This document shows, one piece after another, positions 1 to 64,000 of a stretch of DNA of 64,000 bases. This DNA is from Variovorax sp. 54. GTDB lineage: Bacteria; Pseudomonadota; Gammaproteobacteria; Burkholderiales; Burkholderiaceae_C. Positions within the stretch are counted from its first letter, which is position 1. The number at the start of each line of letters is the position of its first letter. Made by a program: the position numbers and the translations under genes. The notes below the pieces were generated by a model, which was not told the origin of the DNA, ran no database searches, and saw only the letters and a list, made by a program, of their open reading frames with translations. The stretch is taken from the NCBI RefSeq assembly GCF_002754375.1, contig NZ_PEFF01000001.1:3358501-3422500 (forward strand), in the 5' to 3' direction.

Positions 1-264
1 AAGCCCGAGCACCAGCCCGAGCGCAATGCCGAGCACCGCACCCAGCAGCAGGCCGAGCGCGGCCGTGCCGAGCGTGAAGCCCGTGGCCTGCCAGAGCGAG
101 CCGTCCATCGCCGCGCCGACGAAGGCCTTGGCCGCCGCGGTCGGTGGCGCAAGGGCATCGCTGCCCAGCGCTGCGGCGCGTCGCGCGTACCACTCGAAGG
201 CACCGACCAGCAGCGCGGGAAACACCCACGGCCGCAGCCAGCGGAAGAGGCGGCCTTCAGTCAT
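1..264 (-). CDS. ABC transporter permease, NitT/TauT (SsuC/TauC-like) type, 5' part only
   Basis: The first 88 codons of a permease run off the left edge of the window. The protein begins MTEGRLFRWLRPW. It has a hydrophobic segment at about residues 10-22, then a linker rich in Ala and Pro, and a second hydrophobic stretch at about residues 62-88, which is the start of the transmembrane domain. The ATG overlaps the end of the ATP-binding gene by 8 bases, so the two are translationally coupled. Position in the operon (regulator, binding protein, ATPase, permease) and the N-terminus fit the inner-membrane subunit of a nitrate/sulfonate/taurine-type importer. The substrate cannot be read from this fragment. 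Confidence 0.85.
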   Translation of the reverse strand, partial: MTEGRLFRWLRPWVFPALLVGAFEWYARRAAALGSDALAPPTAAAKAFVGAAMDGSLWQATGFTLGTAALGLLLGAVLGIALGLVLGL

Positions 265-1036
265 GGCCCTGCTCGATGAAAGCGAACAGCTCACGCCGCA
301 ACTGCAGGTAGTCCGGATGCTCCTTGGTCGTCAGCTGGTCGCGCGGGCGCGGGATCTTCACGTCGATCATCCGCGCCAGGCTCGGGCGTCCCGGTCCGGG
401 GTTGGCCTGCAGTGCGATCACGCGGTCGCCGAGGTAGATGGCTTCTTCGAGGTCGTGCGTGACGAACAGCACCGTGAGCCCGTCGTCGCGCACCAGCCGC
501 GCGAGCTCGTCCTGCAGGCTCTGGCGCGTGAGCGCGTCGAGCGCGCCGAAGGGCTCGTCCATCATCATCAGCTCGGGCTTCTGCGCGAGGCAGCGCGCAA
601 TCTGCGCGCGCTGCTGCATGCCGCCCGACAGCTGCACCGGAAACTTGTGCGCGTGCTTCGCAAGCCCGACCTTGCCGAGCACGTCGGCGATGCGCGATGC
701 GCGCTCGGCCGTGGGCACGCCGGCCGCTTCGAGCGCGAGGCTCACGTTGCCTTCGACCGTGCGCCACGGCAGCAGCGCGCGGCCGTAGTCCTGGAACACG
801 AAGGCCACTTCGCGCGAGGGCGCCGTCATCGGCACGCCCTTGCGCCGCACCTCGCCGGCACTGGCGGTGACGAGGCCGCTGGCCGCGCGCAGCAGCGTGG
901 TCTTGCCGCAGCCGCTCGGGCCGACGATGCAGACGAACTCGCCGCGCGCCACGTCGAACGACGTGGGCGACAGGATCTCGCGCCCGCCCAAGCGGATGGT
1001 GACGCCATCGAAGCGCAGGAAGGGCGTGGCTTGCAT
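257..1036 (-). CDS. ABC transporter ATP-binding protein, NitT/TauT (SsuB/TauB-like) family
   Basis: This 259-aa nucleotide-binding subunit has Walker A GPSGCGKTT at residues 39-47, the signature LSGGMQQRAQIARCL near 140, Walker B LMMMDEP near 160 and an H-loop in FVTHD. The Q-loop reads VFQDYGRALLPW, as is common in the SsuB/TauB/NrtD group. I start at the ATG at 1036 (MQATPFLRFDG) because the longer open frame upstream is low-complexity and shadows the binding-protein gene. It lies 74 bp after the binding protein and overlaps the permease start by 8 bases. It should power import of an organic anion, such as a sulfonate, nitrate or thiamine-precursor-like compound. Confidence 0.93.
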   Translation of the reverse strand: MQATPFLRFDGVTIRLGGREILSPTSFDVARGEFVCIVGPSGCGKTTLLRAASGLVTASAGEVRRKGVPMTAPSREVAFVFQDYGRALLPWRTVEGNVSLALEAAGVPTAERASRIADVLGKVGLAKHAHKFPVQLSGGMQQRAQIARCLAQKPELMMMDEPFGALDALTRQSLQDELARLVRDDGLTVLFVTHDLEEAIYLGDRVIALQANPGPGRPSLARMIDVKIPRPRDQLTTKEHPDYLQLRRELFAFIEQGHD

Positions 1037-1110
1037 CGTGGAGCTCGTCGGCGAACGCGCAACGCTCGCAGAAAGCGCGGCGCGTGTGGTGATCGGGGCA
1101 GGTGCGGAAA

Positions 1111-2058
1111 TCACTTGGCGATCAGCTTCGCAACGTCGATGCTCGTCTTGAGCATGTCCTGCTCTTTCATGAGCCCGGTCCAGTAGCCCAGCTGCTTGTC
1201 GGTGACGACCGGGCCGGGTGGCGAGACCTGCACCTTGGCCAGCACTTCGGCCGGCAGCTTGATGTACTTGCCGATGGCCGCGCGCACCTTGGCGTCGTTC
1301 TTCGGCTGCTGCATGAAGGCCGCGGATTCGACCAGCGCCTCGCGGAACGCGCGCGCCGTGGCGGGGTTCTTCGCCACCCACTCGCGCTTGGCTGCGTGCA
1401 CGATGGTCTGGTTGTTCTCGGGCAGGAAGGTCGAGTAGTACGAGGCCACGTAGCCCGCGCCGCTCTCGGTGATGCGGCTCATGAACGGGTCGGCCGACAC
1501 CACCGCATCGACCGAGCCGCCGCGCAGCAAGTCGGCATGCTGCGGGAATGCGGCCTCGATGAAGTTCACCTTGCGGTAGTCGACGCCGCTGTCCTTCAGC
1601 CACGCGCGGAAAGTTACGTGCAGGAAGGCACCGAGCCCCGGCACGCCGATCTTCTTGCCCACGCAGTCCTGCGGGCTCTTGATGCCCGAGCCCGCGCGCG
1701 CCACGAGGCCGAAGCCCGTGATCGTCTTCGAGGTGAGGCCGCCGCCGGCCACCAGCACCAGGTCGAGCCCGCCGTCCACCGCCTGCAGGAACACCGAGGG
1801 CGTGGGGCCGCCGATCTGCAGCGAGTCGGACTGCAGCGCGGCCGGGATGGTGGAGTTCAGCGGAATGAACTTCAGCTCCACCTCGAGGCTGCGCTTCTTG
1901 AAGTAGCCCTCTTCGGCTGCCACGAAGACCGAGGCGAAGTCGGTCACCGCCGTGTAGCCGAACACGATCTTCGGGTGCGCCTGCTGTGCGCGCGAAGGCA
2001 ACGAGGCGGTGGCCGATGCGGCCGCGAGCGCCGACAGCAGGGTGCGTCTTTTCATCAT
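1111..2058 (-). CDS. ABC transporter substrate-binding protein, NitT/TauT (NMT1/THI5-like)
   Basis: A 315-aa periplasmic binding protein. It has a basic N-terminus (MMKRRT) and a hydrophobic signal segment ending in ASLPSRAQ, with cleavage likely near AQ/QAH. The mature part follows the NMT1-like pattern: KIVFGYTAV at the start of the first lobe, an EEGYFKKRSLEVE helix, and VSADPFMSRI in the hinge region. The start at 2058 is preceded by AGGAGACCCCAGCC, a good ribosome site. The ATG overlaps the stop of the TetR gene (ATGA), so regulator and binding protein are coupled. The substrate is unknown; the family binds sulfonates, nitrate or thiamine pyrimidine precursors. Confidence 0.92.
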   Translation of the reverse strand: MMKRRTLLSALAAASATASLPSRAQQAHPKIVFGYTAVTDFASVFVAAEEGYFKKRSLEVELKFIPLNSTIPAALQSDSLQIGGPTPSVFLQAVDGGLDLVLVAGGGLTSKTITGFGLVARAGSGIKSPQDCVGKKIGVPGLGAFLHVTFRAWLKDSGVDYRKVNFIEAAFPQHADLLRGGSVDAVVSADPFMSRITESGAGYVASYYSTFLPENNQTIVHAAKREWVAKNPATARAFREALVESAAFMQQPKNDAKVRAAIGKYIKLPAEVLAKVQVSPPGPVVTDKQLGYWTGLMKEQDMLKTSIDVAKLIAK

Positions 2059-2825
2059 GGCTGGGGTCTCCTGGGGATGGTCTTTTTCGTGCGTGAGGAC
2101 TTGGCGGCGGGGAGCTTCGACGTCGCCTTCGGCTTCGGCAGCGCAGCGCGCAGGCCGCCGGCGATGAAGTTCACGAGCATCGGCGCCACGGCCGGGTCGG
2201 CGCGTGTGTTCTCGCCGCGCGAGAGCCGTTCGATGCGGCTGTCGGTCAGGTGGTGCAGCAGCGCGCCGAGCGCGAACTGGTAGCCCCACGCGACCTGGCT
2301 GCGCGTGGCGTGCGGCAGCGCCACATGCAACGCGTCGATGTAGGCCTCGGCCAGCGGGTCGAAGTAGCCGCGCAGCACGCGGTCGGCTTCTTCAGTCGCG
2401 TGGTACAGCTCGCGCGCCACCAGCAGTGCGTAGTACTCGCCCTCGGTGCTCGCGCGCAGCGCCAGCACGGGCGCGGTGAAGGCTTCGATGATGCGCGGCA
2501 GCGTGCGCGCGTCGTCGGGGTCGATGGTCACGGCCGCCAGGCGCGCGAGCCGCTCCTCGATGCTGTGGCTCCAGTGTTCGAAGATCGCGTGGAACAGCTC
2601 GTGCTTCGGGCCGAAGTAGTAGCCCACCAGCGCGAGCGGCACACCGGCTTCTTCGGCGATCTGGCGGATCGTCACCGCGTGGTAGCCGTGCTGCGCAAAG
2701 AGCTTTTCGGCCGCCAGCAGGATCGCCTGTCGGCGGTCGGGTCGCGCGGCCTCGGGCGCGGCGCTGGAGGCGGCTGAGGCGCGTGAGGTGCTGCGTTTGC
2801 GGGCCGTCGGTGTGCGAGCGTTCAT
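2055..2825 (-). CDS. TetR/AcrR family transcriptional regulator, first gene of the ABC transporter operon
   Basis: A 256-aa TetR-type repressor. After a low-complexity basic leader (about 30 residues of Arg/Ser/Ala) it has the classical domain RQAILLAAEKLFAQHGYHAV followed by the HTH TIRQIAEEAGVPLALVGYYF (about residues 52-71). The remainder is the ligand-binding helical domain, with a basic tail KSSRTKKTIPRR. I chose the ATG at 2825; a longer frame to 2870 would run through the putative operators. The gene leads the operon and is coupled to the binding-protein gene by ATGA. It probably autoregulates through the tandem palindromes at 2834-2871 and may also control the divergent acetoacetyl-CoA synthetase gene. 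Confidence 0.9.
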   Translation of the reverse strand: MNARTPTARKRSTSRASAASSAAPEAARPDRRQAILLAAEKLFAQHGYHAVTIRQIAEEAGVPLALVGYYFGPKHELFHAIFEHWSHSIEERLARLAAVTIDPDDARTLPRIIEAFTAPVLALRASTEGEYYALLVARELYHATEEADRVLRGYFDPLAEAYIDALHVALPHATRSQVAWGYQFALGALLHHLTDSRIERLSRGENTRADPAVAPMLVNFIAGGLRAALPKPKATSKLPAAKSSRTKKTIPRRPQP

Positions 2826-2833
2826 GGGGCGTA

Positions 2834-2871
2834 TTGAACGGCTGTACAAAAATGTTGAACACACGTACAAA
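2834..2871. promoter_or_regulatory. Tandem 16-bp palindromes, likely TetR operators
   Basis: Two copies of TTGAAC-N4-GTACAA start at 2834 and 2855, exactly 21 bp apart, so they lie on the same face of the helix two turns apart. Each is an inverted repeat with one mismatch between half-sites (TTGAAC against TTGTAC). They lie immediately upstream of the TetR start at 2825 and within 100 bp of the divergent gene at 2925. The arrangement is typical of TetR dimers binding side by side. Binding by the adjacent TetR is inference. Confidence 0.6.
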
Positions 2872-2924
2872 CCCTGAGGTCAACCCTCATTGAGCACGAC
2901 CGTTCGCGGCGCTACGCTCGTGGC

Positions 2925-4919
2925 ATGCCCGCTCCCAATATTCCCCAGATCCGTCTTTATCAGAACTGGCTGCGCGACACGCGCGGCCTGGCCTTCGACA
3001 GCTACGACGCGCTGTGGCGCTGGTCCGTCACCGACCTCGATGCCTTCTGGCAGAGCATCTGGGACTACGCCGGCCTGCACTCGCCCACGCCGCACACCGC
3101 GGTGCTCGCCGAACGGCGCATGCCCGGTGCGCGCTGGTTCCCCGGTGCGCAGGTCAACTACACGCGCGAGGTGCTGCGCCACGCCGATGCGGCCCATGCG
3201 GCCGGCCTGCCCGCCATCGTCAGCGACAACGAACGCGGCGAGGTGCGCGAGCTGTCGTGGCCCGAGTTGCGCCGGCAGGTGGCCGCGGTGGCGCTCACGC
3301 TGAAGTCGCTCGGCGTGCGCCGCGGCGACCGCGTGGCCGCCTACATGCCGAACGTGCCCGAGACCATGGTGGCGTTTCTTGCGTGCTCCAGCATCGGCGC
3401 GGTGTGGAGCGTGTGCGCGCCCGATATGGGCACGGCCGCCGTGGCCGACCGCTTCCGCCAGATCGAACCCACGCTGCTGATCGCGGTCGACGGCGTGCAC
3501 TACGGCGGCAAGCCGCTCGACCGCAGCACCGTGCTGCAGGAGCTGCGCGGCCAGCTGCCGAGCGTGCAGAAACTGCTGCTCGTGCAGACGCCTTTTGCTG
3601 CGAACGCGGTGGCGCACGACGTCGAATGGCAGCAGGCCATTGCGCGCGATGACGCCGAGGTCGCGGCCTTCGAGCCCGAGTGGCTGCCCTTCGATCACCC
3701 GATCTGGATCGTCTATTCGAGCGGCACCACCGGCCTGCCCAAGCCCATCGTGCACGGGCAGGGCGGCATCCTGCTCACCATGCACGCCTGCGGCCTGCAC
3801 AACGACGTGGGCGCGAGCTACGGCGCCAACAACCTCGGCGAGCGCTACCACTGGTACAGCTCCACGGGCTGGGTGATGTGGAACTCGCAGCTCTCGGGCC
3901 TGGCCTTCGGCGCCACCATCTGCATCTACGACGGCAACCCGGCAGGCAGCAAGGAGAAGCCCGACTGGGGCGTGCTGTGGCGCTTCGTGGCCAAGCACCG
4001 CGTCACCTTCTTCGGCGCGGGCGCGGCCTACTTCACCAACTGCATGAAGGCGGGGCTCGTCGCGAAAGACTGCGGTGATCTGTCGCGCGTACGCGCACTC
4101 GGCAGCACCGGCTCGCCGCTGCCCGACGAGGTGCAGCGCTGGGGCTCGCAGCAGATCCTCGATGCGGGCTCGACCGGCGTGTGGTGGTGCAACATCTCCG
4201 GCGGTACCGACTTCTGCGGCGCCTTCGTCGGCGGCAACCGCGAGCTGCCCGAAGTGCCGGGCCAGATGCAATGCCGCGAACTCGGCCACGCGGTCGAGGC
4301 CTGGAACGAGCAGGGCCAGCCGGTGATCGGCGAGGTCGGCGAGCTGGTGTGCACGCAGCCCATTCCGTCGATGCCGCTGTACTTCTGGGGCGACGAAGGC
4401 AACGCACGTTATGTGTCGAGCTACTTCGACACCTACCCCGGCGTGTGGCGCCACGGCGACTGGATCAAGATCGGCAACGACGGCGGCTGCATCATCTACG
4501 GCCGCAGCGACGCCACCATCAACCGCCAGGGCCTGCGCATGGGCACGAGCGAAATCTACAGCGCGGTCGAGGGCCTGCCCGAGGTGCTCGACTCGATGGT
4601 GGTCGACCTCGAATACCTGGGCCGCGACAGCTACATGCCGCTGTTCGTGGTGCTGCGCCCCGGCGTGGCGCTCGACGAGGCCATGCGCACGCGCATCAAC
4701 AACGCGATCAAGACCTCGCTGTCGCCGCGCTTCGTGCCCAACGACATCTTCCAGGTGGCCGAGATTCCGCGCACGCTGTCGGGCAAGAAGCAGGAGCTGC
4801 CGATCAAGAAGCTGCTGCTGGGGCAGCCGATCGAGAAGGTGGTCAACCGCGAGGCGATGGCAAACCCCGGCAGTCTGGATTGGTATGTGGCTTTCGCCGC
4901 AGAGCGTGCCTCCGCATAA
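2925..4919 (+). CDS. aacS: Acetoacetate--CoA ligase (acetoacetyl-CoA synthetase)
   Basis: A 664-aa ANL-superfamily ligase of the length and layout of acetoacetyl-CoA synthetase. An N-terminal acetyl-CoA-synthetase-like extension (DLDAFWQSIWDYAG) precedes the AMP-binding motif YSSGTTGLPKPIVHG at about 263-277. The adenylation motifs include YHWYSSTGWVMWN and a GRSDATINRQGLRMG hinge. The C-terminal catalytic Lys lies in PRTLSGKKQELPIKK. The enzyme activates acetoacetate with ATP and CoA in the cytoplasm, salvaging ketone bodies for lipid or PHB synthesis. The gene faces the TetR/ABC operon across about 100 bp that hold the tandem operators, so it may share their control. A putative lipoprotein gene follows 7 bp downstream. 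Confidence 0.93.
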   Translation: MPAPNIPQIRLYQNWLRDTRGLAFDSYDALWRWSVTDLDAFWQSIWDYAGLHSPTPHTAVLAERRMPGARWFPGAQVNYTREVLRHADAAHAAGLPAIVSDNERGEVRELSWPELRRQVAAVALTLKSLGVRRGDRVAAYMPNVPETMVAFLACSSIGAVWSVCAPDMGTAAVADRFRQIEPTLLIAVDGVHYGGKPLDRSTVLQELRGQLPSVQKLLLVQTPFAANAVAHDVEWQQAIARDDAEVAAFEPEWLPFDHPIWIVYSSGTTGLPKPIVHGQGGILLTMHACGLHNDVGASYGANNLGERYHWYSSTGWVMWNSQLSGLAFGATICIYDGNPAGSKEKPDWGVLWRFVAKHRVTFFGAGAAYFTNCMKAGLVAKDCGDLSRVRALGSTGSPLPDEVQRWGSQQILDAGSTGVWWCNISGGTDFCGAFVGGNRELPEVPGQMQCRELGHAVEAWNEQGQPVIGEVGELVCTQPIPSMPLYFWGDEGNARYVSSYFDTYPGVWRHGDWIKIGNDGGCIIYGRSDATINRQGLRMGTSEIYSAVEGLPEVLDSMVVDLEYLGRDSYMPLFVVLRPGVALDEAMRTRINNAIKTSLSPRFVPNDIFQVAEIPRTLSGKKQELPIKKLLLGQPIEKVVNREAMANPGSLDWYVAFAAERASA

Positions 4920-4926
4920 TGGGGCG

Positions 4927-5403
4927 ATGAAAAGACGCACCAGCCTCCTCATGCTCTCCGCGATTGCCGGAGCCTCCGTCCTGAGCGCCTGCGCTTCCTC
5001 GGATACGCCGGCCACGCCCAAACCGGGCGCTGCACCGCTGCGCGTCACGGGCACCGTGGCCTACCGCGAACGCATCGCACTCGACCCCGCGGCCGAAGTG
5101 CGCGTGCAACTGCTCGACGTGTCGCGCATGGACGCGCCCTCGGTCGTGCTCGCCGAGCAGCGCATTCCCGCCAACGGCAAGCAGCCGCCTTTCGCTTTTG
5201 AACTCAGCGTCGACGCCGCACGCATCGACCCGCGCATGCGCTATGCCGTGGCGGCGCGCATCACGCGTGGCGAGCAGTTGCTGTTCATCAACGACACGCA
5301 GTACTCGGTGCTCACGCAGGGCAACGGCACCACGGCCAACCTGATGCTGGTGCGCGTGACCCCGTCGCCGCCGCCGCCCCCGGCGCCACGTCCCTCGCGC
5401 TGA
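4927..5403 (+). CDS. YbaY-like putative lipoprotein
   Basis: A 158-aa exported protein. The N-terminus MKRRTSLLMLSAIAGASVLS ends in the lipobox LSAC, so Cys20-21 should be lipidated. The body (VTGTVAYRERIALDPAAEV, then VQLLDVS and YAVAARITRGEQLLFI) matches the YbaY / type III secretion-lipoprotein chaperone-like beta fold found as one or two repeats in envelope lipoproteins. The C-terminus is Pro-rich (PSPPPPPAPRPSR). It lies 7 bp behind the acetoacetyl-CoA synthetase gene and is probably co-transcribed. Its function is unknown. Confidence 0.85.
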   Translation: MKRRTSLLMLSAIAGASVLSACASSDTPATPKPGAAPLRVTGTVAYRERIALDPAAEVRVQLLDVSRMDAPSVVLAEQRIPANGKQPPFAFELSVDAARIDPRMRYAVAARITRGEQLLFINDTQYSVLTQGNGTTANLMLVRVTPSPPPPPAPRPSR

Positions 5404-5412
5404 TCGACGCCA

Positions 5413-5440
5413 ACCCGCGCGACATCACACGCGCGCGGGT
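5413..5440. terminator. Hairpin between convergent genes, candidate bidirectional terminator
   Basis: A perfect 9-bp GC stem ACCCGCGCG / CGCGCGGGT flanks a 10-base loop between the lipoprotein stop (5403) and the cyclase stop (5454). No T-tract follows on either strand, so termination efficiency is uncertain. Its position between two convergent genes is the main support. Confidence 0.4.
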
Positions 5441-5453
5441 CAGGTCTGGCAGA

Positions 5454-7418
5454 TCAGGTCAGCAGTTCGTGCAGCACCATGCGCGTCTGCCGGCCGCGCA
5501 GCTCCACCAGCTCTTCGATGCGCCGCGTGGCCAGCCGCCCCTTCAGGGCCGCGTAGGTGACTTCTGAAATCAGCATGCGCGTGCCCAGCTGGCGGTTCGC
5601 GCCTTCGATGCGGCTCGCCACGTTCACCACGTCGCCGAACGCCGTGTACGACAGCCGGTTGTTCGACCCCAGCACCCCCGCCACCACCACGCCGGTGTGA
5701 ATGCCGATGTGCGTGCGGAACTCGGGCAGGCCCTGTTCGGTCCACTGCCGGTTGAGCGCGTGCATTTCGGCATGCAGCTCGAGCGCGGCGCGGCAGGCCT
5801 TGTACTCGGCGTCTTCCAGGTCGGCCGGCGCACCCCACAGCACCATGATGCCGTCGCCGATGAACTTGTCGATCACGCCGCCATGGCGCGCGAACACATC
5901 GGCCGCGAGGTTGAAGTACTCGGTCAGCTGGCGCACCAGCACGTCGGCCGCGATCGATTCGGAAATCGACGTGAAGCCTTCCACGTCGGTGAACATCACC
6001 GTCACCTGGCGCGGTGAGCCGTTGGGCGCGAGTGCATGGCCCTGTTCGACCAATTGGTTGATCACGTCCACCGGCACGAACTTGCTGAAGGCCTTGAGGC
6101 TGCGCGCCGAGTCGTCGAGCGCCTGGTCCAGGTGCTGGATCTCGAGCACACGGCTGGGCTCGCGCGGCAGGTCATCGAGTTCGAGCCGGCCGATGCGGTG
6201 CGCGATGCGCGAGAGGTTCTCGACGGGCGCCGTCACCAGCTTCGACAGCTTCAGCGACATGTACAGCGCCAGCCCCAGGAACACCAGCGCCAGCAGAAGC
6301 GACCACGCCACCGCACGACGCAGGCCACCCAGCAGCACGTCTTCGGGCACCCAACTGACCAACTGCCAGCCGGTGGCGGGGATGCGCGAGGCCTGCACCA
6401 GGTAGCGTCGTCCCTCGTGGCTGAAGGCGAAGGCCTTGTCGCTGCCGCTGCCGGCGATGCCGTCGGCCGTCATCTGTGCATCCAGCGCGCCGAGTGCGCC
6501 GGTGGGCGCCTCCAGCGTGTGCAGCACGCCCGGCATGTCGCTGCGCGCGAGCACCTTGTGGTCGGCGCTGAGCAGCGCGCTGTTGCCGTTGCCGTTGCGG
6601 CTGAACAGGCGCACGAACTCCGACAGCCGGCCCAGCGACACATCGCCCGCCACCACCATCGCCTGCGGGCTGCCCTCGGCCTGGCGGCGCTGGCTCGGCA
6701 GGGCGTAGGTCACGCCCAGCTCCTGCGCGGCAGCGAACACATAGGGGCTGGTCCAGACCGGCGCCTGCGTCTTGCGCGCCTGCACGAACCAGCTGCGCTG
6801 CGTCGGGTTGTAGTTGCTGCGGTAGGCCTCGACGCGCTGCGTGGCAAAGCGCTGCTGCACGTCGGCCTCGGAACCCAGTGGCAGCTTGTACTGCCAGGTC
6901 TCGGTGGTGAAGTCGGCGCTGCGCGCGATGTGGCGGATCGCGGGCACCGGGTAGCGCAGCGCCATCAGCATCTTGCCTTCGACGTTCGCCACGTAGACGC
7001 TGTCGAGTTCGGGCGACTGCTGCAGCAGCGTCCACAAGAGTTCGGCCGTGCGCTCGACGTTCTCGCCCGCGGGCGTGAGGCTCGGCGAGCTGCCGATCGC
7101 GCCGACCGCCGACTCGGCCTTGGCCAGGAAGGCCAGCACCTTGTCTTCGATGCGGTCGTGGTTCGACTTGTGCGCGGAGGTGCCGATCGTCGTCACCAGC
7201 TGCTGCGAACCCCAGTAGCCCAGCGTGACCAGCAGCAGCGACTGCGCGAGCGCAACGGCACTGACGATGGACCCGACATCGACCCGGAAGCGGCGAGAGC
7301 GCCGGGGCGGTGGGATTTCAGCGGAAGAGGGTGACGGAGACGGTGGCAACGGCGTGGTGACGTGCGCGAAAGACGGGCGACCCGCCGCATCCGGAGGCCC
7401 GGACGATTCCTTGTACAT
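5454..7418 (-). CDS. Membrane adenylate cyclase with dCache-type sensor, HAMP and class III catalytic domain
   Basis: A 654-aa transmembrane signalling enzyme. TM1 (SIVSAVALAQSLLLVTLGYW) lies near residues 50-70. A periplasmic sensor domain of about 300 residues of dCache type follows, then TM2 (SLLLALVFLGLALYMSL), a HAMP linker and a class III cyclase domain over roughly the last 200 residues. Both metal Asp residues are present (VMFTDVEGFT and KFIGDGIMVLWG). The Lys of DKFIGDG and Asp of TAFGDVVNVASR fit ATP rather than GTP selectivity. The start at 7418 has AGGGAG 7 bases upstream; a TTG at 7436 is less likely. It should make cAMP in response to an external ligand, which is unknown. Confidence 0.88.
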   Translation of the reverse strand: MYKESSGPPDAAGRPSFAHVTTPLPPSPSPSSAEIPPPRRSRRFRVDVGSIVSAVALAQSLLLVTLGYWGSQQLVTTIGTSAHKSNHDRIEDKVLAFLAKAESAVGAIGSSPSLTPAGENVERTAELLWTLLQQSPELDSVYVANVEGKMLMALRYPVPAIRHIARSADFTTETWQYKLPLGSEADVQQRFATQRVEAYRSNYNPTQRSWFVQARKTQAPVWTSPYVFAAAQELGVTYALPSQRRQAEGSPQAMVVAGDVSLGRLSEFVRLFSRNGNGNSALLSADHKVLARSDMPGVLHTLEAPTGALGALDAQMTADGIAGSGSDKAFAFSHEGRRYLVQASRIPATGWQLVSWVPEDVLLGGLRRAVAWSLLLALVFLGLALYMSLKLSKLVTAPVENLSRIAHRIGRLELDDLPREPSRVLEIQHLDQALDDSARSLKAFSKFVPVDVINQLVEQGHALAPNGSPRQVTVMFTDVEGFTSISESIAADVLVRQLTEYFNLAADVFARHGGVIDKFIGDGIMVLWGAPADLEDAEYKACRAALELHAEMHALNRQWTEQGLPEFRTHIGIHTGVVVAGVLGSNNRLSYTAFGDVVNVASRIEGANRQLGTRMLISEVTYAALKGRLATRRIEELVELRGRQTRMVLHELLT

Positions 7419-7574
7419 ACAGCTCCCTGACGACAACTCGGAACGGACCCCGGCTCCTCCTCACGAGGTCGTGGTCCGGCGTCCGGAGGGAGTTGCGGGG
7501 CCGATCGTGTGCGTCGGCCATCCTGGCAATCCCCCCAGATGCGCGCGGGATTTTCGCCTGTAATTGGTACATAT

Positions 7575-7588
7575 GTGCAACTTTGCAC
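7575..7588. promoter_or_regulatory. Palindrome GTGCAA-CT-TTGCAC in the 227-bp gap upstream of the cyclase gene
   Basis: A perfect 6-bp inverted repeat with a 2-base spacer lies about 160 bp upstream of the cyclase start. A second, imperfect dyad centred on ACATATGT at about 7568-7575 sits next to it. The gap 7419-7645 holds no other gene I can support. The palindrome could be an operator for the cyclase gene or part of the 3' region of the oxygenase gene. No regulator is assigned. Confidence 0.3.
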
Positions 7589-7645
7589 GCTCGGTGCCAA
7601 GTTGCTGCGCCCGAGGGCTTGCTTGCGAACGGACGTTCGTTTTAT

Positions 7646-8359
7646 TTAGCGGGCGTCGTGAAAGATCAGGCCCAGCGTGTGGCGCCGTCCGCTGCGCACG
7701 CGGCTCACGCCGTGGCGCATCGTCACGCGGTAGCTGCCGCGCGTGCCCGCCACGGGCCGCTGGTTCACCGCGAAGATCACCGCCTCGCCTTGCGCGAGCG
7801 GCACCACTTCGGCACGCGACTGCATGCGCGGTCGCTGCTCGGTCAGCACGAACTCGCCGCCCGTGAAGTCCTCATTGGGCCGGCTCAGCAGCACCGTGAG
7901 CTGCAGCGGAAATTGCAGATCACCGTACAGGTCCTGGTGCAGGCAGTTGTAGTCGCCTTCGTCATAGCGCAGCAGCAGCGGGGTGGGGCGCAACTGGCCC
8001 GCCGCATGGCAACGCGCGAGGTAGGCCGCGTGGTCCGGCGGATAGTCGGCCGGCTGGCCCATCGCAGTGGCCCAGGCATTGGCCAGCGGCGCGAGACGTT
8101 CGTACAGCGCGCTGCGAAACGCCACGAGCTTGGGCGGCAGCGGATTCGCGAAGTACTGGTACTCGCCCTGGCCGAAGCCATGGCGCTGCATGACCACGCG
8201 GCTGCGGAAATGCGGGGGCTGTTCGTACATCGCGGCGAGCGCGGCGCATTCCTTCGGTGTGAAGAGCACGCCCGTGGCAGCGCAGCCGCGGGTGGCGAGG
8301 TCGGCGTCGATGCGGGGCCAGTCGAGGGCGTCGACGCGGGAGGTGGCGGGGGAGGTCAT
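7646..8359 (-). CDS. 2OG-Fe(II) oxygenase family protein
   Basis: A 237-aa cytoplasmic protein of the 2-oxoglutarate/Fe(II) dioxygenase superfamily. The Fe-binding HxD motif is in NCLHQDLYGDLQFPLQ. The distal His and the 2OG-binding Arg are in the C-terminal block RVTMRHGVSRVRSGRRHTLG, and the double-stranded beta helix core contains DFTGGEFVLTEQRPRMQS. The ATG at 8359 gives a normal family length; an upstream in-frame extension looks non-coding. Members of this subgroup are often placed near alkylation-damage or amino-acid modification genes, but nothing here identifies the substrate. It is transcribed away from the toxin-like module. Confidence 0.82.
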   Translation of the reverse strand: MTSPATSRVDALDWPRIDADLATRGCAATGVLFTPKECAALAAMYEQPPHFRSRVVMQRHGFGQGEYQYFANPLPPKLVAFRSALYERLAPLANAWATAMGQPADYPPDHAAYLARCHAAGQLRPTPLLLRYDEGDYNCLHQDLYGDLQFPLQLTVLLSRPNEDFTGGEFVLTEQRPRMQSRAEVVPLAQGEAVIFAVNQRPVAGTRGSYRVTMRHGVSRVRSGRRHTLGLIFHDAR

Positions 8360-8514
8360 GCGGGCAGTGTCGCGTTGCTGCGGAATGCGGGCTCGCCGTT
8401 TTCGGACGCGGGTTTCGGTGAGGCGGTGTAGGTGTCTTCTTCGATCCGCGCAGGGACCGCATGGGCTTTGCAACGGGCGATGAGGCTGGACCCGTTTTGA
8501 GCGATCATCCCGCC

Positions 8515-8862
8515 ATGGCAACAGAAAAAAGCACCGTGCGCAAACGAGTGGCAAGTCCGCTGGTCGAAGGTCGACCGGTTGCCACGTTGGGGCGCGGCAT
8601 GACCCTGGTCAAGGTCGGCAAGGCGCCGCGGCCTGTCGTGCGGCTCGAAGACAGCACGACGGTGCTCGTGAAAAAGGTGGCCCGCGCACTCAACCGGCCC
8701 GGCATCGCCCGGTCGGACGTCTTCCGCGGACCCGATGCGGCCAAGGTGTTCGCCTACTCGGTCTATCCGCAAGACCCGACCCAGGTCATTCGCGAAGCCG
8801 CCGACGGCACCAAGGTCATCGGTCGCCTGGTCGACGGCAGGTTCCGCGCGAGCAGGCGGTGA
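8515..8862 (+). CDS. Small protein of unknown function preceding a zeta-type toxin; candidate antitoxin
   Basis: A 115-aa basic, soluble protein (MATEKSTVRKRVASPLVEG) with no domain I recognise. Visible features are repeated Lys/Arg clusters, a central VRLEDSTTVLVKKVARALN segment and the C-terminus DGTKVIGRLVDGRFRASRR. Its stop overlaps the GTG start of the kinase gene (GTGA), so both are translated together. In epsilon-zeta and PezAT systems the antitoxin gene also precedes the toxin, so antitoxin is a reasonable guess, but no similarity to epsilon or PezA is visible. An ATG at 8461 with AGGGA in front would give a 133-aa alternative. Function unassigned. Confidence 0.7.
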   Translation: MATEKSTVRKRVASPLVEGRPVATLGRGMTLVKVGKAPRPVVRLEDSTTVLVKKVARALNRPGIARSDVFRGPDAAKVFAYSVYPQDPTQVIREAADGTKVIGRLVDGRFRASRR

Positions 8863-9686
8863 GTCGTCGCCCCCCGACGCTCGAGAAGCTGCTCGAGCAG
8901 ACACGCGGCCCACGGCCCGTGGCCTTTGTCCTGGCGGGGCACAACGGGTCCGGAAAATCGACCCTCTGGTATTCGCGCCTGGCCGCATCGCTGCAGATGC
9001 CGCTCATCAATGCCGACCGGATGATGATGTCCATCCTGCCGGACGCCGATCCGCAGACAGGGCGCATCCCCCTTTGGGCGCAGCAGCTGCGCGACGACGA
9101 CGAGAAATGGCAGGTTCTGTCGCAGGAAGGCGTGCGCGCTTTCAAGAGCCTGGTGATGGACCAGCGCATGCCGTTCGCGTTCGAAACCGTCTTCTCCCAC
9201 TGGAAGCCGCTGCCCGGCGGCGGCCACGAGTCGAAAGTGGACGACATCCGCGCGATGCAGGCGGCGGGCTACTTTGTCGTCCTGCTGTTCGTCGGCCTCG
9301 TGTCGGTGGACCTGTCCGTTTTTCGCGTGAGCACGCGCAAGCAACAGGGCGGCCATGACGTGGAGCACCAGAAGCTCATCGAGCGCTTTCCGCGGACGCA
9401 AGCCGCCGTCGGGCATGCGGCGCAGATCGCGAACATGACGCTCATGTTCGACAACAGCCGCTCCGAAGAAAACGCGTTCGCGCTGGCGCGGGTGCAGGCC
9501 AAGAAGTCGATCCTGTTCGATGCACGCGACCCGCAGTTCAAGGCCGACCCGGAGCTGCGGGCCGTGTGCGAACCCTGGCTCGAGAAGGTCGCCGGTCCCT
9601 TCAAGCCGCAGCGCGCTGTGCGTAAGAAGAAGACTGCAACCTCTTCGGCGCGGATCCCGAAGACCACGCCAGAAAGCACCCCATGA
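8859..9686 (+). CDS. Zeta-toxin family P-loop kinase
   Basis: A 275-aa P-loop protein. Walker A GHNGSGKST lies at about residues 27-35. The zeta/AAA_33-like features follow in order: INADRMMMS, the conserved FAFETVFSH, a VVLLFVGLVSVDLSVFRV strand-helix, and the GGHDV motif before the lid helix. Zeta toxins phosphorylate UDP-N-acetylglucosamine; chromosomal relatives in Proteobacteria may act on other small molecules. The C-terminus is basic (RAVRKKKTATSSAR). Translation starts at GTG 8859, which overlaps the preceding small gene by 4 bases. A GFA-type gene follows immediately. Family assignment is good; toxicity is inference. Confidence 0.85.
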   Translation: MSRRPPTLEKLLEQTRGPRPVAFVLAGHNGSGKSTLWYSRLAASLQMPLINADRMMMSILPDADPQTGRIPLWAQQLRDDDEKWQVLSQEGVRAFKSLVMDQRMPFAFETVFSHWKPLPGGGHESKVDDIRAMQAAGYFVVLLFVGLVSVDLSVFRVSTRKQQGGHDVEHQKLIERFPRTQAAVGHAAQIANMTLMFDNSRSEENAFALARVQAKKSILFDARDPQFKADPELRAVCEPWLEKVAGPFKPQRAVRKKKTATSSARIPKTTPESTP

Positions 9687-9693
9687 ACACCCA

Positions 9694-10188
9694 GTGCAAC
9701 GACCCTCAGACACCGCCAGCGACTGGCAACTCCCCTGGGCCGGCGGCTGCCGCTGCGGCCAGGTGCGCCTGCGCGTCACCGCGCCGCCGCTGCTGGCCAT
9801 GGCCTGCCATTGCACCGGCTGCCAGACCATGAGCGCGAGTGCGTTCTCGCTGTCGTTGGCGATCCCGACGCCGGGCTTCGAGGTGGTGTCGGGTGAGCCC
9901 GTCATCGGCGGCCTGCACGGCGACGATTCGCACCACTTCTTCTGTCCGCACTGCAAGAGCTGGATGTTCACGCGCACCGAGGGCATGGACTATTTCGTCA
10001 ACCTCCGGCCGTCGATGCTCGACCACCACGAATGGGTCGTACCCTTCGCGGAAACCTGGACCGACGAGAAGCTGCCGTGGGCCACGACGCCCGCGAAGCA
10101 CAGCTTCGGCACCTTGCCTGCGATGGACGCCTTTCCTGCACTGATCGAAGCCTATGCCCGGGAAGGTGCCCGGCCCACGAAGGAGTGA
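9694..10188 (+). CDS. GFA family protein (glutathione-dependent formaldehyde-activating enzyme-like)
   Basis: A 164-aa zinc protein of the GFA fold. The metal Cys sets are present: GGCRCGQV, MACHCTGCQ and FCPHCKSW. The usual family opening (DWQLPWAGGCRCG) begins only about 10 residues into the frame. There is no ATG in this frame; GTG 9694 is the best available start. An ATG at 9683, overlapping the zeta-toxin stop as ATGA, lies in a different frame, so a one-base indel near 9690 may have separated the native start from the body. The true substrate of most GFA proteins is unknown. The gene is packed between the kinase and hydratase genes. Confidence 0.82.
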   Translation: MQRPSDTASDWQLPWAGGCRCGQVRLRVTAPPLLAMACHCTGCQTMSASAFSLSLAIPTPGFEVVSGEPVIGGLHGDDSHHFFCPHCKSWMFTRTEGMDYFVNLRPSMLDHHEWVVPFAETWTDEKLPWATTPAKHSFGTLPAMDAFPALIEAYAREGARPTKE

Positions 10189-10193
10189 TGCAC

Positions 10194-11003
10194 ATGACAC
10201 CCGAAGCCGTTCTCGACCACTATGACCAGGGGCGCCTGTGGCCCGCCGATCGCGCGCTCCCGATCGCCGCGGATGTCGACGCCGCCTACCAGCAGGCGCT
10301 GGCCTTGCGCGCGCTTCGCATCGACCGCGGCGAGCGGCCCGTGGGCTACAAGATCGGTTTCACCAACCGCACGATCTGGCCTCGCTACGAGGTCTACGCG
10401 CCCATCTGGGGCACTGTGTGGCACACGACGCTCACGCGCAGCAGCGATGATGCCGGCGGCACCGACGCGTTGAGCCTGGACAAGCTCTGCCAACCGCGCC
10501 TGGAGCCCGAGATCGTGTTCGGCATGGCCGCGACACCGCCGCGCGATGCCACGCTGGAAGAGCTCTTCGGCTGCGTCGCGTGGCTCGCCCCGGGCTTCGA
10601 GATCGTGCAGTCGCACCTGCCTGGCTGGAAGTTCAGCGCCGCCGACACCGTGGTCGACGGCGGGCTGCATGCGCGCCTGCTGGTCGGGCGCGAGACACCG
10701 ATCGGCCGCTTCGCCACCAGCGCCCAGGCACTGGACGACCTGCTCGGCCGCACGCGCGTGCGGCTCTACCGGGGCGATGCGCTGATCGACGAAGGCACGG
10801 GCGTCAACGTGCTTGACGGCCCGTTGCACGCCTTGCACCACTTCAACCAGGAACTGCAGCGCTGCCCCGGTGCGCCGGCGCTGATGCCCGGCGACGTGGT
10901 CACGACCGGCACGTGGACCGATGCCTGGCCGCTGGAACCCGGCCAGTCGTGGCGTGCCGAGTTCGATGCACCGTTCGATCCGCTGGGGATCACGCTGCGC
11001 TAG
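10194..11003 (+). CDS. 2-keto-4-pentenoate hydratase / fumarylacetoacetate hydrolase-like protein
   Basis: A 269-aa protein of the MhpD/HpaH hydratase subgroup of the FAH superfamily. Recognisable blocks are RPVGYKIGFTNRTIW, PRLEPEIVFGM (metal-binding Glu residues), LAPGFEIVQSH and the C-terminal MPGDVVTTGTWTDAWPL. The family adds water to 2-hydroxypenta-2,4-dienoates, usually at the end of aromatic meta-cleavage, but no other meta-cleavage gene is nearby. AAGGAG at 10180-10185 suits ATG 10194; ATG 10188 is also possible and would overlap the GFA stop. It is the last gene of the four-gene run beginning at 8515. Confidence 0.85.
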   Translation: MTPEAVLDHYDQGRLWPADRALPIAADVDAAYQQALALRALRIDRGERPVGYKIGFTNRTIWPRYEVYAPIWGTVWHTTLTRSSDDAGGTDALSLDKLCQPRLEPEIVFGMAATPPRDATLEELFGCVAWLAPGFEIVQSHLPGWKFSAADTVVDGGLHARLLVGRETPIGRFATSAQALDDLLGRTRVRLYRGDALIDEGTGVNVLDGPLHALHHFNQELQRCPGAPALMPGDVVTTGTWTDAWPLEPGQSWRAEFDAPFDPLGITLR

Positions 11004-11025
11004 CCCGTTGGCGGCCCGCGCTCTT

Positions 11026-11964
11026 TCAGAGCGGCGCGATCGGAATGCAGATGTCGCATTCGAACGCGCCGGTCTTCTCGTCGAAGGCCATGCCGGGCCC
11101 GTAGTACTCGAATGCGGGTCGGCTGTCGAACTGGAAGCCGCTGGCGGGCAGCCAGTCGCGCATCAGGCGTGTCCACGCATCGTTGATCTCCGCGGGCAGC
11201 CCCTGGAATCTCAGCGAGGCATAGCGCCCGCCCGGCAGCACCGTTTTCTGGAAACCACCGTCGGGCACGAAGTCCTCGGGCACTTCCACGCAGGCGTCGT
11301 AGCGCGAGTGCTCGGGCGCGGTGATGCTCGGGTCGTCATGGCTGATGCCGTAGCGGGCATGCGACCACAGGTTGTGCGCGCCGATCCAGGGCGCGACCTT
11401 CGTGGCCCAGAACTCGCCCACCGGCGCGCCGAACGGGCCGGTGTAGCGCAGGCAGGCGATGGTGACGGGAGAGCGGGTGATCAGCTGGACATTCACAGGT
11501 GGCTCCTCGTGCGCGGGATTGCGCGTTGGAGATCCATTCTTTGTGAAGCCGTGCAGGGCGATCTGATCAGGATTGCTATTGCGTGAGGGAGCGTCGCAGG
11601 GCAAAGACCAGTCGTGCGATGCACGCCACGCGCTGGGCGCGCTGCCGAAATGCGCGCGGAACGCGCGGGTGAACGCCTCGCCCGAACCGAAGCCCACCGA
11701 CACCGCCGCCTCGAGCACCGACAGGCGCGGTTGCGTCGCGAGCCGCAGTGCTGCCACCTCCACGCGGCGGCGCCGGATGTAGTCGCCCAGCGTCTCGCCG
11801 GCCCAGGCCGCGAAGAGGCGATGGAAGTGGTACGCCGAGAAATGCGCCACGTCGGCCAGCACCGCGAGATCGAGCGCCTCGTCCAGGTGGTCGTCGATGT
11901 GCGCCAGCACCTTGTGCATGCGCCATTCGTACTCGGAGCGGCTGTCGCGCGGCATGGCGCGCAT
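11026..11964 (-). CDS. AraC family regulator with GyrI-like effector domain
   Basis: A 312-aa regulator. An N-terminal AraC DNA-binding domain spans about residues 10-115 (the two helix-turn-helices are in LDLAVLADVAHFSAYHFHRL and LEAAVSVGFGSGEAFTRAF). A GyrI-like small-molecule-binding domain fills about 155-312 (VQLITRSPVTIACLRYTGPF to FECDICIPIAPL), as in Rob- and SoxS-like multidrug sensors. I start at ATG 11964, 2 bases after the LysR stop, with AAGG about 10 bases upstream in the LysR end. It appears to be co-transcribed behind LysR. The effector is unknown; such proteins often answer to amphipathic drugs. Confidence 0.88.
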   Translation of the reverse strand: MRAMPRDSRSEYEWRMHKVLAHIDDHLDEALDLAVLADVAHFSAYHFHRLFAAWAGETLGDYIRRRRVEVAALRLATQPRLSVLEAAVSVGFGSGEAFTRAFRAHFGSAPSAWRASHDWSLPCDAPSRNSNPDQIALHGFTKNGSPTRNPAHEEPPVNVQLITRSPVTIACLRYTGPFGAPVGEFWATKVAPWIGAHNLWSHARYGISHDDPSITAPEHSRYDACVEVPEDFVPDGGFQKTVLPGGRYASLRFQGLPAEINDAWTRLMRDWLPASGFQFDSRPAFEYYGPGMAFDEKTGAFECDICIPIAPL

Positions 11965-11966
11965 TC

Positions 11967-12869
11967 TCAACCTTGGCGGGCCTGCCCCAACAACCAATCA
12001 CTGAACAACTTCAACAACGGCCGCTGATCCGCCCGCTCCGGCGTCACCAGGTAATAGCTGCGCTCCGCCGACAGCGCCCGAGGACAGGCCACCACCAGTT
12101 CGCCGCGCGCCAGCTCGTCCGCCACCAGCATGGTCGGCATCAGCGCGACCCCGAGCCCGTGTGAGGCCGCCGCCGCAAGGATCGAGAACAACTCATAGCG
12201 CGGGCCGCCACGCGCGTTGGGCGCGTCGATCTGTTGCGCGTCGAACCACTGGCGCCAGCCGTCGGGGCGTGTGCTCTGCTGCAGCAGCGGCATCTGCGCG
12301 ATGGCATCGGGCGACACGGCCTGGCCGTCGGGCAGCAGCGAAGGGCTGCACACGGGCACCACGTCTTCATGCATCAGCAACACAGCGCGCGTGCCCGCCC
12401 AGTTCTCGACCTGCGCGGGCGTGCCCGCGTACAGCGCGGCGTCGAACTCGGCGTCGGCGAACAGGAAGGGGCGGGTGCGCGTCTCGATGTGCACCACCAC
12501 GTCGGGCTGCAGCGCCGCAAAACCGCGCAGGCGCGGCACCAGCCAGCGCGTGGCGAAGGTGGGCACTGCCGCCAGCGACAGCGATCCGCCTTCGCCCTGG
12601 TGCGCCATGGCGTCGAGCGTGTCGCGCTCCATGGCCTCCAGGCGGCGCGCGATCTGGCGCGCGTAGGCGGCGCCGCTGGCCGTGAGCGCCACGCCGTGCC
12701 GCGTGCGGCGGAACAGCGCCACGCCCAGGAAGGCCTCGAGCGACCCGACCTGGCGCGACACCGCGCTCTGCGTGAGCGCCAGTTCCTGCGCGGCGCGGGT
12801 GTAGCTCTCGTGGCGCGCGGCGGCGTCGAAGCACACGAGGGTTTGCAGGGGTGGGATCTTGCGGCGCAT
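11967..12869 (-). CDS. LysR family regulator (GcvA-like), divergent to the glutaryl-CoA dehydrogenase gene
   Basis: A 300-aa LysR regulator. The wHTH at residues 5-65 reads [20 protein letters not shown] then [18 protein letters not shown]. The effector domain begins near residue 90 ([20 protein letters not shown]), which is GcvA-like. It faces glutaryl-CoA dehydrogenase across 185 bp. In Pseudomonas the LysR protein GcdR sits beside gcdH and gcdG and activates them, so the same role is likely here, with glutarate or a derivative as inducer. It is probably co-transcribed with the AraC gene downstream. Start ATG 12869. Confidence 0.9.
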
Positions 12870-12939
12870 GTATGCCGGGAGTGTATGACTGGCGAGATGA
12901 TTTCACCTGTAAATCAACAAGATGTATCTCTTCAGATGT

Positions 12940-12952
12940 GCGCAATGCGCAT
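12940..12952. promoter_or_regulatory. TGCGCA-A-TGCGCA element in the LysR/gcdH divergent region
   Basis: Two self-complementary TGCGCA hexamers separated by one base form a 13-bp dyad (T-N11-A geometry of LysR boxes) about 100 bp upstream of gcdH and 70 bp upstream of LysR. The surrounding 12870-13054 region is markedly more AT-rich than the flanking genes, as expected for a divergent promoter. Binding by the adjacent LysR is inference. Confidence 0.45.
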
Positions 12953-13054
12953 ATCTGGGTGAGGATTCATCGTTTGCGCCAGGCCCCCTGCGTGGCTACG
13001 ATCGACCGCATTCCCCCTTCTTTTGTTTCTTCTTCCTTTTCCGGAGACATCCAC

Positions 13055-14254
13055 ATGGCCGCCAAAGCGCAATTCCACTGGGACGACCCCTTTCTTCTCG
13101 ACCAGCAGCTGACCGACGAAGAACGCATGATCCGCGACGCGGCCAACGCCTACTGCCAGGAGCGCCTGGCGCCCCGCGTCGTCGAAGGCTTCCGCTCCGG
13201 CGAAACCGACCCCGCGATCTTTCGTGAAATGGGCGCGCTCGGCCTGCTCGGCCCGACGATCCCCGAGCAGTACGGCGGCCCCGGCCTGAACTACGTGGCC
13301 TACGGCCTGATCGCCCGCGAAGTCGAGCGCGTCGATTCGGGCTACCGCTCGATGGCCAGCGTGCAGAGCTCGCTGGTGATGGTGCCGATCTTCGAATTCG
13401 GCACCGAAGGCCAGAAGCAGAAGTACCTGCCCAAGCTCGCCACCGGCGAATGGATCGGCTGCTTCGGCCTGACCGAACCCGACCACGGCTCCGACCCCGG
13501 CAGCATGGCCACGCGCGCCAAGAAGGTGCCGGGCGGCTACTCGCTCAGCGGCTCGAAGATGTGGATCAGCAACTCGCCCATCGCCGACGTGTTCGTCGTG
13601 TGGGCCAAGGAAGTCAGCGAAAGCGGCACCGTCGGCCCGATCCGCGGCTTCGTGCTCGAGAAGGGCATGAAGGGCCTCTCGGCCCCCGCCATCCACGGCA
13701 AGGTCGGCCTGCGCGCCAGCATCACCGGCGAAATCGTCATGGACGGCGTGTTCTGCCCCGAAGAAAACGCGTTCCCCGAAGTACAAGGCCTCAAGGGCCC
13801 GTTCACCTGCCTGAACAGCGCCCGCTACGGCATCTCGTGGGGCGCCATCGGTGCCGCCGAAGACTGCTGGCACCGCGCCCGCCAGTACACGCTGGACCGC
13901 AAGCAGTTCGGCCGCCCGCTCGCCGCCAACCAGCTGATCCAGAAGAAGCTGGCCGACATGCAGACCGAGATTACGCTGGGCCTGCAAGGCAGCCTGCGCC
14001 TGGGCCGCATGAAGGACGAAGGCATCGCCGCGGTGGAAATCACCTCGATCATGAAGCGCAACAACTGCGGCAAGTCGCTGGACATCGCCCGCATGGCGCG
14101 CGACATGATGGGCGGCAACGGCATCAGCGACGAGTTCGGCGTGGCCCGCCACCTGGTGAACCTCGAAGTGGTCAATACCTACGAAGGCACGCACGACATC
14201 CACGCGCTCATCCTCGGTCGCGCCATCACCGGCATCGCCGCTTTCGCGAACTGA
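13055..14254 (+). CDS. gcdH: Glutaryl-CoA dehydrogenase
   Basis: A 399-aa acyl-CoA dehydrogenase closely matching glutaryl-CoA dehydrogenase in length and motifs: [20 protein letters not shown], the flavin motif [34 protein letters not shown] and the catalytic Glu in [17 protein letters not shown] (about residue 377). It oxidises and decarboxylates glutaryl-CoA to crotonyl-CoA in lysine, tryptophan and glutarate catabolism, passing electrons to ETF. CCGGAG precedes ATG 13055 by about 8 bases. The CoA-transferase gene follows after 8 bp, so the two form an activation/oxidation pair for glutarate. A divergent LysR is the likely regulator. Confidence 0.95.
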
Positions 14255-14262
14255 TCCGACGC

Positions 14263-15501
14263 ATGAGCACCAAGCCCGCAGCACTCGACGGCATCAAGGT
14301 CCTCGATCTGTCCCGCGTGCTCGCGGGCCCGTGGTGCACGCAGATCCTCGCGGACCTGGGCGCCGACGTCGTCAAGATCGAACGCCCCGGCGTCGGCGAC
14401 GACACGCGCACCTGGGGCCCGCCGTTCGTGAAGGACGCGAACGGCCACGACACCGACCAGGCCAGCTACTTCACGTCCTGCAACCGCAACAAGCGCTCGG
14501 TCACCATCGACATGGCCACGCCCGAGGGGCAGGCGCTGCTGCAGCAGATGGCGGCGCAGGCCGACATCGTGGTCGAGAACTTCAAGACCGGCGGCCTCAA
14601 GCAGTACGGCCTCGACCAGGACAGCCTGCGCGCGGCCAACCCGCGCCTCATCTACTGCAGCGTGACCGGCTTCGGCCACGACGGCCCGTACGCCGAGCGC
14701 GCCGGCTACGACCTGATGATCCAGGCCATGACCGGCATGATGAGCATCACCGGCCGCCCCGACGGCGAACCCGGCGGTGGCCCGTTGCGCGTGGGCGTGG
14801 CGCTCACCGACCTCTTCACGGGCGTGTACGCCAGCACCGCCATCCTCGCGGCGCTTCAGGTGCGCGACCGCACCGGCGAAGGCCAGCACATCGACATGGC
14901 GCTGCTCGACGTGGGCATGGCCATCCTTGCCAACCAGGCGAGCGCTTTTCTCAACACCGGCAAGGCGCCGGGCCGCCAGGGCAACACGCACCCGAGCCTC
15001 GCGCCTTATCAAGACTTTCCGACGCAAGACGGTTCGATGCTGCTGGCCATCGGCAACAACGGCCAGTTCGCGCGTTTCTGCGAAGCCGCCGGCCACGCCG
15101 AATGGGCCGCCGACGAACGCTTTGCGACCAACACGCTGCGCGTGAAACACCGCGGCGTGCTGATCCCGATGCTCGAAGACCTCACGCGAACCCGCACCAC
15201 CGCCGACTGGGTCGCGCTGCTTGAAGACAAGGCCGTGCCCTGCGGCCCGATCAACGACATCGCGCAGGCCTTCGACGACGCGCAGGTCAAGGCGCGCGGC
15301 CTGGCCGTCACGCTGCCGCGCGATGCGGGCGACGGCATCGCCAGCATCACCGGCGTGGCGAGTCCGTTGCGCCTCACGGCCACGCCGCCGGTGCTGCGCC
15401 GCGCACCGCCCGCGCTCGGGCAGCACACGCAAGAGGTGCTGGCCGAGATGGGCGTCGACGCCACGCGCTTCGAGGCATTGCGCGCCGCCGGGGTGGTCTG
15501 A
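14263..15501 (+). CDS. gcdG: Class III (CaiB/BaiF) CoA transferase, probable glutarate CoA-transferase
   Basis: A 412-aa class III CoA transferase. The N-terminal Rossmann part reads LDGIKVLDLSRVLAGPWCTQ and LGADVVKIERPGVGDDTR. The catalytic Asp lies in RAGYDLMIQAMTG (about residue 150), and the small domain carries HPSLAPYQDF. The family transfers CoA from succinyl-CoA or a similar donor to a free acid. Its position directly behind gcdH matches bacterial gcdG and the human succinyl-CoA:glutarate transferase, so glutarate is the likely acceptor. That specificity is inferred from context. Start ATG 14263. Confidence 0.88.
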   Translation: MSTKPAALDGIKVLDLSRVLAGPWCTQILADLGADVVKIERPGVGDDTRTWGPPFVKDANGHDTDQASYFTSCNRNKRSVTIDMATPEGQALLQQMAAQADIVVENFKTGGLKQYGLDQDSLRAANPRLIYCSVTGFGHDGPYAERAGYDLMIQAMTGMMSITGRPDGEPGGGPLRVGVALTDLFTGVYASTAILAALQVRDRTGEGQHIDMALLDVGMAILANQASAFLNTGKAPGRQGNTHPSLAPYQDFPTQDGSMLLAIGNNGQFARFCEAAGHAEWAADERFATNTLRVKHRGVLIPMLEDLTRTRTTADWVALLEDKAVPCGPINDIAQAFDDAQVKARGLAVTLPRDAGDGIASITGVASPLRLTATPPVLRRAPPALGQHTQEVLAEMGVDATRFEALRAAGVV

Positions 15502-15514
15502 CACACTGGCGGGC

Positions 15515-15973
15515 ATGACGCGCCCGCCTGCTCCGTCTCCTGTGGTTTCCGCTGCCGATGCAGCGCCGTTCGCGGTGCTGCGCATCGACCACGTCGTGCT
15601 GCGCGTGCGCGATGCCGCGCGCGCCATGGCCTTCTACTGCGACGTGCTCGGCTGCACGCTCGAGAAACGCCGCGACGATCTCGGTCTCGTGCACCTGCGC
15701 GCCGGCAGCAGCCTCATCGACCTCGTCACGCACGACGGCAAGCTGGGTAGCCAGGGCGGCGCGCTGGCTGGGCGCGAAGGCCGCAACGTCGATCACCTGT
15801 GCCTGCGCATCGAGCCCTTCGACGAAGCGGCGATCCGCGCGCGCATGGCGCGGCACGGCGTGCCGGTGCACGGCGAGGTGCAGAACAACTTCGGGGCCGA
15901 GGGCAGTGGTCCTTCGATCTACCTCGAAGATCCCGATGGCAATGGCGTTGAGTTGAAGGGCCCTGCGGCCTAG
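15515..15973 (+). CDS. VOC (glyoxalase/bleomycin-resistance) family protein
   Basis: A 152-aa protein with one VOC module: IDHVVLRVRDAARAMAFYCD at the start, DHLCLRIEPFDEAAI in the middle and the metal-site/terminal signature SIYLEDPDGNGVELKG. His and Glu residues at the usual VOC metal positions are present (DHVVL, DHLCL, GVELKG). It starts 13 bp behind the CoA-transferase stop and may be co-transcribed. Single-domain VOC proteins include lyases, epimerases and antibiotic-binding proteins; the reaction cannot be told from the sequence. Confidence 0.85.
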   Translation: MTRPPAPSPVVSAADAAPFAVLRIDHVVLRVRDAARAMAFYCDVLGCTLEKRRDDLGLVHLRAGSSLIDLVTHDGKLGSQGGALAGREGRNVDHLCLRIEPFDEAAIRARMARHGVPVHGEVQNNFGAEGSGPSIYLEDPDGNGVELKGPAA

Positions 15974-16059
15974 ACTCTGCGGCGCCTTGTGCACGCCGCT
16001 GCGGGCGCAGAATCGGCGCGCGCCACCCGGCGCAGAACAATCATTCAGGGGGATTCCAC

Positions 16060-16635
16060 ATGACCGAACATTCGTTCGCCGCGCGCGTTGTCGCGCGGCT
16101 TCTTGCGCTCGCGGGCGCCGCCTCGCTGCTGGCCGCCTGCGGCACGCGCCAGCCTGCTGCCCCCGAACCCCCGCCGCCCGAAGCCACGGCGCGCAACAGC
16201 GTGCTCATGGCGCCCGTGGCCTACGGCACCACCACCAAGGGCGTCGCGCTGTCGAAGGCGGACGACTCCTGCGACGTGCCCGCCTCGCTGCGCCAGGCCG
16301 TGCAGGACCAGCTGCTCGAACCCTACGAGTTCCTGCTCGCACCGCCGCTGCCCGCCAACGCGCAGGGCGCGCCCGTGCTGAAGCTGGAGATCACCGACCT
16401 GCTCGCGAACGCGGGCGGCCTGTACGGCGGCCCCAAGATCGTCCAGCTGCGCGGCACGCTGGAGCGCGACGGCGCGGCGCCCGCCAAGTTCACGGCGCAG
16501 CGCCAGATGTTCATCTACTTCGGCATGCCGCGCAGCACCTGCAGCATGGTCGGTGTCGTCACCTACAAGCTGGGCGAGGACATCGCGCAGTGGCTGCAGA
16601 AGCCGGTGGACGGCGCGGTGCTGGGCGAACGCTGA
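16060..16635 (+). CDS. Putative lipoprotein of unknown function
   Basis: A 191-aa exported protein with a signal sequence (residues 1-26) ending in the lipobox LLAAC and followed by a Pro-rich linker. The mature domain contains VLMAPVAYGTTTKG, two spaced Cys (SCDVP and STCSM) that could form a disulfide, and VLKLEITDLLANAGG. It resembles small Comamonadaceae outer-membrane lipoproteins, but I do not recognise a named family. GGGGGA lies 10 bases before the ATG. It is isolated between VOC and a convergent membrane protein gene. Confidence 0.78.
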   Translation: MTEHSFAARVVARLLALAGAASLLAACGTRQPAAPEPPPPEATARNSVLMAPVAYGTTTKGVALSKADDSCDVPASLRQAVQDQLLEPYEFLLAPPLPANAQGAPVLKLEITDLLANAGGLYGGPKIVQLRGTLERDGAAPAKFTAQRQMFIYFGMPRSTCSMVGVVTYKLGEDIAQWLQKPVDGAVLGER

Positions 16636-16657
16636 AGACGCGTCGGGTGCGTGGCGC

Positions 16658-17116
16658 TCAGCCGCCGCGCCCCATCACCGCCACCCCGAACACCACCACG
16701 CCCAGCGCGAGGTTCAGCGTCACCAGCTGGCGCACGGTGTTCAGCCGCGCGGCCGCCACGGGCCAGGCGCTGTCGTCCACCGCACGGCGCAGCGCGCGGA
16801 ACACCGAGGCGCGGATGTAGACATAAATCGCCGCCATCACGAGCGCAATGCCCATCATGGCTTCGACGCGCCAGTGCACGGCGCGAAAGCCGCCGGTGGC
16901 GTGGATCAAACCGATGCCGGTCACGAACAGCAGCGTGACGGACGCGTCCACCCCGATAAAGAAACGCCGCAGCGTCGCGGCCATCATGCGCAGGCGCAGC
17001 GGCGGCTCCAGCGTGGCGACAGCGGCAGGGCGCACCGCGAAGTGCATGACGGCCATGCCGCCGACCCAGAAGGCGGCGCACAGCAGGTGAATGAAGAGGG
17101 GAGCGAGGTAGGACAT
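16658..17116 (-). CDS. CopD-like integral membrane protein
   Basis: A 152-aa inner-membrane protein with four predicted helices: APLFIHLLCAAFWVGGMAVM, ASVTLLFVTGIGLIHAT, MMGIALVMAAIYVYI and LVTLNLALGVVVFGVAVMG. His residues in the first helices (IHLLC, MHFAV) and the helix pattern match the CopD / copper-resistance D domain, seen in small membrane proteins thought to handle copper or heme. It is convergent with the lipoprotein gene (22-bp gap). Function is tentative. Confidence 0.72.
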   Translation of the reverse strand: MSYLAPLFIHLLCAAFWVGGMAVMHFAVRPAAVATLEPPLRLRMMAATLRRFFIGVDASVTLLFVTGIGLIHATGGFRAVHWRVEAMMGIALVMAAIYVYIRASVFRALRRAVDDSAWPVAAARLNTVRQLVTLNLALGVVVFGVAVMGRGG

Positions 17117-17172
17117 GGGGTCCGATCAGAACACCGAACCGTGCGCGCACGCAACGCAAGCCCCCATGCCCT

Positions 17173-18150
17173 TCAACCCGTCGCGCCGCGCCCGCGCGTG
17201 CTCGCGCGGGGCTTGCTGGTGCCCGTGCCTGCGATCGAATCGGCATAGCGCTTCATGTCCGCCACCACCTGCCGCAGCAGCGTCGCCGCGGCCGGCGGCA
17301 GCAGGCGCCCGTGGCGCGACACGATGTGCGAGCGCCCTTGCGACAGCAGCGGGTTCTTCATCGGCAGCTCGACCAGCGCCGGGTGGTCGGCGTTGGGCGT
17401 GAGCGAGATGCGCGTGCCCAGCGTGTAGCCCAGGCCCGCCGACACGAAGTGGCCCAGCGCGCTGAACGAGGTGGTGGTCAGCAGCGCGGGCAGCCGCACA
17501 CCTTCGCTGATCTCGGCCGCCTCGATGTGCTGGCGCACGCCGAAGTTGCGGTGCAGCGTGGCGCCGGGGTAGGGCAGCAGGTCGGCCAGCTTCAGCGGGC
17601 GGCCGAGCTGCGCGAGCGGGTGCGAGCCCAGCACCATGGCCTGGATCGGCTGCGCGTGCGACTGATGCGAGGTGAGCCGCTCGTCCTTCGGCGGCTGGAA
17701 CAGCATGCCGATGTGGGCACGTTCCTCGATCACGCGGCGCACGATCTCGTCGGTGCTGGCGACGTCGAGGTTCACCGTGATCTTCGGGTGGCTGGCCATG
17801 AAGATGCGCAGGCTGTGCCGCATGAGCCAGTCCACATAGCCTTCGCCGGCCACGATGTCGATGTGACCGCTCTCGATCTTGCGGATGCTGTCCATCTGCG
17901 CCAGCAGGTGCTGCTTCTGCCCTTGCTGCCGGCGTACGTAGCCGGCCAGCAGCTGGCCCGCGTCGGTGGGCACCACGCCGCGTCCGTGGCGCTCCAGCAG
18001 CGGCAGGCCGCACTCCGTTTCGAGGATGCCGATGGCGCGGCTCACAGCCGACGGGTCCATGTCGAGCACGTCGGCCGCGCCGCGCACCGAGCCGCTGTCG
18101 AGCACCTGCATGAAGTAGCGCACCCGGCGGGTGTCGAGCTTGTCGTCCAT
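17173..18150 (-). CDS. LysR family regulator divergent to the DUF3100/amidohydrolase operon
   Basis: A 325-aa LysR regulator. The HTH is in residues 10-70 (RYFMQVLDSGSVRGAADVL, MDPSAVSRAIGILETECGLP). The effector domain follows (ESGHIDIVAGEGYVDWLMRH). A low-complexity basic tail ends the protein (ASTRGRGATG). ATG 18150 has GGAG about 10 bases upstream; ATG 18174 lies inside the palindrome and has no ribosome site, so I prefer 18150. It shares a 112-bp divergent region with the DUF3100 gene, containing a perfect LysR-type palindrome. It probably controls 18263-22197. Confidence 0.88.
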   Translation of the reverse strand: MDDKLDTRRVRYFMQVLDSGSVRGAADVLDMDPSAVSRAIGILETECGLPLLERHGRGVVPTDAGQLLAGYVRRQQGQKQHLLAQMDSIRKIESGHIDIVAGEGYVDWLMRHSLRIFMASHPKITVNLDVASTDEIVRRVIEERAHIGMLFQPPKDERLTSHQSHAQPIQAMVLGSHPLAQLGRPLKLADLLPYPGATLHRNFGVRQHIEAAEISEGVRLPALLTTTSFSALGHFVSAGLGYTLGTRISLTPNADHPALVELPMKNPLLSQGRSHIVSRHGRLLPPAAATLLRQVVADMKRYADSIAGTGTSKPRASTRGRGATG

Positions 18151-18168
18151 GGCGGTCGTCTCCGAGTG

Positions 18169-18183
18169 TTGCATTCAATGCAA
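18169..18183. promoter_or_regulatory. Perfect 15-bp palindrome TTGCATT-C-AATGCAA, LysR box
   Basis: The inverted repeat has 7-bp arms around one base and contains the T-N11-A core typical of LysR recognition sites. It lies 19 bp upstream of the LysR start and 80 bp upstream of the DUF3100 start. A related half-site (TTGATGCAA, 18206-18214) lies between it and the operon, consistent with separate recognition and activation sites. Confidence 0.6.
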
Positions 18184-18262
18184 CGAATATCCTTATTTGC
18201 GGTCATTGATGCAAGAGGCTCGCAGCCCGAAACTCGCCGGCACCCCTCGAAAACGCCCACCC

Positions 18263-19612
18263 ATGACCTCCGCCGCCTCCACGATTGCAGCCGTAGCGCC
18301 TTCCAGCGCCACCGGCAAACTCAAGCTCCTCGTCGTCACCCTGGTCCTTGTGGCCGTGGCTGAACTCATCGGCCCGACGCAGTTCAGCGTCGGCCCCGGC
18401 AAGGTGGTGCTGCTGCCGATGCTGTGGGCGCTGCTCATGGCCGCCGCCTGGGGCATCGCGCACCGGCGCGTGCCGGGCGTGGTGCGCGTGGCCACGGCGC
18501 AGCAGTCGCTGGCCGGCGGCCTGCTCAACGCGGGCCTGCTGCTGTTCGTGGTGAAGCTGGGCCTCACGGTCGGCGCCGCGCTGCCGCAGGTGAAGCAGGC
18601 CGGCTGGGCGCTGCTGTTCCAGGAGTTCGGCCATGCGCTGGGCACCCTGGCGCTGGGCCTGCCGCTGGCGCTGCTGCTGGGCATCAAGCGCGAGGCCGTG
18701 GGCGCCACCTTCTCGGTGGGCCGCGAGGGCAACCTCGTGATCATCGGAGAGAAGTACGGCATGGCCTCGCCTGAAGGCCGCGGCGTGCTGGCCGAGTACA
18801 TCACCGGCACCGTGCTGGGCGCGCTGTTCATCGCGGTGCTGGCGGGCTTCATCGCCAGCCTGCACATCTTCGACCCGCGTTCGCTGGCCATGGGCGCCGG
18901 CGTGGGCTCGGGCAGCCTGATGGCGGCGGCGCTGGGCGCCATCGCCGCGCAGAGCCCGCCCGAGATGCTGCCGCAGCTCACGGCAATTGCCGCCGCGTCG
19001 AACCTGCTGACCACCGTGGCCGGCTTCTACTTCACGCTGTTCCTCTCGCTGCCGCTGTGCTCGTGGCTCTACGGCAAGCTGGAGCCGGTGCTGGGCCGCT
19101 TCTCGAAGCACGGCGCACAACAGGGCGCCGCCGTGGACGCGGGCGCGAACGTCTTGAGCGCCGACGTGGCCCACGCCGCCCCGACCTCGCTGCGCGACAC
19201 GCTGCTGGCCTGGCTGGTGGTGGGCGGCGGCGTGCTCATCGGCAATGCCCTGACCTACAAGGTGCCGGTGCTGGTGTCGCTCGAAGGCGTGCTCGCCGTG
19301 GTGGCGATTGCCGGCGCCGTCGAAGCCATCAAGCGCTTCGTCCCCCGCCTGCCGATGGTGCTGGTGCTCTCGGTGGTGGCCACCGTGGTCGGCATCCCGG
19401 GCCTGTTCCCGTTCTCCGACGCGCTCATCGCGCTCACCGCCAAGCTCAACTTTTTGGCCTTCACCACGCCGGTGCTGGCGCTGGCCGGCTTCTCGGTCGC
19501 CAAAGACCTGCCCGTGTTCCGCCGCCTCGGCTGGCGCATCGTGGTGGTGTCGCTCACCGCGACGGCCGGCACTTTCCTCGGCGCGACCTTCATCGCCGAG
19601 TTCTTCCACTGA
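18263..19612 (+). CDS. DUF3100 family multi-helix membrane protein, candidate transporter
   Basis: A 449-aa integral membrane protein with about ten to twelve hydrophobic segments (for example LKLLVVTLVLVAVAELIG, LLPMLWALLMAAAWGI, LLAWLVVGGGVLIGNALTY and LPMVLVLSVVATVVGIPGLF). The central part carries polar conserved stretches, SVGREGNLVIIGEKYG and GAGVGSGSLMAAALGA. I recognise the DUF3100 family, whose function is unknown. It is the first gene of an operon with an M20 amidohydrolase (25 bp downstream) and L-serine ammonia-lyase. Import of an N-acylated or peptidic serine derivative is an inference from this context. Start ATG 18263. Confidence 0.82.
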   Translation: MTSAASTIAAVAPSSATGKLKLLVVTLVLVAVAELIGPTQFSVGPGKVVLLPMLWALLMAAAWGIAHRRVPGVVRVATAQQSLAGGLLNAGLLLFVVKLGLTVGAALPQVKQAGWALLFQEFGHALGTLALGLPLALLLGIKREAVGATFSVGREGNLVIIGEKYGMASPEGRGVLAEYITGTVLGALFIAVLAGFIASLHIFDPRSLAMGAGVGSGSLMAAALGAIAAQSPPEMLPQLTAIAAASNLLTTVAGFYFTLFLSLPLCSWLYGKLEPVLGRFSKHGAQQGAAVDAGANVLSADVAHAAPTSLRDTLLAWLVVGGGVLIGNALTYKVPVLVSLEGVLAVVAIAGAVEAIKRFVPRLPMVLVLSVVATVVGIPGLFPFSDALIALTAKLNFLAFTTPVLALAGFSVAKDLPVFRRLGWRIVVVSLTATAGTFLGATFIAEFFH

Positions 19613-19637
19613 TTTCATCCCACGAGAGATTCACGCC

Positions 19638-20807
19638 ATGTACCGCGACCCCGAGATTGCCGAAGACACCCGCGCCCGCATGCTCAGCTGGCGCCGCGAC
19701 ATCCACGCCAACCCCGAGACCGCCTTCGAGGAACACCGCACCGCCAACGTGGTGGCCAATGCGCTGATGCTCATGGGCCTGCCCGTGCACCGCGGCCTGG
19801 CCGGCACCGGCGTGGTCGGCACGCTGAAGAACGGCGACGGCCCCAGCATCGCGCTGCGCGCCGACCTCGATGCGCTCAACATGCAGGAGCTGGGCACGCA
19901 GGCGCATGCCTCGAAGTGCGTCGGCAAGATGCACGCCTGCGGCCACGACGGCCACACCGCGATGCTGCTGGGCGCGGCGGAGCACCTGTCGCGCCACAAG
20001 CCCTTCAAAGGCACGGTGCACTTCGTGTTCCAGCCCGCCGAAGAAAACGAAGGCGGCGGCCGCGTGATGGTGGAAGAGGGCCTGTTCGACCAGTTCCCGG
20101 CCGACGCCGTCTACGGCATGCACAACTTTCCGAGCCTGCCGCGCGGGCGCTTCGCGATCCGCAAGGGCACCATGACGGCCTTTCTCGACACCTTCGAGAT
20201 CGTCATCACCGGCAAGGGCAGCCACGGCGCCATGCCCGAGACCGGCATCGACTCGGTGGTGATCTCGGCCCAGCTCATCAACGCGCTGCAGACCATCGTG
20301 AGCCGCCGCACCGGTGCCACCGACGCGGCCGTGGTCAGCGTCACGCAGATCCACGGCGGCGACACCTGGAACGTCATTCCCGAGACCGTGGTGCTGCGCG
20401 GCACCGTGCGCACGCTCGACGCCGGCATCCAGGACAAGACCCAGGCGGCGATGCAGCAGATCTGCGACGGCGTGGCCGCCACGCACGGCGCCAAGGTCGC
20501 GCTGGAATACCGCCGCGGCTACCCCGGCGTGGTCAACACGCCGGCCGAGACCGACGCGGCCATCGCGGCGGCGGCCAGCCTGGTCGACCTTGAACAGGTG
20601 CACACCGACATCCCGCCCGCCATGGGCTCGGAAGACTTCGCCTTCATGCTGCAGAAGCGCCCCGGCGCCTACATCGGCATCGGGGCAGGCGAGGGCCCGA
20701 ACGACCCGAACGTGCACAACCCGTACTACGACTTCAACGACAACATCCTGCCGCTGGGTGCGGCCTACTGGGTGGCGCTGGTCAAACAGCAGCTTCCGGT
20801 CGCATGA
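19638..20807 (+). CDS. M20 family amidohydrolase (hippurate hydrolase / N-acyl amino acid hydrolase-like)
   Basis: A 389-aa metallohydrolase. The metal-binding HACGHDGH motif starts near residue 99 and the catalytic Glu pair lies in [12 protein letters not shown] (about 134). The dimerisation domain has [15 protein letters not shown], and the terminal [15 protein letters not shown] supplies a metal ligand. The enzyme should cleave an N-acyl or N-aminoacyl bond in the cytoplasm and release a free amino acid. It is 25 bp behind DUF3100 and 7 bp before sdaA, which suggests that the released amino acid is L-serine. The acyl part is unknown. Family assignment is secure; specificity is inferred. 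Confidence 0.92.
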
Positions 20808-20814
20808 TGCGCTG

Positions 20815-22197
<1,383 letters not shown>

Positions 22198-22254
22198 CAG
22201 ACGCTGCGTCAGAATGACCGGCTCACTGTCTTGAACACAGAAAGCCGAGGCCCC

Positions 22255-23085
22255 ATGACCCGCACCGTCGCCGAAAAGCGCGCCGCCTTCCGTGCCCTCC
22301 ACGCACAAGGCTGCTTCGTCATTCCGAACCCTTGGGACACGGGCAGCGCGCGCTACCTCGAAGGCCTGGGCTACCAGGCGCTGGCCACCACCAGCTCGGG
22401 CTTCGCGTGGTCGCGCGGCCATGCCGACGGCGCCATGTCGCGCGACCAGATCTTCGCGCACCTGCGTGAACTCGTGGTCGCCACCGACCTGCCGGTGAAC
22501 GCCGACTTCGAGAACGGCTTTGCCGCCGACGCACAGGGCGTGGCCGAGAGCGTGCGCCTCGCGGTCGAGACCGGCGTGGCGGGGCTGTCGATCGAGGATT
22601 CGACCGGCAACCCCGACGATCCGCTGTTCCCCATCGACGTCGCGGTCGAGCGCCTGCGCGCCGCGCGCCGGGCCATCGACGCGGCGGGTGGCGACACGCT
22701 GCTCGTGGGCCGCGCCGAGAACTTCTTTGCCAACCGCCCCGACCTCGACGACACCATCGCGCGGCTGCGTGCGTACGCCGAGGCCGGCGCCGACTGCCTC
22801 TACGCGCCCGGCATCAAGACGCGCGAGCAGATCGCGGCCGTGGTGGCTGCCGTCGCGCCCAAGCCGGTCAACCTGCTGGTCGGCGCGACCAGCGAGCTGA
22901 CGATGGCGGACATCGCCGCGCTCGGCGTGCGCCGCGTGAGCGTGGGCGGCGGCATGGCGCGCGCGGCCTGGGGCGGCTTCATCCGCGCTGCACGCACGCT
23001 GGCCGAGCAAGGCCGCTTCGACGGCTTTGCCGATGCCACGCCGGGCACCGAGCTCAACGCCTTCTTCCGTCCGTTCACCGACTAG
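22255..23085 (+). CDS. Isocitrate lyase / phosphoenolpyruvate mutase family protein
   Basis: A 276-aa (beta/alpha)8 protein of the ICL/PEPM superfamily. Landmarks are IPNPWDTGSARYLEGLGYQ, TTSSGFAWSRG, the metal-binding VNADFENGF, GLSIEDSTGNP and VGRAENFF. The lyase loop Cys of true isocitrate lyases (KKCGH) is not evident, so a mutase, oxaloacetate-decarboxylase-like or alkylmalate lyase activity is more likely. CCGAGG precedes ATG 22255; an in-frame TTG at 22231 is less likely. It lies 57 bp behind sdaA and may be co-transcribed with it. Confidence 0.85.
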   Translation: MTRTVAEKRAAFRALHAQGCFVIPNPWDTGSARYLEGLGYQALATTSSGFAWSRGHADGAMSRDQIFAHLRELVVATDLPVNADFENGFAADAQGVAESVRLAVETGVAGLSIEDSTGNPDDPLFPIDVAVERLRAARRAIDAAGGDTLLVGRAENFFANRPDLDDTIARLRAYAEAGADCLYAPGIKTREQIAAVVAAVAPKPVNLLVGATSELTMADIAALGVRRVSVGGGMARAAWGGFIRAARTLAEQGRFDGFADATPGTELNAFFRPFTD

Positions 23086-23095
23086 CCTCATCGTC

Positions 23096-23755
23096 GTGGA
23101 TGCGCTGCTTGCCGAGATCCGCGCCTGCCGTGCGTGCGAGGCCCATTTGCCGCTCGGGCCGCGCCCGATCGTGCAGGCGAGTGCGAGCGCGCGGCTGCTC
23201 ATCGTCGGCCAGGCGCCCAGCCTCACGGTGCACCAGACCGGCGTGCCGTGGAACGACAAGAGCGGCGACCAGCTGCGCCGCTGGCTCGGCATCGACCGTG
23301 AGGTGTTCTACGACGCGGCGCGCATCGCGATCGTGCCGATGGGCTACTGCTACCCGGGCCGCGGCACCAGCGGCGACCTGCCGCCGCGCAAGGAGTGCGC
23401 ACCGCTGTGGCACGACCGCCTGTTGGCGCAGATGCCGCACATCGCATTGACGCTGCTCATCGGCCAGTACGCGCAGCGCCACTTCCTCGGCAAGACCACG
23501 CACAAGGGCGTGACCGAAACCGTCGAAGCCTTTGCCGACTACGCACCGCGTTTCGTCCCGCTGCCGCATCCGTCGCCACGCAACACCGCGTGGTTCCAGC
23601 ACCATCCATGGTTCGAGCGCGATGTGCTGCCGGTGCTGCGCGAGCGCGTGCAGCAGGCGCTCAGCGTGCCTTCTTCCGAGGGGCCGACGGCCGCCTCGGC
23701 GGCTTCGCCTCCAGCACCAGCTCCGCAGGCAGCGCGTCGTTCCACGACTCGGTGA
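23096..23755 (+). CDS. Uracil-DNA glycosylase family protein with Fe-S cysteine set
   Basis: A 219-aa protein of the UDG superfamily. Four Cys at about 11, 14, 85 and 101 reproduce the C-x2-C ... C-x15-C layout of family 4/5 [4Fe-4S] glycosylases. Motif A reads LIVGQAPSLTVHQTGVPWN and the C-terminal motif is PHPSPRN. The GTG start at 23096, 10 bp after the preceding stop, is the first codon giving the Cys-containing N-terminus. The last 30 or so residues (Ser/Ala/Pro-rich) lie antisense to the end of the convergent gene and look like read-through rather than fold. It probably removes uracil or a related base from DNA, though the GQAPS motif A is atypical. Confidence 0.82.
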   Translation: MDALLAEIRACRACEAHLPLGPRPIVQASASARLLIVGQAPSLTVHQTGVPWNDKSGDQLRRWLGIDREVFYDAARIAIVPMGYCYPGRGTSGDLPPRKECAPLWHDRLLAQMPHIALTLLIGQYAQRHFLGKTTHKGVTETVEAFADYAPRFVPLPHPSPRNTAWFQHHPWFERDVLPVLRERVQQALSVPSSEGPTAASAASPPAPAPQAARRSTTR

Positions 23756-25328
23756 AGTAGGCGCGGTCGCTCGGCACCAGCTGCGGCAGCACCTCGCGCA
23801 GCAGGCCCAGCGAGTGCTCGGCCGCCTTCAGGTCGCCCGCATGCGCCGCGTACCACGCGTGCTCGAACAGCAGGCTGCCCTGCTGCAGCCCCGGATAGCG
23901 GCGTCGCCCAGCCTGGTGGTCGGCCAGCCGCGCCTGCGCCACGTCGACCCAGCGCGCGGGCCAGTTGGCGGCGTCGAAGGCGTCGGCGAGCGGGCCCGCG
24001 AGCTTCGAGACGGCGGCGGGGTCGAGCGGCTTCTGTGCGCGGAACTGCGCGAGCGTGGGCTGCGTCTCCGGCTTGCAATGGCCGCGTGCGATGCGCATCA
24101 GGTAGATCGCGTTCCATGCCGAGCGGCCCTGGCCGTCGGTGTGGCCGCACAGCCATTCGCTGAAGGCGATCCATTGCACCGCGCGGCGCGTGGTGTCGGC
24201 CCGGTGGCCGTCGTGCGCGAGCGCCGGCAGGTCGCCCAGGCCCACGCGGTCGAACAGCCACGCGGCCATGCCCATGTTGGCCGCGACGTGCTGCGCGGCG
24301 TCGAAGGAGTGCGACTCGAAGGCCGCCGCCAGCGCTTCGCCGAAGCGCTGCAGCGACTCTTCGGCGAGCGCGGCTGCTGCCGGGCGGTCGTCGGCGGCCA
24401 GCGCGAGGGCGCGCGAGCGGCAGGCCAGCGCCCACAGGTTGCACCACTCGAAGCGCACGTCGGGGTGGTGGCGCAGCACCAGCGCGCGCGCCGGGTCTTC
24501 GGCCATGCCGCCCAGCAGCGACTGCGCCAGCGGCAGGTCGCGCGCGGTGTAGGCGCACCAGGCCGAGACGATGCACTCCATCGCGCCGAGGTAGTCGTTG
24601 CCCGCCACGTGGTGTGCGAGCCGTTGTTTCTTGAGCGCCTGCAGCCGCCGGCGTGCCTGTTCGTTGTCGCCGAGCCGGCGCCACAGCATCGCCTCGTTGA
24701 GCGTGACGAGCGCGCGCTGGAAATCGCTGGCGGCCAGCGTGCCGGCCAGGCGGATCGCTTCGAGCGCGCTGCCGTTGCCGTTTCCGCCTGCCACCGGCGA
24801 CATCAGCCGGCCTTGTCGCGCGGCCTGCTGCGAGGCGACCAGCTGTTTCCAGAAGGCGGCGTCCTGCAGGTGCACGGCGTCGGGCGGCGTCACCGTGCCG
24901 GCGGCCTGTGCCTTGCGTGAGCGCAGGCCGAGGAACGACGCCACCTCGGCGGCGGTGGCCGGTCGGTTGTCCACGAGCAGGCGCAGGCGCTTGGCTTGCG
25001 CGGCCGGCAGCCAGAACGGGCCCTGGCTGCGCCGCTCAGCATTGAGAAAGCGCGGCTCGCGCTGCAGGTCTTCGCCCCAGCCGACCTCGAGGCCCCAGGC
25101 CTTGAAGTCGCGGAACGCGCGGCTCACGACCATGCGCAGCGTGCTGGCGTCGGACACCTCGCCGCGCAGGTCGGCCAGCCGCACGACGCCGCTGCCGCCG
25201 CCGTGGGCATGGGCGTGTTGCATGCGCACCAGCAGCCACAGCGACTGGAAGGCCGCGCGCCGTCCGTTGACGGACTGCGGCGAAGTGAGTTCGATGGAAA
25301 GAAGGGCAGGGGTGGCGATGGAAGGCAC
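23661..25328 (-). CDS. Large protein of unknown function with helical-repeat body
   Basis: A 555-aa soluble protein I cannot assign. The first 100 residues (RAAFQSLWLLVRMQ, then LRMVVSRAFRDFKAWGLEVGWG) look like a winged-helix-type module. The remainder is Ala/Leu/Arg-rich and helical with TPR-like periodicity (for example LVTLNEAMLWRRLGDNEQAR and AWYAAHAGDLKAAEHSLGLL). This layout recalls transcriptional regulators that carry a TPR-like region, but no motif is decisive. The C-terminus is basic (PPRRPSAPRKKAR) and overlaps the UDG-family gene tail to tail by 95 bp. The start ATG at 25328 fits the frame. Confidence 0.7.
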   Translation of the reverse strand: MPSIATPALLSIELTSPQSVNGRRAAFQSLWLLVRMQHAHAHGGGSGVVRLADLRGEVSDASTLRMVVSRAFRDFKAWGLEVGWGEDLQREPRFLNAERRSQGPFWLPAAQAKRLRLLVDNRPATAAEVASFLGLRSRKAQAAGTVTPPDAVHLQDAAFWKQLVASQQAARQGRLMSPVAGGNGNGSALEAIRLAGTLAASDFQRALVTLNEAMLWRRLGDNEQARRRLQALKKQRLAHHVAGNDYLGAMECIVSAWCAYTARDLPLAQSLLGGMAEDPARALVLRHHPDVRFEWCNLWALACRSRALALAADDRPAAAALAEESLQRFGEALAAAFESHSFDAAQHVAANMGMAAWLFDRVGLGDLPALAHDGHRADTTRRAVQWIAFSEWLCGHTDGQGRSAWNAIYLMRIARGHCKPETQPTLAQFRAQKPLDPAAVSKLAGPLADAFDAANWPARWVDVAQARLADHQAGRRRYPGLQQGSLLFEHAWYAAHAGDLKAAEHSLGLLREVLPQLVPSDRAYFTESWNDALPAELVLEAKPPRRPSAPRKKAR

Positions 25329-25391
25329 GCCCTGGATTGAACCTCAAATCGCATGCGGTCTCTGAAGAAACCGCACGCGCGTTTCGGTGAA

Positions 25392-25586
25392 TCAGTAGCG
25401 GTTGCGGTCGAGCAGCTCGGGCACTTCGCTGCGGCCGATGCCGAGGTCGCGCAGGTCGTGGTCGCTCATGCCCGCCAGCAGTTGCACGTCGTCGCGGGCG
25501 CGGCGGCGTGTCACGGCGCGGCGGCGCCAGTCGTGCAGGGCGTGCAGCAGGCGTTGATGAAAAGACGGTGGCTTCGGCGCGGTCAC
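25392..25586 (-). CDS. DUF1127 domain small protein
   Basis: A 64-aa basic protein whose C-terminal half shows the DUF1127 pattern: RRRARDDVQLLAGMSDHDLRDLGIGRSEV. The N-terminus (FHQRLLHALHDWRRRAV) is an Arg-rich amphipathic helix. Small DUF1127 proteins in Rhizobiales and Agrobacterium affect phosphate metabolism and RNA turnover, and the domain is widespread in Burkholderiales. The role here is unknown. It is monocistronic, divergent to the LysR gene at 25677. Confidence 0.88.
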   Translation of the reverse strand: MTAPKPPSFHQRLLHALHDWRRRAVTRRRARDDVQLLAGMSDHDLRDLGIGRSEVPELLDRNRY

Positions 25587-25676
25587 GGTGGGCTCCTGGT
25601 AGGGGAGCGCTCATCTTCCGGCGGCGCGTGCTATTGTGGAAGTTGAGATTTCTGACACCTTCAATCAGCATTCCTG

Positions 25677-26567
25677 ATGCGACAGCTCAACCTCGACCAA
25701 CTGCGCACGCTCATCGCCATTGCCGACCTGGGCACCTTCTCGGCCGCGGCCAAGGCGCTGCACCTCGCGCAGCCGACGGTGAGCCTGCACATCAGCGAAC
25801 TCGAATCGCGCCTGGGTGCACCGCTGGTGGTGCGCGGCAGCCGACGCGTTCTGCCCACGCCGGCCGGTGCAGCCTTGGTGGAGCGCGGGCGCAAGCTGCT
25901 GCGCGACACCGACGACGCGGTGGAGGCCGTCAAGCGCCAGGCCGAAGGCCGCACGGGCCGCGTGCGGCTGGGCACTTCGACCGGCGTGCTGGTCGACCTG
26001 CTGCCGCAGGTGCTCGAGGCGCTGGGGGCGGAGCACGCGGGCATCGACGTCGAGGTGAGCATTCGGGGCTCGTACGAGGCCATGGAGCGGCTCGCGGCGG
26101 GCACGCTCGACATCGGCCTCGTCGCCATTCCACAGCCGCCGGTGCGCGGCATCGTGGTCACGCCCTGGTGCGAGCAGCCCATGATGGCCTTCGTGCCGCA
26201 GCGCTGGAAGGCGCCCAAGCGCGTCACGCCGGCGTGGCTCGCGGCGCAGCCGTTGATCTTCAACGAGGCGACCACGCACATGTACCGCCTCACGATGGAG
26301 TGGTTTGCCGCCGCCGGCTTTGCGCCGCGTGCGCGCATCGAGCTCAACTACGACGCGGCCATCCGCAGCCTCGTGGCGGCGGGCTATGGCGCCGCGCTGT
26401 TGCCGCTGCAGAAGTCCACCGACATGGCGCGCAACGACCGCATGCAGATCGTGCCGGTGACGCCCAAACTCACGCGGCGCGTGGGCATTGCGCACCGCCA
26501 GCATGCCGTGCTCGACGGTGCCACGCAGAGCGTGCTGAAGGTGCTGACGGGCTTTCGCCAGCTCTGA
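25677..26567 (+). CDS. LysR family transcriptional regulator
   Basis: A 296-aa LysR protein. The wHTH is MRQLNLDQLRTLIAIADLG with the recognition helix LAQPTVSLHISELESRLG. The effector-binding domain starts at about residue 90 (GRVRLGTSTGVLVDLLPQVL). It ends 6 bp from the convergent amiR stop. Targets are unclear: its divergent neighbour is the DUF1127 gene, separated by a 90-bp AT-richer region with TTGTGG and TTGAGATTT elements upstream of the ATG. There is no reason to link it to the amide operon. Confidence 0.9.
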   Translation: MRQLNLDQLRTLIAIADLGTFSAAAKALHLAQPTVSLHISELESRLGAPLVVRGSRRVLPTPAGAALVERGRKLLRDTDDAVEAVKRQAEGRTGRVRLGTSTGVLVDLLPQVLEALGAEHAGIDVEVSIRGSYEAMERLAAGTLDIGLVAIPQPPVRGIVVTPWCEQPMMAFVPQRWKAPKRVTPAWLAAQPLIFNEATTHMYRLTMEWFAAAGFAPRARIELNYDAAIRSLVAAGYGAALLPLQKSTDMARNDRMQIVPVTPKLTRRVGIAHRQHAVLDGATQSVLKVLTGFRQL

Positions 26568-26573
26568 GGGGGT

Positions 26574-27227
26574 TCAGCCCGCGCCGGGCTTGTTGCCGCG
26601 CGCGCCGAGCGAAAGAATCTCGTTGGCGTTGACGATGGCCGCGGCAATGTCTTCCATGGTGGTGCGCTTGCTCATGGCCTGTTCGCGGATCAGGTCGTGC
26701 GCCTGGCCTTCCGACACGTCGTGTGTCTTCATGAGGATGGTCTTGGCCTCGGCCAGCTGCCGCACGCCGAGCAGCTTGGCCTCGGTCTTGCGCAGGCGCC
26801 GCGCGAGCGAGCGGCTTTCCTTGTGCGCCTCGCGTGCGACCACCAGTGCCGAGAGCAAGCCGAACGAGCGCACCGGCGACGGCAGCACGGCCTTGGCGCC
26901 GATCTCGAGCACGGCCTCGACGATGGTCGGGTTCTCGTACGTCACCACCGCGATGACGGCGGGCGCATCCTCGCTCTGGGTCCACTCGAAACGCAGGTTG
27001 ATGAAGTCGGGCAGCACGGCCATGAAGGCCACGTCGATGCCCTCGGGCAGGTGCTGCACGGGCGGCCAGAAGGCCTGCACCTGGCAGCCGATGCGCTGCA
27101 GTTGCTGGGTGAGCTGCCGGCCGTCTGCGTCGTCGGGGTGGATCACCGCGATCTTCAGCAGCCGCAGCTCCTTGAGCTGCGGTGGCGTCACCCGCAGGGT
27201 ATGTCGCTTGGGGGCTGTGCTGTCCAC
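26574..27227 (-). CDS. amiR: ANTAR-domain transcription antiterminator, AmiR-like
   Basis: A 217-aa RNA-binding antiterminator. The N-terminal receiver-like domain (LKIAVIHPDDADGRQLTQQL, about residues 23-140) lacks a clear phospho-acceptor Asp set, as in AmiR. A coiled-coil (SLARRLRKTEAKLLGVRQ) leads into the ANTAR helices EAKTILMKTHDVSEGQAHDL and REQAMSKRTTMEDIAAAIV. AmiR-type proteins are held inactive by AmiC and, when amide is present, bind nascent leader RNA to prevent termination. GTG 27227 has AGGAAG 9 bases upstream; longer frames run through a dispersed repeat. It is the last gene of the amide operon, 342 bp behind amiC. Its probable target is the leader at 39601-39711. Confidence 0.92.
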   Translation of the reverse strand: MDSTAPKRHTLRVTPPQLKELRLLKIAVIHPDDADGRQLTQQLQRIGCQVQAFWPPVQHLPEGIDVAFMAVLPDFINLRFEWTQSEDAPAVIAVVTYENPTIVEAVLEIGAKAVLPSPVRSFGLLSALVVAREAHKESRSLARRLRKTEAKLLGVRQLAEAKTILMKTHDVSEGQAHDLIREQAMSKRTTMEDIAAAIVNANEILSLGARGNKPGAG

Positions 27228-27288
27228 GGTCAGGTCTTCCTGGGGACTTTTCTTGCGGTCGCTTTCGGGGCGCGTGCACAGGACACCG

Positions 27289-27494
27289 GGTACTCCCCTC
27301 CGCGAATGTCCCCCGCCTTCGGCTCCTCCTTGATTTCGCTGCGGGGAGCACCCAGTGCCCTGCGCCCCTGGGCACGCTGCGGGTGCTCGCCGATCAACGA
27401 CCGCTGCTGACAACGATCATGACGATGCGGTGCTCTGCGCAGCGAAATCAAGGAGGAGGCCGCAGGCCGGGGGACATTCGCGGAGCAGAGTACC
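27289..27494. repeat. Structured inverted repeat between amiC and amiR, two arms of a dispersed element
   Basis: The 342-bp gap 27228-27569 holds no gene but is highly structured. Arm A (27289-27343) contains TCCGCGAATGTCCCCC and CTCCTCCTTGATTTCGCTGC. Arm B (27438-27494) carries the same sequence inverted, with modest divergence. Between them lies a two-step hairpin: GAGCACCC/GGGTGCTC outside (27346-27353, 27381-27388) and GTGCCC/GGGCAC inside. Upstream flank 27264-27288 is also shared with the copy at 48602-48653. This looks like a non-autonomous palindromic intergenic element (REP- or MITE-like). In amiR mRNA it would form a large hairpin ahead of the coding region. Confidence 0.75.
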
Positions 27495-27569
27495 GCGTCG
27501 GCGTGGTCGTGCCTCGGTGCACGCACGCGCGTTGCGACAACCGACCCGATGAAGAGGCAAGCCGTCATC

Positions 27570-28724
27570 CTAGAGCTCCAGCGTATCGAGCCGCGCCGTC
27601 CAGTCGCCCAGCGAGTGGGTGACGAGGTAAGGGTCCGGGTACACCGCACGCGTCGCCTGCCGGACGATGGTGAACTGGCCGTGGGCATCGACGCGGCCGA
27701 TGCGCGGGTACAGGCAGGTGTGGTGGTTCGTCGGGTCGATCTTCACGCGGCCCTGCGGCGCATCGAACTCGCTGCCCAGGATGTGCGGCAGGATCTCCGC
27801 GATGCCGTCCGTGCCCGCTTGCCGGAAGGCGTTGGCGAAGATGTGCATCTGGAAGTACGACGCCTCCCAGCACAGGTTGGGCACGCAGCCGTCGCCGAAG
27901 CGCGCGCGCAGCCGCGCCAGGCAGCGCTGGTTGGCGGGCGAGTCGATCGACTGGAAATACGGTGCCGCCGTGAAGTGGCCCGTGGCCACGCCCGGGCCCA
28001 TCTGCGAGATCTCGGCCTCCGAGGTCGTGAGGCTCGAGATGGGCATCGTCTTCGGGTCGAAGCCGGCTTCGGCATACGCGCGGTAGAGGCTGGCGGTGGA
28101 GTCGCCCACCACCGTCGAGAAGATGAAGTCGGGCCGCTTGTCGCGGATGTCGTCCATGATCGCGCGGTAGTCCTTCTCGGTGGCGTCGAGTGCCACGTAG
28201 CGCTCGCCGAGTTTTTCGCTGCCGGGGCGCTGCATCACCAGCTCGCCCATGATGCGGTTCGACTCGTAGGGGTAGATGTAGTCGGAGCCGATCAGGTACA
28301 CGCGCGAACCGAAGTTCGTGGTCATGAACTCGGCCAGCTGCACGCTGTTCTGGTTGGGCGCCGCGCCGGTGTAGATCACGTTGCCCGAGTACTCGAAGCC
28401 TTCGTACAGCGTGGGGTAGAACAGCAGCTTGTTCCACTTCTCGATCACCGGGATCACGGCCTTGCGGCTGCTCGACATGTAGCAGCCGAAGATCACGTTC
28501 ACGCGGTCCTGCACGATGAGCTTTTCGGCCAGCTGGGCGTAGCGCACGGGGTTCGATTGCGGGTCGTAGCGCACGCCCACGAGTTCGCGGCCGTCGACGC
28601 CGCCGGCCGCGTTGATTTCCTCGATGGCCAGCAGCGCGCCCTGCAGCTGCGACAGGCCGATGGTCGAGGTGACGCCGGTCTCGGAATACAGAATGCCGAC
28701 GCGAAGAGGGTCCCTGTCAGCCAC
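27570..28724 (-). CDS. amiC: AmiC-like cytoplasmic amide sensor (periplasmic-binding-protein fold, no signal peptide)
   Basis: A 384-aa type I binding-protein-fold sensor of the size of Pseudomonas AmiC. It opens directly with the fold (MADRDPLRVGILYSETGVTS) and has no signal sequence, unlike the exported paralogue at 38219-39412. Shared ligand-site blocks include FGCYMSSSRKAVIPVIE, LFYPTLYEGFEYSGNV and IGSDYIYPYESNRI. AmiC binds short amides and releases AmiR from an inhibitory complex. GTG 28724 is preceded by AGGAGACACCCCA, a strong ribosome site. It lies 66 bp behind the VWA gene, at the end of the amide operon and just before amiR. Confidence 0.9.
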   Translation of the reverse strand: MADRDPLRVGILYSETGVTSTIGLSQLQGALLAIEEINAAGGVDGRELVGVRYDPQSNPVRYAQLAEKLIVQDRVNVIFGCYMSSSRKAVIPVIEKWNKLLFYPTLYEGFEYSGNVIYTGAAPNQNSVQLAEFMTTNFGSRVYLIGSDYIYPYESNRIMGELVMQRPGSEKLGERYVALDATEKDYRAIMDDIRDKRPDFIFSTVVGDSTASLYRAYAEAGFDPKTMPISSLTTSEAEISQMGPGVATGHFTAAPYFQSIDSPANQRCLARLRARFGDGCVPNLCWEASYFQMHIFANAFRQAGTDGIAEILPHILGSEFDAPQGRVKIDPTNHHTCLYPRIGRVDAHGQFTIVRQATRAVYPDPYLVTHSLGDWTARLDTLEL

Positions 28725-28790
28725 TGGGGTGTCTCCTGGAGGTGTGGACCCTCATTGTGTGCTCCTCCGTGTCTTTCTTCACGCGTTCCA

Positions 28791-30425
28791 TCAATGGGCG
28801 GCGGCCAGCCGCGTGCTCATGCGGGCCAGCCGTGCGGGCAGGCTGCGCGCATCGTCGGCGATGCAATAGTTGCGCCAGCCGAAGATGCGCCGCACATACG
28901 CGTCGGCCGCGCCGTCCACCGCGATGCACGCGCTGCGCACACCGGCATCGCGCGCTTCGGCCACGGCCTGGCGGGCGTCTTCGATGAGGTATTTCGGGTC
29001 GTGCACGTCGATGTCCGACGGCGCACCGTCAGTCACCAGCAGGATCGCGCGCGGCCCGGCCGGCTCGGCCTGCAGGTGCGACGCCGCATGGCGCAGCGCG
29101 GCGCCCATGCGCGTCGAGTAGCGCCCGCGCACCGCACCGATCATGGCGCGCGAGGGCGCAGCCAGCGGCTGGCCGAATTCGAGCAGGCGGTAGTAGTACA
29201 CCTCGGCGCGCGTGTTCGACGAGAAGCCGTGAATGGCCAGCCGGTCGATGCCGCGCGCGTTCGAGGCGGCGAGCAGCAGCGCGGCCTGCTTCTCCAGGTC
29301 GAGCAGTGAAACCGCACCATCGCCGTGGCCCGCGTCGTTGGCCGATTCCGACAGGTCGAGCAGCACCAGCACGCTCGACGGGCGCGGGCCCTTGCCGGGT
29401 CGCATGAACAGCCGCGCGTCGGGCCGCAGGCGCAGGCGGCGATCGACCAGCACCTCGATGGCCGCATTGAGGTCGATGTCGTCGCCTTCCCACTGGCGGC
29501 GCAGGCGGTGCGTGCGGTCGAGGTGGCGCGCGCGGGGCAGGGCGAGAGGCACGATGCGCTCATGGCCCGCCGCCGTTGACGTGCCCATCGCGCCCAGGCC
29601 CTGCCACGCGGGCAGCTTCTCGATCACCGTGCACCAGTCGGGTCGCAGGCGCTCCTGCGTGCGGTCCCATTCGGGGTAGGTGTAGCGGCCGAGTTCCATG
29701 TCGGCGATGCCTTCGGGTGGCGCTTCGTTGCCTTCGCTCGGTGCATCCGAAGGGGGCGGTGGTCGCGCGCCCGTCTGCTGCAGCGCGATGGCTTCGTCGG
29801 GCGGCGTCTCGGCCTCGCCGAAATCCCACAGGTAGCTGTTGTCGTCGCGCCAGGGTGCGGGCACGGCGTAGTCCTGCGGCTCGAAGCGCACGCGCATCTG
29901 GCCGAGGTCGTTGGCGAGGATCGAGGCGACGGCGCGGAAGGCGTCGTAGTCCTCCAGCCCCGCGCGGGCCACGGTCTCGTCGAACAGGCGGCGCGCCTTG
30001 TTCACCCAGTGGTTGTCGTCCTGCGCATTGGCTAGCAGCAGCACGCGGTCCATGCGTGCGACCAGCGCGGCAAAGCGCAGGTCCAGCGGATCGGGTGCGG
30101 GCGGCAGCGCAGCGGTGAACCAGCCATGCAGGCCAGGAAAGTCGCGGCACAGCAGCCGTTCGACGCGCGCGTCTTCAAGGGCCGAGACGATGGCGATGCC
30201 CATCGGCTTGAGCGTGCGCGCCGGCCGCGCGGGCGTCGAGTGGCGCAGGTGTGCGACCGCGTGCGCCACCATCGCGCGGTGCAGCCGCATGGCCTCGTCG
30301 CCTTCGGGCAGCAGCAGCCGGCGGCCCGTGAGCACGGCGCGTGCGCCGGCCAGTGGCTGCACGTCGACGTCGATGCCGACCAGCCCGCGGGCCAGCAGCG
30401 AGAGGGCGCCGTGCCCGTCGTTCAT
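28791..30425 (-). CDS. VWA-domain protein, NorD/CbbO-like partner of the MoxR ATPase
   Basis: A 544-aa cytoplasmic protein. Roughly the first 270 residues are a helical region rich in Arg and Ala (ARTLKPMGIAIVSALEDARV, ARRLFDETVARAGLEDYDAF). The C-terminal von Willebrand A domain carries an intact MIDAS: DLSES at about 352 and VTDGAPSDID near 463. It is coupled to the ATPase gene by ATGA. NorQ/NorD and CbbQ/CbbO pairs remodel or activate metalloenzymes such as nitric oxide reductase and Rubisco; neither target is here. Within this operon the likely client is the amidase, the MetX-like hydrolase or the permease, which is inference. Confidence 0.88.
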   Translation of the reverse strand: MNDGHGALSLLARGLVGIDVDVQPLAGARAVLTGRRLLLPEGDEAMRLHRAMVAHAVAHLRHSTPARPARTLKPMGIAIVSALEDARVERLLCRDFPGLHGWFTAALPPAPDPLDLRFAALVARMDRVLLLANAQDDNHWVNKARRLFDETVARAGLEDYDAFRAVASILANDLGQMRVRFEPQDYAVPAPWRDDNSYLWDFGEAETPPDEAIALQQTGARPPPPSDAPSEGNEAPPEGIADMELGRYTYPEWDRTQERLRPDWCTVIEKLPAWQGLGAMGTSTAAGHERIVPLALPRARHLDRTHRLRRQWEGDDIDLNAAIEVLVDRRLRLRPDARLFMRPGKGPRPSSVLVLLDLSESANDAGHGDGAVSLLDLEKQAALLLAASNARGIDRLAIHGFSSNTRAEVYYYRLLEFGQPLAAPSRAMIGAVRGRYSTRMGAALRHAASHLQAEPAGPRAILLVTDGAPSDIDVHDPKYLIEDARQAVAEARDAGVRSACIAVDGAADAYVRRIFGWRNYCIADDARSLPARLARMSTRLAAAH

Positions 30426-31240
30426 CCGAACTGCGCCTCGACAAAGCCCTGCAGCGCGCTCGCCATTTCGGGGTCGTCGGTGAGGGCGCGCGTCATCGTC
30501 ATGTCGCAGCTGTCGCGCGGCGACACGCCGTCGCGGATGAGCACGCCCGCGTAGATCAGCATGCGCGTCGACACGCCCTCGTCGAGCCCGCGGTGCTTGA
30601 GTTCGCGCGAGCAGTGCGCAATGGCCACGAGCTTCGCGGCGAGGGTGGGTTCGACGCCGGCCTCGTGCGCGACGATCTCCGCTTCGAGCGCGCCGTCGGG
30701 GTAGTCGAACTCCAGCGCTGCGAAGCGCTGGCGCGTCGAGGGTTTCATGTCCTTCGCGCTGCTCTGGTAGCCGGGGTTGTACGACACCACGAGCTGGAAG
30801 TCGGGGTGCGCGTGCACCAGCTCGCCCTTCTTGTCGAGCGGCAGGATGCGGCGCGCGTCGGTCAGCGGGTGGATCACCACGGTGGTGTCCTGCCGCGCCT
30901 CGACCACCTCGTCGAGGTAGCAGATGCCGCCGTGGCGCACTGCGAGCGTCAGCGGCCCGTCGTGCCAGGCCGTGCCGTTCGCATCGAGCAGGTAGCGCCC
31001 CACGAGGTCCGACGCCGTCATGTCCTCGTTGCACGCCAGCGTGACCAGCGGCCGTCCGAGTGACCACGCCATGTGCTCCACGAAGCGCGTCTTGCCGCAA
31101 CCGGTCGGCCCCTTGAGGATCAGCGGCATGCGGTGCCGGTAGGCGTGCCGGTACAGCGCCACCTCATTGCCTGCGGGCCGGTAGAAGGGCTCGGTCTCGA
31201 TGCGGTAGCTGGCGAGCGGGTCGTGGACGGGGGCGTTCAT
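30422..31240 (-). CDS. MoxR-type AAA+ ATPase, CbbQ/NirQ/NorQ family
   Basis: A 272-aa AAA+ ATPase. Walker A GPTGCGKT lies at residues 44-51 and Walker B in ICYLDEVVEA (about 107-116). Sensor and arginine-finger regions are in VSYNPGYQSSAKDMKPSTRQR, and ASDLVGRYLLDANGT is typical of CbbQ/NirQ/NorQ. It overlaps both neighbours by 4 bases (MetX-like gene before, VWA gene after), so the three are tightly coupled. Pseudomonas amidase operons contain an ATPase gene, amiB, whose role is unclear; this may be a functional counterpart but is not shown to be orthologous. Confidence 0.9.
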   Translation of the reverse strand: MNAPVHDPLASYRIETEPFYRPAGNEVALYRHAYRHRMPLILKGPTGCGKTRFVEHMAWSLGRPLVTLACNEDMTASDLVGRYLLDANGTAWHDGPLTLAVRHGGICYLDEVVEARQDTTVVIHPLTDARRILPLDKKGELVHAHPDFQLVVSYNPGYQSSAKDMKPSTRQRFAALEFDYPDGALEAEIVAHEAGVEPTLAAKLVAIAHCSRELKHRGLDEGVSTRMLIYAGVLIRDGVSPRDSCDMTMTRALTDDPEMASALQGFVEAQFG

Positions 31241-32247
31241 GGCGTGGCGAGCAGTTCCTTGAGGGCGTCGTCGATGAAGCGCGTGTCGACCGGGCTGCTG
31301 CCGCCGCCCGCAAAGTGGCCCCACACGCCGGGGATCGGGCGGCACTCGGCGTTCGGCATGTGCGACACCTCCCATTCGTTGTCGGCCACGGGAAAGTACA
31401 GGTCGCGCTCGGCCGGCATGATGATCGCGCGCGCCTGGATGGCGCCCAGCGCTTTCTGGATGTCGCCCTTGAACACCGGGTTGTCGCTGATGTCGCCGTG
31501 CTGCCACGACCACAGCATCGCGAGCAGATTGTTCGCGTCCTTCTGCAGGAAGAAGCCTTCCCAGTAGCCGACCAGGAAGTCTTCGAGCGAACTGAAGCCC
31601 AGCTCGCGCCACAGCTCCTGCATGTAGAAGGGCTGCGACAGGCCCCAGCCCGCATACACGCGGCCGACTGCGCGCAGGCCCTTGCTTGGCGGCGCGCTGT
31701 ACCAGCCGCCGTTCCATGCCACGTCGGCCGTGAGTGCGGCCTTCACGCCTTCGAGGAACACGATGTTGTGCGGCGCCGTCTTCGCCGAGCCGCAGAAGGG
31801 CGCGATGCGTTTCACCATGTCGGGGTAGAGGCAGCCCCACTGGTTGGTCTGCTGCGCGCCCATCGACCAGCCGACCACCAGTGCGATGCGTTCGATGCCG
31901 AATTTCTCCGTCACCAGCCGGTGCTGCAGCGTCACGTTGTCGTAGAGCGTGATGTCCGGAAAGCGCGACAGGTTGTACGGCTCGGGCGTGTTGCTGGGCG
32001 AGGACGACAGCCCGTTGCCCAGCATGTTCGGCACGATGATGAAGTACTTCTCGGGGTCCAGCGCCATGCCCGGACCGATCAGCCATTCGTTGTCGTAATG
32101 CTGGCCCGAGTACCAGGTCGGGTAGACGATCACGTTGCTTTTGTCGGCGTTGAGCTTGCCGTAGGTCTTGTAGGCGAGCTTCGCATTGCGCAGCGTCGCG
32201 CCCCGCTGCAGGGGCACGTCGCCGAGGTCGAAGATGTCGTAGTCCAT
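31237..32247 (-). CDS. MetX-like alpha/beta hydrolase
   Basis: A 336-aa alpha/beta hydrolase of the homoserine O-acetyltransferase-like group. The nucleophile elbow is GWSMGAQQTNQWG, the acid follows in MPAERDLYFPVADNE, and the His is in GVWGHFAGGGSS. It opens with DLGDVPLQRGATLRNAKLAYKT, the MetX-type N-terminus. Because it sits between the permease and ATPase genes of an amide operon, an esterase or amide-related acyl transfer role is more plausible than methionine synthesis. It has no signal peptide, so it acts in the cytoplasm. Start ATG 32247; its stop overlaps the ATPase ATG. Confidence 0.85.
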   Translation of the reverse strand: MDYDIFDLGDVPLQRGATLRNAKLAYKTYGKLNADKSNVIVYPTWYSGQHYDNEWLIGPGMALDPEKYFIIVPNMLGNGLSSSPSNTPEPYNLSRFPDITLYDNVTLQHRLVTEKFGIERIALVVGWSMGAQQTNQWGCLYPDMVKRIAPFCGSAKTAPHNIVFLEGVKAALTADVAWNGGWYSAPPSKGLRAVGRVYAGWGLSQPFYMQELWRELGFSSLEDFLVGYWEGFFLQKDANNLLAMLWSWQHGDISDNPVFKGDIQKALGAIQARAIIMPAERDLYFPVADNEWEVSHMPNAECRPIPGVWGHFAGGGSSPVDTRFIDDALKELLATP

Positions 32248-32279
32248 GGTGTGGTCGCTTTCGCTTTCGAAGGAGGGGT

Positions 32280-33599
32280 TCAGTTCTTGATGGAAGGGGA
32301 AGGCGTGGCCGCCGCCACCGGTGCGGCGCTGCCGATGTGGAGCACGAAGTAGCAGACGCCTGCCGCGATGAAGGCCGCCACCGCCGTCGACAGCTGCGGC
32401 GCCATCGTCTCGGTGGCGTAGGCCACCAGCGAGCCCACGCCCCAGGCGATGAAGGCGCGCGGGCGCCAGTCGGCACCGATGGCGGCGCCGGGCCGCACGA
32501 AGTACAGGTCGGCGATCAGGACGGCACCGATGGGCGGCACCAGGATGCCCAGCAGCGACAGCCACGGAATGAACAGCGCCCACACGTTGGCTGCGGCAAT
32601 CGCGATGCCAACCGCGGCGAGCGCCACGGCGAACACGCGCATGCGCCCGTTGCCGATGCGCGACCAGCCCACGGCCGAGTTGTAGAGGCAGTGCGCGCAC
32701 ACCGAGCCCAGGTTGCACAGCAGGAACACGAAGGCCACCACGGCCAGCCATGGCGCGTTCTGCGCGAGCAGGTAGCCGAACATGTTGTCCAGGCCGAAGG
32801 GCTGCGGTTGCGGCAGCGCCAGTGCGGCCGTCATGACGCCGCCGACCAGCATCGCGACCAGGTTGGCCACCGGAAAGGCGCAGGCCGTGGCAATCAGCGA
32901 ACTCTTGCGGTCGGCGGCCCAGCGGTTGAAGTCGGCCGTGACCGTGCCCGCGTCGATGAACAGCGCCACCACGATGGTCAGTCCGATGCCGAAGGACATC
33001 GGCAACGCGGGTTGCGTGCCGGCGTACGAGAGCACCTTGTCCCACCCCGCCGCGCCGGCCGAATGCAGCGCGACCCAGCCGCCCAGCACCACGAACAGCG
33101 GCACCGACACCATGCCGATCCAGTGCAGCCCGCGAATGCCGACGAAGGTGATCCCCAGGTACAGCACGCCTGCCGCAATCGTCATCGTCAGGTAGTCGAA
33201 CTTGAAGGCCGTGTGCATCAGGTTGCCCGTGATGCCGGTCTGCACCGCGTACCAGCCCAGCAGCAGGGTCGACAGCAGGCCCGACGCGAACACGTAGCCT
33301 TTCTTGCCGAAGCTGGCACTGGCCAGCAGCGCGAAGTTGTGGCCGCGCGCCGTGCCCAGCGCGCCGAGCGCCCCGACATACGCGAACATCAGCAGGTTGC
33401 CCACGACCATCGCGAGCAGCGCGGACCGGAAGCCCATGCCCGCCACCAGGATGGAGCCGGTCATGGCCCCCGTGATGATCATCGGGAACCCGAGCCACAC
33501 CATCGAGACCGAGAAGGTGCTGCGCCGCTTCGAGAGCGGCACCGGGTCGTGCTCGTACTCGTCGCCGAGTACCGTGTCGTCGACATGCGTCTGACTCAT
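32280..33599 (-). CDS. NCS1-type permease (cytosine permease/CodB-like)
   Basis: A 439-aa membrane transporter with about twelve helices. The N-terminus has a soluble leader (VLGDEYEHDPVPLSKRRST) followed by FSVSMVWLGFPMIITGAMTG, the characteristic NCS1 TM1. Further blocks are YLGITFVGIRGLHWIGMVSV and FIDAGTVTADFNRWA. The family takes up cytosine, allantoin, hydantoins or related N-compounds by Na+ or H+ symport. It lies 67 bp behind amiE and 32 bp before the MetX-like gene, so it may import a cyclic amide, nitrile-derived compound or amidase substrate. Substrate unknown. Confidence 0.9.
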   Translation of the reverse strand: MSQTHVDDTVLGDEYEHDPVPLSKRRSTFSVSMVWLGFPMIITGAMTGSILVAGMGFRSALLAMVVGNLLMFAYVGALGALGTARGHNFALLASASFGKKGYVFASGLLSTLLLGWYAVQTGITGNLMHTAFKFDYLTMTIAAGVLYLGITFVGIRGLHWIGMVSVPLFVVLGGWVALHSAGAAGWDKVLSYAGTQPALPMSFGIGLTIVVALFIDAGTVTADFNRWAADRKSSLIATACAFPVANLVAMLVGGVMTAALALPQPQPFGLDNMFGYLLAQNAPWLAVVAFVFLLCNLGSVCAHCLYNSAVGWSRIGNGRMRVFAVALAAVGIAIAAANVWALFIPWLSLLGILVPPIGAVLIADLYFVRPGAAIGADWRPRAFIAWGVGSLVAYATETMAPQLSTAVAAFIAAGVCYFVLHIGSAAPVAAATPSPSIKN

Positions 33600-33666
33600 G
33601 GCATACCTCTTTTTCTTGCTTTTGACGTTGAAGGGGAAGGGCGGAAGAGCGGGGTGCGGCGGTGGC

Positions 33667-34704
33667 TCAGCGGTGCTTCGCCGGCTCGTTCGGAATGCCC
33701 TCGATCGGGCACTCGGGCGTGCCGACCGTGGTGCGCGTGAACGACTCCACCATCTCGCGCGTGCCCTCGGGGTCGTTGATCCACTGCGTGTAGAAGTTGT
33801 AGGGGCAGGCCGCCACGCCCTTGTCGCCGTCGCCCGAGTTGATGGTGCCGGTGTAGCCGCGGTGCACGAGCTTGAACAGGTGGTTCTGCGACTGGCCGTT
33901 CTTGCGCGCGTCGCGGATCAGGCTCATCGAGAGCTCGGCGTAGTTGATGCCCATCTCTTCCTCGCCGCATTCACCGAGCGTGCGGCCGTCGAAGCCGATG
34001 AGTGCGGAGTGGCCGAAGTACGAGTACACGCCGTCGAAGCCGGCCGCGTTGGCCACGGCCACGTAGGTGTTGTTCATGAAGGCCATGGCCTTCGACACCA
34101 GGATCTGCTGCTCCTTGGCCGGGTACATGTAGCCCTGGCAGCGGATGATGAGTTCGGCGCCGCGCATCGCGCAGTCGCGCCAGATCTCGGGGTAGTTGCC
34201 GTCGTCGCAGATGATGAGGCTCATCTTCATGCCCTTGGGGCCGTCGCTCACATACGTGCAGTCGCCCGGGTACCAGCCCTCGATGGGCACCCACGGCATG
34301 ATCTTGCGGTACTTCTGGACAATCTCGCCCTGGTTGTTCATGAGGATCAGCGTGTTGTAGGGCGCCTTGTTCGGGTGCTCCTCGTGGCGCTCGCCGGTGA
34401 GCGAGAACACGCCCCACACGTTGGCGCGGCGGCAGGCGTCCGCGAAGATCGCGGTCTCCTCGCCGGGGATGGCCGATGCGGTGTCGTACATCTCCTTGGC
34501 GTCGTACATGATCCCGTGCGTGGAGTACTCGGGAAAGATCACCAGGTCCATGCCCGGCAGGCCTTTCTTCATGCCGACCAGCATCTCGCCGATCTTGCGT
34601 GCGTTGTCGAGCACCTCGGCCTTGGTGTGCAGGCGGGGCATCTTGTAGTTGACGACCGCGACGCCGACGCAATCGTTGCTGCTCGAAATATCACCATGTC
34701 TCAT
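33667..34704 (-). CDS. amiE: Aliphatic amidase
   Basis: A 345-aa nitrilase-superfamily amidase. The catalytic triad matches the numbering of Pseudomonas aliphatic amidase: Glu59 in [10 protein letters not shown], Lys134 in [11 protein letters not shown] and Cys166 in [12 protein letters not shown]. It hydrolyses short aliphatic amides (acetamide, propionamide and similar) to ammonia and carboxylate in the cytoplasm, as a hexamer in homologues. ATG 34704 gives [20 protein letters not shown], the family N-terminus. It lies 43 bp behind the ABC ATPase gene, so uptake and hydrolysis are co-transcribed. Expression is expected to depend on AmiC/AmiR. Confidence 0.96.
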
Positions 34705-34747
34705 GACGCTGCTCCTGAAGGGTGGTTGAAGGAAAAGAGGGAAGGGC

Positions 34748-35437
34748 CTACACGGTCAGAAAGGATCGGACCTTGTCCTGGTCGAGCGTGGCGCGCGCTT
34801 CGTCGTGCACGATGCGGCCGCGGTCGATGACGAGAAAGCGGTCGGCCAGGTCGAGCGCGAAGCTCAGCACCTGCTCCGACACCACGACGGCGAAGCCGCG
34901 CTCGGCGCGCAGCACGTTCAGCGTCTGCGCGATCTCCTTGATGATCGAAGGCTGGATGCCCTCGGTGGGCTCGTCGAGGATCAGCACCTTCGGCTCCGAG
35001 ATGAGCGCGCGCGCAATCGCCAGCATCTGCTGCTGGCCGCCCGAGAGGTTGCCGGCCTTGCGCTGCTTCATGTCCTTGAGCACGGGGAAGAAGGTGTAGA
35101 GGTAGTCGGGCACCGTGCGGTGGCCCGACCTTGCAGCGCCCGCGAGGATGTTCTGCTCCACCGTGAGGAACGGAAACACCATGCGCCCCTGCGGCACGAA
35201 GGCCAGGCCCTGCGCCACGCGCTGGTAGCTGGGCAGCTTCGTGAGCTCGGCGCCGCCCAGGCGGATGTGGCCACCGCGCGCGGGCAAGAGGCCGATGAGC
35301 GACTTCAGCAAGGTGGTCTTGCCCATGCCGTTGCGGCCCATGATGGCGACCGCTTCGTCGGGTGCGACGCGCAGCGACACATCGCGGATGACGTGCGATT
35401 CACCGTACGCCACGTTGAGTTCGGAGACTTCGAGCAT
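34748..35437 (-). CDS. urtE: Amide/urea ABC transporter ATP-binding protein (UrtE/LivF-like)
   Basis: A 229-aa ATPase: Walker [10 protein letters not shown] at residues 34-42, Q-loop [13 protein letters not shown], signature [15 protein letters not shown] and Walker [11 protein letters not shown]. The pattern [20 protein letters not shown] and [16 protein letters not shown] is typical of UrtE. AGGAG lies 10 bases upstream of ATG 35437. It is the second ATPase of a urea/short-chain-amide importer together with the gene at 35455 (17 bp upstream). The amidase gene follows 43 bp downstream. Confidence 0.92.
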
Positions 35438-35454
35438 CTGGATATCTCCTCTTC

Positions 35455-36255
35455 TCAATGACCGAGGTACACGTCGATCACGCGCGGGTCGGCCTGCACC
35501 TCGGCGGCGGTGCCTTCGCTCAGCAACTTGCCTTGGTGCAGCACCGTGACGCGGTGCGCGATGCGCTTGACGAAGTCCATGTCGTGCTCGATGACGACCA
35601 CCGACTTGCCCGCCGAGATGCGGCGCAGCAGGTCGCCCGTCTGCTCGCGCTCGCGCGGGCTCATGCCGGCCACGGGCTCGTCGAGCAGCAGCAGCTCGGG
35701 CTCCTGCATGAGCAGCATCCCGATCTCGAGCCACTGCTTCTGCCCGTGGCTCAGTTGCCCGGCGCGATGACCGAGGCGCTCGCTCAGAAAGACCTGCTCG
35801 GCCATCGCGTCGATGCGTTCGCGCACGGCGGGCGTGCGTCGAAAGGTCAGCGACTGCAGCAGGCCGTGCATGCGCGGCAGCGAGATCTCGAAGTTCTCGA
35901 GCACCGTGAGGTCTTCGTAGACCGAAGGCGTCTGGAACTTGCGGCCCACGCCGGCGCGCACGATCTCGTACTCGTTCAACCGCCCGAGGTCCTGGCCGTT
36001 GAACAGCACGCGGCCCGCGCTGGGCTTGGTCTTGCCGCACACCATGTCGAGCAGCGTGGTCTTGCCCGCGCCGTTCGGGCCGATGATCACGCGCAGCTCG
36101 TTGCGCTCGACCGAGAGGCTCAGTCCGTCCACGGCCTTGAAGCCGTCGAAGGACACGGTGAGGTCTTCGATGCGCAGGATCTGCTCGTTCGAGTGCGAGA
36201 ACGCCGCCGCCGCTTGCGGCATGCCGCCGTTGGGCATCGTCATCGTGGCGTTCAT
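35455..36255 (-). CDS. urtD: Amide/urea ABC transporter ATP-binding protein (UrtD/LivG-like)
   Basis: A 266-aa ATPase of the LivG/UrtD type: Walker A GPNGAGKTT, Q-loop KFQTPSVYEDLTVLEN, signature LSHGQKQWLEIGMLLMQ and Walker B LLLLDEPVAGMS. The SHGQKQWLEIGM variant is characteristic of UrtD. It starts at ATG 36255, overlapping the permease stop as ATGA; the longer frame to 36330 is antisense-like. With UrtE it energises import of urea or short amides. Confidence 0.92.
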   Translation of the reverse strand: MNATMTMPNGGMPQAAAAFSHSNEQILRIEDLTVSFDGFKAVDGLSLSVERNELRVIIGPNGAGKTTLLDMVCGKTKPSAGRVLFNGQDLGRLNEYEIVRAGVGRKFQTPSVYEDLTVLENFEISLPRMHGLLQSLTFRRTPAVRERIDAMAEQVFLSERLGHRAGQLSHGQKQWLEIGMLLMQEPELLLLDEPVAGMSPREREQTGDLLRRISAGKSVVVIEHDMDFVKRIAHRVTVLHQGKLLSEGTAAEVQADPRVIDVYLGH

Positions 36256-37307
36256 GGCGCCACCTCCGCAGCGCCGCGTCGGCGCATGAGCTTCTCGCCC
36301 AGGCCCGCAAGCCCGTTCGGCATCGCCCACACCACGAGGATGAACACGGCCCCGAGGAAGTACAGCCAGCCTTCGGGAAAGGTCTCCGACAGGTACGACT
36401 TGAGAAAGCCGATGAGCAGGGCGCCGATCACTGCGCCTGGAATCGACAGTCGCCCGCCGACCGCGGCGTAGATCACCATCTCGACCGAGGCCACGACGCC
36501 GATCACGCCCGGCGCGATCAGCCCCACCTGCAGGCTGTAGAACGCCCCGCCGATGGCCGACAGCACGGCTGCCACCGCGAACACGAAGGCCTTCATGTGC
36601 GCCGTGTTGTAGCCGCTGAAGCGCACGCGGTCTTCCTTGTCGCGGATGGCGATCAGCAGCTTGCCGAAGCGGCTACGCACGATGGCGAGCGACACCACCA
36701 TCACCAGCGCGATGGCCGCCACCTCGACGAAGTACATCGTGCGCTTGGCCTCGTCGGTGGCGATGTCCCAGCCCAGCAGCGTGCGGAAATCGGTGATGCC
36801 GTTGGCACCGCCGGTGTCGCCCTGCTGACCGACCACCACCACGGTGAGCGTGAGCGCCAGCGACAGCGTGACGATCGCGAAGTACACGCCGCTCACGCGC
36901 CGCTTGAAGATCGCGTACGAGAACACATAGGCCAGCACCGCGGGAATCACGAGGATGCCCACGACCGTCCAGCCCAGCGAGTGGAAGGGCTGCCACCACG
37001 CGGGCAGCTGCTCGACGCTGCTCCACACCATGAAGTCCGGCAGCTCGGGCGCGGAGGCTTCGAGCTTGAGGAACATCGCCATCATGTAGCCGCCCAGGCC
37101 GAAGAACATGCCCTGGCCCAGGCTCAGCACGCCGCCGTAGCCCCAGGTGAGCACCACGCCCACGGCGACGAACGCGAAGGCCAGGTACTTGCTGATGAGG
37201 TTCAGGCGGAACGGATCGAGCGTGAGCGGCAGCACCACGGCCAGCAGTGCCAGCACGGCCACCATCGCGCCGAGGTCGCGCTTGCGTTGAGGAGAAAGAC
37301 CGTGCAT
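36252..37307 (-). CDS. urtC: Amide/urea ABC transporter permease (UrtC/LivM-like)
   Basis: A 351-aa inner-membrane permease with about nine helices. It opens MHGLSPQRKRDLGAMVAVLA, and the conserved LivM/UrtC segments are YGGVLSLGQGMFFGLGGYMM, GQQGDTGGANGITDF, AIRDKEDRVRFSGYNT and VGGRLSIPGAVIGALLIG. The QGDTGGANGITDF loop is typical of UrtC. It is 3 bp behind urtB and overlaps urtD by 4 bases. It should form the translocation channel with UrtB. Confidence 0.93.
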   Translation of the reverse strand: MHGLSPQRKRDLGAMVAVLALLAVVLPLTLDPFRLNLISKYLAFAFVAVGVVLTWGYGGVLSLGQGMFFGLGGYMMAMFLKLEASAPELPDFMVWSSVEQLPAWWQPFHSLGWTVVGILVIPAVLAYVFSYAIFKRRVSGVYFAIVTLSLALTLTVVVVGQQGDTGGANGITDFRTLLGWDIATDEAKRTMYFVEVAAIALVMVVSLAIVRSRFGKLLIAIRDKEDRVRFSGYNTAHMKAFVFAVAAVLSAIGGAFYSLQVGLIAPGVIGVVASVEMVIYAAVGGRLSIPGAVIGALLIGFLKSYLSETFPEGWLYFLGAVFILVVWAMPNGLAGLGEKLMRRRGAAEVAP

Positions 37308-37310
37308 GCG

Positions 37311-38213
37311 TCAGCTCCTCGCGCGCGTGGCGAACAGGCCGTTGGGCCGGAAGTACAGCACCGCGATCACCAGCAGCAGGATCGTGGCCTTGGCCATCGA
37401 GCCGCTCATGAGGTACTCGAGCCAGGTCTGCGACTGCGCGATGGCAAAGCCCGAGAGCGCGGTGCCGATGAGGCTCTGCACGCCGCCGAACACCACCACG
37501 ATGAACGAGTCGACGATGTACAGCTGGCCCGTGCCGGGGTTGGTCGAGCCGATCATCGTGAACACCGCACCCGCGATGCCCGCCAGCCCCGAGCCCAGCG
37601 CGAAGGTCATCGCGTCGACGCGGTGCGTGTCGATGCCCACCGCGCCGGCGATGGCGCGGTTCTGCGTCACCGCACGCACCTTCAGCCCCCACGGCGTGCG
37701 GTACAGCAGCAGGTACACGCCGACCGCGACCAGGGCCGTGAGCCCGACGATGAAGATGCGGTTCAGCGGCAGCTGGATGCCCGCCGTGGGCTCCCACGCC
37801 CCCGCCAGCCACGAGGCCAGCGGCACGCTCACTTCCTGCGCGCCGAAGATGGAGCGGTAGGCCTGCTGCAGCATGAGGCTCAGGCCCCAGGTGGCCAGCA
37901 GGGTGTCGAGCGGGCGGTCGTAGAAGAAGCGGATGAAGCCCCGCTCCAGCACATAGCCGAACGCGAAGGTCACAGCAAACGCGAACGGAATCGCGGCGAA
38001 CAGGTACAGGTCCATGAAGCCCGGCGCGTAGTGTTCGAAGAAGCGCGCCGCCAGGTAGGTCATGTAGGCGCCCAGCGCCATCAGCTCGCCGTGCGCCATG
38101 TTGATGACGCCCATCAGGCCGAACACGATGGCCAGCCCGAGCGCCATGAGCAGCAGGATGGTGAACAGGCTCACGCCGTTGAACACCTGCATCACCGCGA
38201 TGTCGAAGTTCAT
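37311..38213 (-). CDS. urtB: Amide/urea ABC transporter permease (UrtB/LivH-like)
   Basis: A 300-aa permease with about eight helices and the LivH/UrtB signature AIVFGLMGVINMAHGELMALG. The EAA-like loop AVTQNRAIAGAVGIDTHRVD faces the ATPases. ATG 38213 (MNFDIAVMQVFNGVSLFTIL) lies 5 bp after the binding-protein stop; the longer frame overlapping that gene is a shadow. It pairs with UrtC as the membrane channel for the imported amide or urea. Confidence 0.93.
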   Translation of the reverse strand: MNFDIAVMQVFNGVSLFTILLLMALGLAIVFGLMGVINMAHGELMALGAYMTYLAARFFEHYAPGFMDLYLFAAIPFAFAVTFAFGYVLERGFIRFFYDRPLDTLLATWGLSLMLQQAYRSIFGAQEVSVPLASWLAGAWEPTAGIQLPLNRIFIVGLTALVAVGVYLLLYRTPWGLKVRAVTQNRAIAGAVGIDTHRVDAMTFALGSGLAGIAGAVFTMIGSTNPGTGQLYIVDSFIVVVFGGVQSLIGTALSGFAIAQSQTWLEYLMSGSMAKATILLLVIAVLYFRPNGLFATRARS

Positions 38214-38218
38214 CGCGT

Positions 38219-39412
38219 TCAGACCTTCGGGAAGGGGTTGGGCTCGACCAGCTGCGGCGATTCCCACACGATGTCGAACTGCCCGTCGGGCCGCGCGCGG
38301 CCCACGCGCACCTTCTTCCACACGTGGTGGTTGGTGGCGTGCACGCGCACCGTGCCTTCGGGCGCCTCGATCTCCACGCCTGCGGCGGCGGCCGTGACCT
38401 TGTCGACCTCGAAGGACTTGGCCTTTTCCACCGCCAGCTTCCACAGGTACACGCTGTTGTAGGCCACCTCCATCGGGTCGCCGATCACGCGGTCCTGCCC
38501 GTACTTGGCCTTGAAGGCCTTCACGAACTTCTCGTTGGCCGGCGACTTGATGCTCTGGAAGTAGCCCATGCAGGCGTAGTAGCCCGCGGCGTTGTCCTTG
38601 CCGATGCCGTCGATCTCGTTCTCGGACACCACGGTCGACAGCAGCACCTGCTTGGTGCCGTCGAGCCCGGCCGCGCGCAGCTGCTTGTAGAAGGCCACGT
38701 TGGAGCCGCCCACCACCGTGCTGTAGATGCAGTCGGGCTTGGCGGCCTTGATCTTGTTGATGATCGACGAGAACTCGGTGTGGCCCAGCGGTGCGTACTC
38801 TTCGCCGAGCACCTTGCCGCCGGCCTTGGCGATGGCGGGCTTGGCGATCTTGTTGCAGGTGCGCGGATAGATGTAGTCGGAGCCGACGAGGAAGAAGTTC
38901 TTTCCCTTCTCGCGCGCCATCCATTCCACGGCCGCGATCACCGACTGCGTGGCTTCCTGCGAGGGATAGAACACGCGCTTGTCCTGCTCCTGGCCTTCGT
39001 AGTAGGTGGGGTAGAACAGCAGGCCCTTGGCCTGGTTGAGCACTGGCAGCAGCGCCTTGCGCGAGGCCGAGGTGTAGCAGCCGATGATGGCCGCGACCTT
39101 GTCGCGCTCCAGCAGCTTGCGCGCCTTCTCGGCGAACACCGAGTTCTCGCTGGCGCCGTCTTCGACCACGGCCTCGATCTTCTTGCCCAGCACGCCGCCG
39201 GCGGCGTTGATCTCTTCGATGGCCAGTTTTTCGGCATCGACCAGCGAGGCCTCGGCGATGGCGATGGTGCCCGAGAGCGAGTGCAGCAGGCCGAGCTTCA
39301 CGGTGGCGCCGTCCTGCGCGCGGGCCAGGCCGGCCACGCCGCCGGCGGCGCCCAGCACGATCATCGAGCCGCCCGTCTTCACGATCTGGCGGCGGTTGAA
39401 AGCGTTCGTCAT
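38219..39412 (-). CDS. urtA: Amide/urea ABC transporter substrate-binding protein (UrtA/FmdD-like)
   Basis: A 397-aa periplasmic protein. A twin-arginine signal (NRRQIVKTGG then a hydrophobic run to GLARAQ) is followed by the type I fold: VKLGLLHSLSGTIAIAEASL, IIGCYTSASRKALLPVL, LLFYPTYYEGQEQDK and FLVGSDYIYPRT. These match UrtA and the short-chain amide binder FmdD. It resembles AmiC, encoded 10 kb downstream, apart from the signal. ATG 39412 has AAGGA about 8 bases upstream. First gene of the 12-gene operon, about 325 bases from the proposed transcription start. Confidence 0.93.
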   Translation of the reverse strand: MTNAFNRRQIVKTGGSMIVLGAAGGVAGLARAQDGATVKLGLLHSLSGTIAIAEASLVDAEKLAIEEINAAGGVLGKKIEAVVEDGASENSVFAEKARKLLERDKVAAIIGCYTSASRKALLPVLNQAKGLLFYPTYYEGQEQDKRVFYPSQEATQSVIAAVEWMAREKGKNFFLVGSDYIYPRTCNKIAKPAIAKAGGKVLGEEYAPLGHTEFSSIINKIKAAKPDCIYSTVVGGSNVAFYKQLRAAGLDGTKQVLLSTVVSENEIDGIGKDNAAGYYACMGYFQSIKSPANEKFVKAFKAKYGQDRVIGDPMEVAYNSVYLWKLAVEKAKSFEVDKVTAAAAGVEIEAPEGTVRVHATNHHVWKKVRVGRARPDGQFDIVWESPQLVEPNPFPKV

Positions 39413-39600
39413 GTCAAATTCCTTTGCTTTGGTTTTGTGCGAGTCATCAGGAACATCCGACCTTCGGAACCGCGTGGTGGGTGTCTCCTCCCGCCGCGCG
39501 GCCCCTGCAAACGAGCGCTGTGCTGCCAGTGCGTTTTCTTCGGGCAAAGCTGCGCCACCGGATGACGCGCATCCGTTTTGAAAAGGCGTTGTTGCGACCG

Positions 39601-39655
39601 AAAAAACAAAAAAGCCCGAACCGGTGGTGAAACCGGTTCGGGCTTTATTGCCCGA
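39601..39655 (-). terminator. Leader terminator with mutually exclusive antiterminator hairpin (P2) of the amide operon
   Basis: On the minus strand a perfect 14-bp stem AAAGCCCGAACCGG / CCGGTTCGGGCTTT (39646-39633 and 39624-39611, 8-base loop) runs into TTTTTTGTTTTTT (39613-39601). This is a textbook intrinsic terminator. Its 5' arm is shared with a second, earlier hairpin, TCGGGC-[AATAAA]-GCCCGA (39655-39638), with a six-base loop. If P2 is stabilised, the terminator cannot form. This is the P2/terminator overlap of ANTAR targets. It lies about 190 bases before urtA. It could instead simply terminate the gene at 39823-40317. Confidence 0.7.
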
Positions 39656-39697
39656 CACCTCGCTGGCAGCACTGGCAGCGGGCGTCGTATGACTGGG

Positions 39698-39711
39698 AAC
39701 GATTGCTCGTT
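39698..39711 (-). promoter_or_regulatory. First hexaloop hairpin (P1) of the proposed ANTAR-responsive leader
   Basis: The minus strand reads AACG-[AGCAAT]-CGTT, a 4-bp stem with a six-base loop, 42 bases upstream of P2. ANTAR targets have two hexaloop stems separated by a variable linker, with A at loop position 1 and G at position 4. Both loops here have A1, but position 4 is A in each, a departure from the published consensus. The stem is short (a tetraloop with a 5-bp stem is the alternative reading). Confidence 0.45.
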
Positions 39712-39743
39712 GGGGCGGATTCTTCTCGTCTCACCCCGGCGTG

Positions 39744-39772
39744 AACATACGCTTTTTCGCTAATTGGCGAAA
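39744..39772 (-). promoter_or_regulatory. Candidate promoter of the amide operon with overlapping palindrome
   Basis: An 18-bp near-perfect palindrome TTTCGCTAATTGGCGAAA (39755-39772, one mismatch) lies in the gap 39413-39822, which otherwise holds the leader and no gene. On the minus strand its distal arm TTTCGC is 17 bases from TATGTT (39749-39744), giving a weak sigma70-like promoter with a start near 39737. The palindrome over the -35 region would suit a repressor or activator that acts in addition to antitermination. The rest of the gap (39413-39600) shows only the urtA ribosome site. Confidence 0.45.
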
Positions 39773-39822
39773 GGGCGGCGCGTGTGCTATTCGCGCGCAG
39801 CGCCTGCGTGAATCAGAGGCGG

Positions 39823-40317
39823 TCAGCTGCGCGGGCGCGCGTAGTCCGACTCGATCCACGCGGTGGCGCTCGACGTCGTGAGCCGGAACGCGGGCGACAC
39901 GTTCACGCTCGCCAGTTCCGAATCGTCGGCATCGTCGTACGCGGTGAGCGTGGCCGAGGGGTTGTCTTCGTCGGGCACGATCGAGAGCGCCACGCGAATG
40001 CGCTGGTCGTTGCGTGCGCTGACCGTCACGCTCTTGTTGAGCGTGGCGTGCAACTGCTGCTCGTGGCGGCGGATCACCTCGGCGGCGGTCTTCACGAGCG
40101 TGTGGAAGGCGGGGGTGTCCAGCGGCTTGGGGTTCTTCTTGTCGCGGCCCATGGTCCAGGGGCCGACGAGCGCGGGCTCGGGGTCGCCGTGGCGGGTCAT
40201 CTCGACGGCCCAGCCGTCGTCTTCCTCGTTCTTGATGATGCGGGCGGTCCAGAGGTCGTCGCGCCAGAGGCGGGGTTCCTGCAGGGGGAGGTGGTCGGGG
40301 GAATCGGTCGTCGTCAT
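39823..40317 (-). CDS. Hypothetical protein, about 164 aa
   Basis: A soluble acidic 164-aa protein (MTTTDSPDHLPLQEPRLWRD) with no family I recognise. It is rich in Asp and Thr, with blocks WTARIIKNEEDDGWAVEMTR and HTLVKTAAEVIRRHEQQLHA, and ends in SDYARPRS. Its ATG directly abuts the stop of the upstream LysR gene (0 bp), so they are co-transcribed. Similar small proteins occur as conserved hypotheticals in Variovorax-like genomes. No function is proposed. Confidence 0.72.
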   Translation of the reverse strand: MTTTDSPDHLPLQEPRLWRDDLWTARIIKNEEDDGWAVEMTRHGDPEPALVGPWTMGRDKKNPKPLDTPAFHTLVKTAAEVIRRHEQQLHATLNKSVTVSARNDQRIRVALSIVPDEDNPSATLTAYDDADDSELASVNVSPAFRLTTSSATAWIESDYARPRS

Positions 40318-41265
40318 TCAGGGAGAAGCTTTGGGTCTTGCGCGGGGCATTGTCGCCCGGGGCGCGGGGGCCGCCGCCGTGCCAACGTACTGTTGCAAGC
40401 CCTCGACCAGCGCATCGAAGGCCACGCGGCAGCGCGGGCTGTGGCGCAGGTCTTCGTGCATCGTGACCCAGGTGTCGAGCTTGAGCGAGAGCGCGCGCGG
40501 CAGCAGGCGCATCAGCGCGGTGTCGCGTCGTGCCAGGCCGACCTGGCAGATGCCGATGCCCGCGCCGGCGCGGATGAGCGCCAGCTGCGTCAGGTCGCTG
40601 TCGGTGCGCAGCGAAAAGGTGTCGCGGCCGATGCCCTTCAAGGCCTTGCCGGCGTTGCGCACGAAGGCCGAGGGCTGGTCGTAGCCGATGACCGCGTGGC
40701 TTGCCAGTTCGTCGAGTTTGCGGGGCGTGCCGTGGCGCGCGAGGTAGTCGCTGCGCGCATGAAAGCCCAGTTCGATCTGCCCGATGTGGCGTGCCACCAG
40801 CTGCTCCTGCCTGGGGCGCACCATGCGCACGGCGATGTCGGCCTCGCGGCGCAGCAGGTCTTGCACGCGGTTGGTTGCGACCAGCTCGACCTTCAGCGCC
40901 GGATGCGCCTCGCGCAGCCGCGCGACGATGGGCGGCAGCACCTCGACGCCGATCACCTCGCTGGCCGATACGCGCACCACGCCGCGAACGCCTTCGCCCT
41001 GGCTGCTGGCGGCGCGCTCCAGCGAGGCGGCGGTGCTCTCCATGGCCTCGGCATGGGTTCGCAGGGCCTGCGCCACTTCGGTCGGCATGAGTCCGACCTG
41101 CGAGCGCGTGAACAGCACCACGCCCAGTGCTTTTTCGAGCGCCGCGACGTGGCGCCCGGCCGTTGGCTGGGTGATGCCCAGCGTGCGTGCCGCGCCCGAC
41201 AGCGAGCCTTCGCGCAGCACGCCGAGGAATGAACGGTAGAGCTCCCAGCCGATGTTCGAGGTCAT
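40318..41265 (-). CDS. LysR family transcriptional regulator, divergent to an oxidoreductase gene
   Basis: A 315-aa LysR protein. The HTH (residues about 5-65) reads YRSFLGVLREGSLSGAARTL and ITQPTAGRHVAALEKALG. The effector domain starts near 90 with VRGVVRVSASEVIGVEVLPP. ATG 41265 is the natural family start; an upstream frame to 41337 is unsupported. It faces the NAD(P)-dependent oxidoreductase at 41362. The 96-bp gap contains CAATT-CC-AATTG (41298-41309), a perfect dyad that may be its box. Confidence 0.9.
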   Translation of the reverse strand: MTSNIGWELYRSFLGVLREGSLSGAARTLGITQPTAGRHVAALEKALGVVLFTRSQVGLMPTEVAQALRTHAEAMESTAASLERAASSQGEGVRGVVRVSASEVIGVEVLPPIVARLREAHPALKVELVATNRVQDLLRREADIAVRMVRPRQEQLVARHIGQIELGFHARSDYLARHGTPRKLDELASHAVIGYDQPSAFVRNAGKALKGIGRDTFSLRTDSDLTQLALIRAGAGIGICQVGLARRDTALMRLLPRALSLKLDTWVTMHEDLRHSPRCRVAFDALVEGLQQYVGTAAAPAPRATMPRARPKASP

Positions 41266-41361
41266 GCATAAATGTATAGCTGCTGTCTCATGTTGGGCAA
41301 TTCCAATTGAACAGGCTTCTGCCCAGAATTCACGCATCGATCACTGTTCTGGAGAGTTTTC

Positions 41362-42360
41362 ATGACACGCAAAGACACGGTCCTGGTTCTGGGTGCCTCC
41401 GGCGGCATTGGCGGCGAAGTGGCGCGGCAGCTGCGCGATGCGGGCTGGCAGGTGCGGGCGCTGAAGCGTGGCGCGGCGCAGGCAGAAACGCGCAAGGACG
41501 GCATCACCTGGCTGGCCGGCGACGCCATGGACCGCCAGGCGGTGACGCGTGCCGCCAAAGGCTGCGCGGTCATCGTGCATGCGGTCAACCCGCCCGGCTA
41601 TCGCGGATGGGCGCAGCTGGTGCTGCCGATGCTCGACAACACCATTGCCGCCGCGCGGGCCGAAGGCGCGACCATCGTGCTGCCGGGCACGGTCTACAAC
41701 TTCGGCCCCGATGCGTTTCCGCTGCTGAAGGAAGATTCGCCGCAGCACCCGGTGACGCGCAAGGGCGCGATCCGCGTCGAGATGGAGCGACGCCTCGAGG
41801 CCGCCAGCCGCGACGGCGGTGCGCGCGTGCTGATCGTGCGGGCCGGCGATTTCTTCGGCCCGAAGCCGGGCAACAACTGGTTCTCGCAGGGGCTGGTGAA
41901 GGCGGGGCAGCCGGTCCAGGCCGTGAGCTACCCCGGTCGGCCCGGCATGGGCCACCAGTGGTCGTACCTGCCGGACGTGGCCCGCACCATGGTCGAGCTG
42001 CTGGCGCGCCGCGACCGGCTGGAGCCCTTCGCGCGCTTTCACATGGCCGGCCATTGGGATGCCGACGGCACGCGCATGAGCGGTGCAATCCGCAAGGTGG
42101 TGGCCCGCCGCACGGGCGCCGATGCACCGCGCGTGTCGGCCTTTCCGTGGTGGCTGCTGACGCTGGCCTCGCCCTTCGTCACCACCTTTCGCGAAATGCG
42201 CGAGATGCGCTACCTGTGGCAGACGCCGGTGGCAATGGACAACACGAAGCTGGTGGCGTTTCTGGGTCGCGAACCGCACACGCCGCTCGAAGAGGCCGTG
42301 GAAGCCGCGCTCGAAGGCATGGGCAGCCTCGCCGCCGCGCCGGTGGCCGTGCCCGCCTGA
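41362..42360 (+). CDS. NAD(P)-dependent epimerase/dehydratase-like oxidoreductase (atypical SDR)
   Basis: A 332-aa extended or atypical SDR. The nucleotide-binding motif VLVLGASGGIGGEVARQL is at residues 8-25, and ITWLAGDAMDRQAV supplies the acidic residue of the second strand. The catalytic Tyr is in LPGTVYNFGPDAF, without the canonical YxxxK, so reductase chemistry is uncertain. Related proteins include NmrA-like sensors. Likely regulated by the divergent LysR. AGAG precedes the ATG at 41362 by about 7 bases. Confidence 0.85.
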   Translation: MTRKDTVLVLGASGGIGGEVARQLRDAGWQVRALKRGAAQAETRKDGITWLAGDAMDRQAVTRAAKGCAVIVHAVNPPGYRGWAQLVLPMLDNTIAAARAEGATIVLPGTVYNFGPDAFPLLKEDSPQHPVTRKGAIRVEMERRLEAASRDGGARVLIVRAGDFFGPKPGNNWFSQGLVKAGQPVQAVSYPGRPGMGHQWSYLPDVARTMVELLARRDRLEPFARFHMAGHWDADGTRMSGAIRKVVARRTGADAPRVSAFPWWLLTLASPFVTTFREMREMRYLWQTPVAMDNTKLVAFLGREPHTPLEEAVEAALEGMGSLAAAPVAVPA

Positions 42361-42364
42361 AGGC

Positions 42365-43312
42365 TCAGAACACCGACAGGCCCGTGCGCGCGACGAACAG
42401 TTCGAGCGCCTTCATGCCCAGCAGCGAGTTGCCGGTCGCATCGAGCGCCGGTGACCACACGCACAGCGTGAGCTTGTCGGGCACCACCGCGACGATGCCA
42501 CCGCCCACGCCGCTCTTGCAGGGCAGGCCGATCGAAAAGGCCACGTCGCCGGCCGCGTCGTAGGTGCCGCAGGTGAGCATCAGCGAGTTGATGCGACGCG
42601 TCTGCCGTTCGCCCGTGACCTCGGGCTCGCCGGCGATCGGGTGCGCGCCGTCGCGGCACAGGAAGGCGGCGGCGCGCGCGAGCTGGCGGCAGCTCATGCG
42701 CAGCGCGCACTGGTGGAAATAGGTGTCGAGCACCTCGGCCACGTCGTTGTCGATCTTGCCGAAGCTCTTCATGAAGTTGGCCAGCGCGACGTTGCGAAAG
42801 CCCGTGTCGGCCTCCGACTGCGCCACCTCGCCGTCGAAGCCGATGCGCTCGCCGCACAGGCTGGTCATGAGCGCGAGGATGTCGGTCTTGGCGCTGCCGC
42901 CCTTGGCTTTGGCCTGGCTCACGAGCCGGTCGGCCACCGCGATGGCGCCGGCATTGATGAAGGGGTTGCGCGGCTTGCCTTGTTCGTTCTCCAGCTGCAC
43001 CAGCGAGTTGAACGGATTGCCCGAGGGCTCGCGTCCGATGCGCTCCCACAGCGCATCGCCCATGCGCTGCATGGCGAGCGTGAGCGTGAAGAGCTTGGAC
43101 ACGCTCTGGATCGAGAAGGGCGTTTCGAAGTCGCCCGCGCCGGCTTCCTCGCCGTCGCAGGTGCGCAGCGCGATGCCGAACTGCCGCGCATCGATGCGCG
43201 CCAGCGCCGGGATGTAGCTGGCCACGGTGCCGCCCTGGCCGAGCTGCAGGCGCAGGGTGGCGACGATCTCGTCGAGGACGGGCTGGAATCGGGTCGGGGT
43301 CTTCGTGCTCAT
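42365..43312 (-). CDS. glsA: Glutaminase
   Basis: A 315-aa serine-dependent beta-lactamase-fold glutaminase. The Ser-x-x-Lys motif is in PFSIQSVSKLFTLTLAMQ. Further family signatures are GREPSGNPFNSLVQLE, PRNPFINAGAIAV and MLTCGTYDAAGDVAFSIGLP. It converts L-glutamine to glutamate and ammonia in the cytoplasm, supporting nitrogen flow or acid resistance. It overlaps the DMT transporter stop by ATGA, so the two are co-transcribed. ATG 43312. Confidence 0.95.
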   Translation of the reverse strand: MSTKTPTRFQPVLDEIVATLRLQLGQGGTVASYIPALARIDARQFGIALRTCDGEEAGAGDFETPFSIQSVSKLFTLTLAMQRMGDALWERIGREPSGNPFNSLVQLENEQGKPRNPFINAGAIAVADRLVSQAKAKGGSAKTDILALMTSLCGERIGFDGEVAQSEADTGFRNVALANFMKSFGKIDNDVAEVLDTYFHQCALRMSCRQLARAAAFLCRDGAHPIAGEPEVTGERQTRRINSLMLTCGTYDAAGDVAFSIGLPCKSGVGGGIVAVVPDKLTLCVWSPALDATGNSLLGMKALELFVARTGLSVF

Positions 43313-44217
43313 GCCGAGCGTTGTACCGCAGGCCGCCGGTTCACCAGGACGATGCCCAGCGCCACGCCGATCAGCGCCACCACCAGCTGCAGCGTGAGCG
43401 GCTCCTTCAGCAGCGCCACGCCGAAGATCAGCGCGAACAGCGGCGTGAGGAAGGTGAAGGACGACATCTGCGTGGCCGGGTAGTGCCGCAGCAGCCACAT
43501 CCACGTGAGGTAGCTCGCGAAGGCGCCGACCACCGTCTGCAGGCCGATGGAGGTCCAGGCCCAGGCGGAGTACGAGAAGCCCCAGGTCTCGCCCAGCGCG
43601 AGCGACAGTAGGGGGCACACGGCGGCCGTCACGGCCACTTGGTAGAACAGTGTTTTTTCGGCGCTGGCCGTGGCCAGGCGCGTGGTGCGCAGCGTGAGCG
43701 TGGTCAGGCCCCAGAGCATGCCGGCCGCCAGGGCCATGCCGTCGCCGATGAGCTGCGACGAACTCATGTGGCCGAAGCCTTCGCTGAAGGCCAGCACCAC
43801 GCCCGCGAAGGCGATGAACAGGCCCAGCCACTGGAAGCCGCGCAGCCGCTCGGCCGGCACCCAGCGCGGCAGCAGCAGCGAGACCCAGAAGGGCGCGGTG
43901 TACAGGAACACCGTGAGCCGCGAGGCGCTGGTGTGCTGCAGGCCCAGGTAGATGCCGGCGAACTCGCCCGCGAACAGCAGGCCGGCCAGCAGCCCGGGCC
44001 ACAGCGTGCTGTCGCGCTCGAACAGCGGCACGCGCCGCACCGCGCACCACAGCCACAGGAGCGCCACCGCGCCGACCATGCGCACCGTGGCCTGCCACAA
44101 CGGCGGCACCTCGGTCACGGTGGTCTTGATCAGGATCTGCTGCAGGCCCCAGAACGCGCAGCAGACGATGAGCAGGCCGATGGCCAGGGAGTCGAGGTGG
44201 GTCTTGCGCTGGATCAT
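43309..44217 (-). CDS. DMT superfamily transporter (EamA family)
   Basis: A 302-aa membrane protein with ten helices arranged as two EamA repeats (LIVCCAFWGLQQILIKTTVT at the first, MALAAGMLWGLTTLTLRTTR at the second). Conserved segments include LQHTSASRLTVFLYTAPFWV and FTFLTPLFALIFGVALLKEP. EamA proteins usually export amino acids or metabolites. Its stop overlaps the glutaminase ATG, suggesting a link to glutamine or glutamate, but this is only a context argument. Confidence 0.9.
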   Translation of the reverse strand: MIQRKTHLDSLAIGLLIVCCAFWGLQQILIKTTVTEVPPLWQATVRMVGAVALLWLWCAVRRVPLFERDSTLWPGLLAGLLFAGEFAGIYLGLQHTSASRLTVFLYTAPFWVSLLLPRWVPAERLRGFQWLGLFIAFAGVVLAFSEGFGHMSSSQLIGDGMALAAGMLWGLTTLTLRTTRLATASAEKTLFYQVAVTAAVCPLLSLALGETWGFSYSAWAWTSIGLQTVVGAFASYLTWMWLLRHYPATQMSSFTFLTPLFALIFGVALLKEPLTLQLVVALIGVALGIVLVNRRPAVQRSA

Positions 44218-44310
44218 TCGCGGTCAATCGGTGGCGGCAGGGGCGGCGGAAGGGCCGCCGAATTCATCCGATGATCGTAGCGCGCCAGCGCAAAATCCGT
44301 GCGCCGTCGC

Positions 44311-44829
44311 TCAGTGCCCGGCCAGCGGGTAGGGCGGCTTGCCACGCGTGCCCACCATCAGGTCGGGCACCACGGTCTCGACGTCGGGCACGGTGCGCGC
44401 CGCGCGTTCGAGCTTCCGGGCCAGGGCCGCATCGGGCACGCAGCCCTGCAGGTAGACCCAGCGGCGCTGCACCGTGACCCACACGCTGCTGCGGCGCACG
44501 CCCGGCACGGCCAGCAGCGCGGCGCGCACCTTGGGCGCGAGCGGCTTGTCGTAGCGGTAGGCGTTGCTGTCGGTGCACTTGCCGGCGAGCCAGCAGCTGG
44601 TGCCGCGCTCCAGCCGCGAGTGGGTCTGCGCGCGGCGTTCCTCGGCGGTGTAGTAGGGGCCCTGCGGCATGGGACAGGCCGGCAGGCCCGCGGCGACCAG
44701 GAAGAAGGGGTCGTCGAACCAGTTCTGCCGCAGCGGTTGCGACGATGGCGATGGCGGCTCAGGCGTGCCCTGCGCCGCAGCCATCCGCGCGGCGAGCAGC
44801 AGGACGGCCAGCAGCGCGGGGCGGTTCAC
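44311..44829 (-). CDS. Exported BON-domain-like protein
   Basis: A 172-aa protein with a cleavable signal (MNRPALLAVLLLAARMAAAQ). The C-terminal half shows a BON-like module (KVRAALLAVPGVRRSSVWVT, VYLQGCVPDAALARKLERAA), a phospholipid-binding domain common in periplasmic proteins. Cys residues (LPACPM, TSCWLAGKCTDS) may form disulfides. The GTG start at 44829 overlaps the flavin-reductase stop (GTGA), so the two are coupled, but the functional relation is unclear. Confidence 0.78.
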   Translation of the reverse strand: MNRPALLAVLLLAARMAAAQGTPEPPSPSSQPLRQNWFDDPFFLVAAGLPACPMPQGPYYTAEERRAQTHSRLERGTSCWLAGKCTDSNAYRYDKPLAPKVRAALLAVPGVRRSSVWVTVQRRWVYLQGCVPDAALARKLERAARTVPDVETVVPDLMVGTRGKPPYPLAGH

Positions 44830-45335
44830 AACGGGTGCTCGGTGTAGAAGTGCCCGCCGTGGAACAGCAGCGGCGAGGCGTCGGGGTCGTGCATGCAGCG
44901 CTCCACCTCGCCCACGAAGATCACGTGGTCGCCTTCGTCGTAGCGGCTGCGGTTGAAGCACTCGAAGCTCGCGGCCGCGCCCTGCAGCACGGGGGCGCCG
45001 CCCAGGCCTTCGGTGTAGGCCACGTCGGCCCAGCGGTCGATGTTCTTGGTGGCGAAGCGCTCCGCCAGTGTCTTCTGGTTGGCGGCCAGGATGTTGACCG
45101 CGTAGTGCGAGCCGGCGCGCAGCGCCGACATCGACGCGGCCGCGCGTGCCAGGCTCCACAGCACCAGCGGCGGCGCGAGCGACACCGAGTTGAACGAGTT
45201 GGCCGTGAGGCCGACCAGGCTGCCGTCGGCCGCGCGTGCGGTGACGATGGTCACGCCGGTGGCGAACATGCCGAGTGCCTTGCGGAATTCGCCGGGCGAG
45301 AAGGTGGGGGGCTGGGCCCGGCGGGAAGTGGTCAC
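44826..45335 (-). CDS. Flavin reductase family protein
   Basis: A 169-aa split-barrel FMN-binding oxidoreductase. The family signature is ALGMFATGVTIVTARAADGS with VGLTANSFNSVSLAPPLVLW, and the terminal block is HFYTEHPL. Such proteins reduce FMN or FAD with NAD(P)H, often for a two-component monooxygenase. None is encoded next to it. Start ATG 45335; the gene ends by overlapping the BON-protein start. Confidence 0.88.
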   Translation of the reverse strand: MTTSRRAQPPTFSPGEFRKALGMFATGVTIVTARAADGSLVGLTANSFNSVSLAPPLVLWSLARAAASMSALRAGSHYAVNILAANQKTLAERFATKNIDRWADVAYTEGLGGAPVLQGAAASFECFNRSRYDEGDHVIFVGEVERCMHDPDASPLLFHGGHFYTEHPL

Positions 45336-45457
45336 GGGAGAACGGACGGCAAGGCGGTGAGCGGCAAAGGAGGGGCCATTTTGGCGCAGAAGGCGTGAAT
45401 GAGTCCGGCGTGGCCGAGCAGCCCGCCCAGGCGCGCGCCATCAAGGCGCAAAGCGCA

Positions 45458-45477
45458 GCCATAGCTCGGGCTATGGC
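45458..45477. repeat. Perfect hairpin GCCATAGC-TCGG-GCTATGGC in the gap 45336-45547
   Basis: An 8-bp perfect stem with a four-base TCGG loop lies between a gene starting at 45335 on the minus strand and the LysR stop at 45548. It is a GC-rich stem without a T-tract. It sits within a low-complexity stretch (CGCCCAGGCGCGCGCCATCA and so on). It may be the terminator of the minus-strand LysR gene or part of a dispersed intergenic repeat. Confidence 0.35.
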
Positions 45478-45547
45478 GAGCATTTGCAACGCAGAGGGAG
45501 CGTGTCTGGGTGGGAGGAGCGGACATGGCGGGCTCGTTCGCGCCTTC

Positions 45548-46462
45548 TCAAGCTTTGGCGGGCTGCTTGGCGGGGCCGAGCAACTCGGTCACCAGCCGGG
45601 TATAGACGGTGGCGGCCGCCGTGGGTGTGCGGCCCGCCAGCGTCACCAGGCTGTAGTGGGTGCGCATGCGCGACAGGCCCGTCACCGCCAGCGGCGCGAG
45701 GGCGGCGGTCTCGGGCGTGAGGCCGGGCGCGTGGGGCGCGAGGATCACCGCGTGGGCGGTCAGCGCCAGGTGCCGCAGCGTGTCGGCGTCGTCGCAGATC
45801 ACGTTGAACACGCCGCGGTCGGTGCGGCGGATCTGCCGGTCGAAATACGCGGCCACCTCGCTGGGCAGGTGCGGGCCGGCCACGGGGTAGTCCATGAGCT
45901 GTTCGAGCGTGAGCGGCGCCGGCTGTTTCAGCAGCGGGTGCCCGGGCCGCACGAAGAAGGACACCGGCACGTTGGGCAGCCGCACGAGCTTCAGGCCCGA
46001 GGGTTTCTTCAGGTCGCGGGTGTCGGCGATGAACAGGTCGATCTGGCGCTTGTGCAGCCGCTCGCACAGCGTGACGGTGTCGGCCACTTCCATGCGCATC
46101 AGCAGCTGCGGGTGGCGCTGCGTCATGAGCGACAGCGCCGCGCGCCCCAGCAGGCCGGCCGCGAACGGGCCCAGGCCGACGTCGAGGCTGCCGAGCGTGA
46201 GGCCTTCGAGCTGCTGCACCTCGCGCTGGATCTGCCGCGCGTCGGCGACCAGCTCGCGGGCCCGCGCCAGCACCAGCTCGCCGGCCTGCGTGAAGCGCAC
46301 GGTGCCGTAGGCGCGATCGATGAGGCGGGCCTTCAGCGCCTGTTCGAGTGCGTCGATGCTGCGCGACAGCGCGGGTTGCGACAGGTGCACGGCCTGCGCG
46401 GCACGCCCGAAGCTGCCTTGCTCGGCGAGGGCGATCAGGTGCTGGAGGTGGCGCAGCTGCAT
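45548..46462 (-). CDS. LysR family transcriptional regulator, divergent to the sulfatase gene
   Basis: A 304-aa LysR protein. The N-terminal HTH is MQLRHLQHLIALAEQGSFGRAAQ with HLSQPALSRSIDALEQALKA, and the effector domain starts at LGSLDVGLGPFAAGLLGRAA. It faces the alkyl sulfatase gene across 125 bp that are AT-richer than the genes around them (AAGCAAGATCACATTTTGCA), so sulfate-ester or detergent response is a reasonable guess. ATG 46462; the frame extends further upstream without support. Confidence 0.9.
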   Translation of the reverse strand: MQLRHLQHLIALAEQGSFGRAAQAVHLSQPALSRSIDALEQALKARLIDRAYGTVRFTQAGELVLARARELVADARQIQREVQQLEGLTLGSLDVGLGPFAAGLLGRAALSLMTQRHPQLLMRMEVADTVTLCERLHKRQIDLFIADTRDLKKPSGLKLVRLPNVPVSFFVRPGHPLLKQPAPLTLEQLMDYPVAGPHLPSEVAAYFDRQIRRTDRGVFNVICDDADTLRHLALTAHAVILAPHAPGLTPETAALAPLAVTGLSRMRTHYSLVTLAGRTPTAAATVYTRLVTELLGPAKQPAKA

Positions 46463-46587
46463 TTTGCGTTCTGGTTCAAAAGCAAGATCACATTTTGCAT
46501 TGGCCAAGGGGTTGCTTGCTTCCGAGAATTGGCCGTTGCTCCCTTTCCGTGCCCCGTCTTTCGACAGACAACAACCCCGAGACATCG

Positions 46588-48597
46588 ATGACCCGCATTG
46601 CTTCTGCTTCCTCGTCTTCCACGCCTTCCGCCCGCTTCTCCCTGGCCCTCGTCGCCTGGGCCTGTGCCTTCACCGCCACGGCGCAGCCGGTGGTGGTGAC
46701 GCCCAAGGCGGCCGAGCCCGTCACGCTGAAGGCCAACGCCGACATGGCGAAGGCGCTGCCGTTCGCCAACAAGCAGGATTTCGAGGACGCGATGCGCGGC
46801 TTCATTGGCACCGTGCCCGACGCGCTGGTGACGGGCAGCGGTCCGCGCCCGGTCTGGAACATGAAGCCCTACGACTTCCTGAAGGCGAACGAGGCGGCCG
46901 ACACGGTCAACCCGAGCCTGTGGCGTCAGGCGCAGCTCAATGCGATTCACGGCCTGTTCAAGGTGACCGACCGGGTCTACCAAGTGCGCGGCTTCGACCT
47001 GGCGAACATCACCATCGTCGAAGGCGACACCTCGCTGATCGTGATCGACCCGTTGCTGGCTGCCGAGACGGCGCGCGCCGCGCTCGCGCTGTACTACCAG
47101 CATCGCCCGAAGAAGCCGGTCGGCACGGTGATCTACACGCACGGCCATGCCGACCATTTCGGCGGCGTGAAGGGCGTGGTCAGCGAGGCCGACGTGGCCG
47201 CGGGCAAGGTGCAGGTGATCGCGCCCTCGGGCTTCATGGAGTCGGCGGTGGCCGAGAACATCCTCGCGGGCAACGCGATGAACCGGCGCTCGCAGTACCA
47301 GTTCGGCACGCTGCTGCCGCCGGGCGCGCGCGGGCAGGTCGACACGGGCCTGGGCAAGGCGCTGGCGCGCGGCAGCGTGACGCTGATCGCGCCCACCTCG
47401 ACCATCGAGAAGACCACCGAGGAGCGCACCATCGACGGCGTGCAGATCGTGTTCCAGCTGGTGCCGGGCTCGGAGGCGCCGTCCGAAATGCTCATGTACA
47501 TGCCGCAGTTCCGCGTGCTCAACATGGCCGAGGACGTGACGCACAACATGCACAACCTGTACACGATCCGCGGCGCCGAGGTGCGCGACGGCAACCTGTG
47601 GGCCAAGTACATCGACGAGGCCCGCGTGGCCTTCGGCGACAAGACCGACGTGCTCATCGCGCAGCACCACTGGCCCACCACGGGACGCGCGCGCATCGTC
47701 GACCTGCTGAAGAAGCAGCGTGACATGTACAAGTTCATCAACGACCAGTCGCTGCGCCTGCTGAACCACGGCTACACGGCACCCGAGATCGCCGAGACGC
47801 TGCGCATGCCCGCGAGCCTGGAGCAGGAGTGGTCCACGCGCGGCTACTACGGCACGCTGCGCCACAACGCGAAGGCGGTCTACCAGAAGTACCTGGGCTG
47901 GTACGACGCGAACCCGGCCAACCTGAACCCGCTGCCGCCGGTGGCGCAAGCGAAGAAGACGGTCGAGTACATGGGCGGCGCCGACGCAGTGGTGGCGCGC
48001 GCCCGCGACGATTTCAAGAAGGGCGAGTACCGCTGGGTGGCGAGCGCGATGAGCCAGGTGGTGTACGCCGACCCGGCGAACCGCGCGGCACGCGAACTCG
48101 GCGCCGACGCGCTCGAACAGCTCGGCTACCAGTCGGAGGCGGGCACCTGGCGCAGCGCCTACCTGGTGGGCGCGATGGAACTGCGCAACGGCGTGCCGAA
48201 AATCCCGGGCGGCAGCAGCGCGAACGGCGACACGCTGAAGGCGGTGAGCAACGAGCTGTTCTTCGACTACCTCGGCGTGCGGCTCGACGCAGCCAAGGCC
48301 GAAGGCAAGACGATGGTGGTCAACTGGAACTTCACCGATTCGAACCAGAAGTTCGTGCTGACCTTGGAGAACTCGGCGCTCACGCATGTGAAGAACCAGC
48401 AGGCGAGCGGGGCGGACGCTACCGTCACGCTGAGCCGGGCGACGCTCGATGCGATCACGTTGAAGCAGACGACGTTTCCTGAGGCCGTGCAGTCGGGGCA
48501 GGTGAAGATCGATGGGAACCGCGCGAAGCTGGGGGAGCTGTTCGGGATGCTCGACAACTTCGATCTGATGTTTCCTGTGGTGGAGCCGCGCAAGTAG
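46588..48597 (+). CDS. Alkyl/aryl-sulfatase, SdsA1-like, exported
   Basis: A 669-aa enzyme with a signal peptide (SLALVAWACAFTATAQ). The metallo-beta-lactamase fold contains the zinc site THGHADHFGGVKG and further His residues (EDVTHNMHNLYT, LIAQHHWPTTG). The middle helical domain (NLNPLPPVAQAKKTVEYMGG) mediates dimerisation, and the C-terminal SCP2-like domain follows (VVNWNFTDSNQKFVLTLEN). Class III alkyl sulfatases of this length cleave long-chain sulfate esters such as dodecyl sulfate, releasing sulfate and the alcohol. GAGACATCG precedes ATG 46588. Likely controlled by the divergent LysR. Confidence 0.93.
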   Translation: MTRIASASSSSTPSARFSLALVAWACAFTATAQPVVVTPKAAEPVTLKANADMAKALPFANKQDFEDAMRGFIGTVPDALVTGSGPRPVWNMKPYDFLKANEAADTVNPSLWRQAQLNAIHGLFKVTDRVYQVRGFDLANITIVEGDTSLIVIDPLLAAETARAALALYYQHRPKKPVGTVIYTHGHADHFGGVKGVVSEADVAAGKVQVIAPSGFMESAVAENILAGNAMNRRSQYQFGTLLPPGARGQVDTGLGKALARGSVTLIAPTSTIEKTTEERTIDGVQIVFQLVPGSEAPSEMLMYMPQFRVLNMAEDVTHNMHNLYTIRGAEVRDGNLWAKYIDEARVAFGDKTDVLIAQHHWPTTGRARIVDLLKKQRDMYKFINDQSLRLLNHGYTAPEIAETLRMPASLEQEWSTRGYYGTLRHNAKAVYQKYLGWYDANPANLNPLPPVAQAKKTVEYMGGADAVVARARDDFKKGEYRWVASAMSQVVYADPANRAARELGADALEQLGYQSEAGTWRSAYLVGAMELRNGVPKIPGGSSANGDTLKAVSNELFFDYLGVRLDAAKAEGKTMVVNWNFTDSNQKFVLTLENSALTHVKNQQASGADATVTLSRATLDAITLKQTTFPEAVQSGQVKIDGNRAKLGELFGMLDNFDLMFPVVEPRK

Positions 48598-48601
48598 TTT
48601 G

Positions 48602-48653
48602 TTCGGGGCGCGTGCAAAGGACACCGGGTACTCCCCTCCGCGAATGTCCCCCG
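48602..48653. repeat. Single arm of the dispersed element also present at 27264-27315
   Basis: The 52 bases match 27264-27315 in all but one position (CAAAGG here, CACAGG there): TTCGGGGCGCGTGCA, then GGACACCGGGTACTCCCCTC and CGCGAATGTCCCCCG. It starts 5 bp after the sulfatase stop, in the 87-bp gap before the convergent gene end at 48685. It lacks the downstream Arg/Leu-like tail of the amiR copies, so it looks like a truncated or lone unit. Confidence 0.8.
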
Positions 48654-48684
48654 GCGGCGTGATCGTGCCCTGAATGACGATGAA

Positions 48685-49914
48685 CTAGCCGAAGAACCAG
48701 TAGCAGACCGCAATGGCGGCCACCACCCCCGCCAGTTCAGCCAGCAGCGCGCACGCCACCGCATGCCGCGCGCGCTGGATGCCCACCGCGCCGAAGTACA
48801 CCGCCAGCACGTAGAACGTGGTCTCGGTGCTGCCCTGGATGGTGGCGGCCACCAGCGCGGGGAAGCTGTCGACGCCCTGGGTCTTCATGGTCTCGATGAG
48901 CATGGCGCGGGCCGCGCTGCCCGAGAAGGGTTTGACGAGCGCCGTCGGCATGGCGTCGACAAAGCGTGCGTCCCAGCCGCCAGCCTGCACCAGCCAGCGC
49001 AGGCCGTCGAGCGCGAAGTCGAGGGCGCCCGAGGCGCGCAGCACGCCCACGGCGCACAGCATCGCGACGAGGTAGGGCAGCAGGTTCTTCGCGATGTCGA
49101 AGCCTTCCTTCGCGCCTTCGACAAAGGCCTCGTAAACCTTGATGCGCCGGATCGCGCCGGCCGCCAGGAACACGATGATCACGCTGAACAGCGTGAGGTT
49201 GCCCAGCAGCGACGACAGCGAGGCGATGGCCGCCGCCGACAGCGTGCCCAGCAGCGCCATGAAGCCGCCCAGCAGCAGCGCGCCCGGCACGAGGTAGGCC
49301 AGCACCACCGGGTCCCACAGCCGCAGGCGCTGCGCGACCGCCACCGTGAGCAGGCCCACCAGCGTCGAGGCGCTGGTGGCCAGCAGGATCGGCAGGAACA
49401 CCAGCGTCGGGTCGCTCGCGCCCTGTTGCGCCCGGTACATGAAGATGGTGACGGGCAGCAAGGTCAGTGACGAGGCGTTGAGCACCAGGAACAGGATCTG
49501 CGCGTTGGTGGCCGTCACGGGGTCGGGGTTCAGGCGCTGCAGCTCGCGCATGGCCTTCAGGCCGATGGGGGTGGCGGCGTTGTCCAGCCCCAGCGCATTG
49601 GCCGCGAAGTTCATCGTGATGAGCCCGAGCGCCGGGTGCCCGGCTGGCACGCCCGGCATCAGGCGCCGGAACAGCGGCCCGAGCAGGCGCGCGAGCCAGC
49701 CGACGAGGCCGGCGGCTTCGGCGATGCGCAGGAAGCCCAGCCACAGCGTGAGCGTGCCGAACAGCAGCACCATCACCTCGACGGCCAGCCGCGCCATCGT
49801 GAACAGGCTTTCGACCAGCGCCGCGAACACGGTCGGGTCGCCGCCGACGAGCCAGCGTCCCAGCGCTGCCAGCGCCGCCATCCCGAAGAACCCCAGCCAC
49901 AACCCATTGAGCAC
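48685..49914 (-). CDS. Nucleoside-recognition domain membrane protein (SpmA/SpmB fusion-like)
   Basis: A 409-aa membrane protein with about ten helices. The first half resembles SpmA (ALGLITMNFAANALGLDNAA and PIGLKAMRELQRLN), the second SpmB with the gate motif VKPFSGSAARAMLIETMKTQ and STETTFYVLAVYFGAVG. The family is widespread outside sporulating bacteria and its function is unknown; a transport role is suspected. GTG 49914 is preceded by AAGGA at about 10 bases; a much longer frame upstream is a shadow of the PLD gene. Divergent to the PLD-family gene. Confidence 0.87.
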   Translation of the reverse strand: MLNGLWLGFFGMAALAALGRWLVGGDPTVFAALVESLFTMARLAVEVMVLLFGTLTLWLGFLRIAEAAGLVGWLARLLGPLFRRLMPGVPAGHPALGLITMNFAANALGLDNAATPIGLKAMRELQRLNPDPVTATNAQILFLVLNASSLTLLPVTIFMYRAQQGASDPTLVFLPILLATSASTLVGLLTVAVAQRLRLWDPVVLAYLVPGALLLGGFMALLGTLSAAAIASLSSLLGNLTLFSVIIVFLAAGAIRRIKVYEAFVEGAKEGFDIAKNLLPYLVAMLCAVGVLRASGALDFALDGLRWLVQAGGWDARFVDAMPTALVKPFSGSAARAMLIETMKTQGVDSFPALVAATIQGSTETTFYVLAVYFGAVGIQRARHAVACALLAELAGVVAAIAVCYWFFG

Positions 49915-50010
49915 GCGTTTTTTCCTTCTTTTCGTTGGCTGCCGTGTGTGCCGTTGATCATAGGGCGGCATGCCGCCCCGACCGGGCTCTGCGGCGCTAC
50001 AGTGCGACCC

Positions 50011-51603
50011 ATGGCCGCCGTCCTGTCCCGCCTCCGTCGCTTCGTCGTCCTGGTGTCGAGTGGGCTGGCCATCGCCTGGCTTGCGGGCTGCGCCAGCCTG
50101 CCGCCGCCGCAACCGCACCCGGTGCTCACGAATGCGATCACCGACGTGGCCGACACCGAGCTGGGCCGGCTGGCCGCCAAGGACGCGCCGCAGGGCAGCG
50201 CGGTGCCGCTGTCGGGCTTCCGGCTGCTGCCCGAGGCGGCGTTCGCGTTCGACGCGCGCATTTCGCTGGCACGGCATGCCGAGAAGTCGCTTGACGTGCA
50301 GTACTACCTCATCAGCAACGACGACGTCGGCCTGCTGTTCCTCAAGGAGCTGCGCGAGGCCGCCGCGCGCGGGGTGCGCGTGCGGCTGCTGGTGGACGAC
50401 CTCTACACGGGCGGCGAGGACGAGGTGTTCAGCACGCTCTCGGCCTTTCCGAACATCGAGGTGCGGCTGTTCAACCCGCTGCCTTCGCGTGCCAGCTCGA
50501 TGCCCGCGCGGCTGCTGTTCTCGCTGGGCGACTTCGGCCGCATCAACCATCGCATGCACAACAAGCTGCTGGTGGCCGACAACAGCTTTGCGGTTTCGGG
50601 CGGGCGCAACATCGCCAACGAGTACTTCATGCGCAGCACGGCGGCGAACTTCATCGACATGGACGTGCTGTCCAGCGGGCCGATCGTGCGCCGCATGTCC
50701 GAGGGCTTCGACCGCTACTGGAACAGCGACCACGCCTGGCCCATCGAGCGCATCGTGCCGCAGCGCCTGCCGCTCGAAGAAGCCCAGCGGCGCTTCGACG
50801 CCCTGGCGCGCGCGGCCGTGCCCGACGTGCCCATGCGCCAGCGCGACATCCTGGACAAGTCGCCGGTGGGCGAGCAGCTCACCACGGGCCGCATCGACCG
50901 CTACTGGGCGCCGGCCACGCTGTTCGTGGACGACCCCGACAAGATCACGCGCAAGCCCGAGGCGGCCTACGGCGGCAGCGTGACCGAGGGCGCGCTCGGC
51001 GTGATCCAGGCGGCCAAGCACGAGGTGAAGATCGGCTCGCCGTACTTCATTCCGGGCTCGCGGGGCATGGCGATGATGAAGACGGCCATCGAGCGCGGCG
51101 GGCGCATCACGGTCGTCACCAACTCGCTGGGCGCCACCGACGAGCCGCTGGCCTACGCGGGCTACGAGCGCTACCGCGCCGACATGCTGAAGATCGGCGT
51201 CACCATCTACGAGATCGCGCCCACGCTCTCCGGGCGGTCGGGGCGCTTCGGCGATTTCGGCAAGTCGATCAGCCGGCTGCACGCCAAGCTCGCGGTGATC
51301 GACGACGAGCGCTTCTTCGTCGGCTCGATGAACCTCGACCACCGCTCGGCCGCCGTCAACACCGAGATGGGCCTGCTCATCGACAGCCCGCGGCTGGTGC
51401 AGGACTACGACAAGCTCATGAACGGCGAGCGCCTCAACCTGGGCTACCGGCTGCGGCTCGCGCCGGGCGGGCGGCGCGTGCAGTGGCTGGAATACGACGA
51501 TGCCGGCGGCGACATCGTGCACGAGGACGAACCGGGCGAGTTCCTCTGGCTGCGCTTCAAGAACTGGCTGCTGCTGCCCCTCGTGGGCGAGGAGCTGCTT
51601 TAG
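50011..51603 (+). CDS. Phospholipase D-like lipoprotein, cardiolipin-synthase ClsC-like
   Basis: A 530-aa exported protein. The signal ends in the lipobox LAGC (AIAWLAGCASL), so it is probably lipid-anchored. Two HKD motifs are intact: HNKLLVADNSFAVSGGRNIAN in the first half and HAKLAVIDDERFFVGSMN in the second. The second half has the typical GSMNLDHRSAAVNTEMGLL block. ClsC-type proteins of this size transfer phosphatidyl groups to make cardiolipin in the envelope. ATG 50011 is 97 bp from the divergent gene. Confidence in the PLD superfamily is high; the exact reaction is inferred. Confidence 0.9.
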   Translation: MAAVLSRLRRFVVLVSSGLAIAWLAGCASLPPPQPHPVLTNAITDVADTELGRLAAKDAPQGSAVPLSGFRLLPEAAFAFDARISLARHAEKSLDVQYYLISNDDVGLLFLKELREAAARGVRVRLLVDDLYTGGEDEVFSTLSAFPNIEVRLFNPLPSRASSMPARLLFSLGDFGRINHRMHNKLLVADNSFAVSGGRNIANEYFMRSTAANFIDMDVLSSGPIVRRMSEGFDRYWNSDHAWPIERIVPQRLPLEEAQRRFDALARAAVPDVPMRQRDILDKSPVGEQLTTGRIDRYWAPATLFVDDPDKITRKPEAAYGGSVTEGALGVIQAAKHEVKIGSPYFIPGSRGMAMMKTAIERGGRITVVTNSLGATDEPLAYAGYERYRADMLKIGVTIYEIAPTLSGRSGRFGDFGKSISRLHAKLAVIDDERFFVGSMNLDHRSAAVNTEMGLLIDSPRLVQDYDKLMNGERLNLGYRLRLAPGGRRVQWLEYDDAGGDIVHEDEPGEFLWLRFKNWLLLPLVGEELL

Positions 51604-51635
51604 GGTTTGTCATGACCGATCCAGTGAGGTGCGTT

Positions 51636-51654
51636 ACATTTCTGTTTGAAATGT
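51636..51654. promoter_or_regulatory. Inverted repeat ACATTTC-N5-GAAATGT upstream of the binding-protein gene
   Basis: A perfect 7-bp dyad lies in the AT-richer 85-bp gap between the PLD stop and the ABC binding-protein start, followed by GAACTTTTG. It could be a weak terminator for the PLD gene or an operator for the following gene. No regulator is adjacent. Confidence 0.35.
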
Positions 51655-51688
51655 GAACTTTTGTCACCGACTATTGGAGGCTTTGATC

Positions 51689-52858
51689 ATGACCGTCCCC
51701 GTGCCGCGCGAGTCGACCGCGCCGCTTTCCACCAGCCGCCGCCGCGCCCTTTCCGGGCTGGCCGCCACGACGGCCGCCGCGGCCGGCGTCGGGCTGGGAT
51801 TTCCGGCGTTCGCGCAGAACCGTGCGATCCGCATCGGGACGACCTTCGACAACAGCAGCGTGGAAAAAGCCAATGGCCAGGGGCTGTACCAGGGCTCCAG
51901 CGCGTTCTTCACCGCGCTGAACAAGGCCGGCGGCCTGCACGGCAGCAAGGTCGAGCTCGTGATGGCCGACGACACCTTCAAGCCCGACGTGGCCAAGGCC
52001 AACGCGCTGGCTTTCGAAAAAGACAGCTCGGTGCTCGCGCTGGTGCACCCGCTGGGCACGCGCCAGACCGCCGAGGTGATGGACGCGGTGCCCGGCATGG
52101 CCGTGGTCGGCCCGATCACCGGCACCATCGCGCTGCGCAAGAAGACCTCGCCCAACACCTTCTGGGTGCGCGCCAACTACGACCAGGAGGTCGACAAGCT
52201 GGTGAGCACGGCCGCCGTGCTGGGCCAGACGCGCATCGGCCTCGTGCATTCGAACGACCCGCTGGGCCAGTCGGTGCTGGCGGCGTTCAAGAACGCGCTG
52301 GCCAAGGCCAAGCTGGAGCCGGCGGTGATCGCCACCACGCCCAACACCACGAGCATGGAAGTGGGCCCGGCCGCCGAGGCCATCGCCAAGGCCAAGCCGC
52401 AGGTGGTGGTGGTCGGCCTGGCCGGCACGGCGCCGGTGTTCCTGAAGGCGCTGCGCGGCGCGGGCAACAGCAGCTCGGCCTACGGCCTGTCGATCACGGC
52501 CAGCGCGCTGTCGGCCATGGGCGACCTGGCACGCGGCCTGGGCTTCGTGATCGTGGTGCCGTCGCCGTACTCGACCAAGTTCGAGATCGTGCGCCGCTAC
52601 CAGGCCGACATGCTGGCCAGTGGCAACAAGGACTTCTCGCTGACCAGCCTGGAGGGCTACATGAACGCCGCCGTGCTGGCCGAAGGCCTGCGCCGCGCCG
52701 GTCCTTCGCCGACGCGCGCCGCCGTGCTCGGTGGCATGGCGAGCATCGAGAACTTCGACCTCGGCGGCGTGAAGATCAACTACGGCCGCTCGAACCGCGA
52801 AGGCGGCCAGTTCGTGGACGTGGCCGTGATCGGCAGCCGCGGGCAGATGCTGAGCTGA
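51689..52858 (+). CDS. ABC transporter substrate-binding protein, branched-chain amino acid type, orphan
   Basis: A 389-aa periplasmic binding protein of the LivJ type I fold. It carries a twin-arginine-like signal (TSRRRALSGLAATTAAAAGV to FPAFAQ). Fold blocks are IRIGTTFDNSSVEKANGQGL, VELVMADDTFKPDVAKANAL, IGLVHSNDPLGQSVLAAFKN and VVVVGLAGTAPVFLKALRG. TTGGAGG lies 9 bases before ATG 51689. No permease or ATPase follows, so it is an orphan; it may serve the Liv-type transporter at 53315-56625 or another system. The ligand is unknown. Confidence 0.9.
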   Translation: MTVPVPRESTAPLSTSRRRALSGLAATTAAAAGVGLGFPAFAQNRAIRIGTTFDNSSVEKANGQGLYQGSSAFFTALNKAGGLHGSKVELVMADDTFKPDVAKANALAFEKDSSVLALVHPLGTRQTAEVMDAVPGMAVVGPITGTIALRKKTSPNTFWVRANYDQEVDKLVSTAAVLGQTRIGLVHSNDPLGQSVLAAFKNALAKAKLEPAVIATTPNTTSMEVGPAAEAIAKAKPQVVVVGLAGTAPVFLKALRGAGNSSSAYGLSITASALSAMGDLARGLGFVIVVPSPYSTKFEIVRRYQADMLASGNKDFSLTSLEGYMNAAVLAEGLRRAGPSPTRAAVLGGMASIENFDLGGVKINYGRSNREGGQFVDVAVIGSRGQMLS

Positions 52859-52959
52859 TGCCGGTGAGGCGTACCGTGCGCTGCGGCGTGCGGTAGCGCC
52901 TGCCGGTACGCCGGCACCCGCTCGGCACCTTTCTCGGTGAGCGTGCTTACAGTGCGGCC

Positions 52960-53310
52960 ATGACCCTCGAACTCATCCTGGGCCTCGGCCTGCTGGCCCT
53001 GGTGCTGCTGGACCTGGCCTTGTTCTTCCTCGTGCGCTGGGCGGTGCTGCGCGAGCACCTCGGCCCGTTGGCGGCCAGCCTGGTCTACGGCCTGTGCCTG
53101 GCCGCGCTGCCGTACTTCGTGTGGTGGGGCCTGGGCACCCACGTGCTGTTCGGGCAGGACACGACCTTCCTCGCGCCCGTGGTGGACGTCGGCCTGGCCT
53201 TCATCCTCTACACCTGCCTGTGGCTGTCGTGGGGCGTGAGCCTGATCGCCGGGGGGCTGGCGTCGTGGCGTTTCTTTGCCGGTGCCCGGCGGATCGGCTT
53301 GCTGGCCTGA
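52960..53310 (+). CDS. Small integral membrane protein of unknown function
   Basis: A 116-aa protein with three hydrophobic helices: LELILGLGLLALVLLDLALF, LVYGLCLAALPYFVWWGLG and VVDVGLAFILYTCLWLSWGV. Short polar loops (VRWAVLREHLGP) separate them. I do not recognise a family. It is convergent with the Liv operon (4 bp from the livF stop) and sits 101 bp downstream of the orphan binding protein. Confidence 0.72.
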   Translation: MTLELILGLGLLALVLLDLALFFLVRWAVLREHLGPLAASLVYGLCLAALPYFVWWGLGTHVLFGQDTTFLAPVVDVGLAFILYTCLWLSWGVSLIAGGLASWRFFAGARRIGLLA

Positions 53311-53314
53311 CGGC

Positions 53315-54041
<727 letters not shown>

Positions 54042-54049
<8 letters not shown>

Positions 54050-54809
54050 GGTGGTGCGAGCTTCCCAGGTAGACCTCGCGCACGCGCGGGTCGGCGCCGA
54101 TCTCGGCGGGCGTGCCTTCGGTGAGGATGCGTCCGCCCACCAGCACCGAGATGCGGCGCGCAAAGCGGAACACGAGCTTCATGTCGTGCTCGATGAAGAG
54201 CACGCTGATGTCGGCCGGCAGCGCCGCAATGGCTTCGAAGAGTTCACCGCTCTCGTCCTCCGGCACGCCGGCGGCGGGCTCGTCGAGCAGCAGGATGCGG
54301 GGCTTGGCGGCGAGCGCCAGCGCAATCTCGAGCAGCCGCTGCTTGCCGTAGGCCAGCTCGGCCACGGGCACGTCGGCCAGGGCGTCGAGCTTCAGCGTGG
54401 CGAGCAGCGCATGCGCCTCGTCGAACACGGCGGTGCAGCCCTTGAGCGGCCGCCACCAGGTGGCGCCCAGCCCTTCGCGCTCGCTGATGGCCAGCACCAC
54501 CGACAGCAGCGGCGTGAGGCTGGGGAACAGCGTGTTGATCTGGAAGGTGCGCGCCAGCCCCATGCGGGCGCGCTTGTCGCCGGGCAGGCGCGTGATGTCG
54601 CGCTCGCCCAGGCGGATCGATCCGCTGGTGGGCTTGAACACGCCCGTGAGCAGGTTGATGAGCGTGGTCTTGCCGGCGCCGTTGGGTCCGATCAGCGCCT
54701 GCCGCGCACCGGGTTCGAGCGACAGGTTGACCTCGCTCACGGCCTGGAAGGCGCCGAAGCGGATGCCCAGGTTCTGCGTGCGCAGGGCGTGCGTGGTGGA
54801 GGTGCTCAT
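54042..54809 (-). CDS. livG: Liv-type ABC transporter ATP-binding protein (LivG-like)
   Basis: A 255-aa ATPase with Walker A GPNGAGKTTLINLLTGVFKP, Q-loop RTFQINTLFPSLTPL, a LivG-type loop and Walker B ILLLDEPAAGVPEDES. The signature region AYGKQRLLEIALALAA differs from a standard LSGGQ, as is usual for LivG. ATG 54809 overlaps the LivM stop as ATGA. It forms the ATPase pair with LivF. Confidence 0.92.
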
Positions 54810-55768
54810 CGCGCCTTCCCCGTGCGGACCACGCGCGAGAGCGCACCCATGATCCCGCCGCGTCCCAGCATGACGGCCACGATCAGGAAGATGCCGAGCC
54901 AGAACATCCAGTACTGCGGGTTCATGTCGGCGAACCAGTCGTGCACCAGCATGTAGACGATGGCCCCGATGAGGCCGCCGTACAGCCGCCCGGTGCCGCC
55001 GAGCACGAGGATGATGAGCACTTCGGCCGAGCGGTTGAAGCTGATCGATTCGATGCCGACGAACTGCGTGGTCTGCGCCAGCAGCGCGCCCGCCACGCCG
55101 GCCACCGCGGCCGACATCGCGTAGGCCATGCGCAGGCGCGCTTCCACCGGCGAGCCGATGGCGGTCATGCGCTTGCGGCTGTCGTGGATGCCGCGCAGCG
55201 CCAGGCCGAAGGGCGAGCGCAGCACCAGCCGCACGAGCAGGAACATCGCGAGCACCACGCCGAAGGCATAGCCGAACGCGGTCTTGCCGTAGAGGTCGAA
55301 GTCGAACAGGCCGAGCACGGGCGCAATCACCACGCCCTGCAGGCCGTCGGTGCCGCCGGTGATGCCCGAGAGCCGGTTGGCCAGCTCGAACAGCAGCACG
55401 CACACGCCGATGGTGATCATCAGCCGCGTGAGGTCAGCGCCGCGCACCACGAGGTAGCTCAGCACGTAGCCCAGCAGGGCGCACACGGCGAGCGCGAACA
55501 CCAGGCCGCTGAAGGGTTCGCTCCAGCCGTACTTGGCGAGCAGGCCGGCCGCGTAGGCGCCCGCGCCGAAGAAGGCGGCGTGGCCCACGGTGAGGATGCC
55601 CGCGTAGCCCAGCGCCATGTCGAGCGACACGGCAAAGAGCCCGAAGATCATGATCTGGCTCATCAGCGTGAGCTTGTCGGGCAGCAGGAAGAAGCTCGAC
55701 GCGAGCGCGAGCCAGAAGGCGATTTCGGCCGCGCGCAATTGCGCGGGGGAGAGGCTCAGCGGCTTCAT
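54806..55768 (-). CDS. livM: Liv-type ABC transporter permease (LivM-like)
   Basis: A 320-aa permease with about nine helices. LivM signatures are LDMALGYAGILTVGHAAFFG, GGTDGLQGVVI and the cytoplasmic LRGIHDSRKRMTAIGSPVEA loop. It overlaps LivH and LivG by 4 bases each, so the three are translationally coupled. It forms the channel with LivH. Confidence 0.93.
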   Translation of the reverse strand: MKPLSLSPAQLRAAEIAFWLALASSFFLLPDKLTLMSQIMIFGLFAVSLDMALGYAGILTVGHAAFFGAGAYAAGLLAKYGWSEPFSGLVFALAVCALLGYVLSYLVVRGADLTRLMITIGVCVLLFELANRLSGITGGTDGLQGVVIAPVLGLFDFDLYGKTAFGYAFGVVLAMFLLVRLVLRSPFGLALRGIHDSRKRMTAIGSPVEARLRMAYAMSAAVAGVAGALLAQTTQFVGIESISFNRSAEVLIILVLGGTGRLYGGLIGAIVYMLVHDWFADMNPQYWMFWLGIFLIVAVMLGRGGIMGALSRVVRTGKAR

Positions 55769-56625
55769 GCGAGCCCCTTCTTGGCGACGATGCCGTTCGG
55801 GCGCACCAGCAGCATGACGATCATGAACACGTAGATGAGAAAGGCGCCGGTTTCAGGCAGGTAGTACTTGCCCGCCACGTCGACGATGCCGACCAGCAGC
55901 GCCGCAATGAAGGGCCCGGTGACGGTGCCCGCACCGCCCACGCACACCACCATCAAGAAGTAGACGAGGTACTTGAGCGGGAACGACGGCTCCAGCCCCA
56001 GCATGCCCAGGCTCAGCGCGCCGCCCAGGCCCGCCAGGCCGCAGCCCAGCGAGAAGGTCAGGAAGAACAGGCGCTGCACATGGATGCCCGTGCCGCCCGC
56101 CACGCGCTGGTTGTCGACGGCAGCGCGCACCATCGCGCCATAGCGCGTCTTGCCCAGGCCCAGCAGCAGCGCGACCAGCACGGCCACGCCGCAGCCGATC
56201 AGGAACAGGCGGTAGCGGCCCACTTCGAGGCCGAGCACCGACACCTGGCCTTCGAGCGCCTTCGGCAGCGTGAAGGGCTGCATCGTCGGGCCGAAGAAGT
56301 AGGTGAACGCGGCGATCGAGACGAACACCACGCCGATCGACAGCAGCACCTGGTCGAGCGGGTGCGCGCGGTACAGCCGCCGGTAGAACACGAACTCCAG
56401 CACCGCGCCCACCAGCGCCGCGGCCACGAAGGCCGCCGCCAGCGAGAGACCGAAGCCCAGGCCCCACTGGTTCATGAGCACGCTGGCCGCGTAGCCGCCC
56501 ACCATCGCGAAACTGCCGTGCGCGAGGTTGACGAAATTCATGAGTCCCATCGTGATGGACAGGCCCACGCCGATGAGAAACAGGAGCATGCCGTAGGCCA
56601 CTCCATCGAAGATCACGATACCCAT
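55765..56625 (-). CDS. livH: Liv-type ABC transporter permease (LivH-like)
   Basis: A 286-aa permease with eight helices. The LivH signature is LSITMGLMNFVNLAHGSFAM, followed by YAASVLMNQWGLGFGLSLA and RAAVDNQRVAGGTGIHVQRL. ATG 56625 lies 42 bp after the binding-protein stop. The Gly-rich VCVGGAGTVTGPFIAALLVG loop is typical of the family. It partners LivM. Confidence 0.93.
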   Translation of the reverse strand: MGIVIFDGVAYGMLLFLIGVGLSITMGLMNFVNLAHGSFAMVGGYAASVLMNQWGLGFGLSLAAAFVAAALVGAVLEFVFYRRLYRAHPLDQVLLSIGVVFVSIAAFTYFFGPTMQPFTLPKALEGQVSVLGLEVGRYRLFLIGCGVAVLVALLLGLGKTRYGAMVRAAVDNQRVAGGTGIHVQRLFFLTFSLGCGLAGLGGALSLGMLGLEPSFPLKYLVYFLMVVCVGGAGTVTGPFIAALLVGIVDVAGKYYLPETGAFLIYVFMIVMLLVRPNGIVAKKGLA

Positions 56626-56667
56626 GAATTTCCTGCTTGCTGCTGCTGCGTGCTGGCTGGCGTTGGC

Positions 56668-57870
56668 TTACTTGGCGGCCGCGGCTTCCTTGGCCGGGTC
56701 CTTGACGCGCTCGAACTTGTCGAACTCCACGTTCACCAGCTGGCCGTTGGCGCGCTCGGTCTTGCGGATGTAGACGGTCTGCACGATGTCGCGCGTGGCC
56801 GCGTCGATCTCGATCGGGCCGCGCGGGCTCTCGAAGCTCAGGCCCTTGAGCGCGTCCATGAACTTGTCGCCGCCGGTGTCGCCCTTGGTCTTGGCCAGTG
56901 CGAGGTCGATGGCGGCCATGGTGTCGTAGGCGGTCACGGCGAAGTAGCTGGGGCGCAGCTTGGTGCCGTTGTCGGCGGCGAAGTCCTTCACGAACTTCTG
57001 GTTCTTCGGCGAGTTGTGCGCGAACGAGTAGTGGTGGCTGGTGACGAGGCCCAGCGCCACGTCGCCGGTGGCGTCCAGGTAGCTGTCGTCGGTGGCTTCG
57101 CCGGTGGCGAAGAGCTTGATGCCGGCCTGCTCCATGCCGCGCTCCTTCCACACCTTGAGGAAGGCCGGCGGCATCACGCCCGAGGGGAAGAAGAAGAACA
57201 CGGCCTGGGGCTTGGCGTCCTTGATGCGCTGCACGTAGGCCGAGAAGTCGGGGTTGTTCATCGGCGTGCGCACTTCGCCCGAGACCTTGCCGCCGCCGGC
57301 GGTGAAGGCCTTCTTGAACGCGGTCTCGGCATCGACGCCCGAGGCGTAGTCGGCGACCACGGTGTAGGCGTCCTTCACGCCCTGCTTGAGCATGTAGCGC
57401 GCCATCGGGTCGGTGACCTGCTGCACGGTGAACGACAGGCGCGCCACGTAGGGCGAGCTGGTGGTGATGGCCGAAGAGGCGGCGTTCATCACCAGCGTGG
57501 GGATCTTGGCCTGCGTGGCGATGGCGCCCACGGCGTAGGCGTTGGGGCTGAAATCCAGGCCGGTGAGGATGCTCACCTTGTCGCGCACGATGAGTTCCTG
57601 CGCGATGCGCTTGGCGGCGTCGGGCGCGGGGCCGGCAGTGTCTTTCTTGATGATCTCGACGGTGCGCCCGCCCACCTTGCCGCCGTGCTCCTTGAGGTAC
57701 AGCGCGATGCCGGCGTCGAACTGGCGGCCGTAGTCGGCGTAGGGGCCGGAGTAGGTCGCGATGAGGCCGATGCGCAGCGGCTCGGTGGTCTGGGCTTGCG
57801 CAGCACCCGCCATGCCGAGGCCGGCGAGCAGCAGGGTCGAGAGGAGGGTTCGCTTGGTCATCGTCGTCAT
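56668..57870 (-). CDS. ABC transporter substrate-binding protein of the amine operon
   Basis: A 400-aa periplasmic protein of the LivK/amide-binding type I fold. The signal (KRTLLSTLLLAGLGMAGAAQ, cleavage near AQA/QT) precedes LRIGLIATYSGPYADYGRQF. Characteristic blocks are VSILTGLDFSPNAYAVGAIA, AVFFFFPSGVMPPAFLKVW and LVTSHHYSFAHNSPKNQKF. It lies 97 bp behind the ferredoxin gene, the largest spacing in the operon. ATG 57870 has AAAGG about 12 bases upstream; ATG 57861 is an alternative. The ligand is unknown but should be the substrate of the GS-like/Rieske enzymes. Confidence 0.92.
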   Translation of the reverse strand: MTTMTKRTLLSTLLLAGLGMAGAAQAQTTEPLRIGLIATYSGPYADYGRQFDAGIALYLKEHGGKVGGRTVEIIKKDTAGPAPDAAKRIAQELIVRDKVSILTGLDFSPNAYAVGAIATQAKIPTLVMNAASSAITTSSPYVARLSFTVQQVTDPMARYMLKQGVKDAYTVVADYASGVDAETAFKKAFTAGGGKVSGEVRTPMNNPDFSAYVQRIKDAKPQAVFFFFPSGVMPPAFLKVWKERGMEQAGIKLFATGEATDDSYLDATGDVALGLVTSHHYSFAHNSPKNQKFVKDFAADNGTKLRPSYFAVTAYDTMAAIDLALAKTKGDTGGDKFMDALKGLSFESPRGPIEIDAATRDIVQTVYIRKTERANGQLVNVEFDKFERVKDPAKEAAAAK

Positions 57871-57967
57871 GAAAAAACGCCTTTCTGTGGGAGTGGAATG
57901 CGCCGCGCGGGCGCCGCTGGCTTGTAACCGGATGTTTGGCAGCGGGCGATGATGCCCGACGCGCTGG

Positions 57968-58291
57968 TCAGACCTGTGTATCGGGCACACGCACCGTGAG
58001 GCCATCGAGGGCGGCGCTCACGCTGAGCTGGCAACTCAGGCGCGAACCGGGCCGGCGCTCGGACGCGACGGCATCGAGCAGCGCGCTTTCCATGTCGTCG
58101 GGCGGCGGCAGCAGTTCGAGGAACGCGTCGTCGACGTAGACGTGGCAGGTCGCGCACGAGCAGCAGCCGCCGCACTCGGCGTCGATGCCGCGCACGTTGC
58201 CGCGGATGGCGGTCTCCATCACGCTGGCGCCGACCTTGGCGTCGACCTCGCGCGTGGTGCCGTCCTTGAGGATGTAGTGGATCGTGGGCAT
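57968..58291 (-). CDS. [2Fe-2S] ferredoxin, putidaredoxin/adrenodoxin type
   Basis: A 107-aa electron carrier. The cluster Cys pattern C-x5-C-x2-C is in AECGGCCSCATCHVYVD and the fourth Cys in SRLSCQLSV. The terminal block LDGLTVRVPDTQV is typical. It opens MPTIHYILKDGTTREVDAKV. It lies 8 bp behind the GS-like gene and feeds electrons, most likely to the Rieske oxygenase. No flavoprotein reductase is encoded here, so that partner is supplied elsewhere. Confidence 0.93.
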   Translation of the reverse strand: MPTIHYILKDGTTREVDAKVGASVMETAIRGNVRGIDAECGGCCSCATCHVYVDDAFLELLPPPDDMESALLDAVASERRPGSRLSCQLSVSAALDGLTVRVPDTQV

Positions 58292-58299
58292 TGAAGGGC

Positions 58300-59748
58300 T
58301 TAGAACATGTCGAAGTACTCGCGGTGTTCCCACTCGCTGACTTCGAGGTTGAAGCGGGCGATTTCCGCTTCCTTGATGTGGCAGAGGTAGTCGACGAAGA
58401 CCTTGCCCATCTGCGCGTTGAGCATTTCGTCCTTGCGCAGGCAGGCGAGGGCGTCGCTCAACGATCGCGGCAGTTGTTCGGCTGGCGTTTCGTAGGGTGC
58501 ATCGGCCGAGGGACCCGCGTCGGTCTGGTGGCGGATGCCGTCCAGCCCCGAGAACAGCTGCGACGCGAGGTACAGGTACGGGTTGGCCGTGGGCTCGCCC
58601 ACGCGGTTCTCGATGCGCGAGGCGTTCTGGCCCGGGCCGCCGAGCACGCGCAGCATCGCGCCGCGGTTGTCGCGTGCCCAGATCGCGCGGTCGGGCGCCA
58701 GCGAGAAGGGGCGGTAGCGGCGGTAGCCGTTGATCGTCGGGCTGGCCAGTGCAGCCGCGCCGCAGGCGTGCGCCTTCAGGCCGCCGAGGTAGTGCATGCC
58801 GATCTCGCTGAGGTCGCGCCCGCCCGGCTCGGGCATGAAGGCGTTGACGCCGTCGCTCTTGCGGCGCAGCGACTGGTGCAGGTGCCAGCCGCTGGACATC
58901 ACGTTCGGGATCTTCGGGCGGCACATGAAGGTGGCGTGCAGGCCGGCGCGCTGGCAGATCTGCTTGATCGCGCTGCGCAGCAGCACCATGGTGTCGGCGG
59001 GTGTGACGCCGGCCGTGGGGCCGAAGGTGAGCTCGAACTGGCTCGGGCCGAACTCGATCTCGAGCGAGCGCAGCGGCAGGCCGAGCGCCACGAGCTGCGA
59101 GCGCAGCAGCTCCATGAGACCGTCGACGCGGTCGTAGCGCAGCTCGGTCAGGTACTGGTGGCCGTGCGACAGCAGCGACACGCGCGGCGGTTCGCCGGGC
59201 TGGCCCGAGTCGGCCAGGCCCATGCGCGCGTCTTCGAGCTTGAAGACGTGGAACTCGACCTCGAGGCCGGCGATGAAGTCCAGCCCCAACTCGTCGAGCT
59301 GCGCCACCGCGCGCTGCAGGATCTGCCGCGTCGCGAAGGGACAGGGCCGGCCGTCGGCCATGTAGGCGTCGCACAGAATCCAGCCGGTGCGCGGCGCCCA
59401 GGGCAGCACCTTGAAGGTGGCGGGGTCGGCCACGATGGTGAAGTCGGCGCCGCCTTGCAAACCTTCGATGGCAAAGCCGCCGCCCTGCGAGAACACGGGG
59501 AACACGGTCTTGTGCGAGGTGTCCTTGGCCAGCAAGGTGGAGGTGAGGTTCACGCCCTCCCACAGGGCCGAGCGCGCCTCGCCCGCGACCAGGGTCTTGC
59601 CGCGCAGCAGGCCGTGCTGGTCGGGCCAGGCGAAGCGGACGGTGTCCACCTCGCCGCTGTCGATGCGGCGCACGAGTTCGCGCGCCTGCGCATGCTGGTC
59701 GGCAGACCAGAGACCGAAGCGGTCGACGAAGGTGTGGGTGTTGCTCAT
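58300..59748 (-). CDS. Glutamine-synthetase-like ligase (PuuA/GlnA family), probable gamma-glutamyl amide synthetase
   Basis: A 482-aa protein of the GS fold. The metal Glu residues are in AGLEVEFHVFKL and LEIEFGPSQFELTF. The active-site His block reads SSGWHLHQSL, where classical GS has GSGMHVHQS. The ADP/Arg region is ARDNRGAMLRVL, and the C-terminus has ENRVGEPTANPYLYLASQLF. Related non-canonical GS proteins form gamma-glutamyl amides from amines (putrescine, isopropylamine, aniline). It follows the Rieske gene by 9 bp, so it probably glutamylates the substrate before or during oxidation. True ammonia assimilation is unlikely in this operon. Confidence 0.85.
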   Translation of the reverse strand: MSNTHTFVDRFGLWSADQHAQARELVRRIDSGEVDTVRFAWPDQHGLLRGKTLVAGEARSALWEGVNLTSTLLAKDTSHKTVFPVFSQGGGFAIEGLQGGADFTIVADPATFKVLPWAPRTGWILCDAYMADGRPCPFATRQILQRAVAQLDELGLDFIAGLEVEFHVFKLEDARMGLADSGQPGEPPRVSLLSHGHQYLTELRYDRVDGLMELLRSQLVALGLPLRSLEIEFGPSQFELTFGPTAGVTPADTMVLLRSAIKQICQRAGLHATFMCRPKIPNVMSSGWHLHQSLRRKSDGVNAFMPEPGGRDLSEIGMHYLGGLKAHACGAAALASPTINGYRRYRPFSLAPDRAIWARDNRGAMLRVLGGPGQNASRIENRVGEPTANPYLYLASQLFSGLDGIRHQTDAGPSADAPYETPAEQLPRSLSDALACLRKDEMLNAQMGKVFVDYLCHIKEAEIARFNLEVSEWEHREYFDMF

Positions 59749-59757
59749 GGCGCGTGC

Positions 59758-61089
59758 TCAGGCAGCGAGCCGTGCGGAGGCCCAGTCGGACTTCAGGCGG
59801 CGCGCGCGGTCGGCGTCCTGCCAGTAGGCCTCGGTGGCGGCTTCATCGACGACCTTGCCGATGCCGTCGATGGACGGGGGCCCGGTCATGGCACTGGCCT
59901 GCGCGGCGTCGATGAGCATCGGCGCGCTCTCGCCGGCGAGCGTGGCCTCGATGGCCTTCACCAGCACGCGGCGGTAGGCAATGATCCCCTTGTCGGTGCT
60001 GCCCAGGTGCTCGCGCGTGCGGTCCTGGATGGCGCCCTGCGACTCCACCGCCCACTGGTCGTGCACGTTGATGTCGTCGCCCATGCCGGTGTAGGTTTCG
60101 GTCAGCTGCTCTTCGATGCTGAAGCCGTAGTTGTTGCGCTTGTTCTTGCGCGAGGTGTAGTCGGGCAGCTCGTACAGCTTCAGGCGCTGGTCGCGCATCT
60201 GCTGCTTGTCGACCGGGCCGGTGAAGCTGGTGAACACGGCGTACCAGTAGCAGTGCGTGTCGTCCACGGGCACGTGCCATTGCGAGATGGTCATCTCGGC
60301 GCTCATCGGAATCACGAAGGCCTGCGGGAACACCACGTTGGTCACGCGCACGTGGGTGGTGTCTTCCGAGAGCTTGCGCAGCGCCTTGAGGCGGAAGCCG
60401 TAGTCGGTGGGCTCCACGCTGATGTCGGGGCGGTCGTACTCGCGCAGCACCTGGGTGATGGGCATGTCGGAGTCGGCCGAGGCGCCGCGGAACTGCTTGC
60501 CGTAGCTTTCCGACGTGTCTTCGTCCTCGAAGAAGCGGTGCAGGTACGAGGCGTGCGCGGGGTCGATGCCCACTTCGAGCGCCTGCAGCCAGTTGCATTC
60601 GAAGAGGCCCTTGAACGCGAAGGTGTGGGTGTCGGGCGCGACGAAGCAGTCGAAGTCGGGAAAAGCCGGGGGCTCGCCCTCGCCGATGTACGCGAAGACC
60701 ACGCCGGCCTTCTCGACCACCGGGTAGGCCGACTGCTTGATGCGGCTGCACAGCTTGCTGGTGGCGGGCTCGGCCGGGGTTTCCAGGCAGTTGCCCTTGG
60801 CGTCGAACAGCCAGCCGTGGAAGGCGCAGCGGATGCCGCCGTTTTCGAGCCGCCCGAAGGCGAGGTCGGCGCCGCGGTGCGGGCAGTCGCGGTCGAGCAT
60901 GCCGAGCTGGCCGCTCTCGTCGCGGAACAGCACGAAGTCCTGGCCCATGAGCTTCACGGGCTTGACCGGGCGCGGACCCGCCAGTTCGTCGGCCAGCGCC
61001 ACCGGCTGCCAGTAGCGGCGCAGCAGCTTGCCGGCGGGCGCGCCGGGTCCGACGCGGGTGATGAAATCGTTTTGCTCGGCGCTGATCAT
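59758..61089 (-). CDS. Rieske [2Fe-2S] non-heme iron oxygenase, alpha subunit
   Basis: A 443-aa ring-hydroxylating-type oxygenase. The Rieske site is DCPHRGADLAF plus RCAFHGWLFD (C-x-H ... C-x2-H). The catalytic iron ligands are in GIDPAHASYLHR (D-x2-H-x4-H). It resembles the phthalate 4,5-dioxygenase-like, alpha-only group, whose members demethylate or hydroxylate. The N-terminus MISAEQNDFITRVGPGAPAG matches that group. ATG 61089 has GGAG about 12 bases upstream. As first gene of the operon, read from the divergent region facing GntR, it likely catalyses the oxidation step on the gamma-glutamyl amine or a related molecule. Confidence 0.9.
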   Translation of the reverse strand: MISAEQNDFITRVGPGAPAGKLLRRYWQPVALADELAGPRPVKPVKLMGQDFVLFRDESGQLGMLDRDCPHRGADLAFGRLENGGIRCAFHGWLFDAKGNCLETPAEPATSKLCSRIKQSAYPVVEKAGVVFAYIGEGEPPAFPDFDCFVAPDTHTFAFKGLFECNWLQALEVGIDPAHASYLHRFFEDEDTSESYGKQFRGASADSDMPITQVLREYDRPDISVEPTDYGFRLKALRKLSEDTTHVRVTNVVFPQAFVIPMSAEMTISQWHVPVDDTHCYWYAVFTSFTGPVDKQQMRDQRLKLYELPDYTSRKNKRNNYGFSIEEQLTETYTGMGDDINVHDQWAVESQGAIQDRTREHLGSTDKGIIAYRRVLVKAIEATLAGESAPMLIDAAQASAMTGPPSIDGIGKVVDEAATEAYWQDADRARRLKSDWASARLAA

Positions 61090-61131
61090 CGTGCGGGCTC
61101 CATCGAGAGGTCTTTGTCAGAAGGCCTGCAG

Positions 61132-61288
61132 GCATTGCATGCAGTTGTATGCATTGTCTTGGTGATTTTTGACAAAGGTCAAACTTTCATCGGCTCGTTT
61201 GCCCTGTTTTGGGGCTGTACATAGGGTTAACTCTGGGGTGCTTGTGTGTTTTTGACACATTTCAAATCAGAGTGCATGCAACAACTGC
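61132..61288. promoter_or_regulatory. Divergent Rieske/GntR control region with two pairs of operator-like elements
   Basis: Two inverted copies of a GCAGTTGT-ATGCAT-like element occur at 61141-61154 (GCAGTTGTATGCAT) and on the minus strand at 61288-61276 (GCAGTTGTTGCAT). Each overlaps a TGCATGCA dyad. Between them lie two 16-bp palindromes, TTTGAC-AAAG-GTCAAA (61168-61183, perfect) and TTTGAC-ACAT-TTCAAA (61251-61266, one mismatch), in an AT-rich stretch. One set probably binds the adjacent GntR; the other may bind TetR or be promoter -35 regions. The whole gap 61090-61376 contains no gene. Confidence 0.5.
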
Positions 61289-61376
61289 GCCCGTTTGGCT
61301 ATGCTGCGTGCAGTGGCGGGCGGTTCTCCTAGAATCCGCCCATTCCTCCCTCTCCCTGTTGCCCTGGCGCCTCCCG

Positions 61377-62111
61377 ATGGACTCCCAACAATCCCGCGTG
61401 CTCGTGCAACTGCGCGACCTGATCCTCAAGGGCGAATTCGTGCCCGGAGAGCGGCTGGCCGAGATCCCGCTGGCAGAGAAGCTGGGGGCCTCGCGCACGC
61501 CGGTGCGCCTGGCGCTGGCCAGCCTCGAGCACGAAGGCCTGATCGAGCAGTCGCCCAGCGGCGGCTACCAGATGCGCCGCTTCACCTCGCAGGAAGTGGC
61601 CGACGCGATCCGCGTGCGCGGCGTGATCGAGGGCTTTGCCGCCCGTTTGCTGGCCGAAGACGGCGTGTCGCGCCAGTTGCTGCGCGATCTGAAAGACTGC
61701 CTGGAAGACGGCGACCGCGCCGTCAACAAGCCCAGCATGGAGATCGACGACTACGCTGCGTACGTCGAGATGAACGACCGCTTCCACAAGCTGATCCTCG
61801 AAGGCTGCGGCAACCTGGCGCTCAAGCGCGTGATGGACATGCTCGGCGGCCAGCCCTTTGCCGCGCCCAGCGCGATGCTGCCCATGCAGTCGTCGATGGA
61901 AGAGGGCCAGCAATGGATGCGGCAGGCGCACCGCACGCACCACGCGATGGTGCAGGCCATCGAGCGCGGCCAGGGCTCGCGGGCGCAGGCGCTCGGCGAG
62001 GAGCACGTCGAGATCGCGCGCATGAACCTGGACTACGCGCTGGAGCGGCCTGAGCTCGCCGCCGAACTCATGCCTGGCATCCGCCTCGTGGCCAAGGGAC
62101 GCACCGCCTGA
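61377..62111 (+). CDS. GntR family regulator, FCD (FadR-type) subfamily
   Basis: A 244-aa regulator. The wHTH (about residues 8-70) includes LRDLILKGEFVPGERLAEIP, LAEKLGASRTPVRLALASLE and the wing. A helical FCD effector domain with metal-binding His and Asp residues follows (MNDRFHKLILEGCGN, AHRTHHAMVQAIERGQG, EEHVEIARMNL). It is divergent to the Rieske operon across 287 bp with operator-like palindromes. It probably represses or activates that operon in response to its substrate. ATG 61377 (MDSQQSRVLVQLRDLIL). Confidence 0.92.
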   Translation: MDSQQSRVLVQLRDLILKGEFVPGERLAEIPLAEKLGASRTPVRLALASLEHEGLIEQSPSGGYQMRRFTSQEVADAIRVRGVIEGFAARLLAEDGVSRQLLRDLKDCLEDGDRAVNKPSMEIDDYAAYVEMNDRFHKLILEGCGNLALKRVMDMLGGQPFAAPSAMLPMQSSMEEGQQWMRQAHRTHHAMVQAIERGQGSRAQALGEEHVEIARMNLDYALERPELAAELMPGIRLVAKGRTA

Positions 62112-62200
62112 GTGGTAAAACTGCCCGGTCTGCAACAGACTGGCTGGTATTTCGGCATCCACGGCGTCTGGCCGGCGACGGTCATGACTAGAATTTCCGC

Positions 62201-62821
62201 ATGAATGCCGCCGCCGTTCCCGCCAAGCCCTCGTTCAAGGAGCAGATGCTGCTGGCCCGCGAGGAAGCCATCGTGCAGACCGCGAGCCGCCTGCTGGCCG
62301 AGAAGGGCTTCGAGTCGATGACCGTGGACGAGGTGGCCGCGTCGGTCGGCATCGCCAAGGCCAGCCTCTACAAGCACTTTCCCAGCAAGGAAGACCTGGC
62401 CGCCGCCGCGATGGTGCGCATCATGCAGCGCACGCAGGATTTCCTGGCGTCCGTGCCGGCCGACCAGCTGCCCGTCGACAAGCTGCGCGCGGTGGTGCGC
62501 TGGGCCATGCAGATGCAGCTGGCCGGCGAGATGCCGTCGCTGCCGCACCAGAACTCGGTGTTGCGCGCCGCGCTGATGAAGCACCGCGGTTACCTCGACC
62601 GGCTGGTCGCGATCAGCGAAGTGCTCGGCGGCTGGATCCAGTCGGCGCAGGCCAGCGGCGCGCTCAACCCGAAGCTGCCGGCGATCGCCGTGCTCTACAC
62701 GCTGTTCGCGCGCGCCTGCGATCCGGTGCTGGGGTTCTTGAAGGCGGGTGGCCTGCAGAGCGACGCCGAGATCGTCGAACTGGTGCTCGGCACCTGCTTC
62801 GAGGGGCTGGCGGCGCGCTGA
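62201..62821 (+). CDS. TetR/AcrR family transcriptional regulator
   Basis: A 206-aa TetR protein. The HTH domain reads EEAIVQTASRLLAEKGFESM and DEVAASVGIAKASLYKHFPS, then the C-terminal helical ligand domain. It lies 89 bp behind GntR on the same strand, close to the Rieske operon, and could add a second control layer or serve an unrelated gene. It is convergent with the phosphoesterase gene (15 bp). Confidence 0.9.
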   Translation: MNAAAVPAKPSFKEQMLLAREEAIVQTASRLLAEKGFESMTVDEVAASVGIAKASLYKHFPSKEDLAAAAMVRIMQRTQDFLASVPADQLPVDKLRAVVRWAMQMQLAGEMPSLPHQNSVLRAALMKHRGYLDRLVAISEVLGGWIQSAQASGALNPKLPAIAVLYTLFARACDPVLGFLKAGGLQSDAEIVELVLGTCFEGLAAR

Positions 62822-62836
62822 AGATCGGTCGATCGC

Positions 62837-63643
62837 TCAGTTGATTTCGATCAGCAGTTGGGGTTGGTAGCCCTCCTGCTCGCCGTTGCTGCGGTAGCCC
62901 AGCGGGTTGGCAACCACGCGACAGCCGTCCTTCACATAGTCGAACGGGCAGTGCAGGTGGCCGTGCAGCCAGAGCTGCGCGTGCGGCAGCAGCTCGTCGA
63001 GTGAATTGCAGAAACCCGCGGTGCCGGGCGTGAGCCCGTAGCGGGGATCGGCGCTCGCCAGGCTGGGCGCAAAATGGGTGATGGCCACCGTCGTGCCGTC
63101 GTAGGGCTGGGCCAGCGCGTCACGCAGCCAGGCCTGGCAGGTGAGTGCTTGCTCTCTCATTTCGGCAGCCATGAAGGGCAATCCATTTCGCGTGCCGGCC
63201 ATTTTCTCGAGGTAGAAGTCGGCCGCGCGCATCGCCTTGCCGCGCTTCTTGAGTGCCTCGGCGAGGCCGTCGCGGGGCTCGACCAGCGCGTCGAAATCGG
63301 CCCACAACGTGGTGCCGATGAAGCGGATGCCCTCGATGACCAGGGTCTCACGCTCGAGCCAGAGGATGCCGAGCTCCTCGCACAGCGCACGCAGACGCGC
63401 GTGCGTGGCGTCGAAATCGAGGTTGTCGTACTCGTGGTTGCCCGGCACGTAGACCACCGGCGTCGGCCAGCCCTTGCGCGGCGAGTAGCGGCCCAGCCCG
63501 AAGTCGGTGTCCGTCAGGCGAGAGCCTTCTTGGTAGGAGCCGATATCGCCTCCGAGCACCAGCAGGTCGGCGCCCGGGATGGGGTCGGCGTGGAAGCGTG
63601 GGTGGGATTCCAGGTGCAGGTCGGAGAGCAGTTGCAACTTCAT
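62837..63643 (-). CDS. Calcineurin-like metallophosphoesterase
   Basis: A 268-aa phosphoesterase. The family motifs are in order: LLSDLHLESH, VLGGDIGSY, VPGNHEYDN, ITHFAPS and GHLHCPFDY, which are the standard metal-ligand set. The compact form without a signal peptide suggests a cytoplasmic enzyme acting on a nucleotide or phosphoester. ATG 63643. The substrate is unknown. It is convergent with TetR and divergent to the small ORF at 63773. Confidence 0.9.
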   Translation of the reverse strand: MKLQLLSDLHLESHPRFHADPIPGADLLVLGGDIGSYQEGSRLTDTDFGLGRYSPRKGWPTPVVYVPGNHEYDNLDFDATHARLRALCEELGILWLERETLVIEGIRFIGTTLWADFDALVEPRDGLAEALKKRGKAMRAADFYLEKMAGTRNGLPFMAAEMREQALTCQAWLRDALAQPYDGTTVAITHFAPSLASADPRYGLTPGTAGFCNSLDELLPHAQLWLHGHLHCPFDYVKDGCRVVANPLGYRSNGEQEGYQPQLLIEIN

Positions 63644-63696
63644 CGTCGGATCAGTCTAGGTGAATCGCACCATGCATGAGATGCATAACCTGGGGC

Positions 63697-63724
63697 TTGT
63701 TTTACTAGGGATTACCCTTAATCT
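63697..63724 (+). promoter_or_regulatory. Candidate promoter with AGGGATTACCCT palindrome
   Basis: TTGTTT (63697-63702) and TAATCT (63719-63724) are separated by 16 bp and resemble a sigma70 promoter. The spacer contains the dyad AGGG-ATTA-CCCT (63707-63718). The start site would lie near 63731, about 40 bp before the ATG of the small gene at 63773. A palindrome inside the spacer suggests regulated transcription. Confidence 0.5.
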
Positions 63725-63772
63725 ACATCCATCGCCAATCAACCCCGTCGCAGCCACAAGCCGCGCACCGTC

Positions 63773-63946
63773 ATGTTCAGTCTTCTTGCCCAAGTGGCCC
63801 GTTTCTTCCGTTCGTCGCCGACCCAGACTCCCGCCAGCCATGCCGCTGCGCTGATGGAAAGCGCCGACAGCCGTGCCGGCCGTGGCGCGCACCACGCACA
63901 AGAACTGCGTGCTGCGGCTTCCGCCTGGCTCAGCGTCGTCAGGTAA
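63773..63946 (+). CDS. Small protein of 57 aa, unknown function
   Basis: The frame opens MFSLLAQVARFFRSSPTQTP and ends AAASAWLSVVR. The N-terminus is an amphipathic or weakly membrane-active helix; the rest is Ala-rich and helical (HAAALMESADSRAG). It has a plausible promoter 50 bp upstream but no clear ribosome site (CACCGTC before ATG). Short Ala/Arg-rich proteins of this type recur in Comamonadaceae. Treat as probable but unproven. Confidence 0.55.
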   Translation: MFSLLAQVARFFRSSPTQTPASHAAALMESADSRAGRGAHHAQELRAAASAWLSVVR

Positions 63947-63957
63947 CTGACGCGCGC

Positions 63958-63974
63958 CGCCGCCTCAGGCGGCG
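63958..63974. terminator. GC hairpin after the 57-aa gene
   Basis: CGCCGCC-TCA-GGCGGCG forms a 7-bp stem with a three-base loop 11 bp after the stop at 63946. No T-tract follows, so it is a weak terminator candidate only. Confidence 0.35.
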
Positions 63975-64000
63975 CACCTTGAATCAAAGGGCGGGTCCCA

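Follow-up and report, generated by a model that had tools for sequence, protein, structure and literature searches.

A run of 12 minus-strand genes in Variovorax sp. 54 begins with a urtA-like gene, ends with an amiC-like gene and amiR, and is preceded by DNA that can fold into several hairpins and an intrinsic terminator. The locus raises the question of whether this DNA acts as an attenuation leader under the ANTAR protein AmiR and, if so, which of its hairpins AmiR reads. The sequence-only reading of the window (the whole 64,000-nucleotide stretch analysed, positions 3,358,501 to 3,422,500 of contig NZ_PEFF01000001.1) had proposed ANTAR-controlled antitermination, with two hairpins, here termed P0 and P2, as the dual motif. 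All leader parts that it named were found on the minus strand where it had placed them. A hairpin that it overlooked, P1, lies between the two. The features, in window coordinates and in the direction of transcription, are as follows.

39744-39771, minus strand: promoter candidate of the sequence-only reading, TTCGCC-N16-TATGTT, the best sigma70-like match, weak
39719-39724, minus strand: possible -10 element AAGAAT, 7 nt 5' of P0, a weak match
39698-39711, minus strand: P0, AACG[AGCAAT]CGTT, an extra 5' hairpin, which can also be drawn as a 5-bp stem closed by a GCAA tetraloop
39653-39687, minus strand: P1 with extended lower stem CGACGCC/GGTGTCG and bulged A39660, from the predicted fold
39661-39680, minus strand: P1, the proposed AmiR-read hairpin, CGCTG-C-C[AGTGCT]G-C-CAGCG (outer stem CGCTG, C.C mismatch, C-G closing pair)
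39638-39655, minus strand: P2, predicted antiterminator hairpin TCGGGC[AATAAA]GCCCGA, core GGGC/GCCC
39601-39646, minus strand: intrinsic terminator, 15 perfect stem pairs (39646-39632 with 39625-39611), loop TTCACC
38219-39412, minus strand: urtA-like substrate-binding protein, first gene behind the leader (TIGR03407, 526 bits, cut-off 492.75)
34748-38210, minus strand: urtB, urtC, urtD and urtE-like transporter genes (UrtB and UrtC over cut-off; urtD and urtE named from translations alone)
33667-34704, minus strand: amiE, aliphatic amidase (NF009802, 721 bits, cut-off 427)
28791-33599, minus strand: cytosine-type permease, MetX-like hydrolase, CbbQ/MoxR-type ATPase and VWA protein
27570-28724, minus strand: amiC-like sensor with a periplasmic-binding fold (PF13433; TIGR03407 336 bits, below cut-off), named by its place before amiR
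26574-27413, minus strand: amiR, with AmiR_N and ANTAR domains; the true start is probably later

Both hairpins of the earlier reading are present, and the 3' arm of P2 is shared with the 5' arm of the terminator. The terminator had been described as a perfect 14-bp stem ending in T6-G-T6; the tail (39613-39601) is as described, and the stem has 15 perfect pairs rather than 14. The urtA start codon (ATG, 39412-39410) lies about 190 nt downstream, the distance given earlier. The leader RNA folds better than shuffled sequences (z of -6.6, with 0 of 200 shuffles as good). The Rfam scan of the window returned no match over the curated threshold, and no ANTAR entry was among 14 weak matches at 39300-40000. 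A match to an existing ANTAR RNA entry, which the sequence-only reading had suggested seeking, was thus not obtained. Also present in the window, in the amiC-amiR gap just before amiR and thus within the proposed operon, is a largely palindromic repeat of about 245 bases (27263-27509) whose arms pair at 93%. There are 23 other near-full copies of it in the genome (83-92% identity), and 82 matching pieces when both strands and the repeat itself are counted.

Related loci, denoted by L numbers, were collected through the UrtA-like first protein (80 loci, the best 80 of 190 relatives), giving 81 upstream regions with that of the window; those of L063, L086 and L090 end at a contig edge. A strict scan for a hexaloop hairpin with one mismatch position, a hexaloop P2 and an overlapping terminator succeeded in 42 of these regions. 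The same scan succeeded in 1 of 1620 sequences made by resampling, in 2 of the 81 reverse strands and in one unrelated tile among 424 tiles of the window. Covariance model R1 (E 0.01 or better) added 23 regions, 16 of them in its own alignment, for a total of 65. Divergent hairpins were recognised by eye in L087, L091, L095, L088, L107, L112 and L113. AmiR_N was not found in the L107 genome, nor in the genomes of L096 and L097, where no leader was seen, nor in that of L085, which has a leader. Within the genus, 18 of 99 other genomes carry a nearly full-length copy of the leader (86-99% identity); most of the other same-genus matches cover the terminator alone.

An alignment of P1 and P2 (A1; 56 leaders, 47 distinct rows) has 88.3% of its cells paired versus 75.4% in shuffles. 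Two-sided changes occur in 13 of the 15 pairs and amount to 95 cells versus 25.6 in shuffles (0 of 500), which take no account of kinship. Pairing falls to 23-37% when the partners are slid by 1-3 columns, a comparison that favours the A1 structure, as it was written from the same sequences. The conservation with compensatory changes that the earlier reading had expected of both its hairpins across related genomes is therefore seen for P2, and for P1 along with it. When the model was run on its own genome, with the leader among its training sequences and 150 of 6554 candidates scored, there was one good place, the leader (E 7e-13; next 0.7). Among 399 genomes sampled from the order, a model match under strict filters was found in 11 and AmiR_N in 24, with both in 7; seven of the 24 AmiR_N genomes thus have a match. 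The seven matches below E 1e-4 are all in AmiR_N genomes, and the four weaker ones are not. Weak matches (E 0.001-0.008) were dropped, as their genomes lack AmiR_N.

The leader is also linked to amiR by gene order. Of two batches of genomes, all 46 in the first and 19 of the 23 in the second contain an AmiR_N gene; in 41 of the 46 it is found on the strand of urtA, 4-14 kb behind that gene. In this last count, placement on the same contig was deduced from coordinates and, where given, equal contig size, and L061 is not included because the AmiR position lies beyond the end of its 3,893-base contig. Absence of AmiR from leaderless genomes proved uninformative as a test, with AmiR_N still in 9 of 12. 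The layout had been described as unlike the classical one, in which the leader directly precedes amiE. The leader does stand before urtA in the window, but the contrast is not sharp, since it directly precedes amiE in L178 and L181. It precedes the permease in L179 and, at the same place, in L102, where it is about 2.6 kb upstream of urtA. In L147 the order is amiC, amiR, leader and amiE, with a weak model score (E 0.095). In L103, L104 and L105 the sequence upstream of urtA looks like the final part of the hydrolase gene, and no leader is seen directly before urtA. By this reading, urtA is not the first gene there and gene order differs.

Two P1-P2 units occur in tandem before the same gene in L093 (2697-2855), L094 (2692-2853) and L081 (2593-2752), each followed by a T-run as judged by eye; L094 has a third, weaker unit (190-244). 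L260 has two leaders about 1 kb apart (7085-7138 and 8071-8126) around one AmiR gene, both with A at position 4 of the P1 loop (A4).

P1 has the features expected of the first hairpin of an ANTAR target. With P2 it forms two hexaloop hairpins of at least 3 pairs before a terminator, with A at loop position 1 (A1) in both, G at position 4 (G4) in P1, C:G closing pairs on both and a linker within the 5-12 nt range (5 nt when all 6 bp of P2 are counted, 7 nt when measured to the core). An ANTAR protein of matching specificity is encoded nearby (amiR, 26574-27413, Glu160 with G4). Among the 47 distinct rows the closing C-G of P1 is invariant, as is A1, and the outer stem covaries strongly. At the mismatch, 38 rows have C.C, 6 have C.U and 3 have an A-U pair, and the five lower-stem pairs keep a standard pair in 31-39 rows. 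Loop position 4 is G in 33, A in 13 and T in 1. Because position 6 is mostly T (40 of 47), A1 and U6 are paired in the computed fold of P1, and on paper the hexaloop is therefore not the lowest-energy form.

In P2, 90.4% of alignment cells are paired, the closing C-G is found in all 47 rows and A1 in 46. Position 4 is A in 42 rows, G in 4 and T in 1, and the window loop is AATAAA. The sequence-only reading had noted that both its loops carry A rather than G at this position. The better P1 carries G4, which lifts that concern for P1; it stands for P2. We file the A4 of P2 as a variant, as a published ANTAR search is described as letting a single variation pass, with conservation of only over 50% in actinobacteria (PMC8164766). 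G is not forbidden at this position, since it is found in P2 of L073, L075, L076 and L081 (by scan) and of L245, L246, L251, L252 and L254 (by eye). Tyr164 (His in the window AmiR) was considered as the cause of A4 and rejected, as most AmiRs of the set carry Tyr there. In the terminator form, the U-tract lies opposite the A residues of the P2 loop, so that loop and terminator share letters; perhaps this double use as terminator A-tract keeps the loop A-rich and G off position 4.

P2 and the terminator are mutually exclusive on paper, as the GCCCGA arm is common to both. Before the 3' arm of the terminator is made, the predicted fold contains P0, P1 and the P2 core GGGC/GCCC together. The forced antiterminator is predicted to be 10-16 kcal/mol weaker than the terminator form, suggesting that a protein must do the work.

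In EutV, base 4 (in the description of P2) forms bonds with Glu160, Lys149 and Arg142 and is stacked on by Tyr164, and the E160A change weakens RNA binding about 60-fold; the density in that structure is an average of both hairpins (PMC8934654). In EutV numbering, the window AmiR has K149, E160, H164 and M172. Across relatives, the AmiR residue at position 160 tracks base 4 of the P1 loop, which is the new point of this work. In a first set of 64 leader-AmiR pairs, all 42 script-scored G4 loops go with Glu160; counting L099, in which a heptaloop carrying G4 (AATGATT) was read by eye, G4 is present in 43 of the 45 Glu pairs, and the two that break the rule (L061 and L064) have A4. G4 occurs in none of the 19 pairs with Asp, Lys or Arg at this residue. 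L075 was left out of this set, as its AmiR extends past the contig end.

For a later set, the DNA around AmiR genes was searched in 23 stretches, and 11 of these yielded an accepted leader (L240, L241, L244-L246, L251-L254, L257 and L260); ten pairs remain because the AmiR match of L241 lacks an ANTAR part. Four of the leaders (L252, L254, L246 and L245; E 0.02-1.3) were accepted on a visible P2 and a terminator with T-run, with the residues already known. In L246 and L254 the loop AACAAA scores equally, and AAAGGT was taken because the longer stem supports it. Model matches in L249, L258 and L261 were discarded on inspection by eye, as no terminator could be seen. No match at E 2 or better was found in L242, L243, L247, L248, L250, L255, L256 and L259, and L262 yielded neither a model match nor an alignable ANTAR part. 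In these ten pairs, Glu goes with G4 in 7 of 7, and Asn, Ile and Ala with A4 in 3 of 3.

Taken over all 74 pairs, Glu occurs with G4 in 50 and with A4 in 2, and G4 is found with other residues in 0 of 22. When the nine loops that depended on reading or correction by eye (L087, L088, L091, L095, L099, L112, L113, L144 and L147) are removed, subtraction gives 45/2/0/18 for Glu with G4, Glu with A4, other residues with G4 and other residues without it. These counts include nine pairs in which AmiR was not shown on the contig of the leader (L048, L061, L068, L071, L078, L082, L088, L091 and L093); three of these genomes have two AmiR_N genes, and the AmiR paired with L088 lacks the key Met172 and may be the wrong one. 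The column of residue 160 ranks first among variable AmiR columns for coincident changes and normalised mutual information: first of 187 in the first set (p 2.2e-5) and first of 188 with all 74 pairs (p 2.2e-4). In a two-state count on the tree, six of the seven changes in the loop share a branch with a change in the residue. Contrasts on well supported (starred) branches number 3 in the first set and 2 with 74 pairs, with none in the opposite direction; so few allow no significant sign test.

The residue and the base thus appear, from the aligned sequences, to have changed together across relatives. On balance we favour a one-residue code, in which residue 160 would set P1 base 4 (Glu with G; Asp, Lys with Gln149, Asn, Ile, Ala and Arg with non-G) and would have been rewritten several times in Burkholderiales and beyond. 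Base-specific recognition would then rest on P1, and P2 would not be read at base 4 because its loop must also be the terminator A-tract. That the link reflects shared ancestry rather than mutual adaptation is unlikely, if a serious rival: several of the branches carrying the coincident changes are poorly supported and the starred contrasts are very few, but column 160 outranks the other variable AmiR columns on the same tree, and residue 160 is the one known to contact base 4 in EutV. The same tracking across genomes argues against a leader read by another ANTAR protein, which we consider extremely improbable. The genome does have three ANTAR matches, of which only one is of the AmiR_N kind, and that amiR lies in the same gene run. 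The two further ANTAR genes lie close together at about 1.17 Mb (G000:C1 1171786-1171935, plus strand, and 1176041-1176199, minus strand), and one of them adjoins DNA matching an ABC-transporter ATPase. Nor is this probably just the ordinary terminator of the upstream gene pair (a LysR gene at 40318-41337 and an unknown gene at 39823-40317), with the hairpins as by-products. Those genes have the same orientation and the terminator stands behind them, so it may serve that end too; but such a terminator needs no P1 or P2, and these covary before urtA, amiE and the permease with visibly different DNA further upstream, which makes a mere terminator highly improbable.

The place of P0 requires more weighing, as the dual motif could instead be P0 with P2, or P0 could be a third AmiR-read hexaloop of a triple array. 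Of 54 distinct leaders, 35 have a hexaloop stem of at least 4 pairs within the 45 nt that precede P1 (6.9 expected), and 24 have one with A1 there (2.1 expected). In an alignment of 47 nearer-relative rows, from which 13 divergent leaders had been left out beforehand, 82.5% of P0 cells are paired and there are 25 two-sided cells (0 of 500 shuffles), with two of five measures not beyond shuffles. The P0 loops of L078, L106 and L082 (the last by eye) start with A, have A4 and close with C:G, like their own P1 loops. In the window, however, the P0 loop is closed by a G:C pair and carries A4 in spite of the Glu160 of AmiR, and 42 nt separate the hairpin from P2. The predicted fold pairs its A1 with U6 and leaves a GCAA tetraloop, and many distant leaders lack P0. 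The compensatory changes expected of this hairpin are seen in part, among nearer relatives. A role for P0 in the motif is thus improbable, and as the ANTAR P1 it is rejected on the linker, the closing pair and base 4. Judged from the sequence, the earlier reading picked the wrong first hairpin; the better P1 is 39661-39680. P0 is best viewed as an additional hairpin on the 5' side, which may lie close to the start of the RNA.

The region is thus very probably a transcription-attenuation leader read by AmiR, as first proposed. The claim of ANTAR-controlled antitermination is well supported by the covarying, conserved P1 and P2, a P2 and a terminator that on paper exclude each other, the presence of amiR in the gene run and the co-change of AmiR and loop. 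Points against are the A4 of P2 in place of the published G4, and that the co-change is at P1, when the EutV bonds to base 4 are described for P2 (PMC8934654). By default, the nascent RNA would fold P0 and P1 and then the 15-bp terminator, stopping transcription. Binding of amide by AmiC would release AmiR, a signal suggested by analogy from the amiC-amiE-amiR gene set and Pseudomonas aeruginosa (PMC3369931). AmiR would bind the P1 hexaloop (A1, and G4 via Glu160) and then P2, holding GCCC in P2 and out of the terminator; to be effective, AmiR bound at both would have to act before the terminator 3' arm is completed. RNA polymerase would then read through into urtABCDE-amiE and probably on to amiC-amiR, which would place all 12 genes under amide control.

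The start of the transcript may be at either of two places. A sigma70-like promoter had been placed at 39749-39772, and TTCGCC-N16-TATGTT is indeed the best match in 150 nt, using approximate scan weights. The same place is best in L034-L039, and the best matches of L043 and L047 are there as well. The match is weak, however, and 30 of 60 leaders (8.9 expected), the window not among them, have a best -10 whose end lies 28-46 nt upstream of P1, close to P0. Upstream of this P0-side -10 a conserved box like GGGTAA-N-TAC-NNAT was seen by eye (e.g., in L064, L072, L073, L075 and L076), possibly an activator site.

Known systems were compared through excerpts of the ANTAR literature (PMC3369931, PMC3369936, PMC8934654, PMC8164766, PMC7496416 and PMC9045362). 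The closest is the amiE leader of P. aeruginosa, with its AmiC-AmiR pair, aliphatic amidase and terminator overlapped by a second hexaloop hairpin (PMC3369931; PMC3369936). According to these papers both of its loops are A1/G4, whereas the window leader stands before urtA and has a conserved P1 C.C mismatch, a P2 with A4 and an additional hairpin on the 5' side. The eut leaders of Enterococcus faecalis share two hexaloops, A1, a short linker, a P2 that excludes the terminator and the contact of Glu160 with base 4 (PMC8934654). Their P1-P2 linkers are 5-12 nt, and lengthening to 14 nt drastically cut induction (PMC3369931). Unlike AmiR, EutV is described as a phosphorylated response regulator, and both eut loops have G4, unlike P2 of the window; some relatives of the window leader have lost G4 and Glu160 together. 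For NasR and the nasF leader of Klebsiella oxytoca, the likeness is that RNA selection with NasR recovered A1/G4 loops of this kind with C:G closing pairs (PMC7496416); the genes differ, and NasR senses nitrate within the same protein. ANTAR matches in Burkholderia and upstream of urea transporters are reported in PMC3369931; the excerpted text does not name the Variovorax leader beside them. No residue-base co-change in ANTAR systems was found among the titles and abstracts listed by searches of open-licence papers.

In summary, the hairpin to test at this locus is corrected from P0 to P1, and searches that demand G4 in both loops can, this suggests, miss such leaders. In the excerpts compared, the published rule is one A1 and G4 consensus for all ANTAR proteins. 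The AmiR proteins and their leaders bear on how an ANTAR protein picks its own RNA, as they form a natural series in which contact residue and contacted base change together, making a direct swap experiment possible, and this series could help assign ANTAR regulons to their regulators.
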